Below, one piece after another: positions 1 to 35,204 of a stretch of DNA of 35,204 nt. Position 1 is the first letter of the stretch, and the number at the start of each line of letters is the position of its first letter. A model generated the notes under the pieces. That model did not search any database. It worked only from the letters and a program-made list of their open reading frames with translations, and was not told the DNA's origin. The translations under genes and the position numbers were made by a program. The stretch lies in contig CALMRC010000191.1 of assembly GCA_937873275.1 (NCBI GenBank), positions 1-35,204 of the forward strand. The letters run 5' to 3'. This DNA is from an uncultured Spirochaetota bacterium (GTDB lineage Bacteria > Spirochaetota > Spirochaetia > Treponematales > UBA12059).

Positions 1-1327
1 CATGGCCCCTTCCTGCGTGCCCGCCACGGACTTCGACTCCTCCGGGGCCGCCCTGTTCGCCTCGGACATGTACCCCTTCCTCCGGGAACCCCGGGTCCTG
101 GGGTTAGGGGAGGTGATGAACTTCCCCGGCGTCCTGGCCAAGGACCCCCAGCTCCTGGACAAGATCGCCCTGTTCTGGGACTCCGGCAAGGCCGTGGACG
201 GCCACGCCCCGGAACTCCGGGGCCGGGACCTCTCGGCCTACATCGCGGCGGGAATCCGGTCCGACCACGAGTGCGTCACCGCCGAGGAGGCCCTGGAAAA
301 GATCTCCAAGGGCATGTACGTGATGATCCGGGAAGGTTCCGCCACCCGGGACCTGTCCCGCCTCGTGCCGGCCGTCACCCCCCGAACGGCGCCCCGGTTC
401 CTCCTCTGCTCCGACGACCGGCACCCCACGGACCTGGCGGAGGAGGGACACATCGACCGGTCCATCCGCCTCCTGGTGGACGCCGGGGTGGAGCCCCTGG
501 ACGCGATCGCCATGTCCTCCCTGAACGCCGCCCGCTACTTCGGCCTGCGGAATTCCGGGGCGATCGCCCCGGGGTACAAGGCCGACTTCGTGGCGGCCTC
601 GGATCTCCGGGCCTTCGAGGCGGAGGTGGTCATCAAGTCCGGGCAGATCGTGGCCGAGGGGGGCCGCCTGGTCCGCGCCGTGGAGAGCCGGAGCGCCGTC
701 CTCCGGGATTCGGTGAACATCAAGTGGCTGACGGAGGACGACTTCCGCATCCCCGCGGAGGGCCGGAGGATCCGCATCATCGAGGCCCGACCCCGGACCC
801 TGATCACCGGGGAGATCCGGGCGGAGCCCTCCGTGCGGGAAAGTCTCTGCGTGTCCGACGTCTCCCGGGACCTCCTCAAGATCTTCGTTATCGAGCGGCA
901 CAAGGGTTCCGGCAACATCGGCAAGGGCTTCATCACCGGTCTGGGACTCAAGCGGGGGGCCATCGGCTCCACGATCAGCCACGATTCCCACAACATGATC
1001 CTGGTGGGGGCGGACGACGCCTCCATCTTCAAGGCCGCCCGGCACCTGAACAAGATCGGCGGGGGCATGGTGGTGACCGACGGGGACCGGATCGTATTGG
1101 ACCTGCCCCTGCCCATCGCGGGGCTCATGAGCGACCGGGACGCGATGTGGGTGGTGGAGCGCCTGCGGGCCTTCGACGAGCTCTTCCGGTCCGAGGGGCT
1201 CACGAACGAATCCCCCCTGATGGCCATTTCCTTCATGGCCCTCCCGGTGATCCCGAAGCTCAAGATCACGGACCGGGGCCTGGTGGACGTGGAGCGCTTC
1301 GCCCCGGTGCCTCTCTTCGTCGACTAG
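1..1327 (+). CDS. ade: Adenine deaminase, 5'-truncated by the window edge
   Basis: Hydrolyses adenine to hypoxanthine and ammonia, in the cytoplasm. The visible 441 codons match the middle and C-terminal parts of the roughly 580-residue amidohydrolase-type adenine deaminase. PSCVPAT (3-9) and LGLGEVMNFPGVL (33-45) are family signatures. SDHE (87-90) and the EEALEKISKGMYVMIREGSA stretch follow, then a metal-site region (LLCSDDR). The C-terminus has ALPVIPKLKITDRGLVDVERF, typical of the family. The ATG at 2 is an internal methionine of the family (usually after a hydrophobic strand), so the N-terminal HxH metal-binding part lies upstream of the window. The TAG stop at 1325-1327 overlaps the stop of the convergent chemoreceptor gene. 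It fits the purine array downstream as a feeder of hypoxanthine. Identity is strong; only the N-terminus is unseen. Confidence 0.95.
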   Translation, partial: MAPSCVPATDFDSSGAALFASDMYPFLREPRVLGLGEVMNFPGVLAKDPQLLDKIALFWDSGKAVDGHAPELRGRDLSAYIAAGIRSDHECVTAEEALEKISKGMYVMIREGSATRDLSRLVPAVTPRTAPRFLLCSDDRHPTDLAEEGHIDRSIRLLVDAGVEPLDAIAMSSLNAARYFGLRNSGAIAPGYKADFVAASDLRAFEAEVVIKSGQIVAEGGRLVRAVESRSAVLRDSVNIKWLTEDDFRIPAEGRRIRIIEARPRTLITGEIRAEPSVRESLCVSDVSRDLLKIFVIERHKGSGNIGKGFITGLGLKRGAIGSTISHDSHNMILVGADDASIFKAARHLNKIGGGMVVTDGDRIVLDLPLPIAGLMSDRDAMWVVERLRAFDELFRSEGLTNESPLMAISFMALPVIPKLKITDRGLVDVERFAPVPLFVD

Positions 1328-3552
1328 GCGCCGCGGACCGGGACGTCGTCCCGGGTTTCCAGCAGGCGCCGAAGGCCCGCGACGGCCTCCTTGCCGTCCC
1401 GGGAGGCTTCTGCCAGGCGTTTGATGGTCCCGGCGATCCGGGCGTTCTCCCGGGCGATCCCCCCGATGGACTGGCGGAGCCCGTCGGAAATGGACACGAG
1501 CTCGGACATGCGGTCCCGGATTCGGCCGCCCTCCTCGTCCTGGCGCTCCGCCTCCGCCCGGATCGCGGCCGCCGACGCGGCCAGGTCCCGCAGGGAGATT
1601 CGCAGCCGGTCCGTGGCCCCCCGCTGGGCCTCCAGGGAGCCCGAGACCGTCAGGATCCCCTCCAGGGCCGTCCGGGCCCCCTCGGCCACGGAGTCCAGGG
1701 CGGATGCCAGTCCCGCGTTCGCCTCCACCCCGTTCTCGATGCGCCGGACGATGTCGGATATGGATTCCCGTATGAGGGCGGCCCGCTCCGTAGAGGCCTC
1801 CGCCAGGCTCTTGATCTCCTCCGCGATCACGGCGAACCCCCGGCCCGCGGCCCCCGCGTGGGCCGCCTCGATGGCGGCGTTCATGGACAGGAGGTCCGTT
1901 CGCTCCGCGAACTCCTCCACCGCCCCGACGATGGAGACCACCTCCCCCGCCGCGTCCTTGATCCGGGCGATGGCCTCGTCCAGGGCCCGGGACGCCTCCC
2001 GCCCCCGCTCCGCGGTTCCTTCCAGTCCCCGGGCGAAATCCGCCGTGGAGGACACGTTGGCCGCCACGGAGGCAGCGGCCTCCGCCACGACGCCCACGGC
2101 CTCCGCGGAACCTTCGATTCCCGCGGCCTGGGAGTCCACCCCGGACCGGACCAAGCCCAGGGACCGCCCGAGGCGCTCCACGGCTTCGCCGGAATCCCGG
2201 ACCGCCAGGACCTGGCGGTCCGCGTTCTCCCCGATCCGCCCCGCCTCCGCGGCCAGGGCGTCCGCGGATTCCGACGCCTCCGCCGCGTCGGAGTCGATCT
2301 CCGCGGTGATGGCGGAAACCGAGTCGGCGGTCTGTTCGATGCGCCCGATGTAATCCGCCAGCTGGCGGGTCTTCCCTTCGACGTCCACGGAATACCGCTG
2401 GAGCTCCGCGTGGAGCCGGGAGGATCTCAGGGTCAGGGTCACGAAGAGGGATAGGTTCAGGGCGAAGAAGCCGATCCCCTGGAGCCAGGCGACGGGTTTC
2501 CGTCCCAAGGCCGAGTAGACCACGTCGTGGGTACCGAGACCCACCCCGAGGATGACACCGACCAGGATGGGCACGGCTTCCCGGTTCCCCCGGATCACCT
2601 CCCGGACCGTTACGACGACGATGAAGACGATGGCCGCCTGGACGAAGATCAGGTTCCGGTTGAACATAGCGTCCACCCGGACGTAGTCGCCCCGCACGGC
2701 CAGGTAGGATACGACCGAGGCGACGGGCACCAAGGCCAGGAGGACCGCCAGGACCCGGGGCGGCCGGATCTCGAAGAAACTGAGGAAGAAGGCGGCCAGA
2801 CTGGCCATGGACACCGTCAGGCAGGCCTTGGCCAGGGCCCTATTCAGGGTGTATTCCAGGATGGGGTAGGTCGCGCCGATCTCCACGAAGTAGAACGCGA
2901 TGGCGAAGGAGGAGACCGCGTACCAGAGGTTGGGGGTGTCCCGGGTCCGGCCCGCCCAGAGGGCCAGGAAATACAGGCCTATGAAGGCGCAGAGGGCCCC
3001 GAGCACCGTGTACAGGTCGAAGTTGAAGAAGGCGATGACCCGGCGCTCGTACTCCGCGGCCGCCCCGTCCCCGATCTGGAACCCCGCGGCCTCCAGGACC
3101 GTCGCCGGCGCGGCCAGGCGCAGGGCCAGGAGGTTGCCGCCGTCCTCCTTCCACAGCCCCGGGGGCAGAAGGAGGACGCCGGGCTGGTTGCCGGGGATCG
3201 TGATCCCGGGCTCCAGGGTTCCCCTCCGCCCGATCCGGCTCCCATTCAGGTACACTTCCGCCGCGGCGTCCACCCGCCCGAGGAGCAGGTACTTCTCGCC
3301 GACGAGGGTCCCGTACCCGTCGAAGGTCCCCCGAAGCCAGCCCCGGCCGTCCTTCAGCGCCAGGCCGGCGGGCAGGGACACGGCCCGCCACCCCGAATCG
3401 TCGTACCCGGGGTCCGCGTACTCCGCCCCGTCCCCGGGGGAATAACGCCATTCCCCGAGATCGATCCGGTTTCCGGACGCCCCGCCCCCCGGGGCGGCCG
3501 AGGCGACTCCCGAAAGGACCAGGAAGAGCAGAAGCAGGGTGTTCTTCGGCAT
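1324..3552 (-). CDS. Methyl-accepting chemotaxis protein with extracytoplasmic jelly-roll-like domain and 7 TM segments
   Basis: Chemoreceptor that would signal to CheA/CheW. The 742-residue protein has a signal peptide (1-20, ending ASAAP). A periplasmic domain (about 25-160) follows, with GWLRGTF and a galactose-binding-like pattern YLLLGRVDAAAEVYLNG. It resembles the DISM-type sensory domains that precede 7TM modules. About seven hydrophobic helices span 172-375. A long coiled coil then carries the conserved MCP signalling tip at about 550-585 (ERTDLLSMNAAIEAAHAGAAGRGFAV). There is no HAMP domain and no visible CheR-binding C-terminal pentapeptide. I chose the ATG at 3552 rather than the longer reading from 3657. 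It has GGGAG about 9 nt upstream and directly begins the signal peptide. It is divergent from the xdh array and convergent with ade. A purine-sensing role is possible from context only. Confidence 0.9.
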   Translation of the reverse strand: MPKNTLLLLFLVLSGVASAAPGGGASGNRIDLGEWRYSPGDGAEYADPGYDDSGWRAVSLPAGLALKDGRGWLRGTFDGYGTLVGEKYLLLGRVDAAAEVYLNGSRIGRRGTLEPGITIPGNQPGVLLLPPGLWKEDGGNLLALRLAAPATVLEAAGFQIGDGAAAEYERRVIAFFNFDLYTVLGALCAFIGLYFLALWAGRTRDTPNLWYAVSSFAIAFYFVEIGATYPILEYTLNRALAKACLTVSMASLAAFFLSFFEIRPPRVLAVLLALVPVASVVSYLAVRGDYVRVDAMFNRNLIFVQAAIVFIVVVTVREVIRGNREAVPILVGVILGVGLGTHDVVYSALGRKPVAWLQGIGFFALNLSLFVTLTLRSSRLHAELQRYSVDVEGKTRQLADYIGRIEQTADSVSAITAEIDSDAAEASESADALAAEAGRIGENADRQVLAVRDSGEAVERLGRSLGLVRSGVDSQAAGIEGSAEAVGVVAEAAASVAANVSSTADFARGLEGTAERGREASRALDEAIARIKDAAGEVVSIVGAVEEFAERTDLLSMNAAIEAAHAGAAGRGFAVIAEEIKSLAEASTERAALIRESISDIVRRIENGVEANAGLASALDSVAEGARTALEGILTVSGSLEAQRGATDRLRISLRDLAASAAAIRAEAERQDEEGGRIRDRMSELVSISDGLRQSIGGIARENARIAGTIKRLAEASRDGKEAVAGLRRLLETRDDVPVRGA

Positions 3553-3702
3553 CGCGGCCACTCCCGGTGACGGACGGGTCCGCCGGGACGGATACCCTCC
3601 GTCCCCGGGCCGGTCCGGATTCGGTCCCAGTTTCGCCCATCCTCTCGGGAGAATCAAGCCGGCCGGACCGGATCCTCCGCATTGCCCCTCGCGGAATCCT
3701 GG

Positions 3703-3768
3703 TGTAAACTGTCCTGATTTTTATGCGAAACGAGAAACGGATCCAGGTCGCCGAGGTTTCGGTTTACA
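3703..3768. promoter_or_regulatory. Cluster of AAAC/GTTT half-sites upstream of the xdh promoter
   Basis: TGTAAAC (3703-3709), GAAACGA (3727-3733) and GAAACGG (3734-3740) are followed in opposite orientation by GGTTTC (3755-3760) and GTTTACA (3762-3768). The last overlaps the -35 box. The arrangement suggests a multi-site operator or activator region. The cognate regulator is not in the window. Confidence 0.4.
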
Positions 3769-3790
3769 ATTTCTATATTACCATTATAAT
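3763..3790 (+). promoter_or_regulatory. Sigma-70-type promoter of the purine array
   Basis: TTTACA at 3763-3768 and TATAAT at 3785-3790 are separated by 16 nt. The -10 box is a perfect consensus in an AT-rich pocket inside a GC-rich genome. It lies 21 bp upstream of the first start codon of the array, with the ribosome binding site AAGGGGA at 3799-3805. Confidence 0.75.
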
Positions 3791-3811
3791 CAGATATAAG
3801 GGGAAGGCCGC

Positions 3812-5224
3812 ATGAAACGACGCTTGGTCTTCCGCGTGAACGAACGTCTCGTGGACGCGGAGGCTTGGGAGGAGACCCTGGCGCTGGACTGGCTGCGCCG
3901 GGAGCTCGGACTCACGGGGACGAAGGAGGGCTGCCGAGAGGGCGACTGCGGGGCCTGCCTGGTTCTCCTGGGCGAGAGGGGCGAGGCCGGACCGGTCTGG
4001 AAGGCCGTACCCTCCTGCCTCCTGGCCCTGGGGGAACTGGACGGACGCCACGTGGTCACCATCGAGGGCATCGCCGCGGCGGGACTCACCCCCGTGATGG
4101 AAGCCTTCCTGGACCAGGGCGCCAGCCAGTGCGGCTTCTGCTCCCCGGGCTTCATCGTCGCCCTGACCGCCTTCCTGGTGGAGGGGCGGATCGACCCGGT
4201 CCGGACCCTGGTTTCCATAGAAGGGAACCTCTGCCGCTGCACGGGCTACGGATCCATCCGCAGGGCCGCGGATAGGTTGACCAAGGACTTCGCGGACCTG
4301 CCCCGGGATCTCGGGGCGCGTCTGGCGGTCCTGGGGAAACGCGGGGTCCTTCCGCCGTCCCTGGCCGCCCTCATGACGAGCCTCCCCGAGCCGGGAAGCC
4401 GGCCCGCCGCCGCCCCGGAGGGCCTCAACCTGGGCGGGGGCACGGACTGGTTCGTCCGGAACCCCGATCCCGAACCCGGGACCGGCGTGGCCTTCACGGA
4501 CCGACAGGCGGGCCTGGGCCGGATCGAGCGGACCGGGGACTTCCTCTCCGTCGGGGCCGCCGTAACGGTGCGGGCCTTCTTCGAGGATCTCCTCGTCCGC
4601 GCCCACGCCCCGGGGATCGAGGCCTTCGAGGCCCAGATGGCCAGTCTGCCCATCCGAAACCGCGCCACCCTGGCGGGCAACGTGGTCAACGCCTCCCCCA
4701 TCGCGGACATGACCGCCCTCCTTTTGGCCCTGGACGCCCGGGCCCGGCTGCGATCGGCCTCGGGGACCCGGGACCTCCCCCTGGCGGACTTCTTCCTGGG
4801 CTACAAGAAAACGGCCCTCCGGGACGGGGAATTCCTGGAGGCCCTCCTCCTGCCCGCGGCGGCCGGCCCGGTGCGGCTCAACTTCGAGAAGGTCTCCAAG
4901 CGGGAGAGCCTGGACATCGCCACGGCCAACACGGCCCTGGCCCTCCGGACGGAGGAGGACCGGATCTCCTGGGCCCGCCTCTCGGTGGGCGGGATGGCCC
5001 CGGTGCCCCTGGCGGCCCGGGCGGCCTCGGAGTACCTCGTCGGGAAAATCCCGGACGCCGCGACCGCCCGGGAGGCGGCCCGGCTGGCCCTACAGGACTG
5101 TTCCCCCCTCTCGGACGTCCGGGGCTCCGCGGGCTACCGGACCCGGCTCCTGGAGCGCCTGGTGCTGGCCCACTTCGTCCGGCTCTTCCCGGACCGGGGC
5201 CTTCTGGAGGAGTTCTGGCCATGA
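3812..5224 (+). CDS. xdhA: Xanthine dehydrogenase small subunit ([2Fe-2S] and FAD domains)
   Basis: Electron-transfer subunit of a molybdenum hydroxylase, cytoplasmic, partner of the next gene. It has 470 residues. The plant-type [2Fe-2S] domain has C41, C46, C49 and C69. The second, helical [2Fe-2S] domain has C107, C110, C141 and C143. A CO-dehydrogenase-type FAD domain follows, with GGGTD at 208-212 and RATLAGNVVNASPIAD. This two-domain layout is that of the Rhodobacter-type XdhA, unlike the separate FAD protein used by XdhD later in the array. ATG at 3812 has AAGGGGA 6 nt upstream. It is the first gene of the array, and its stop overlaps the start of xdhB (ATGA at 5221-5224). The role in hypoxanthine/xanthine to urate oxidation, or the reverse, follows from the family and the specificity residues of the partner. 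Confidence 0.93.
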   Translation: MKRRLVFRVNERLVDAEAWEETLALDWLRRELGLTGTKEGCREGDCGACLVLLGERGEAGPVWKAVPSCLLALGELDGRHVVTIEGIAAAGLTPVMEAFLDQGASQCGFCSPGFIVALTAFLVEGRIDPVRTLVSIEGNLCRCTGYGSIRRAADRLTKDFADLPRDLGARLAVLGKRGVLPPSLAALMTSLPEPGSRPAAAPEGLNLGGGTDWFVRNPDPEPGTGVAFTDRQAGLGRIERTGDFLSVGAAVTVRAFFEDLLVRAHAPGIEAFEAQMASLPIRNRATLAGNVVNASPIADMTALLLALDARARLRSASGTRDLPLADFFLGYKKTALRDGEFLEALLLPAAAGPVRLNFEKVSKRESLDIATANTALALRTEEDRISWARLSVGGMAPVPLAARAASEYLVGKIPDAATAREAARLALQDCSPLSDVRGSAGYRTRLLERLVLAHFVRLFPDRGLLEEFWP

Positions 5225-7437
5225 AATCCTGGAATCCCGAATCGGTCCAGAACGTCCTGGGCCGCACGAAATACATCGACGACCTGCCGGAGCCCGCGGG
5301 TCTCCTCCACGGCCAACCCGTAGTGTCCAAGTCCGCCCACGGGAAACTGCTCTCCCTGGACGCCTCGGCGGCCCTCGCCCTGCACCCCAGCGTGCGGGTC
5401 CTGACCGCCCGGGACATCCCCGGGGAGAACGAGCTGGGCACCGCGGTGTCCGACGAGCCCCTCCTGGTCGCGGACGAGTGGACCTACCGGGGCCAGTCCC
5501 TGGCCCTGGTCCTTGCGGATACCCGGTCCCTTGCCCGGCGCGCCGCCGCCCTGGTAAAGATCGAGGGCGAGGAGCTCCCGGTGGTCACGGATCCCCGGGA
5601 AGCCCGCGCCAAGGGGATGATCATCCTGGCCCCCCGGACGATGCGGATGGGGGATCCCGAGGCGGCCTTCCGGGACTGCGCCGTGGTCGTCTCCGGCCGG
5701 GTGGAATCCGGGGGCCAGGAGCACGTCTACCTGGAGACCCAGGGGGCGACGGCCCAGGTCCGGGACGGGGGCGGGATCTTCGTCCTGTCCGGCACCCAGT
5801 CCCCCACGGGGGTCCAGGAGGCGGTGGCCCGGAACCTCGGCCTGCCCATGAACGCCGTGGAGGTGGACGCCCCCCGGCTGGGCGGGGCCTTCGGGGGCAA
5901 GGAGGACCAGGCGGCCGGGTGGTCCGCCCTGGCCGCCCTGGGCGCCTTCGTGACGGGCCGGCCGGTCAAGATCTACCTGAACCGGAAGGACGACCTCACC
6001 TTCACCGGGAAGCGGCACCCCTACAGCTCGGACTACAAGCTCGGGCTGGACGCGGAGGGCCGGATCCTCGCCTTCGAAGTGGACTACTACCAGAACTCCG
6101 GGGCCTGCACGGACCTGTCCCCCGCCATCCTCTCCCGGACCCTCTTCCACGCGGCGGGCGCCTACCGCATTCCCAACCTCCGGGCCACGGGATACATGTG
6201 CCGGACCAACCTCCCCCCCTTCACGGCCTTCCGGGGCTTCGGAGCCCCCCAGGGCATCTTCGTGATGGAGGCGGCCCTCCACAAGGCGGCCGAGGCGATG
6301 GGGGTGGATCCGATCGAACTGCAGAGGAAGAACCTTCTCCGCACGGGGGACTCCTTCCACTACGGCATGCCCGTGGAGGAGGCCCGGACGGAGCGGAGCG
6401 TGGAACGGGCCCTCGAGCGGTCCGCCTGGGACCGGAAGCGTACCGAGATCGACGAGTTCAACCGGACCCGCAGGGACCGGAAGCGCGGCATGGCCGCCCT
6501 CCCCCTCTGCTTCGGGGTATCCTTCACCAAGCTGATGATGAACCAGGGGGGCGCCCTGGTCCACGTCTACCGGGACGGATCCGTGGGGGTCCACACCGGG
6601 GCCGTGGAGATGGGCCAGGGGGTGAACCGGAAGATCCAGAAGGTCGTAGCCCTGACCCTGGGGATCCCGGAGGCCCGGGTCCGGATCGAGCGCACCCGGA
6701 CCGCGACGGTGGCCAACACGAGCCCCACCGCGGCCAGCACGGGCACGGACCTGAACGGGATGGCCGCCCTGGTCGCCTGCGAAGAGATCGGCAAGCGCCT
6801 TTCGGCCTTCCGCTCCGAGTCGGGCCTGGGGGACGCCCCCTGGGAAACCCTCGTGTCCAAGGCCCACGAGGCCCGGGTGGACCTCTCGGCCCACGGCTTC
6901 TACGCGACGCCCGGGCTCTTCTACGACGGCAAGGCCGAGCGGGGCAGCCCCTTCGCCTACCACGTCTACGGCTGCGCGGTCCTGACCGCGGAGGTGGACG
7001 TCATCCGGGGCACCTACCGCATCGACTCCGCGACCCTCGTCCACGACGCCGGGAACATGATCGACGAGGTCGTCGACCGGGGCCAGGCCGAGGGCGCCCT
7101 GGCCCAGGGCCTCGGGTGGGCCCTCCTGGAGGACCTGCGCTACGACGGGACCGGAAAGCTCCTCTCGGACACCCTGTCCACGTACAAGCTCCCGGACGCC
7201 CACTTCCTGGACTTCCCCCTGGACCTGGAGTTCCTGGCGGACGCCCCGAACCCCAAGGCGGTGCTCAAGAGCAAGGCCATCGGGGAACCGCCCTTCATGT
7301 ACGGCATAGCGGGGTACTTCGCGGTCCTGGACGCCCTCAAGGCCGCCCGGGGGGACCGCCTCCGGGTCCCGGGCTTCCATGACCTGCCCCTGACGCCGGA
7401 AAAGGCCCTGGACTACCTTTCGGGGGTGATCCCATGA
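5221..7437 (+). CDS. xdhB: Xanthine dehydrogenase molybdopterin-binding subunit
   Basis: Catalytic subunit that hydroxylates hypoxanthine and xanthine at the molybdenum cofactor. It has 738 residues. GGAFGGKE (221-228) places a glutamate (E228) at the position of bovine Glu802. TAFRGFGAPQ has arginine R338 at the position of Arg880. IGEPPF near the C-terminus has E689 at the position of the catalytic Glu1261. These three residues are the known determinants of purine hydroxylation, so a true xanthine/hypoxanthine enzyme is well supported. The MoCo-binding stretch AVEMGQG is also present. GGAGGAG lies 8 nt upstream of the ATG. The gene overlaps xdhA by ATGA and hyuA by ATGA, so translation is likely coupled. 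No XdhC-type cofactor insertase is in the window. Confidence 0.94.
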   Translation: MKSWNPESVQNVLGRTKYIDDLPEPAGLLHGQPVVSKSAHGKLLSLDASAALALHPSVRVLTARDIPGENELGTAVSDEPLLVADEWTYRGQSLALVLADTRSLARRAAALVKIEGEELPVVTDPREARAKGMIILAPRTMRMGDPEAAFRDCAVVVSGRVESGGQEHVYLETQGATAQVRDGGGIFVLSGTQSPTGVQEAVARNLGLPMNAVEVDAPRLGGAFGGKEDQAAGWSALAALGAFVTGRPVKIYLNRKDDLTFTGKRHPYSSDYKLGLDAEGRILAFEVDYYQNSGACTDLSPAILSRTLFHAAGAYRIPNLRATGYMCRTNLPPFTAFRGFGAPQGIFVMEAALHKAAEAMGVDPIELQRKNLLRTGDSFHYGMPVEEARTERSVERALERSAWDRKRTEIDEFNRTRRDRKRGMAALPLCFGVSFTKLMMNQGGALVHVYRDGSVGVHTGAVEMGQGVNRKIQKVVALTLGIPEARVRIERTRTATVANTSPTAASTGTDLNGMAALVACEEIGKRLSAFRSESGLGDAPWETLVSKAHEARVDLSAHGFYATPGLFYDGKAERGSPFAYHVYGCAVLTAEVDVIRGTYRIDSATLVHDAGNMIDEVVDRGQAEGALAQGLGWALLEDLRYDGTGKLLSDTLSTYKLPDAHFLDFPLDLEFLADAPNPKAVLKSKAIGEPPFMYGIAGYFAVLDALKAARGDRLRVPGFHDLPLTPEKALDYLSGVIP

Positions 7438-8816
7438 TCGTCCGGAACGGCTTATTGGCCCTGCGCCACGAGCGGGACTTCCTGCGCCGGGACTTCCGGG
7501 TCGGCCCGGACGGGCGCGTCGCGGAGATCTCGGAACGCCTGGCCCCGGAGCCCGGGGAGGAGGTCCTGGACGCACGGGGCCTTGAGGTCCTGCCCGGGGC
7601 GATCGATCCCCACGTCCACTTCGACGAGCCGGGCTTCACCCACCGGGAGGACTTCCTCCACGGAACCTCCGAGGCGGCCAAGGGCGGGGTGACCGCGGTA
7701 GTGGACATGCCCTGCACTTCCCTGCCCCCGGTCACCACCCGGGCGGCCCTGGAGAACAAGCTGGCCGTCGTGTCCAAGGCCGCGGTCGTCGACTACGCCT
7801 TCTTCGGGGGGGTGTCCGGCCATACCGCCGAGGAGAGCCTTGCGGAGCACATGGAGGCCCTGGCCCCGGACGTTGTCGGGTTCAAGACCTACTTCATCTC
7901 CGGGATGCGGACCTTCACCCGGGTCACCCACGACGACTTCGGCCGCATCGTGCGGCGCGGGGCGGCCCTGGGTCGGCCGATCCTCCTGCACGCCGAGGAC
8001 CTGGACTGCGTGACCGCCGCGGAGACCCGTCTGCGGAAGGCCCGGGGAACGGACGCCCCCCGGTGGAGCGACTACGTGGGTGCCCGGTCCGAGGACGCGG
8101 AGACCGTGGCCGCCGCCTCCGCCGCGGCCCTGGCCCGGGGGAACGAGGAGTGGCTCCACGTGGTCCACGTGGGCACGGCCGAGGCCGCGGAGCTCCTGGC
8201 CGCGGCGGGGGCCACCTGCGAGACCTGCGCCCACTACCTGGCCTTCTCCGCCGAGGACTTCGAGCGCCTGGGCTCCTCCCTCAAGACCGCCCCGCCGGTC
8301 AAAGCTCCGGGCCAGTCCGAGCGGCTCTGGGACCTTCTTTCGGGCGGGGCCATCTCCTTCGTGACCAGCGACCACGCCCCGGCCCCGGAGGAGGAAAAGA
8401 ACACCGGGAACCTCTGGACCGACTACGGGGGCATCCCCGGGACCGGGACCTGGGCCCCCTACCTCTACTCCGAGGGTCTCCTGGGCGGCCGCCTCTCCCT
8501 GGGCCGGTACCTGGAGGTCACTTCCGGGGCGGCCGCGGAGCGCTACGGCCTGTCCGAACGCAAGGGCTCCCTGGCGGTCGGAAAGGACGCGGACTTCGTC
8601 CTCGCGGACCCCGGGGGAACCACGGTCATCGAGGGGCGGACCCTCCTGTCCAAGGGGAAGATCACCGCCTTCGAGGGCTTGCGCCTGTCCGGCCGCTTCC
8701 TCGCGACCTATGTCCGGGGCCGCCTGGTGTACGACGCGGACCGGGCGGACCGAGACGAGCATCCGATTTGCGCCGCTCCGGGGAGCGGAAGATTCCTGCG
8801 TTGGGGGTACCGGTGA
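7434..8816 (+). CDS. hyuA: Cyclic amidohydrolase (dihydropyrimidinase/hydantoinase/allantoinase family)
   Basis: Metal-dependent hydrolase opening a cyclic amide, cytoplasmic. It has 460 residues, normal for the family. The binuclear metal site is visible: H60 and H62 (DPHVHF), the lysine carboxylated in this family at K151 (GFKTYF), H186 (LLHAED), H242 or H245 (LHVVHVG), and D313 in TSDHAP. The N-terminal HFDEPG resembles dihydroorotases and allantoinases more than D-hydantoinases. The C-terminal GSGRFLR resembles the E. coli HyuA end. The same family member occurs in the yge/ygf and gut urate clusters. I infer it opens a hydantoin- or imidazolone-like intermediate of urate. The exact substrate cannot be read from sequence. 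ATGA overlap with xdhB and GTGA overlap with ygfK. Confidence 0.85.
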   Translation: MIVRNGLLALRHERDFLRRDFRVGPDGRVAEISERLAPEPGEEVLDARGLEVLPGAIDPHVHFDEPGFTHREDFLHGTSEAAKGGVTAVVDMPCTSLPPVTTRAALENKLAVVSKAAVVDYAFFGGVSGHTAEESLAEHMEALAPDVVGFKTYFISGMRTFTRVTHDDFGRIVRRGAALGRPILLHAEDLDCVTAAETRLRKARGTDAPRWSDYVGARSEDAETVAAASAAALARGNEEWLHVVHVGTAEAAELLAAAGATCETCAHYLAFSAEDFERLGSSLKTAPPVKAPGQSERLWDLLSGGAISFVTSDHAPAPEEEKNTGNLWTDYGGIPGTGTWAPYLYSEGLLGGRLSLGRYLEVTSGAAAERYGLSERKGSLAVGKDADFVLADPGGTTVIEGRTLLSKGKITAFEGLRLSGRFLATYVRGRLVYDADRADRDEHPICAAPGSGRFLRWGYR

Positions 8817-11800
8817 GCACGAGCAAGGTGATGGATACCACGCCCATGGGGGCGCTGATCGGTCGGATGGCCGGGGAATACCGGGCCAAGAAGAGCGTCT
8901 ACGACATACCGGAAGCCCTCTTCCGGAAGGTCTTCCGGGACGAGCCGGCCTCCCCGGGCTTCGAGGTCCTGGGAAGCCGCATCCTCTATCCCGTCGGGCC
9001 CGCGGCGGGACCCCACACCCAGATCGCCCCGAACCTGGTCGCCTCCTACCTGGGGGGCTCCCGGATCTTCGAGCTCAAGACCGTCCAGGTGAACGACAAG
9101 CTCGAGATCGCCAAGCCCTGCATCGACGCCCTGGACGAGGGGCACAACGTGGAGTGGTCCACGGAGCTCTCCCTGGTCCAGGCCCGCGAGGAGTACCTGC
9201 GGGGCTTCCTGGCCCTCCACGTCCTCAAGGCCCTCTTCGCGGAGAGGGAGGCCGGAGGCTTCCTCTTCAACATGTCCGTGGGCTACACCCTGGACGGGAT
9301 CAAGAGTCCCGCGATGGACGCCTTCATCGAGGGCATGCGGGCCCCCGCCTCCACCCCCTTCTGGACCTCCGCCCTCGGGGAGCTCCGGGCCGCCGTCGCC
9401 TCCCCCGCCTTCCGCCGGGCCTTCGGGGCCGAGGGGGCCGCCCGGGCGGCCGCGGCCGTCGACGCCATGCCGACCGCGCCGGTCCACTCGGTTACCCTGT
9501 CCACCATGCACGGCTGCCCCCCCGCGGAGATCGAGCGGATCGGCCGCTACCTCATCGAGGACAAGGGCTTCTCCACCTACATCAAGCTGAACCCGACCCT
9601 CCTGGGCTACGACCGGGTCCGGGAGATCCTGGACCGGACCGGATGGACGGACGTCGAGATCAAGCGCCCGGGCTTCGAGCACGACCTGCAGTGGCCGGAC
9701 GCCCTGGCCCTGATCGCCTCCCTCTCCGCCGCGGCCAAGCGGAAGGGCGTGCGCTTCGGCCTCAAGCTCTCGAACACCCTGGCCAACGTGAACCCGGGCG
9801 GCCGCCTTCCCGGCGAGGAGAGGTACATGTCCGGCCGGGCCCTCTTCCCGATCACGGTCCGCCTGGCCGCGGACCTGGCCGCCGCGGTTCCCGAGCCCCT
9901 TTCCTTCTCCTTCTGCGGGGGCGTATCCGCCCTGAACGCCGCGGACTGCGTCCGGGCGGGCCTGGGACCCCTGACCGTGGCCACGGACATCCTCAAGCCC
10001 GGCGGCTACCTCCGCCTTTCGGACATGGCCCGCGCGGCCGTCTCCGCTCTGCCCTCGGCCCCGAAAAGCCCGGACGCCCGGGCCCTGGCGGCCCTGGCGG
10101 ACACCGCCCTCGCGCGACCCGAGTTCCGGGGGGACTGGAAGGAGGGCGAGGCGGCCATCGAGGCCCCCCTGCCCGCGTTCGACTGCTTCGACGCCCCCTG
10201 CGTCCGGGCCTGCCCGGTGAACCAGAAGGTCCCCGAGTACATCCGCCGGGCGGCCCGGGGCCGGGACGAGGAAGCCCTGGCCCTCATCCTGGCGGACAAT
10301 CCCCTGCCCTGGATCACCGGCACCCTCTGCGACCACGTCTGCCAGGAGGCCTGCTGCCGGAACGACTACGAGGGTCCCGTGGAGATCCGGGGGGTCAAGC
10401 TGGCCTGCGCCCGGGCCGCGGAGATTCCGCCTGCGCCCCGGGCCCGGAGGACGGACTTTCCCGGGAAGGCCGCGGTGATCGGCGCCGGGCCCGCGGGCCT
10501 GGCCTGCGCGTACTGGCTCGCCCGGGAGGGGGTCCCGGTCACGGTCTTCGAGAAGGCCGACTCCCCCGGAGGCGTGCCCGCCAACGTGATCCCCCGGTTC
10601 CGGATCCCCCGGAAGGACATCGAGCGGGACATCGAGCGCATCCGGTCGATGGGCGTGGAGTTCCGCTTCGGCTCCGCGGTCCGGGACCTGCCGTCCCTCC
10701 GGGCGGAGGGCTATTCGTCCGTATTCGTCGGAGCGGGCTCCCCGGCCCCCCGGGCCCTGCCCCTCTCGGGCTCCGGGGTCCGGGTGGTGGACGCCCTGGA
10801 CTTCCTGGCCGGGACCGCCGACGGCCCGGGGCCCTTCGCGGGGATCCGGCATGCGGTGGTGGCCGGGGGCGGGAACACCGCCATGGACGCCGTCCGGGCG
10901 GCCTCCCGCCTGCCCGGAATCCGGGAAGTGCGCCTTTCCTACCGTCGCACCGTCCGGGAGATGCCCGCCGACCGGGAGGAGCTCCACAACGCCCTCGCCG
11001 AGGCTTCCGCGGTGAACGCCGCGTCCGGCGGCGCGTCGCCCGCGGCGGTCCTGATGGAACTGACCCTGCCCGAGTCCGCGGCCCCCGGCAAGCTGACCCT
11101 GCGTCGCATGACCCTGGGCGAGCGGGACGACTCCGGCCGCCGCTCCCCGGTCGCCTCCGGGGATACCGTGGACGTGGCCTGCGACTTGGTGGTGGCCGCC
11201 GTCGGGGAGACCCCGGACCGGGCCTTCCTGGAGTCCCTGGGAATCCCGGTCGGCAAGGACGGCCGCCCGAAGGCGGACCCCGAGACCGGCTCCGTCGGCG
11301 TCCCGGGCCTCTACGTGGGCGGGGACGCCCTCCGGGGCCCGGCCTCCATCATCTCCGCCGTGGCGGACGGCCGGCGGAGCGCCGAGGCCATCCTACGGAC
11401 CGCGGGGATCGAGCCCGCCGGGGCCCGGGGATCCTACGCGCCCCCTGCCCCGGATCCGGAGAAACTCGCCCGCCGGGGTTCCCTGGCCGCGGACGCGGCG
11501 GGCCGGGAGGAGCTTCGGGTGCCCGAGGGCGCCGGGTCGCGGGCCTTCGCGGCCGCCCAGGCCGAGCGCTGCCTGGAGTGCGACGCGGCCTGTCTGCGCT
11601 GCGTGGAAGTCTGCCCCAACCGGGCCAACACCTTCGTGGCCGTACCGGCCGGCTCCGGCTTCTCCCAGGGCCTCCAGATCCTCCACGTGGACGCCCTGTG
11701 CAACGAGTGCGGCAACTGCGGCTTCTTCTGCCCCTGGCAGGGGGAACCCTACCGCGGGAAGCCCACGGTCTTCGCGTCCGCCGCAACCCTGGCGGCCTCC

Positions 11801-12004
11801 CGGAACGCGGGCTTCGCCTTCACCGGGACGGCCGGGGCCCCGGACCTTGTCCTCCGGGCGGAATACGAGGGCGAGGTCCGGACAGTGCCCCACGCCGAGT
11901 GGACCGGAGCGTCGGGCACCGCCGGCGCCGCGGCCCGGATGGCCGCCCTAGCCCGGATCGTGCACCGGGAACATCCCTACCTCGCGGGAGGCGACGCATG
12001 CTGA
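8813..12004 (+). CDS. ygfK: YgfK-type iron-sulfur flavo-oxidoreductase
   Basis: Large redox protein (1063 residues; E. coli YgfK about 1030), historically named a putative selenate reductase subunit and required in urate-degrading clusters. The N-terminal dihydroorotate-dehydrogenase-like barrel (about 1-400) has VGPAAGPHTQIAPN and TLSTMHGCPPAEIE. A GltD-like cysteine region begins at about 463 (CVRACPVN) and continues through TLCDHVCQEACC. Then come an FAD Rossmann motif (GAGPAG near 557), an NAD(P)H motif (GGGNTAMD near 683), and two C-terminal [4Fe-4S] motifs at about 920-936 and 962-975. The start is GTG 8813, overlapping the hyuA stop as GTGA with GGGGG just upstream. ATG 8831 is an alternative. 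Family and context suggest it passes electrons from NAD(P)H to a purine-derived intermediate, together with XdhD/YgfM. That coupling is inference. Confidence 0.92.
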   Translation: MSTSKVMDTTPMGALIGRMAGEYRAKKSVYDIPEALFRKVFRDEPASPGFEVLGSRILYPVGPAAGPHTQIAPNLVASYLGGSRIFELKTVQVNDKLEIAKPCIDALDEGHNVEWSTELSLVQAREEYLRGFLALHVLKALFAEREAGGFLFNMSVGYTLDGIKSPAMDAFIEGMRAPASTPFWTSALGELRAAVASPAFRRAFGAEGAARAAAAVDAMPTAPVHSVTLSTMHGCPPAEIERIGRYLIEDKGFSTYIKLNPTLLGYDRVREILDRTGWTDVEIKRPGFEHDLQWPDALALIASLSAAAKRKGVRFGLKLSNTLANVNPGGRLPGEERYMSGRALFPITVRLAADLAAAVPEPLSFSFCGGVSALNAADCVRAGLGPLTVATDILKPGGYLRLSDMARAAVSALPSAPKSPDARALAALADTALARPEFRGDWKEGEAAIEAPLPAFDCFDAPCVRACPVNQKVPEYIRRAARGRDEEALALILADNPLPWITGTLCDHVCQEACCRNDYEGPVEIRGVKLACARAAEIPPAPRARRTDFPGKAAVIGAGPAGLACAYWLAREGVPVTVFEKADSPGGVPANVIPRFRIPRKDIERDIERIRSMGVEFRFGSAVRDLPSLRAEGYSSVFVGAGSPAPRALPLSGSGVRVVDALDFLAGTADGPGPFAGIRHAVVAGGGNTAMDAVRAASRLPGIREVRLSYRRTVREMPADREELHNALAEASAVNAASGGASPAAVLMELTLPESAAPGKLTLRRMTLGERDDSGRRSPVASGDTVDVACDLVVAAVGETPDRAFLESLGIPVGKDGRPKADPETGSVGVPGLYVGGDALRGPASIISAVADGRRSAEAILRTAGIEPAGARGSYAPPAPDPEKLARRGSLAADAAGREELRVPEGAGSRAFAAAQAERCLECDAACLRCVEVCPNRANTFVAVPAGSGFSQGLQILHVDALCNECGNCGFFCPWQGEPYRGKPTVFASAATLAASRNAGFAFTGTAGAPDLVLRAEYEGEVRTVPHAEWTGASGTAGAAARMAALARIVHREHPYLAGGDAC

Positions 12005-13338
12005 TCTTCGAGAACGTCCGGGTGATCACCTGGAACCCCGCCGCGGTCTCGGAACCCCGGGACGTGGTCCTGCGGGAGCCCTCCGAGGGGGGCACGGTGG
12101 CGGAGGTCGGATCGAACCTGAAGGCCAAGTACCCCGCAGCCCGGGCCGGAGGCTCCGGGGGCTACCTCTCCCCCGGCCTCGTCTGCTCCCACACCCACCT
12201 CTACTCCGCCCTGGCCCGGGGCATCCTGGCGAACATCAAGCCCTCCAAGGACTTCGGGCAGATCCTTGCCCACCTCTGGTGGCGCCTGGACCGGGCCATC
12301 GACGAGCCGATCCTCCGGGCCAGCGCCCGGGCGGGCCTGGCGGACGCCGCGGCTTGCGGGGTCACCTCGGTGGTGGACCACCACGCCTCGCCGTCCTTCA
12401 TCGACGGGAGCCTGGACGTGATCCGGGCCGCCTACGACGAGATCGGCCTTCGGGGCCTTCTCTGCTACGAGACCACGGACCGGAACGGGCCGGAGGGGGC
12501 CCGGGCGGGGGTCCGGGAGAACGAACGCTTCGCCCGGGCGGTGGACGCCGGCAGGGCGGCCGGGAAAGCGCCCCGGGTGGAGGCCGCCATCGGGGGCCAC
12601 GCCCTCTTCACCATGGGGGACGAGACCCTGGAGCTCACCGCCCGGGCGGTCCGGTCCACGGGCCGGGGCTTCCACGTCCACGCCGCGGAGGACAAGTACG
12701 ACGCATCGGACTCCCGGCACCGCTACGGGGCGGACCTCGTGGAGCGGATGGAAAAGTTCGGGCTCCTGGGGCCGAAGACCATCGTGGGACACGGCCTTTG
12801 GCTCACCCCCTCGGAGGTGGAGCTCCTGAACGAGCGGGACTGCTTCCTGGCCCACAACGCCCGGAGCAACATGAACAACGCCGTGGGCTATGCGTCCCTC
12901 CTGCCCACCCTGAAGAACCCCGTCCTGGGGACCGACGGTATGGGGGCGGACATGGCGGAGGAGTTCAAGTTCGCCTACTTCCGCCACCGGGAGGCCGGGG
13001 GGCCCTGGTGGCCCGGCGACTTCCTGGGGGTCCTTGACCGGGGCAACCGTCTCATGGAACGATATATGGCTGGAACGCGCTTCGGCCGCGTCGAGGCGGG
13101 GGTTCCCGCGGACCTGGTCCACTGGGACTACGACCCGCCCACCCCCCTCTCCGCGGAGAACCTGGCGGGCCACCTGGCCTTCGGGCTCTCAAGCCGGAGC
13201 GTTCGAAGCGTCCTTTCGGACGGGGCCTTCGTCGTCCGGGACCGGATTCCCTCCTTCGACGCGGAGGGGATCGCCGCGGACGGCCGCGTCCAGGCCGCCC
13301 GGCTATGGAAGCGGATGGACGAATTAAAAACGGTTTGA
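11998..13338 (+). CDS. ssnA: SsnA-type aminohydrolase
   Basis: Amidohydrolase-superfamily deaminase-like enzyme, 446 residues (E. coli SsnA 442). The metal and catalytic residues are H65 and H67 (CSHTHLY), H226/H228 (FHVHAAED) with E231, H265 (VGHGLW) and D313 (GTDGMG). NARSNMNN is the family's substrate loop. GGGAGG lies 6 nt before the ATG, and the start overlaps the end of ygfK by 7 nt. SsnA always travels with YgfK, YgeY and YgeW in purine clusters. Its reaction there is a hydrolytic deamination or ring cleavage of an intermediate, not settled by sequence. It ends the first tightly coupled block: 8 bp after its stop begins the inverted-arm repeat element A. Confidence 0.92.
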   Translation: MLIFENVRVITWNPAAVSEPRDVVLREPSEGGTVAEVGSNLKAKYPAARAGGSGGYLSPGLVCSHTHLYSALARGILANIKPSKDFGQILAHLWWRLDRAIDEPILRASARAGLADAAACGVTSVVDHHASPSFIDGSLDVIRAAYDEIGLRGLLCYETTDRNGPEGARAGVRENERFARAVDAGRAAGKAPRVEAAIGGHALFTMGDETLELTARAVRSTGRGFHVHAAEDKYDASDSRHRYGADLVERMEKFGLLGPKTIVGHGLWLTPSEVELLNERDCFLAHNARSNMNNAVGYASLLPTLKNPVLGTDGMGADMAEEFKFAYFRHREAGGPWWPGDFLGVLDRGNRLMERYMAGTRFGRVEAGVPADLVHWDYDPPTPLSAENLAGHLAFGLSSRSVRSVLSDGAFVVRDRIPSFDAEGIAADGRVQAARLWKRMDELKTV

Positions 13339-13345
13339 TGAATGA

Positions 13346-13560
13346 ACCACGGAGAGCACGGAGAGCACGGAGGGAAGAGGGAGAAGAGAGAGACAAGTGA
13401 AGGAAATGCGGTAGACGAGCGGTAATGTGGCAAAGAAACGAAAAAATCGTTTCGAAGTCCTTGGCGCTTTTATCCTGTCTATCCTGCTTGAATCCTGTCA
13501 TCCTGTCTTCTCTTTTCCAAATTCTTGGTTTTTCTCCGTGTCCTCCGTGTCCTCCGTGGT
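13346..13560. repeat. Inverted-arm element A built from 9-nt tandem units (ssnA/ygeY spacer)
   Basis: The left arm (13346-13372) holds three copies of CACGGAG separated by AG. The right arm (13534-13560) holds three copies of CTCCGTG separated by TC. Folded together, 23 of 27 positions pair, and only the two dinucleotide spacers fail. Inside the right half is a second 9-nt series of ATCCTG(T/C) units (13471-13507). At the centre lies a 7-bp hairpin GAAACGA-AAAAA-TCGTTTC (13435-13453). With the ygeY leader, this fills the 382-bp gap 13339-13720, which has no gene. Confidence 0.8.
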
Positions 13561-13630
13561 GATTTCCTGAATAGGTTCTTCTTTCGCGTACGGAGGGACG
13601 GCCGTGGGCCCTCTCCCGCCGACGCGGATT

Positions 13631-13661
13631 GTCCGTCCCCGCGATTCGGGCGGGAACGGAC
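13631..13661 (+). promoter_or_regulatory. Leader hairpin upstream of ygeY, terminator-like
   Basis: GTCCGTCCCCGC (13631-13642) pairs with GCGGGAACGGAC (13650-13661) in 11 of 12 positions around a 7-nt loop. The pyrimidine-rich GTTGTTCTCTTCC follows directly. It may act as a weak intrinsic terminator or attenuator for transcripts arriving from ssnA. The U tract is interrupted, so termination is uncertain. Confidence 0.4.
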
Positions 13662-13720
13662 GTTGTTCTCTTCCCCCCGCGCGGCGACTCGGGCCGTACG
13701 GGGCAGGACATGGGGGTTGT

Positions 13721-14935
13721 ATGGATTCGAACGCCCAAAAGGTCCGCGCCAAGGCCTCGTCCTACCGGGACGAGACCGCGGACATCCTGTCCCGGATCAT
13801 CCAGGTACCGGCCCTGAGCGCCAAGGAAGCCGAGCGCATCGCCCTCTTGAAGTCGATGTGCGAGAAGGCCGGCTTCGACGAGGTCAAGGTGGACGGCCTG
13901 GGGAACCTCCTGGCCCGGGTGGGCTCGGGGAAGAAGATCCTGGCCGTCGACGCCCACATCGACACCGTGGACACCGGCGACCCGGCCCAGTGGAAGACCC
14001 CGCCCTTCTCGGGACTCGTGAAGGACGGCCTCGTGCACGGCCGGGGCGCCTCGGATCAGCTGGGCGGGGCGGCCTCCATGATCACCGCCGGCCGCATCCT
14101 CAAGGAGCTCGGCTACGCCGGGGACTACACGGTCTGGTTCGCCTTCACGATCATGGAGGAGGACTGCGACGGCCTCTGCTGGAAATACCTGATCGAGGAG
14201 GAGAAGCTCGTCCCGGACCTCTTCGTGTCCACCGAGCCCACCTCCCTCCGGCTCTATCGGGGCCACCGGGGCCGCATGGAGATCGAGTGCCGCTTCCAGG
14301 GCGTATCCTGCCACGGCTCCGCCCCGGAGCGCGGGAAGAGCGCGGCCTACATGGCCTCCCGCGCGGCCCTGGCGATCGAGAAGCTCAACGAGGGCCTTAA
14401 GCCCGACGCGGAGAATTTCCTGGGCAAGGGCACCGTCACGGTGAGCCGGATGGACGTCAAGGGTCCCTCCCTCTGCGCCGTCCCGGACCAGGGCATGATC
14501 TACCTGGACCGCCGCCTCACCTGGGGCGAGACCAAGGAGCTGGCGGTTGAACAGGTCAAGAAGGCCCTCTCCGAGGCCGGGCTTTCCAACTTCGAGGTGA
14601 AGGTACCCTACTACGAGATCCCCTCCTGGAAGGGCACCAAGTACGGCCAGGACCTCTACTTCCCGACCTGGAAGATCGACGCGGACCACGCCCTGGTCCG
14701 GGCCGGGGTAGCCGCCCACAAGGCCCTCTGGGGCTCCGAACCCGTGGTGGACAAGTGGACCTTCTCCACGAACGGCGTGGCCGTGTGCGGCCGCCACAAG
14801 ATCCCGACCATCGGCTTCGGGCCCGGGGACGAGAACCAGGCCCACGCCCCCAACGAGATCACCCGGGTGGACGACCTGGAGAAGGCCGCGGCCTTCTACG
14901 CGACCCTGCCCTACGCCTTGGAAGGGAACCTCTAA
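13721..14935 (+). CDS. ygeY: YgeY-type M20 metallohydrolase
   Basis: Zinc-type M20 peptidase/deacylase family member, 404 residues (E. coli YgeY 403). Metal-site motifs are H79 (AVDAHIDTVD), D112 (GRGASDQLGG), the catalytic and metal glutamates E146/E147 (IMEEDCDG), E172 (STEPT), and a late His in NQAHAPNE. H198 in SCHGSAPERG belongs to the dimerisation/active-site loop. YgeY is annotated as a selenium-metabolism-linked hydrolase and is required in urate clusters, where it probably cleaves an acyclic amide intermediate (inference). The start is ATG 13721, with GGGGG 4 nt upstream; longer in-frame readings extend only into poorly coding leader. Its TAATAA end is followed after 1 nt by the strong AGGAGG site of the next gene. 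Confidence 0.92.
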   Translation: MDSNAQKVRAKASSYRDETADILSRIIQVPALSAKEAERIALLKSMCEKAGFDEVKVDGLGNLLARVGSGKKILAVDAHIDTVDTGDPAQWKTPPFSGLVKDGLVHGRGASDQLGGAASMITAGRILKELGYAGDYTVWFAFTIMEEDCDGLCWKYLIEEEKLVPDLFVSTEPTSLRLYRGHRGRMEIECRFQGVSCHGSAPERGKSAAYMASRAALAIEKLNEGLKPDAENFLGKGTVTVSRMDVKGPSLCAVPDQGMIYLDRRLTWGETKELAVEQVKKALSEAGLSNFEVKVPYYEIPSWKGTKYGQDLYFPTWKIDADHALVRAGVAAHKALWGSEPVVDKWTFSTNGVAVCGRHKIPTIGFGPGDENQAHAPNEITRVDDLEKAAAFYATLPYALEGNL

Positions 14936-14949
14936 TAAGGAGGAGCGGC

Positions 14950-16110
14950 ATGCGATGGTTCTACCGGTGCCCGACCTGCGGCGCCGAGTACGAGATGGAA
15001 CCGGACCGCTACCTCTGCTCCTCCTGCGCCCCCAAGACGCTCCCGGACCGCCCCCTGGAGGGGGTGCTGGAGTGCGCCTGGGAGGGCGCGTGGGAGGGGG
15101 ACGACCGCTCGGTGCCGCTCCCCGTGGAGCCCGAGTGGTTCCCCCCCGTGCCCGTGGGGGACACCCCCCTCTGGGCGCCGGAGCGGCTGCGCGGGGACAC
15201 CGGGTTCCCGAGTCTCTGGATCAAGGACGACACCTGCCAGCCCACGGGGTCCTTCAAGGACCGGGCAAGCTTCCTGGTGGCCGCCTACGCACGCAAGAAA
15301 GGCATCCGGGAGATCGCCCTGGCCTCCACGGGCAACGCGGCTTCCTCCATGGCGGGCATCGGGGCGGCGGCGGGCCTTCGGATCACGGTCTTCCTGCCCA
15401 AGGCGGCTCCCGCGGCCAAGCGGATCCAGGTCCTCCAATACGGGGCGGAACTTAAGGCGGTGGACGGCACCTACGACCAGGCCTTCGACGAGTCCCTGGC
15501 CTACACCAAGGCCACGGGGACCCTGTCCCGGAACACCGCCTACAATCCCCTGACCATCGAGGGCAAGAAGACGGTCTCCTTCGAGATCCTCGCGGACCTG
15601 ACCGCCCGGGGAGCTCCGACGCCGGACCACGTCTTCGTGCCGACGGGGGACGGGGTGATCCTGGCGGGGGTCTACAAGGGCTTCGAGGACCTCGTCCGCC
15701 TGGGACGGCTCTCCAAGGTGCCCGTGGTCTGGGCCTGCCAAGCCAAGGGGTCCAGCGCCCTCGCCCGGGCCCTGGAGGCGGGGGGCTTCGGGGATCCCGA
15801 GCCTTCCTCCACGATCGCGGACTCCATCTCCGTGGACGTGCCCCGGAACGGAACCCTGGCCCTGGCCAAGCTGAAAAAGCACGGAGGCCGGGCGGTGGTG
15901 GTGACGGACGAGGAGATCCTCGGGGCCCAGCGGACCCTGGCGGGACGGACCGGCCTCTTCGCCGAACCGTCCTCCAGCGCCGCCCTGTCGGGATTCTTGA
16001 AGGTCAAGGGAGGGCTGGACCCGTCGTCGACGGTGGTCCTCCTGGTCACGGGCAACGGGCTCAAGGACGTGAAGAGCGCGGCCCATGGTCTGGGAATCAG
16101 TGAACGGTAA
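14950..16110 (+). CDS. Threonine-synthase-like PLP enzyme with N-terminal zinc ribbon
   Basis: Fold-type-II PLP enzyme of 386 residues. A zinc-ribbon start has C7, C10, C23 and C26. The PLP lysine is K103 in PTGSFKDRA. STGNAASS is the substrate loop and PTGDGV (where threonine synthases have PTGNFG) is the phosphate-binding loop. The C-terminal LLVTGNGLKD also matches threonine synthases. TAAGGAGGAG lies 5 nt before the ATG, so it should be strongly translated. In related clusters this position is held by diaminopropionate ammonia-lyase YgeX. I infer that this enzyme, or the next, eliminates ammonia from a diaminopropionate-like product. A plain threonine synthase is the alternative, but no threonine genes are nearby. 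The last codons and the stop fall inside repeat element B. Confidence 0.82.
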   Translation: MRWFYRCPTCGAEYEMEPDRYLCSSCAPKTLPDRPLEGVLECAWEGAWEGDDRSVPLPVEPEWFPPVPVGDTPLWAPERLRGDTGFPSLWIKDDTCQPTGSFKDRASFLVAAYARKKGIREIALASTGNAASSMAGIGAAAGLRITVFLPKAAPAAKRIQVLQYGAELKAVDGTYDQAFDESLAYTKATGTLSRNTAYNPLTIEGKKTVSFEILADLTARGAPTPDHVFVPTGDGVILAGVYKGFEDLVRLGRLSKVPVVWACQAKGSSALARALEAGGFGDPEPSSTIADSISVDVPRNGTLALAKLKKHGGRAVVVTDEEILGAQRTLAGRTGLFAEPSSSAALSGFLKVKGGLDPSSTVVLLVTGNGLKDVKSAAHGLGISER

Positions 16111-16227
16111 ACGGTGGACAGAAACGGCGGCGGCAGGCGGAAGATGACCGCGGTTCGGCGTGAAATGCGGCCGCGGCTCCGTCAACACTGCCGTCCACAG
16201 TTCACCGTCCACCGTCCACCGTCCACT
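16099..16227. repeat. Inverted-arm element B built from 7-nt tandem units (PLP1/PLP2 spacer)
   Basis: The left arm (16099-16121) contains GTGAACG, GTAAACG, GTGGACA. The right arm (16192-16227) contains, on the opposite strand, GTGGACG three times, then GTGAACT and GTGGACG. The outer 23 nt of the arms pair at 19 positions. The middle is GC-rich with two CCGCGG palindromes. It begins within the last four codons of the upstream gene and supplies its stop codon. Confidence 0.78.
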
Positions 16228-16242
16228 TAAAAGGAGTTACCC

Positions 16243-17706
16243 ATGAAGATCGATCTTTCCATCCACGAGTCCCAGCGGAAGAAGAACATACAGCGGTGCA
16301 AGGAGAAGGGCATCCTCCTGCCGACCTACGCCCAGATGCGGGATCCCGCGAAGATCCCCGAGTCCATCAAGTCCGAGCTCAAGGGCATCGGGCTCTGGGA
16401 CGTCCACTCCCGCAACCTATTCCGGGTCAACTGGCACAACGAGCCCAAGGAGAAGGGCGGGGTCTTCGGGGACGTAAACTACTTCGAACTCCCCCGGGAG
16501 CTCACGGGCACCAAGGCCCGGATCGGCGCGGTCCTCGGCAAGTGGTTCCCCACGGGGGCCCACAAGGTCGGCGCGGCCTATTCCTGCCTGGTTCCCGGCC
16601 TGGTGACCGGGCAGTTCGACCCGACCACCAAGAAGGCCGTGTGGCCCTCCACGGGCAACTATTGCCGGGGCGGGGCCTACATCTCCCGCCTCCTGTCCTG
16701 CCCCTCCGTGGCCATCCTCCCCGCGGAGATGTCCCGGGAGCGCTTCGAGTGGCTGGCGACCATGGCCGAGGAGGTCATCGCCACCCCGGGCTGCGAGAGC
16801 AACGTCAAGGAGATCTTCGACAAGTGCGTCGAGATCGAGAAGACCCGGCCGGACGCGGTGATCTTCAACCAGTTCGACCAGCTCCCCAACCACCTCTGGC
16901 ACTACACCGTCACGGGCCCCGCCCTGGAGGAGGTCTTCGGGAAGATGAATCCCGACGGGAAGTCCCGCCTGGCCCTCTCCCTGTACAGTTCCGGGTCCGC
17001 GGGCACCCTGGGCGCGGGCTCCTACCTCAAAGAAAAGCACAACGGCGCCCGGGTGGGCGTGGGCGAGGCCCTGCAGTGCCCCACCATCCTGGAGAACGGC
17101 TTCGGAGGCCACCGGATCGAGGGGATCGGGGACAAGCACATCCCCTGGATCCACAATCTCCGGGACACCGACGTGGCGGTGGGCGTGGACGACGAGATCG
17201 CCGTCCGCCTCCTGCGGCTGTTCAACGAGCCCGCGGGCCGCAAGGCCCTGGTCGAGGCCGGGGTGCCCAAGGCGGCGGTGGACCGGCTCGACCTCCTCGG
17301 GATCTCCGGGATCGGAAACCTCGTGGCCACCATCAAGGCCGCCAAGTACTACGAACTCGGAGAGGACGAGATCGCCCTCACGGTCTTTACGGATTCCCTC
17401 CAGCTCTACGGTTCCCGGCTCACGGAGCTCGCCGCGGAGCGGGGCGCCTACGACCAGCGCCAGGCGGACCGGGACATCGAAATGCTCCGGAACCTCTCGG
17501 TGGACCACGTCCTGGACATGACCCACGTGGATCGCCGGAGGGTGCACCAGCTCAAGTACTACACCTGGATCGAGCAGCTCGGGAAGGAACTTTCGGAGCT
17601 GAACGCCCAGTGGGACGACTGGCGCGGCTACTGGGGCGAGCTCCACGCCGAGGTCGGGACCCTGGACGCCCTGATCGAGGACTTCAACAAGGAGGTCCTG
17701 CGGTGA
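16243..17706 (+). CDS. Second PLP-dependent lyase-like enzyme (tryptophan-synthase-beta fold)
   Basis: Fold-type-II PLP protein, 487 residues. The probable Schiff-base lysine is K108 in PTGAHKVGAAY. STGNY (136-140) is the substrate loop and LYSSGSAGTLGAGSYL looks like the cofactor-phosphate glycine loop. The C-terminal about 150 residues extend beyond the core fold. It is longer than cysteine synthases and DAP ammonia-lyases. The GAHK motif recalls tryptophan synthase beta and TrpB-like lyases. AAGGAG lies 7 nt before ATG 16243. It starts the third coupled block, and its stop overlaps the GTG start of the deaminase. Context suggests a role in deaminating an amino-acid product of urate breakdown. 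The substrate is unknown. Confidence 0.8.
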   Translation: MKIDLSIHESQRKKNIQRCKEKGILLPTYAQMRDPAKIPESIKSELKGIGLWDVHSRNLFRVNWHNEPKEKGGVFGDVNYFELPRELTGTKARIGAVLGKWFPTGAHKVGAAYSCLVPGLVTGQFDPTTKKAVWPSTGNYCRGGAYISRLLSCPSVAILPAEMSRERFEWLATMAEEVIATPGCESNVKEIFDKCVEIEKTRPDAVIFNQFDQLPNHLWHYTVTGPALEEVFGKMNPDGKSRLALSLYSSGSAGTLGAGSYLKEKHNGARVGVGEALQCPTILENGFGGHRIEGIGDKHIPWIHNLRDTDVAVGVDDEIAVRLLRLFNEPAGRKALVEAGVPKAAVDRLDLLGISGIGNLVATIKAAKYYELGEDEIALTVFTDSLQLYGSRLTELAAERGAYDQRQADRDIEMLRNLSVDHVLDMTHVDRRRVHQLKYYTWIEQLGKELSELNAQWDDWRGYWGELHAEVGTLDALIEDFNKEVLR

Positions 17707-19082
17707 TCGTCCTCAAGGACTGCCTCTGCATAGTTCGCCCGCCGGGAAGCCCCGGCGGCAACCTCTCGGGGGCGGACATCCACATCGACGGGAACCGGAT
17801 CGTCCGGGTGGGCAGGAACCCGCCCGTGCCCGAGGGGGCGCGGGTGATCGACGCCTCCCGCCACGTGGTCACCCCGGGCCTGGTGAACACCCACCACCAC
17901 TTCTACCAGACCCTGACCCGGAACCTCCCGGCGGTGCAGAACGCCAAGCTCTTCGACTGGCTTCTGTACCTCTACGAGGTCTGGAAGGGGATCGACGAGG
18001 AGGCGGTCTACTGGTCCAGCCGCCTGGCCCTGGCGGAGCTCGTGAAGACGGGCTGCACCTGCACCACGGACCATCACTACCTCTACCCTCAGGGCTTCTC
18101 GGAGGACCTTCCGGGCATCCAGTTCCAGGCCGCCGCGGACATCGGGGTTCGATTCGCCCCGACCCGGGGCTCCATGAGCCGGTCCAAGAAGGACGGGGGC
18201 CTGCCCCCGGACTCGGTGGTCCAGGACGAGGACACGATCCTGGCCCAGTGCGAGCAGACGATCCGGACGTACCACGACCCCGCCCCGGACTCCATGCGCC
18301 GGGTGGCCCTGGCCCCCTGCAGCCCCTTCTCGGTCTCCGAACAGCTCATGAAGGACTCCGCCGTCCTGGCCCGGAAGCACGGCGCCCGCCTGCACACCCA
18401 CCTGGCCGAGACCGGGGACGAGGACGACTACTGCGTGAAGATCTACGGCCGCCGCCCCTTGAAGGTCATGGAGGACTGCGGCTTCCTGGGTCCCGACGTC
18501 TGGTACGCCCACGGGATCCACTTCAACGACCAGGAACTCGACGTGCTGGCCCGGACCGGGACCGGGGTGGCCCATTGTCCCTCCTCGAACATGCGTCTCG
18601 GGAGCGGGATCGCCCGGGTCCGGGAGATGCTGGACCGGGGGGTGAACGTGGGCCTGGCGGTGGACGGATCGGCCTCCAACGACGCCTCGGACATGCTGGG
18701 CGAGATGCGGCAGGCCCTCCTGCTCCAGCGGGTGCGCTACGGCTCCGCGGGCATCACCGCCGCCGAGGTCTACGGCATCGCCACCGAGGGCGGGGCCCGG
18801 ATCCTGGGCTGGGACAAGCTGGGGCGGATCGAGGAAGGCTGGCTCGCGGACATCGCCCTCTTCGACGTGCAGAAGATGGAATACGCCGGGGCCCTCTCGG
18901 ACCCGGCGGCGGCCCTCCTCTTCTCGGGCTACGACCACGGGGCGGACTACGTCTTCGTGAACGGCAAGGCCGCGGTGGTCCAGGGCCGGCTGGTCGGGGA
19001 GGACGAGGAAGAGATACGGGACAACGCGAACCGTATAGCCGCCAAGCTCTACGCGAAAGCGGGGGTGGACGGATGGTCGTGA
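17703..19082 (+). CDS. 8-oxoguanine deaminase
   Basis: Amidohydrolase that deaminates 8-oxoguanine to urate, cytoplasmic, 459 residues. Diagnostic motifs are NTHHHFYQTLTR (H64 and H66 metal ligands), LHTHLAE (H233, E236), WYAHGIHF (H270, H273), CPSSNMRL and DGSASNDAS (D321). These match the Pseudomonas aeruginosa PA0142-type enzyme closely as I remember it. The hydroxyatrazine hydrolase AtzB is a more distant relative. The start is GTG 17703, overlapping the upstream stop as GTGA, with AAGGAGGT 6 nt before it. Its product is urate, the presumed substrate of the surrounding pathway, so it links oxidised-guanine salvage to urate catabolism. Its end overlaps ygfM. Confidence 0.9.
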   Translation: MIVLKDCLCIVRPPGSPGGNLSGADIHIDGNRIVRVGRNPPVPEGARVIDASRHVVTPGLVNTHHHFYQTLTRNLPAVQNAKLFDWLLYLYEVWKGIDEEAVYWSSRLALAELVKTGCTCTTDHHYLYPQGFSEDLPGIQFQAAADIGVRFAPTRGSMSRSKKDGGLPPDSVVQDEDTILAQCEQTIRTYHDPAPDSMRRVALAPCSPFSVSEQLMKDSAVLARKHGARLHTHLAETGDEDDYCVKIYGRRPLKVMEDCGFLGPDVWYAHGIHFNDQELDVLARTGTGVAHCPSSNMRLGSGIARVREMLDRGVNVGLAVDGSASNDASDMLGEMRQALLLQRVRYGSAGITAAEVYGIATEGGARILGWDKLGRIEEGWLADIALFDVQKMEYAGALSDPAAALLFSGYDHGADYVFVNGKAAVVQGRLVGEDEEEIRDNANRIAAKLYAKAGVDGWS

Positions 19083-19873
19083 AATACATACGCGCGGCCT
19101 CGCTGGACGAGGCCGATCGGGTCCTCGAGTCGGACAAGCGGGCGCGGATCCTGGCGGGGGGCACCCAGCTCCTGACCAGCGAATTCCGGGACTTCCCGTT
19201 CGTGGCGGTCGACGCGGGTCCCCTCCTGCCCCGAGGCCTCGAACGGTCCCCGGACGGGCTTGTACGCATCGGCGCGGGGGCGACCTTCCAGGACCTGGCG
19301 GACAGTGCCGTCACGCCGCGGATCCTTTCCGACGCGGCCCGGGGCATGGCCAACCGCAACGTCCGGAACGCCGCCACCGTCGGGGGAAACCTGGGAGCCG
19401 CCCGCTCCTGCTCCTCCCTGGTCCCGGCCCTCCTGGTGCTGGACGCCCGGGTACGGATCCACGGCGCGGCGGAAACCCGGCCCTTGGAGGACTGGCTGGC
19501 CGCGCCCTCGGGCATCGTGACCTATGTCGAGATTCCCGCGGCCCCGGGGCTCCGGTCGGCTTACGCCCGATGGTCCCGCACGGCCTGCGACCTCTCGGTC
19601 CTGACCTGCGCAGCAAGCTACCGTCTGCAGGACGGTAGCTTGCGAGACCTGCGGATCGCCTGCGGGGGCCTGGACGCCAAGAGCCGCCGCTTCCCCGAGC
19701 TGGAGCGCCTCTTCGAGGGCCGGCCCCTGCCCGGACGGGACGAGGCGGCCGCTCAAATCGCGCCGGCGCTCAAGCCGATCGACGACCTCCGGGGGAGCGC
19801 GGCTTTCAAGCGGCTGCGCGCCTCGGAGCTCGCCGCCGAGGCCCTGCTGGCCGCCCGGGAGGTAAGCCGATGA
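19073..19873 (+). CDS. ygfM: FAD-binding subunit of the second molybdenum hydroxylase
   Basis: CO-dehydrogenase-type flavoprotein subunit, 266 residues (E. coli YgfM 259). The FAD motifs are LAGGTQLL near 28-35 and NRNVRNAATVGGNLGAA near 93-110. It would pass electrons between NAD(P)H and the iron-sulfur centres of XdhD, encoded directly downstream. ATG 19073 overlaps the deaminase gene by 10 nt, and its own stop overlaps the xdhD start as ATGA. An unusual perfect inverted repeat (19613-19643) lies inside the coding sequence, encoding SYRLQDGSL with codons that are rare in this window. Confidence 0.88.
   Translation: MVVKYIRAASLDEADRVLESDKRARILAGGTQLLTSEFRDFPFVAVDAGPLLPRGLERSPDGLVRIGAGATFQDLADSAVTPRILSDAARGMANRNVRNAATVGGNLGAARSCSSLVPALLVLDARVRIHGAAETRPLEDWLAAPSGIVTYVEIPAAPGLRSAYARWSRTACDLSVLTCAASYRLQDGSLRDLRIACGGLDAKSRRFPELERLFEGRPLPGRDEAAAQIAPALKPIDDLRGSAAFKRLRASELAAEALLAAREVSR
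19613..19643. repeat. Perfect 13-bp inverted repeat embedded in ygfM
   Basis: GCAAGCTACCGTC (19613-19625) and GACGGTAGCTTGC (19631-19643) are perfect inverted copies around TGCAG. The reading frame is kept. Codons GCA, CGT, GGT, TTG and CGA cluster here but are uncommon in the flanking genes. It resembles a small palindromic element that has settled in frame inside a gene. Confidence 0.8.
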
Positions 19874-22737
19874 CCGTCACCTTCAAGCTCAACGGCCGTA
19901 CCGTCTCCTGGGACTGCCCCGAGGGGGAAAGCCTCAAGGCCGCCCTGCGGCGCCGGGGCGTCATCTCCGTACGGGACGGCTGCAACGGGGAAGGCTCCTG
20001 CGGCCTGTGCGCCGTGATCCTGGACGGCCGTACCGTGAACTCCTGCACCCTCCTGGCCGCCCAGGCCGAGGGCCGGGAGATCCACACCGTCGAACACTTC
20101 TCCAAGGACCGGAAGCTCTCGGTGGTGCAGAGGGCCCTGATCGACGCGGCCTGCGTCCAGTGCGGCTACTGCACCCCCGCGGTGGTCCTGGCGGTGCACT
20201 CCCTCCTGGAGCGCTCCCCGGAGCCCACGAAGGAGGAGGTGAAGGACGCCCTCTCGGGCACCCTCTGCCGCTGCACGGGGTACGAGCAGTTCCACAACGC
20301 GGTGCGGATCGCCTCGAGGCGCCTGAAGGACCCGGGGTACGCGGAGGCCGCGGCCCCGGAGTTCCGGCCGGACCTCCGCCACGTGGGCAAGGACCGGGAG
20401 AAGGTGGACGCCGCCGCCCTGGCCCGGGGGGAGAAGGCCTTCGTGGAGGACCGGGTGGAGGCGGACGCCTGCCATCTGGCCCTCCTGACCAGCCCCCACG
20501 CCCACGCCTGGATCAAACGGATCGACGCGTCCAAGGCCCGGGAGCTGCCCGGGGTCGTGGCGGTCCTCACCCACGAGAACTGCCCGGACCGGGTCTACAC
20601 GACCGCGGGGCAGGGATTCCCGGAGCCCTCGCCCCACGACCAGAGGATGTTCTCCCGGAAGGTCCGCCACGTGGGGGACCGGGTGGCCGCGGTCCTGGCG
20701 GAGACCCCCGACCAGGCCCGGGCGGCCCTCAAGGCCTTGGTGGTGGAGTACGAGGTCCTCGCGCCCGTGCTCTCCATCGCCGAGGCCAAGGCCCCCGGCG
20801 CACCGACGGTCCACTCCGGGGAGGTCCGCTACGTCTCCGGGGAAGCCCCCGCGGGCACCACAACCGAGGGGGACGGCCGGGACGACCCGATCGTCTACCA
20901 GTTCCCCCTGCACGCGGATCCGCACCGCAACCTGGCGGCCAGCGTGGCCGACGGCATCGGAGATATCGAGAAGGGTTTCGCGGAAGCGGACGTGGTCATC
21001 GAGCGGACCTACAAGGGCAATCGGGTGCAGTGCACCCCGATGGAGCCCCACGTGGTCTACGCCAAGGTCGACGGGGGTCGTCTGGTCCTCCACGCCTCCA
21101 CCCAGGTGCCCTGGCACGTGCGCCGCATCGTCTCCCGGGCTATCGGGATCCCCGAGAACAAGGTCCGGGTGATCAAGGAGCGGGTGGGCGGAGGCTTCGG
21201 GGCCAAGCAGGACATCGTCCTGGAGGACGTGGCGGGCTACCTGGCCTGGACCACGGGCCGGCCCGTCTTCTTCCGGTACGACCGTGAGCAGGAGTTCGTC
21301 TCCAGCCGGACCCGGCACCTGATGGAGATCACCGTGAGGCTGGGCGCCAAGAAGGACGGACGGCTCACCGCGGTGCTCATGAAGGTGGACGCCGACACGG
21401 GCCCCTACGGCCAGCACTGCCTGACGGTGCCCATGAACGCCGTGTCCAAGAGCCTGCCCCTGGTGCTCTGCGACAACGCCCGGTTCGAGGTGAAGAGCTA
21501 TTACACGAACCTCTCCCCCGCCGGGGCCTACCAGGGCTACGGGGCCCCCAAGGGTTCCTTCGCCCTCCAGACCGCCCTGGCGGAGCTCGCGGCGGAGCTC
21601 GGGATGGACCAGCTCGACCTGATCGAGCGCAACCGGGTCCGCTCCGGAAGCCGCATCGAGATCCTGCGGAGCCTGGGCGAGGGCCGGCCCGGCGCCGCGG
21701 TGACCCTGGGCGAGTGCGGCCTGGGCGAGATGATCGGGCGCGGCCGGAAGGCCTTCGGCTGGGACGGCGCCAAGCCGTCTTCGGAGGACCCCGACTGGAA
21801 GGTCGGCCGCGGCGCGGTGATCGTACAACAGGGCTCGGGCCTTCCGGGCCTGGACGCCGCCAACGCGGAGGTCCGCCTCCTGGCGGACGGCACGGTCCTC
21901 CTGCTCTCCGGCGGGGCCGACCTGGGCACGGGCCTGGACACGGTGACCGCCAAGGCCGCCGCGGAGATCCTGGGCCTGGACATGGAGGACGTGGCGGTCA
22001 TCTCCGGGGACACCGACGTGACCCCCTTCGACAAGGGGGCGTACGCCTCCAGCGGGACCTACTTCTCCGGGAACGCCGCGGTCAAGGCCGCCCAGGACCT
22101 GCGAGCCAAGATCCTGGCCGCGGCCTCGGCCGTGCTCGGGGAGCCCGCATCGGACCTCTCCATCGTCCACCGGGGCATCGTCCGCGGGAAGAAGGGGGAG
22201 GTCACCCTGGCCAAGCTCGCCCACATGAGCACCCAGGGGGAGCACCACGGAGACCTGGTCGGCATCGGGGGCTTCAAGACCGAGCACGCGGCCTTCCCCT
22301 ACGGGGCCCACTTCGCGGAGGTGGCGGTCAACGTCCGCACCGGGGACGTGAAGCTCCGGCGCTTCCACGCCTACCAGGACTGCGGAACCCCGATCAACCC
22401 CGCCCTCGCGCTGGGCCAGATCTACGGGGGGATCCTCAAGGCCGTGGGGCATTCCCTCTACGAGGAGATGCTCTACGACAAGGACGGGCGCTGCGTGAAC
22501 CCGCGGTTCCTGGATTACAAGATACCCACGATCTGGGAGGTCCCCGAGGACTTCCACGTGGAGCTCGTTCCCGTGGCGGACGAGGTGGGACCCTTCGGGG
22601 GGAAGAGCGTTTCCGAGATCTCCCTGAACGGGGCCGCCCCCGCCATCTCCATCGCCATCCACGACGCCGTCGGCGTATGGATGCGCGAGTGGCCCTTCAC
22701 CCCCGAGCGAATCCTGAAGGCTCTGGGGAAGATCTAA
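19870..22737 (+). CDS. xdhD: XdhD-type molybdenum hydroxylase, fused [2Fe-2S] and Mo domains
   Basis: Second molybdenum hydroxylase, 955 residues (E. coli XdhD 956). An N-terminal plant-type [2Fe-2S] domain has C38, C44, C47 and C59. The helical [2Fe-2S] domain has C98, C101, C133 and C135. The molybdopterin-binding domain fills the rest. The residue matching bovine Glu802 is Q447 (GGGFGAKQD). The Arg880 position is Q555 (GAYQGYGAP). The catalytic Glu is kept as E916 in GKSVSEISL. The substrate pocket therefore differs from that of XdhB. This family includes the selenium-dependent molybdenum hydroxylases; the selenium is a labile ligand, so no Sec codon is expected and none is seen. GGAGGT lies 6 nt before ATG. 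It likely acts with YgfM and perhaps YgfK on urate or a derivative. Confidence 0.92.
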   Translation: MTVTFKLNGRTVSWDCPEGESLKAALRRRGVISVRDGCNGEGSCGLCAVILDGRTVNSCTLLAAQAEGREIHTVEHFSKDRKLSVVQRALIDAACVQCGYCTPAVVLAVHSLLERSPEPTKEEVKDALSGTLCRCTGYEQFHNAVRIASRRLKDPGYAEAAAPEFRPDLRHVGKDREKVDAAALARGEKAFVEDRVEADACHLALLTSPHAHAWIKRIDASKARELPGVVAVLTHENCPDRVYTTAGQGFPEPSPHDQRMFSRKVRHVGDRVAAVLAETPDQARAALKALVVEYEVLAPVLSIAEAKAPGAPTVHSGEVRYVSGEAPAGTTTEGDGRDDPIVYQFPLHADPHRNLAASVADGIGDIEKGFAEADVVIERTYKGNRVQCTPMEPHVVYAKVDGGRLVLHASTQVPWHVRRIVSRAIGIPENKVRVIKERVGGGFGAKQDIVLEDVAGYLAWTTGRPVFFRYDREQEFVSSRTRHLMEITVRLGAKKDGRLTAVLMKVDADTGPYGQHCLTVPMNAVSKSLPLVLCDNARFEVKSYYTNLSPAGAYQGYGAPKGSFALQTALAELAAELGMDQLDLIERNRVRSGSRIEILRSLGEGRPGAAVTLGECGLGEMIGRGRKAFGWDGAKPSSEDPDWKVGRGAVIVQQGSGLPGLDAANAEVRLLADGTVLLLSGGADLGTGLDTVTAKAAAEILGLDMEDVAVISGDTDVTPFDKGAYASSGTYFSGNAAVKAAQDLRAKILAAASAVLGEPASDLSIVHRGIVRGKKGEVTLAKLAHMSTQGEHHGDLVGIGGFKTEHAAFPYGAHFAEVAVNVRTGDVKLRRFHAYQDCGTPINPALALGQIYGGILKAVGHSLYEEMLYDKDGRCVNPRFLDYKIPTIWEVPEDFHVELVPVADEVGPFGGKSVSEISLNGAAPAISIAIHDAVGVWMREWPFTPERILKALGKI

Positions 22738-22748
22738 GTTTGTTTCAC

Positions 22749-22877
22749 AGATCCAACAGGATGAACAAGATTATGCAAGATGGACAAGATGAGAGCAAAG
22801 GGGAAAAGAACATGAGTCGCACATCCCTATTCTCCATCTTGTTCATCTTCTCTCATCTTGTGAATCCTGTTGGATCT
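22749..22877. repeat. Inverted-arm element C built from ACA(A/G)GAT units (xdhD/ygeW spacer)
   Basis: The left arm (22749-22791) and right arm (22835-22877) begin with a perfect 14-bp pair, AGATCCAACAGGAT. In total 36 of 43 positions pair. Units ACAGGAT, ACAAGAT and ACAAGATG recur at about 9-nt spacing, and mismatches fall mostly in the spacer nucleotides. The element begins 12 bp after the xdhD stop and ends just before the TAGGAGGA ribosome binding site of ygeW. Confidence 0.8.
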
Positions 22878-22891
22878 ATTAGGAGGAACCC

Positions 22892-24085
22892 ATGAACCTG
22901 AACGAAATTCGCGCGCGCATCGAGACCCTGAAGAACCGCAAGATCGGCATGTACCGCAAGGACTTCCTCCTGACCTGGGAGAAGACCCGGGACGAGATCG
23001 ACGCCACCTTCGACGTGGCGGACATCCTCCGGGGCCTGCGGGATCTCGGCATCTCCCCCCGGGTCTGGGACTCCGGCATCGCGGTGTCCAACTTCCGGGA
23101 CAACTCCACCCGCACCCGATTCTCCTACTCCTCCGCCTGCGACCTCCTGGGCCTGTACGTCCAGGACCTGGACGAGGGCAAGAGCCAGATCGCCCACGGG
23201 GAGACCGTGCGGGAGACCGCCAACATGATCTCCTTCCTGACCGAGGCCGTCGGCATCCGGGACGACATGTACCTGGGCGAGGGCGACAAGTACCAGCGGG
23301 AGGTCGGCAAGGCCCTGGACGACGGAGTGGCCGCGGGGGTCCTCCCGGACCGCCCGACGGTGGTGAACCTCCAGAGCGACATCGACCACCCCACCCAGTC
23401 CATGGCGGACTTCCTCCACCTGGCCCACCACTTCGGCGGCCTCGACAAGCTCAAGGGCAAGAAGATCGCCATGACCTGGGCCTACTCCCCCTCCTACGGC
23501 AAGCCCCTCTCGGTGCCCCAGGGGATCATCGGCCTGGCCAGCCGCTTCGGCATGGACATCACCCTGGCCCACCCCGAGGGCTACGACCTCATCCCCGAAG
23601 TGGTGGAGCTGTCCAAGAAGCAGGCCGCCGCGTCCGGCGGCTCCTTCAAGCACGTCAACTCCATGGACGAGGCCTTCAAGAACGCGGATATCGTCTATCC
23701 CAAGAGCTGGGCCCCCTACGACGTCATGCTGAAGCGCGTCCCCCTCCTGCACGCCGGGGACCAGGCGGGCCTCAAGGACCTGGAGAAGGTCTGCCTGGCG
23801 AACAACGCCAAGTTCCAGGACTGGGAGTGCACGGAGCAGAAGATGAAGCTGACCGCCGGGGGCAAGGCCCTGTACATGCACTGCCTGCCCGCGGACATCA
23901 CGGACGTCTCCTGCAAGGCCGGCGAGGTGGCCGCCAGCGTCTTCGACCGGTACCGGGACGACACCTACCGGGAGGCCTCCTGGAAGCCCTACATCATCGC
24001 CGCCATGATCCTGCTCGGGAAGTTCCAGGATCCCGCCAAGGTCCTGGCGGGCCTGGTGGAGCGGAACAGGAAGCGGGTCGGTTAA
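22892..24085 (+). CDS. ygeW: YgeW knotted carbamoyltransferase
   Basis: Trefoil-knotted transcarbamylase, 397 residues (E. coli YgeW 396). The carbamoyl-phosphate motif is STRTR (72-76). HPTQ (166-169) and HCLPADITD (replacing HCLP of ornithine transcarbamylase) complete the family pattern. In catabolic clusters it is thought to run phosphorolytically, yielding carbamoyl phosphate for carbamate kinase and ATP. The natural amine substrate in E. coli is unknown, and a ureido derivative of diaminopropionate is a reasonable guess. TAGGAGGA lies 7 nt before ATG 22892. It is the last gene of the array and is followed 18 bp later by a strong terminator. No carbamate kinase is visible in the window. 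Confidence 0.93.
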   Translation: MNLNEIRARIETLKNRKIGMYRKDFLLTWEKTRDEIDATFDVADILRGLRDLGISPRVWDSGIAVSNFRDNSTRTRFSYSSACDLLGLYVQDLDEGKSQIAHGETVRETANMISFLTEAVGIRDDMYLGEGDKYQREVGKALDDGVAAGVLPDRPTVVNLQSDIDHPTQSMADFLHLAHHFGGLDKLKGKKIAMTWAYSPSYGKPLSVPQGIIGLASRFGMDITLAHPEGYDLIPEVVELSKKQAAASGGSFKHVNSMDEAFKNADIVYPKSWAPYDVMLKRVPLLHAGDQAGLKDLEKVCLANNAKFQDWECTEQKMKLTAGGKALYMHCLPADITDVSCKAGEVAASVFDRYRDDTYREASWKPYIIAAMILLGKFQDPAKVLAGLVERNRKRVG

Positions 24086-24103
24086 CGTCAAGCTATACAG
24101 GAG

Positions 24104-24139
24104 CGGCGGGCGCCTTCATAGGCGGCCGCCGTTTTTTTT
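24104..24139 (+). terminator. Intrinsic terminator of the purine array
   Basis: CGGCGGGCGCCT (24104-24115) pairs with AGGCGGCCGCCG (24120-24131) in 11 of 12 positions around loop TCAT, followed by eight T residues (24132-24139). This is the only textbook intrinsic terminator found in the window. Confidence 0.92.
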
Positions 24140-24144
24140 ATTGT

Positions 24145-24175
24145 CCGGGAGAGGAACCGACGGTTCCCCTCCCGG
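24145..24175. repeat. Second dyad directly after the terminator
   Basis: CCGGGAG and GGAACCG (24145-24159) are mirrored by CGGTTCC and CTCCCGG (24161-24175), with one mismatched pair and a one-base centre. There is no T run, so it may be a back-up hairpin or a protein-binding dyad for the downstream promoter. Confidence 0.5.
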
Positions 24176-24216
24176 TCCCTTCCTTCCCGTACGCATGTAA
24201 AGCTTCACGAAGAATC

Positions 24217-24244
24217 TTTCAATACATAAAACTCGTGGTACAAT
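24217..24244 (+). promoter_or_regulatory. Candidate promoter for the transglutaminase/TPR gene
   Basis: TTTCAA (24217-24222) and TACAAT (24239-24244) with 16-nt spacing lie in an AT-rich pocket about 107 bp before the start codon. The -10 is good and the -35 is weak. Confidence 0.45.
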
Positions 24245-24351
24245 ACTCGCTAGGACATCGTCGTCCGGCATCCTCGCTCCCCGGATTCCATCCGCAGCCG
24301 TTCTGCATCCATGGTCTCGCATCCCCCGGACTCCAATAGCCGGAGGTAGCC

Positions 24352-26463
24352 ATGCACCGAATCCGCCGATCGCTTCTCCTTCTTTGCCCGCTCGTGCAGT
24401 TCATCCTCTCAGTTCCCGCGGCATCCGCCAACGAGTCCCATCCCTGGTCCCTGGCCGTCGGACCCGGGTTGGAAGCGCCCCTCGGAATCGACAGCGCGGT
24501 CTTCGGGATCGGGTTGGGGGCTTGGGCCGGGTTCTCCTGGAACCAAGGCCCCTTCGGGACGGCGCCCGGCATCCGCCTGGACTACAGCCTGGTTCCCGTC
24601 GGAGAATACTCGCTCTCAAACCTGGCCGCGGCCTTGGATCTCGCCCGGCCGTTCCGGCTTTCCGACAAGATCCGGTTATCGCCCTACCTGTCCGCCGGCC
24701 TCTTCTTCTCCGTTTTCAACCAGGCAAGCCGGCTCGAGGCATCCTTCCCCGAGGAAGTTATTTCAGGCATCGGCCCCTGGGCGGCCGGAGGACTCCGGCT
24801 CCACTGGAGCTTCCCGAAGGGGTATGCCGCGGTCCTGGACGCGGGGTATCGCGGCTGGTTCGGCCTTTCCCAAGGCATCGGCCTGGGGCTGGGTGTTTCC
24901 TACGGACTCCGGGATACCCGACGAACCGGAGGCCCCGAAGGAATCCGGCTCCAGCCCCTTTCCACGGTGGGCTTCCGGGACATCCGGTTGGATCCCGTGT
25001 TCCCGGTGTTCTATAAACACTACGATCAGAACCCCGTGGGGACCGCGACCCTGGTCAACTCCGGGAAGCAGGAGATCACGGACATCAAGGTCAGCCTCTT
25101 CTCCCGGCAGTTCATGGACGATCCGAAGACCTGTTCCGGTCCCCGGACCCTGGCGCCGGGAGCCGCCGCGGAGTATTCCATCCTGGCCCTCTTCAACCCC
25201 CTGGTGCTGGAGCTGTCCGAGCGGACCAAGGCCTCCGCGGTCCTGGCCGTGGAGTTCAGCTCCGGAGGTGTCCGGTACCGGAACGAGTACGTGGAGAGCC
25301 TGGGCTTCGAGGACCGCAACGCGATCACCTGGGACGACGACCGGAAGGCGGCGGCCTTCGTATCCGTCAAGGATCCGGACGTGCTTGCCTGGGCGAGGAG
25401 GGCCTCCGAAGCTTCGGAGGCACCGGGTTCGGCCGCGGACAGGAACCTGGCGGCCGCGGCCGCGGCCTTCGAGATCCTCCGGCTCGCCTCGCTCCGGTAC
25501 TCCGTGGACCCGACCACACCCTACCGGGAATTCTCCGCCCGATCCGGCTCCGTGGACTATCTGCAGTTCCCCCGGCAGACCCTCCGTCTCCGGTCCGGGG
25601 ACTGCGACGACTTGACGGTGCTCTACGCCGCGTTATTGGAATCCGTCGGGGTCGATACGGCATTCGTCACCGTACCCGGGCACATCTACGCGTCCGTGGC
25701 CCTGGACGCCTCCCCCGCGGGGATGCGGAAGACCTTCCGCTCGACCTCGGACTTCATCGAAGCCTCGGGCCGCGCCTGGGTGCCCGTGGAGGTCACCGCC
25801 CTGGACCAGGGCTTCGACGAGGCCTGGCGCCTGGGAGCCCGGCAGTGGAGGGAACATACGGCGACGGGAGCTGCGCGTCTTTGGCCCGTTGCCCAAGCCT
25901 GGGAGATCTACGAGCCCGTGGGCCTTTCCCGAGGTGACCCCGTCCCGGAGCCTCCATCGGCGGACAAGATCCGGGCCGCGGCGACCGAGGTTTGGCGCCG
26001 GCTCCTGGATCGCGAGTATCGGCCCCAGGTGGCGGGCCTGGAGAAAGCGGCCGTCTCCGAAGGTCCCAAGGGATACAACGCCCTGGGAATCCTGCATGCC
26101 CGGTACGGATTCCTGGAGGAGGCCGAAAAAGCTTTCCAGGCCGCGATCAAGGCGGAGGCATACCCGCCGGCCCTGGTGAACCTGGGCAACCTGGCCCTCC
26201 TGCGGGGACGCACCGAGGAAGCCTACCGGCACTACGACCGGGCCGCGGCGGCGGCTCCGAAAAACCCGGCGGCCCTGCTCGGGCTGGCCCGGGCCAGCCA
26301 ACTTCTGGAGAACTACGGGACCGCCCGCAGGGCCTTCGACCAGCTCAAGGCTGTCGACCCCGCCCTGGCGTCCCGCTACGAATACCTGGCCCAGGCGGGC
26401 CAGGAAAGCGCTCGGGCCGCCGAGGCCCAGCGGGCCCGGAGGGTGGATACATGGTCGGAATGA
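24352..26463 (+). CDS. Exported transglutaminase-like protein with barrel-like N-terminus and TPR C-terminus
   Basis: 703-residue secreted or outer-membrane-associated protein of unknown role. Signal peptide 1-26 (LSVPAASAN). Residues about 30-185 show alternating hydrophobic, glycine/aromatic-rich strands like an outer-membrane beta-barrel (SLAVGPGLEAPLG, YLSAGLFFSVF, GLGLGVSYGLRD). Residues 200-310 look like an Ig-type domain. A transglutaminase-like core follows at about 405-470, with the Cys of RSGDCDDLTVLYAALLESVG and the His of VPGHIYASVAL. The C-terminal part has about three TPR-like helical pairs (YNALGILHARYGFLEEAEKAF and following). GGAGGT lies 6 nt before the ATG. The next gene overlaps its stop, so the two form an operon. 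The combination recalls spirochaetal exported proteins. No substrate can be named. Confidence 0.75.
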   Translation: MHRIRRSLLLLCPLVQFILSVPAASANESHPWSLAVGPGLEAPLGIDSAVFGIGLGAWAGFSWNQGPFGTAPGIRLDYSLVPVGEYSLSNLAAALDLARPFRLSDKIRLSPYLSAGLFFSVFNQASRLEASFPEEVISGIGPWAAGGLRLHWSFPKGYAAVLDAGYRGWFGLSQGIGLGLGVSYGLRDTRRTGGPEGIRLQPLSTVGFRDIRLDPVFPVFYKHYDQNPVGTATLVNSGKQEITDIKVSLFSRQFMDDPKTCSGPRTLAPGAAAEYSILALFNPLVLELSERTKASAVLAVEFSSGGVRYRNEYVESLGFEDRNAITWDDDRKAAAFVSVKDPDVLAWARRASEASEAPGSAADRNLAAAAAAFEILRLASLRYSVDPTTPYREFSARSGSVDYLQFPRQTLRLRSGDCDDLTVLYAALLESVGVDTAFVTVPGHIYASVALDASPAGMRKTFRSTSDFIEASGRAWVPVEVTALDQGFDEAWRLGARQWREHTATGAARLWPVAQAWEIYEPVGLSRGDPVPEPPSADKIRAAATEVWRRLLDREYRPQVAGLEKAAVSEGPKGYNALGILHARYGFLEEAEKAFQAAIKAEAYPPALVNLGNLALLRGRTEEAYRHYDRAAAAAPKNPAALLGLARASQLLENYGTARRAFDQLKAVDPALASRYEYLAQAGQESARAAEAQRARRVDTWSE

Positions 26464-27404
26464 ACAAGGTCTCCCATGCGGCGCGCGTCGCCGCCGCGGG
26501 GCTCGCCCTGTCCCTGCTTCTGACGACCTGCGAGCCCCTGGCCCTCCGGGACCTGGCGGAAAAACTGGCCCAGGGCGGGGCGAAGCATGTCTATTTCACG
26601 GATCGTGGAACCGGAAAGTTCTACAGGAGCGAATTGGACGGCGCCAATCGTGTCGAACTCTTCACCCGCGGCAATCCCGCGATGCTGGCCGTCGATCCGG
26701 TCGCGAGAAAACTCTGCTGGACGAATGTGCCCGATCCGACCGGCAAATGGGAGGTTCTCATCTCGAACCTCGATGGCTCCGATATCCGGACACTCTACGA
26801 AGAATCCATCGCTACACGGATCCCTCGCGGTATCTCCGCCAACCCGGCCTCGGATTCGCTCTTCTGGGCGGCATCCGCGGATCCCGTCAGGACGGTGTAC
26901 ACCCAGTCATTCACGGCGACGGAAACCGCCTTGCCGACCGACGTGAGCGTTGTGGACACGGAGGATATCTGTTATTCCCCGGCGCTGGACAGGATTTTCA
27001 TCGCAGATCTCTCCGGGTCACAACTCCACAGGATACGGACGAACGGAGCATTGGAAGTCTCCGTCGACGTGAGCGCCTTCGGAACGGGGACGCCAAGAAA
27101 TATAGCTGTCGACGGCGAAAACGGATTTGTCTATTGGAGCGACGATATCAGCGACCTAGGTGACGGATTGATCGGCCGCTGCGATACCGACTTGAGCCCC
27201 GGGAGCATGGTCACCTTTATTCCGACCGGGGTCGCGGGATCGCCAAGGCAGCTCGTCGTTGATCCCGAGGAAGGTTATTTATTCTGGTCGGATGATGAAT
27301 CGGGAACCATCAAGCGGGCGAATCTGGACGGAACGGGTATTGTTACGATTGCATCCGGTCTGACAAAAGCGCGCGGCATAGCCCTCGATCCCGTCCGTCG
27401 CTGA
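26451..27404 (+). CDS. Putative lipoprotein with six YWTD-like propeller repeats
   Basis: 317-residue exported protein. The N-terminus MVGMNKVSHAARVAAAGLAL leads into SLLLTTC, a relaxed lipobox with C27. About six repeats resemble the LDL-receptor YWTD blade: HVYFTDRGTGKFYRSELDG, KLCWTN, SLFWAAS, RIFIAD, FVYWSDD and YLFWSDDESGTIKRANLDG. This predicts a six-bladed beta-propeller, probably for protein or ligand binding. ATG 26451 has GGAGG 8 nt upstream. ATG 26460, overlapping the previous stop as ATGA, is an alternative. The second half uses clearly more AT-ending codons (GGTTATTTATTC and similar) than its neighbours, hinting at a different origin. There is no visible terminator in the 25 bp before the convergent hydrolase gene. 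Confidence 0.75.
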   Translation: MVGMNKVSHAARVAAAGLALSLLLTTCEPLALRDLAEKLAQGGAKHVYFTDRGTGKFYRSELDGANRVELFTRGNPAMLAVDPVARKLCWTNVPDPTGKWEVLISNLDGSDIRTLYEESIATRIPRGISANPASDSLFWAASADPVRTVYTQSFTATETALPTDVSVVDTEDICYSPALDRIFIADLSGSQLHRIRTNGALEVSVDVSAFGTGTPRNIAVDGENGFVYWSDDISDLGDGLIGRCDTDLSPGSMVTFIPTGVAGSPRQLVVDPEEGYLFWSDDESGTIKRANLDGTGIVTIASGLTKARGIALDPVRR

Positions 27405-27429
27405 TAGCGGCGGCCGACCCCGCGTCCGC

Positions 27430-28383
27430 CTACCGCACCGCCCGCTCGAACTCCGCGAGCCTCTCGGGCAGTCCCGCCTCCGCCCGGGCGAACTCCAGGG
27501 CGACGGCCCCGAACATCCGCTCCCTCAAAGCTTCGTCCACGGGCATCCGGAGGAAGCGGCCGGCGGGCAGTTCCGCGGCGATCCGGGGATAGTTGCGGGG
27601 GTCGTGGACCTTGTCCCCGGTCCCGTTCAGGACGAAGACCTCCCGTTTCACGTCACCGAGGCGGCCGAAGAGCTCGAAGTCCCGGGCGGCCTCGGCGGAT
27701 TTCTTCCACTTCCGGACGTCGGCACCGTCGATGAATTCGAAGGTGCGCCGTTTCTGGGCGCCCTCCTTGAGATCCCCCACCAGGACCTGCCGCAGGAGGG
27801 GCCGGACCGCCCGGATCGCGGCGGCGGGTATCCACGGCGAGATCCACCGCAGGAACGCCTTGTTGAACCACAGCGTGTGCATGGGATCGGCCAGGAGGGC
27901 GGTCGGGGGGTCCAGGATCCCTCGGACCATCCCTTCCAGGATCTGGGCCGAACCCCAGCAGGCCCCGACCAGGACGTAATCCCGGCCGGCCAGCCCTTCG
28001 GACTCCAGGGCCGCCCGAATGTCGAGGGCCGCACGTTCCACGGAGAAATCCGCCCGGGGATCCGGGATTCGGCTGGAATTCTTCTCCCGGGTCTCGACGA
28101 AGAGGAACTCCGCCTTCCCGTGCAAGGGGCCGTAGAACTCCCGGAAACCTTCGGGGGTGGTGCCCCACCCCGGCACCAGGACCACGGGACGGCGGGCTTC
28201 CGGGCGCTCGGGCTTCACCCGGGTGACCCGGATCTCCGCACCCGGCACCGGGACGTAGCGGACCTCCCCGACGCCGGGCGCCCAGAAGTCCGGGACATCC
28301 CCGGAAACCGGGCCCAGGAAGGCCTCCACCCGGGATCGCAGTCCGGGGCCGTCCTCGAGGGCCCCCTCCACCAGGTCTCGCAT
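27430..28383 (-). CDS. Alpha/beta-hydrolase-fold protein with Cys nucleophile position
   Basis: 317 residues with the alpha/beta-hydrolase layout. An oxyanion-region loop is VPGWGTTPEGF (70-80). The nucleophile elbow is VGACWGSA with C142 where most members have serine. A possible acid residue is D256 (LNGTGDKVHDP). No histidine follows at the expected place after D256; the only late His is H259, beside it. The middle segment WFNKAFLRWISPWIP may be a membrane- or lipid-facing lid. It may be an atypical thiol hydrolase or a non-catalytic homologue. ATG 28383 lacks a clear ribosome binding site. It is divergent from the phosphate transporter gene and convergent with the propeller gene. Confidence 0.72.
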   Translation of the reverse strand: MRDLVEGALEDGPGLRSRVEAFLGPVSGDVPDFWAPGVGEVRYVPVPGAEIRVTRVKPERPEARRPVVLVPGWGTTPEGFREFYGPLHGKAEFLFVETREKNSSRIPDPRADFSVERAALDIRAALESEGLAGRDYVLVGACWGSAQILEGMVRGILDPPTALLADPMHTLWFNKAFLRWISPWIPAAAIRAVRPLLRQVLVGDLKEGAQKRRTFEFIDGADVRKWKKSAEAARDFELFGRLGDVKREVFVLNGTGDKVHDPRNYPRIAAELPAGRFLRMPVDEALRERMFGAVALEFARAEAGLPERLAEFERAVR

Positions 28384-28477
28384 GGCGGAAGAATACGCGG
28401 CGCCGGGACGGGGGTCAAGGACGGGAATCCGGGGGTCGTTCCCGTCGCGGAGTCTCCGTTGCCTCTTCGGTTAGGAT

Positions 28478-28506
28478 TTGACGAAATTGCGGTTAAAAAC
28501 GATACT
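28478..28506 (+). promoter_or_regulatory. Promoter of the Na/Pi cotransporter gene
   Basis: TTGACG (28478-28483) and GATACT (28501-28506) are separated by exactly 17 nt, 53 bp before the start codon. A dyad GACGGGAA/TTCCCGTC (28420-28427 and 28439-28446) lies upstream and could be a regulator site. Confidence 0.6.
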
Positions 28507-28559
28507 CTCCTTCCATCCCGGCATCCGCGCGGTCCCGGGAGGGGCGGAGGATTATCGGA

Positions 28560-30248
28560 ATGTCCCTCTACAACGTCTTCGACCTGGTCGGCGGCCTCGC
28601 CGTTTTCCTGTTCGGCATGGTGATGATGAACAACAACCTCACCGCCCTGGCGGGGGCTCGGCTCCGGACGATCATGGTGGAGCTCACGAAGACCAAGGTC
28701 CGGGGCTACGTTACCGGCCTGGGGGTCACCATCTTGAACCAATCCTCCTCGGCCACAACGGTGCTGGAGGCGGTCCTGGTGGGCGCGGGACTCATGACCT
28801 TCCGGCAGAGCCTCGCGGTCACCCTGGGGGCGGAACTCGGCTCGACCTTTTTGGGCCAACTCTTCGCCTTTCCCAAGATCACCCGCCTGGCGGCCCTCTT
28901 CGTGGCCTTGGGGTTCTTCGCCTTTCTCTTCGCTTCCAAGAAGCAACACAAGTCCGCGGCCAACACGGTCCTGGGATTCGGACTGCTGTTCCTGGGGATG
29001 GACATGATGTCCCGGTCCATGGAGCCCCTCCGGACCCTGCCCGCCTTCCTAAGTCTGATGGCCTCCGTGGAGCGGCCCCTGCTGGGGATCCTCGTGGGAC
29101 TGGTGTTCACCATGATCATCCAATCCTCCGGGGCCACCTCGGGCTTGGTCATCGCGATGGCGATTTCCGGGACCATCAGCCTGGCCCAGGCGGTGCCCAT
29201 CAACCTGGGAGCCTCCATCGGGACCTGCATCACGGCCGTCCTGGGGAGCCTCTCCCTCAACCGGGAGGCCAAGCGGAGCGCCTACATCCACGCGGTCTTC
29301 CAGACCATAGGCGTGGCGCTCGCCTTCGTCCTCCTGTCCATTCCCTTCCGGGGGGACCGGTTCTACCTTTTCCTGGCCAGAGAGTTGTCCCTTCTGTTCA
29401 CCGGGGGCCGGGAGAACCTCGCCCGGGAAATCGCCATGGCCCATACCCTCATGCCCGTGTTCAACCATATCCTCGTCTTTCCCCTGCTGCCCCTCATCGT
29501 AAAGGCCTTCGACCGGGTCGTTCCGCCGGAACCTCCCAAGGAGGTCTTCGGTCCCCAGTACCTGAGCGAGGCGATGCTGTCCGAGCCCTCGGTAGCCCTC
29601 TTCCAGGTCAAGAAGGAAATCCTCCGGATGCGGTCCATCATCGAGCACATGCTGGAAACCAGCATCCGGCTCTTCGGCGAGCGGCGGCCCGAGGACGGCA
29701 AGACCATCAAGACCGAGGACAAGCACGTCGACACGCTTCGCACCGAGATCGTCCGGTACCTCACCAAGATCGCCCGGAACCCCTTGACCGAGAGCGAGAG
29801 CCGTCGCCAGGTCTCCTACCTCTTCATCGCGAGCGAACTGGAGAACCTGGCGGACGTGATCGAGCGGAACATCCGGGACCGGGCCAAGAAGCTCATCAAC
29901 AACGACCTCCGGTTGTCGGAGGAGGGCCTCGCGGACATCCAGGAACTCGGGAAAGTGGTGAAGGACAACTTCCGCACCGTGATGCGGGCCTTCGAGGACA
30001 ACGAAACGGGAGGGGCCCGGCAGGTCCTGGAATGCTCCGAGTCCTGCTGGGAGCTCCAGAGGGAGTTCCGTCGCAAGCATTTTCAACGCCTGAATGAGGG
30101 AATCAAGGTCTCCATCGAGACCACGGAGATCCACATGGACCTCCTCAATCACCTGCACCGGGTTAACCGCCACATCTACCATGTGGCCGAAGCCCTCCTG
30201 GAGCTGGCGAACGAGGAAATTCCGGAACGCCTCCGGTCCTCCCTGTAG
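28560..30248 (+). CDS. Na/Pi cotransporter with C-terminal PhoU-like domain
   Basis: Inner-membrane sodium-dependent phosphate transporter family (NptA/YjbB), 562 residues. The two inverted transport repeats show QSSSATT (61-67) and QSSGATS (188-194), each followed by a glycine-rich loop (LGAELGST, LGASIGTC). There are about eight to nine hydrophobic helices up to residue 315. Residues about 340-562 form a helical PhoU-like domain (two-repeat ESRRQVSYLFIASELENLADVIERNI). GGAGG lies 9 nt before ATG 28560, and it has its own promoter. It could import phosphate or, as suggested for YjbB, export it. It appears monocistronic or loosely followed by the methyltransferase 57 bp downstream. Confidence 0.9.
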   Translation: MSLYNVFDLVGGLAVFLFGMVMMNNNLTALAGARLRTIMVELTKTKVRGYVTGLGVTILNQSSSATTVLEAVLVGAGLMTFRQSLAVTLGAELGSTFLGQLFAFPKITRLAALFVALGFFAFLFASKKQHKSAANTVLGFGLLFLGMDMMSRSMEPLRTLPAFLSLMASVERPLLGILVGLVFTMIIQSSGATSGLVIAMAISGTISLAQAVPINLGASIGTCITAVLGSLSLNREAKRSAYIHAVFQTIGVALAFVLLSIPFRGDRFYLFLARELSLLFTGGRENLAREIAMAHTLMPVFNHILVFPLLPLIVKAFDRVVPPEPPKEVFGPQYLSEAMLSEPSVALFQVKKEILRMRSIIEHMLETSIRLFGERRPEDGKTIKTEDKHVDTLRTEIVRYLTKIARNPLTESESRRQVSYLFIASELENLADVIERNIRDRAKKLINNDLRLSEEGLADIQELGKVVKDNFRTVMRAFEDNETGGARQVLECSESCWELQREFRRKHFQRLNEGIKVSIETTEIHMDLLNHLHRVNRHIYHVAEALLELANEEIPERLRSSL

Positions 30249-30305
30249 CGGGTGCGACGCGCCTAAGGCCTGGCGTCCCGGTCTCCCATCCGCTACCCTG
30301 GTAGT

Positions 30306-30944
30306 ATGCGCACCGATTCCGGCCTCTCCCACGCGGAGCGCCACGCCCGCCTCTTCGAGAGGATCGCCCGGCCCTACGCCTGGTTCTTCCACGGCCAGCT
30401 GCGAACCTACGCCCGGGCCTTCGAGCTGGGTCGGTCCTTCCTGCCGGATCCCCGGGGACGACGGGCCCTGGACGTCGGCTGCGGAACCGGGGCCTTCACC
30501 CGGGCCCTGGCCCGGGAGGGCTGGGAGGTACGGGGGGTCGACGTGGCCCGGGCCATGGTGGAACGGGCCCGGAGCCGGGGGCTATCCTGCGACCCCGGCG
30601 ACGCCCTCCGGGGACTTGGCGAGCCGGACGGGAGCTTCGACCTGGTGACCGCCGCCTACGTGGCCCACGGCCTGCGGCGGGAAGACCGGGCCAAGCTGTT
30701 TTCGGAGATGCGGCGTCTGTCCCGGAACACGGTCCTCTTCCAGGACTACACCCCGGACCGGAACCTCCTGGTGACGATCGTGGAATACCTGGAGCGCGGG
30801 GACTACTTCAACTTCATCCGGACGGGGCTCGGGGAGCTGCGGGAAGCTTTCCCCTCGGTCCGGGTGGTCCGGGTGGGACCCCAAGCCGCCTGGTACGTGT
30901 GCGGGGTGGAAGGAAGGACTAGCCGGGCCGCCGGTTCCCTCTAG
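30306..30944 (+). CDS. Small class I SAM-dependent methyltransferase
   Basis: 212 residues. Motif I is ALDVGCGTGAF (54-64), with the acidic end of strand 2 in GVDVARAMVERA. The motif II/IV region is GSFDLVTAAYVAHGL. The N-terminal RIARPYAWFF and the C-terminal VEYLERGDYFNFIRTG resemble the UbiE/Methyltransf_11 group. The substrate is unknown. The ribosome binding site is poor, so ATG 30306 is chosen by family length. Its 3' end overlaps the convergent TetR gene by 26 bp. Confidence 0.75.
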   Translation: MRTDSGLSHAERHARLFERIARPYAWFFHGQLRTYARAFELGRSFLPDPRGRRALDVGCGTGAFTRALAREGWEVRGVDVARAMVERARSRGLSCDPGDALRGLGEPDGSFDLVTAAYVAHGLRREDRAKLFSEMRRLSRNTVLFQDYTPDRNLLVTIVEYLERGDYFNFIRTGLGELREAFPSVRVVRVGPQAAWYVCGVEGRTSRAAGSL

Positions 30945-31506
30945 CCAGCAGGGCGTCCATGACCGCGCGGGCCCGGGCGGAGGTCGTCGAGGCGAAGCCC
31001 TCCTTCTCCTCGTCCGTGACCGGGTATTCCCCCCGACCGGCCAGGACCTTGGCCAGGGCCCCGTGCACCAGGTCGTGCCCGGCCGCCATGGCCGCTTCCA
31101 GACCGTCCCGGGAAGCCCGGGGCCGGGCCGCCGCCAGGTCCGCCGCGACGGGGGCGGTCGCCCGGGCCGTTCGGGCCCCCATGTCCGGGGGAGGAGGGCC
31201 GTCCAGCCGTTCGAACCATACCAGGCGGTACCAGGCGGAGTGATCCAAGGCGAACCGGACGTACCGAGCCACGGGATCCCCCTCCCCTCCCTCCATGGAC
31301 GCCGCCAGGCGATCCAGGACTTCGCCCGCAGCCGCCCAGCGGAGGGCGTCCCAGTCGGGGAAGAAATTGTAGAGGTTCGTGTGGGCGCAGCCCAGGCGGG
31401 CGGCCAGGCCCCGGAAATTCGCCGTCCCCTCCGACGCCGGCGCGTCCAGGAGTTCGAGGTAGGCCGCGACGATCCGATCCCGGGACAAGCCCTTCCGGGG
31501 AGTCAT
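30919..31506 (-). CDS. TetR-family transcriptional regulator
   Basis: 195-residue DNA-binding repressor-type protein. The N-terminal helix-turn-helix is FRGLAARLGCAHTNLYNFFPDWDALRWAA (about 28-56), the classical TetR pattern in which recognition helix residues precede LYNFF. The C-terminal helices (60-195) would bind a ligand. ATG 31506 overlaps the stop of the upstream membrane-protein gene (ATGA on the minus strand), so both are one operon. The perfect palindrome over the operon's -10 box is its likely operator. The longer in-frame reading upstream is not needed. Confidence 0.88.
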   Translation of the reverse strand: MTPRKGLSRDRIVAAYLELLDAPASEGTANFRGLAARLGCAHTNLYNFFPDWDALRWAAAGEVLDRLAASMEGGEGDPVARYVRFALDHSAWYRLVWFERLDGPPPPDMGARTARATAPVAADLAAARPRASRDGLEAAMAAGHDLVHGALAKVLAGRGEYPVTDEEKEGFASTTSARARAVMDALLARGNRRPG

Positions 31507-32342
31507 CGCGCCGCCGGGGAACCGCCCCGGCGGGCCGCCGCGGCATTCCGGGACTCCCGTGCGAAACCCGTGGTGAGGGACAGGAAGGCGGCCCCCCCGG
31601 CACCGGCCAGGAATAGGTAGAGGCCGAGTTGGGCGGGATCCCAGGCGCGGCCGGCGAAGGCGTCCCAGAGGGTCCCCCCGGACAGGAGGATCCCGGAGAC
31701 GAAGGACTTGAAGAGCAGGACCGAGCCGAGGAACCACCCCTCGGGGCGGCGGCGCCAGAGCATCACGGCGGCGTAGAGGGCCGCGGGTATCAGGAAGGAC
31801 AGGTCCAGGAGGAAGACCGTGGCCGCGGGCTCCACCACGGTGGTCCGGATCATCCGGATCACCAGGATCGTCCACAGGGGGACGAAGAGTCCCGTCATGC
31901 CCAGGACCGCGGCCCCGAACCGGGGCGCCGCCCGACTCGGAGCCCGGGCAGCCGCGTCCTCCGGATCCACGGCCGAAAGAAGACCCGCCAGGGAATAGAA
32001 GCCCAGGCCGATGACCGCCAGGTAGGCGGGATACAGGGGGGTGGCCAGCTTGTCCATTCCGTAGAAGGAGAAATAGTAGGCCGCGAACAGGGAAATCCCC
32101 GCCCAGACGACAAGGGCCGGGTAGGACCCCCGGCGCGCCCGGGCTATCGCGATCGCCAGGATCGGAGCCAGGGCCAGGGACACGACGTCCTGGACGAACA
32201 CCTGGGAATAGGCGAGGCCGTACCGCTCCAGCCAGGGTTCATAGAAGCCCGGGACGAAGATACCCGTCCCCCCGCAAACCGCCAACAGGACCGCCAGGGC
32301 ATACCCCAGGATCGTCAGCCCCGTCTCGTTCCTCCGAATCAT
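31503..32342 (-). CDS. Multi-pass membrane protein of unknown function
   Basis: 279 residues with about eight hydrophobic segments (for example ILGYALAVLLAVCGGTGIF, VVSLALAPILAIAIA, YPAYLAVIGLGFYSLAGLL, GLYLFLAGAGGAAFLSL). I recognise no catalytic motif or named family. I chose ATG 32342 because GGAGG lies 5 nt upstream at 32348-32352. A GTG at 32360 would add six residues but has no ribosome binding site and falls next to the operator. It is transcribed with the TetR gene, so it is the probable regulated output of that repressor. A transporter-like or sensor role cannot be decided. Confidence 0.7.
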   Translation of the reverse strand: MIRRNETGLTILGYALAVLLAVCGGTGIFVPGFYEPWLERYGLAYSQVFVQDVVSLALAPILAIAIARARRGSYPALVVWAGISLFAAYYFSFYGMDKLATPLYPAYLAVIGLGFYSLAGLLSAVDPEDAAARAPSRAAPRFGAAVLGMTGLFVPLWTILVIRMIRTTVVEPAATVFLLDLSFLIPAALYAAVMLWRRRPEGWFLGSVLLFKSFVSGILLSGGTLWDAFAGRAWDPAQLGLYLFLAGAGGAAFLSLTTGFARESRNAAAARRGGSPAAR

Positions 32343-32361
32343 CCCGTCCTCCGTACTCACT

Positions 32362-32382
32362 TATATTACCATTGGTAATATA
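32362..32382. promoter_or_regulatory. TetR-type operator, perfect palindrome
   Basis: Half-site TATATTACCA (32362-32371) is repeated inverted as TGGTAATATA (32373-32382) around one central base. It covers the -10 box and probable start of the minus-strand operon and lies in the divergent intergenic region. The TTACCA/TGGTAA core fits TetR-family operators. Confidence 0.75.
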
Positions 32383-32406
32383 TCCGAATCCTACCGTCCT
32401 TGACAA
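32377..32406 (-). promoter_or_regulatory. Promoter of the membrane protein/tetR operon
   Basis: On the minus strand TTGTCA (32406-32401) and TATATT (32382-32377) are 18 nt apart. The -10 box lies inside the palindromic operator, an arrangement that would let the repressor block its own operon. On the plus strand TTGACA (32400-32405) overlaps the same -35 box but has no good -10 partner. Confidence 0.65.
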
Positions 32407-32505
32407 GCCCCCGGCGGGCTCCGAGGCTTGAAGATACGCGTCCGCCGTTGCCTTTCGGCCGCGGATATAGGATGTTATGAATACTTGATCGAAAAAGGAG
32501 GAATC

Positions 32506-33294
32506 GTGAATCCCTTCGTCCTTTCCGCCCTCGCCGCCGTGGCGGTCAACGGAATCTTCTTCGCCGTCGCCGCGATCCGCAGGACCGACGTGGTGACGGA
32601 CCTTTCCTATAGCCTCTCCTTCGCCCTGGTATCGATCGTCCTGATCGCCCGGAACTTCGGGGCTCCCTCGGCCGCCCTGGCGCCCGCCGCGCTCACCCTG
32701 CTCTGGGCGGCCCGGCTGGGGAGCTATCTCTTCGGCCGGATCATCAAGATCAAGGTGGACCACCGCTTCGACGGCATGCGCGAGGTCCCCCTCTCGTTCG
32801 CGAAATTCTGGATCCTGCAGGCGATCGCGGTGTTCGTGATCCTCCTTCCCGTCGTCGCCTCCATCGCGTCGCCCGTCTCGCCCCGGACCTTCGGTCCCTT
32901 CGAGGTCGCGGGACTGGTGCTGTGGCTCGCGGGCTTCGTGATCGAGGTGGAGGCGGACACGCAGAAATCCGCGTTCAAGAAGTCCGGCAAGCCGGGCGTG
33001 ATCACGACGGGGCTCTGGGCCTGGTCCCGGCATCCCAACTACTTCGGGGAAGCCCTGCTCTGGTGGGCCCTTTTCCTATACTCCATCCCCGCCCTCGAAG
33101 GCCTCCTGTGGGTTTCCGTCCTGGGCCCGGTCTTCATCACGATCCTTCTGCTCTTCGTGAGCGGGATACCTCTTCTGGAAAAGAGCGCGGACGCCAAGTA
33201 CGGCTCGGATCCCGCCTACCGGGAGTACAAGCGCAGGACCAGCATCTTCATTCCCTTTCCCCCAAAACCCGCGGCGAAAGAGGCCTCGAAATGA
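32506..33294 (+). CDS. DUF1295 / steroid-5-alpha-reductase-like membrane protein
   Basis: 262-residue integral membrane protein. The conserved family signature is in the C-terminal half: [33 protein letters not shown] and [28 protein letters not shown]. This is the DUF1295 group, related in fold to isoprenylcysteine methyltransferases and 5-alpha reductases. The substrate is probably lipid-like. I chose GTG 32506, with AAAGGAGG 5-6 nt upstream, over the ATG at 32428, which lacks a site and adds a non-conserved tail. It overlaps the lipocalin gene as ATGA. The upstream region to the TetR operator (32383-32505) could let the same repressor influence it. Confidence 0.85.
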
Positions 33295-33845
33295 CCGGAT
33301 CCCGCATCCCGGCGCTCCGCACCGCGACCCTCGCGGCGGCCGCCCTCGTCCTCCTCGCGGCCTGCGCGAAGGCCCCGTCCACGATGGACATCCCCGCCGT
33401 TCGGGAGATCGACTTCACCCTCTTCGAAGGCCCTTGGTACGAAATCGCCCGGATCCCCATCCCGATCGCCCGGGACTGGGTGGGCACCACGGACACCTAC
33501 ATCCCGAACGACGACGGGACTTGGCGGGTCCTCTACGAGGGCTACAAGGGCGGGTTCGAGGGCAAGAAGGGAGTGATGAAACAGGACCTGAAGCGGGTGG
33601 ATCCCGATATCGCGGGCGAGATGTCCGCCCGGCCCTTCCCCTTCACCTGGCTGCCCTATCGCCTCATCTACTGGAACGCGGAGGATCGGACCATGCTGGT
33701 GACCAGCGGGACGACGGACTACCTGTGGCTCATGGCCAAGGACCCCGTCCCTCCCCCGGAAGTCTACGAGACCCTGGTGGAAGAATCTCGGAGGCTGGGC
33801 TTCGACGTCTCCCGGCTGGAGCGGGTGCCCCAGAGGCGGCCATGA
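33291..33845 (+). CDS. blc: Blc-like outer-membrane lipocalin (lipoprotein)
   Basis: 184-residue lipoprotein. The lipobox LLAAC places the lipidated Cys at 25. The lipocalin signature [10 protein letters not shown] follows at about 48-57, then strands ending in [10 protein letters not shown] and the C-terminal [12 protein letters not shown], both closely matching bacterial lipocalin Blc. It would bind lipids or fatty acids at the membrane surface. It is translationally coupled to the DUF1295 gene upstream and to the M20 amidohydrolase downstream (ATGA at 33842-33845). The pairing with DUF1295 suggests a lipid-related function. Confidence 0.88.
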
Positions 33846-35204
33846 CGGAACGGATTCGGGACTACGTCGAGGGCCGCACTTCGGAATACGACGGCCTGGC
33901 CCGGGACATCTGGGAGCACCCGGAGCGCTCGGGGGAGGAGGAGCGGTCGGCGGCCCTGCACCGGGAGCGCCTGGCCGCCTCGGGATTCCGGGTCACGGAC
34001 TTCCCCGAGATGCCCCACGCCTTCGCCGCCGAACGGGGATCCGGGAAGCCCGTGATCGCCCTCATGGGGGAGTACGACGCCCTTCCGGGCCTGTCCCAGG
34101 CCTGCTCCACCCGCCGGGAACCCCGGGAGCCCGGAGGACCGGGACACGGCTGCGGGCACAACCTCCTGGGTGTCGGGTCCCTGGCCGCCGCGGAAGCCCT
34201 GGCGGACGCCCTCGAGGCCGCGGGCCTTCCGGGCACGGTGCGGTACTACGGCTGCCCCGCCGAGGAGGCCCTGGGACGTATCCCCCAGGTCAAGGCGGGG
34301 CGCTTCGACGACGCGGACGCGGCCCTGACCTGGCACCCCGCGGACGTGAACACCCCCCATCGCTATACCACCAGCGCCAACGTCGCGCTGATCGTACGCT
34401 TTTCCGGACGGGCCAGCCACGCGGCCATGGCCCCCCACGCGGGACGGTCCGCCCTGGACGGGGCCCAGATCTTCAACCTCGGCCTGGAGTTCCTCCGGGA
34501 GCACCTGGAGCGGGGAGTCCTGATCCACTACGTGATCTCCGACGGGGGTGCCCGGCCGAACATCGTGCCCGAGAGCGCCGCCGTCACCCTCTACGTCCGG
34601 GCCCCCACGGCCCAGGGCCTGCGCCTAGCGACCGCCCGGGTGCTCAAGGCGGCCAAGGGGGCGGCGATGATGACGGAAACCAAAGTGTCCTGGGAAGTGA
34701 CCCACGGGAAGTGCGACTACATACCCAACGACGCCATCCACGGGGCGATGCTCGAGGCGATGAATCGTATCCCCGTGCCCGCGCTCTCCCCGGAGGAGAT
34801 GTCTTTCGCCCGGGACCTGGCGGCCACGGTCCCGAAACGGGACCGGGAGTCGACTCTCACGATGATCGGGGCTCCCCTCTCCCTGCTCAAGCGCCCGACC
34901 CACGACCTGGTCGGGGACTTCGGCTCGGGATACCGCATCGGGGGATCCCTGGACACCGGGGACGTGTCCTACGTGACCCCGACGGGGCAGATGAACGCCG
35001 CGACCTGGCCCCTGGGCGTCGGGGCCCATACCTGGCAGTCCTGCTCGGCCTCGGGATCCCGGGGGGCCTTCAAGCGGATGCGCTGGGCGGCGGCGGTCCT
35101 GGCCGCGACGGGCTTCGCCCTGGCCTCGGATCCGGTACTCCTGGCCGCCGCGAAGGCGGCGCACCGCCGGAAGACCCGGCCCTACCGGTCCACCATGGAC
35201 CTGT
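33842..35204 (+). CDS. M20-family amidohydrolase (AbgB/aminobenzoyl-glutamate hydrolase-like), 3'-truncated
   Basis: Open reading frame of 454 codons running off the window without a stop. Family motifs are LMGEYDALPGLSQ, GHGCGHNLLG (metal-binding Cys/His), YGCPAEEALG (catalytic Glu pair), LTWHPADVN and FSGRASHAAMAPHAG (dimerisation loop), then GDFGSGYRIGGSLDTGDVSYVTP and GVGAHTWQ. The E. coli AbgB subunit is about 480 residues, so little is missing. It hydrolyses an amide such as p-aminobenzoyl-glutamate or another N-acyl amino acid. ATG 33842 overlaps the lipocalin stop. The ribosome binding site is weak, so it probably depends on coupling. Confidence 0.88.
   Translation, partial: MTERIRDYVEGRTSEYDGLARDIWEHPERSGEEERSAALHRERLAASGFRVTDFPEMPHAFAAERGSGKPVIALMGEYDALPGLSQACSTRREPREPGGPGHGCGHNLLGVGSLAAAEALADALEAAGLPGTVRYYGCPAEEALGRIPQVKAGRFDDADAALTWHPADVNTPHRYTTSANVALIVRFSGRASHAAMAPHAGRSALDGAQIFNLGLEFLREHLERGVLIHYVISDGGARPNIVPESAAVTLYVRAPTAQGLRLATARVLKAAKGAAMMTETKVSWEVTHGKCDYIPNDAIHGAMLEAMNRIPVPALSPEEMSFARDLAATVPKRDRESTLTMIGAPLSLLKRPTHDLVGDFGSGYRIGGSLDTGDVSYVTPTGQMNAATWPLGVGAHTWQSCSASGSRGAFKRMRWAAAVLAATGFALASDPVLLAAAKAAHRRKTRPYRSTMDL

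Follow-up and report, generated by a model that had tools for sequence, protein, structure and literature searches.

The window, by which we mean the whole 35,204-nt stretch of spirochaete DNA that was analysed, carries two genes for fold-type-II PLP enzymes, here called PLP1 and PLP2, which share one direction and are flanked by ygeY and a gene for an 8-oxoguanine deaminase. The arrangement is as the preliminary description had given it: both genes are intact ORFs whose products belong to PF00291, and the flanking YgeY and PRK08203 matches exceed their cut-offs (Table 1). With curated cut-offs passed by SsnA, YgfK, YgeY and YgeW, and with a homologue of XdhD close by, the surrounding genes form a reductive uric-acid cluster. 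In the published pathway, urate is turned into yanthine by XdhD, YgfK dearomatises, SsnA and HyuA open the rings, YgeW and YgeY take off the two ureido groups, and YgeX splits diaminopropionate (DAP) to pyruvate (PMC12507026, PMC12990295). The window resembles the yanthine pathway clusters of E. coli, C. difficile and C. sporogenes described in these papers in its XdhD-YgfM, YgfK, SsnA, HyuA-type, YgeW and YgeY genes; it differs in lacking YgeX, where PLP1 and PLP2 stand instead, with the 8-oxoguanine deaminase gene adjoining. By predicted gene content, the window is a near-complete reductive uric-acid set, from which only YgeX is missing among the enzymes of the published pathway. No carbamate kinase (YqeA), the enzyme for the carbamoyl phosphate from YgeW, is encoded within the 35,204 nt.

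Table 1. Predicted genes of the reductive uric-acid cluster in the window.
Feature	Coordinates	Strand	Evidence
Xanthine dehydrogenase small (Fe-S/FAD) subunit	3812..5224	+	TIGR02963 321.6 bits, below cut-off
Xanthine dehydrogenase molybdopterin subunit	5221..7437	+	TIGR02965 705.7 bits, below cut-off
HyuA/allantoinase-type cyclic amidohydrolase	7434..8816	+	TIGR03178 (Allantoinase) 312 bits, below cut-off 358; 28% to E. coli HyuA
YgfK (yanthine reductase), start approximate	8900..12004	+	TIGR03315 1015 bits, cut-off 835
SsnA (ring-opening aminohydrolase)	12004..13338	+	TIGR03314 479 bits, cut-off 455.5
YgeY (ureido hydrolase in reductive uric-acid breakdown), immediately before PLP1	13718..14935	+	TIGR03526 477.2 bits, cut-off 321.5
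PLP1, threonine-synthase-like fold-type-II PLP enzyme, zinc ribbon, K103	14950..16110	+	ORF (start ATG 14950, TAA end 16110), SD, PF00291
PLP2, CysK/CBS-like fold-type-II PLP enzyme, TGAHK, K108, C-terminal extension of ~100 residues	16243..17706	+	ORF, SD, PF00291
8-oxoguanine deaminase-like amidohydrolase, overlaps PLP2 stop	17706..19082	+	PRK08203 606.7 bits, cut-off 532
YgfM-like FAD subunit, start approximate	19070..19873	+	PF00941 and PF03450; 32% to E. coli YgfM
XdhD (urate reductase)	19870..22737	+	52.5% identity to E. coli XdhD, 961 columns
YgeW knotted carbamoyltransferase	22892..24085	+	TIGR03316 655 bits, cut-off 500; 67% to E. coli YgeW

The PLP1 gene, whose ATG stands right after the SD AAGGAGGA, encodes 386 residues with a PF00291 match of 241.6 bits (cut-off 35). 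All the features first noticed in it were recovered: an N-terminal zinc ribbon whose C7, C10 and C23 are invariant in an alignment with 32 relatives, the PLP lysine K103 within GSFK103DR, likewise invariant, and a PTGDGV motif. In a Foldseek search, the AlphaFold (AF2) model (pLDDT 93.8) had threonine synthase as its closest PDB fold (best match 6nmx) and also matched serine racemase. With ThrC of the Thermus/Bacillus type, PLP1 shares the fold (TM-score by target 0.81-0.84), the lysine of the SFKDR motif and the TGNGLKD motif, but several signature residues differ. The Arg of the NPxR motif, which presumably binds phosphate and is present in Thermus-type and E. coli-type ThrC rows, is Thr202 in the window protein and is exchanged for Thr, Met or Leu throughout the 18 PLP1 rows; GDG stands where Thermus-type ThrC has its VGNAGN loop; and an ADS motif is invariant in, and specific to, the PLP1 rows. 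Neither threonine synthase equivalog cut-off is reached (NCBIfam; PRK08197, 192.8 bits against 303; TIGR00260, 137.3 against 167.1). In an IQ-TREE tree of 53 rows, the 18 PLP1 rows make up one separate clade (support 100/99) beside the threonine synthases and apart from YgeX. Judged by these characters, PLP1 is not a standard threonine synthase.

PLP1 also shows likeness to E. coli YgeX, with which it has in common the place next to YgeY in the pathway cluster, the PF00291 superfamily and a profile match that spans the full length (E 5.5e-21). Unlike YgeX, it bears a zinc ribbon, and it reads STGNAA at the TDGNHG loop of YgeX, so that Asp has become Thr. The same exchange is found in PLP2, neither protein reaches TIGR01747, and two genes stand in place of one. 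The Asp of the loop is invariant in six YgeX-like proteins, and we take it, D120 in E. coli YgeX, to be the base for the D isomer.

PLP2 is the 487-residue GAHK-type enzyme that it had been said to be, encoded by an intact ORF with an SD (AAAGGAG) before its start and carrying FPTGAHK108VG in an alignment of 38 sequences; its PF00291 match is weaker at 44.3 bits (cut-off 35). The closest PDB folds of its AlphaFold (AF2) model (pLDDT 89.3) in Foldseek are CysK and CBS (TM-score by target about 0.7-0.8 for the catalytic core), and the GIG motif, within a CysK-type HRIEGIG segment, and the N1-Ser region, with TDS (Ser), are kept. PLP2 differs from CysK and CBS in its low identity (~25%), its TGAHK lysine motif, its STGNYCRGG loop, which holds the Thr just mentioned, and in its extra length, about 80 residues at the N-terminus and 100 at the C-terminus. 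Its scores lie far under the cysK and cystathionine beta-synthase cut-offs (TIGR01139, 68.8 bits against 350.95; TIGR01137, 51.5 against 510), and no close relative was found among solved structures, the best being CysK at 72 bits. In the tree, the PLP2 clade falls on the cysteine synthase side, with its exact place unsure because the branch is very long. By these measures PLP2 is a deep CysK/CBS-like subfamily. A reading of PLP2 as a distant YgeX was rejected, the profile match being partial and weak (45% probability). Relatives carried by plasmids of Rhizobium and Bosea, with transport, M20 and TauE/SafE genes nearby, did not settle the function of PLP2 because identity is only ~42% and the neighbours are mixed. 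In GTDB genomes, PLP2 relatives are confirmed at no fewer than 585 places, with 57-92% identity in the best 80, and PLP1 and PLP2 keep their synteny with each other in many groups; the two genes are therefore not chance ORFs.

A search of the whole genome (97% complete) for ygeX returned no TIGR01747 match over 274 bits; the sole match was PLP1 itself, at 21.7 bits, and PLP2 gave none. Seven PF00291 proteins are encoded in all. The five others are, by sequence, an E. coli-type ThrC (39% to E. coli), an IlvA/serine-dehydratase-like protein, CysK (59%), TrpB and a second TrpB-type protein; two SDH_alpha genes also lie outside the window. PLP1 as the cell's threonine synthase was rejected, since an E. 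coli-type ThrC is encoded elsewhere and the signature residues differ.

Gene content in other genomes makes it a well-supported conclusion that the two genes form a near-obligate pair, which accompanies the pathway where YgeX is for the most part absent. Among 50 genomes taken from the PLP2 search, a choice that favoured breadth and, partly, loci already seen with PLP1 nearby, PLP1 was present in 49 (E below 1e-95) and YgeX in three. These genomes, many of them metagenome bins, span more than 10 named groups, including Spirochaetota, betaproteobacteria, Chloroflexota, Halanaerobiales, Acidobacteriota, Bipolaricaulota, Atribacterota, Neomarinimicrobiota, Bdellovibrionales and SAR324; YgeY exceeded its cut-off in 31 of the 50, and a SsnA homologue was found in 39, of which 26 were over the cut-off. 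As a point against the replacement of YgeX proposed below, no purine or ureido marker was seen near PLP2 in 10 of 41 loci, each with at least 19 kb of sequence.

A second sample was chosen by YgeY and comprised 46 Spirochaetota genomes over the YgeY cut-off. YgeX only was found in 21 of them, PLP2 only in 10, both in 13 and neither in two; phylogeny weighs on these counts, as most of the YgeX-only genomes come from a single family. YgeX was thus present in 21 of the 23 genomes without PLP2, and PLP1 (E below 1e-100) in 21 of the 23 with PLP2 versus one of the 23 without it. Among further PLP2-positive relatives, YgeX was found in 2 of 25. As YgeX and PLP2 occur together in 13 of the 46 spirochaete genomes, the replacement is not absolute. 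Within these double genomes, the PLP genes lie at most 10 kb from ygeY on the same contig in 7 of 13 cases, and YgeX does so in one. Two clusters (L124 and L128) hold PLP1, PLP2, YgfK, SsnA and YgeY, with the YgeX homologue on another contig (L123 and L129). In genome G312, YgeX and PLP1-PLP2 share a contig; a single operon was rejected, unrelated genes standing between them. Two of the 13 double genomes, G066 and G078, combine PLP2 with a divergent YgeX (34-36% to E. coli) and lack PLP1, which suggests that PLP1 may be exchangeable with YgeX and that PLP2 may stand apart; PLP2 may there do something not tied to DAP.

Among seven betaproteobacterial loci, two versions are informative. In Accumulibacter (L049), PLP1-PLP2 lie close to a YgeY at 83% and a YgeW at 85% to E. 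coli, and a genome search found no YgeX. Four others (L048, L050, L051 and L052) have an operon of a HyuC-type M20 carbamoylase, an N-carbamoyl-D-amino-acid hydrolase, PLP1, PLP2 and L-serine ammonia-lyase (SdaA). Testing one member of each family gave 403 bits to TIGR01879 (cut-off 204) for the carbamoylase, 414-453 bits to solved structures named N-carbamoyl-D-amino-acid hydrolase (452.9 to 8i99), and 416 bits to TIGR00720 (cut-off 345) for the ammonia-lyase directly after PLP2. In L052 the operon is preceded by XDH, an N-terminal YgfK domain and a D-hydantoinase (TIGR02033, 574 bits, cut-off 393). The simplest reading of these predicted functions is that the two carbamoylases do the job of YgeW and YgeY elsewhere; the operon further suggests an intermediate with a D-configured alpha carbon, and L-serine may be an intermediate in this version. 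That a serine dehydratase gene directly follows PLP2 in four operons speaks for the two enzymes acting in sequence by way of serine. The linkage of SdaA to the pair was seen only in these four: in the remaining three of the seven betaproteobacterial loci (L046, L047 and L049) no serine dehydratase adjoins PLP2, and none was linked to it in the examined loci of other groups.

Altogether, we consider it probable that PLP1 and PLP2 together replace YgeX and are the final enzymes dedicated to a variant form of the reductive uric-acid pathway. The proposal of a replacement, made when the two genes were first described, has gained from the missing YgeX, from PLP1 not being a standard ThrC and from the way the pair follows the pathway. 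Its basis is computed, namely gene content, YgeX absence, near-obligate pairing, separate phylogeny and the lost ThrC and YgeX signature residues. The pathway seems to end in this pair rather than in YgeX both in this spirochaete and in bacteria of at least 10 other named groups. We infer not only DAP as the substrate but also the product, which enzyme acts first and how the two share the work. The substrate would be 2,3-diaminopropionate, probably as the D enantiomer, that remains once YgeW and YgeY have removed both ureido groups. PLP1 would form an external aldimine with it through K103, and the beta-amino group would be expelled; PLP2, on its CysK/CBS scaffold with K108, would carry out an obligatory companion step, in which either the opposite enantiomer or the first product undergoes substitution or elimination. 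The end product would be pyruvate, formed directly or via L-serine deaminated by an Fe-S L-serine dehydratase.

That the pair is an ordinary threonine synthase and cysteine synthase, placed in the cluster by chance, is very improbable. The best NCBIfam names are indeed those two and the folds agree, but all scores stay under the equivalog cut-offs, both proteins sit in separate deep clades, PLP1 has Thr202 for the NPxR Arg, the genome encodes its own ThrC and CysK, and the ureido and purine synteny is conserved. PLP1 alone may instead have taken the place of YgeX, with PLP2 serving another step or another substrate. The two genomes with a divergent YgeX and PLP2 but not PLP1 fit such a split, as do the end-to-end YgeX alignment of PLP1, partial for PLP2, and the neighbours of the plasmid relatives; we nevertheless think it unlikely, because the coupling of PLP1 to PLP2 in 49 of 50 genomes, and its near absence from YgeY-positive spirochaetes without PLP2, would be hard to explain if PLP2 were unrelated.

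Two further readings concern what the pair would do jointly. Threonine synthase adds water at C-beta, and CysK and CBS perform beta-replacement. In a sharper form of our preferred explanation, PLP1 and/or PLP2 would by analogy swap the beta-amino group of DAP for a hydroxyl, giving L-serine for an Fe-S L-serine dehydratase to convert to pyruvate. This route, which we hold only tentatively, is consistent with the TIGR00720 enzyme behind PLP2 in the four operons, with the HRIEGIG and TDS motifs of PLP2 and with the two SDH_alpha genes of the window's genome; the unlinked SdaA in other groups and in three betaproteobacterial loci speaks against it. Alternatively, the pair might divide DAP by enantiomer, one protein acting as an L-DAP ammonia-lyase and its partner as a DAP racemase or a D-DAP enzyme, jointly covering both isomers as YgeX does. 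The alpha carbon of the pathway is probably D, given that PMC12507026 describes HyuA as specific for D and has YgeX accept both L and D, and given the betaproteobacterial N-carbamoyl-D-amino-acid hydrolase; the Thr for Asp in both proteins and the serine racemase match of PLP1 also speak for a division by enantiomer. Such a division is nonetheless doubtful, as no racemase-specific signature was found in either protein and the betaproteobacterial serine dehydratase is left unexplained. Combining these two readings, we put forward with reserve that two new PLP families turn (D-)DAP into L-serine, or process it by enantiomer, as a second widespread way for uric-acid breakdown without oxygen to end, used instead of YgeX in Spirochaetota, Chloroflexota, Halanaerobiales, Acidobacteriota, Bipolaricaulota and some betaproteobacteria.

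Reports of the reductive uric-acid pathway date back no further than 2025; the pathway is relevant to gout and gut nitrogen. Our literature search, limited to openly licensed papers, found no description of the PLP1-PLP2 pair. In a published neighbourhood survey (PMC12507026, Fig. 3g), the superfamily PF00291 served as the marker of YgeX; as the scores of PLP1 and PLP2 also pass the cut-off for this superfamily, the variant was probably counted as YgeX, and to judge from this choice of marker the YgeX colouring probably mixes two systems and two chemistries. The stereochemistry of the pathway has been named as an open question (PMC12990295), on which the betaproteobacterial version with its N-carbamoyl-D-amino-acid hydrolase bears. 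If the pair is a true alternative to YgeX, two large uncharacterised PLP families would gain a testable function, and a step from DAP to L-serine, or one split by enantiomer, would if true be a catabolic step absent from the papers found in our search.

The urate cluster of the window contains a gene of the 8-oxoguanine deaminase type beside PLP2, one of its two fold-type-II PLP enzyme genes, and a gene of this type adjoins PLP2 in nearly all spirochaete loci. Since this neighbour is kept beside PLP2 in those loci, and its start overlaps the PLP2 stop in the window, the arrangement suggests that the urate pathway receives 8-oxoguanine as feed.

Features of the window and of related loci in other genomes
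Feature	Locus	Position	Strand	Remark
Chemoreceptor-like gene	window	1324-3657	-	membrane sensor and methyl-accepting-type region, judged from sequence by eye
Xanthine dehydrogenase-type set	window	3812-7437
8-oxoguanine deaminase-type gene	window	17706-19082		start overlaps PLP2 stop
Xanthine dehydrogenase-type set	window	19070-22737
691-aa YgfK-profile protein	L052	1792-3864		match covers first 398 profile positions only
PLP2 relative	L120	9944-11443		plasmid; ~42% identity
PLP2 relative	L121	10070-11404		plasmid; ~42% identity

The PLP2 relatives of L120 and L121, on Rhizobium and Bosea plasmids, are perhaps related lyases with a different substrate. TauE/SafE exporters and M20 hydrolases lie near both, and RidA near that of Bosea. 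Judged by eye, five Anaerolineae loci (L077, L091, L100, L103 and L116) share the order carbamate kinase, BMP-type-looking ABC importer set, PLP1, and carry a conserved protein of ~184 aa after PLP2. The Comamonadaceae protein of L052 is, by its profile match, a predicted shortened YgfK.

Short tandem-like repeats, with CCGTCCAC and TCCTGTC units, occur between genes of the window (16111-16242, between PLP1 and PLP2; 13338-13718, between SsnA and YgeY). The purine cluster also includes the chemoreceptor-like gene, in reverse orientation, and two separate xanthine dehydrogenase-type sets, one XdhA/B-like and the other XdhD/YgfM-like, which possibly divide their roles, one making urate and the other reducing it.
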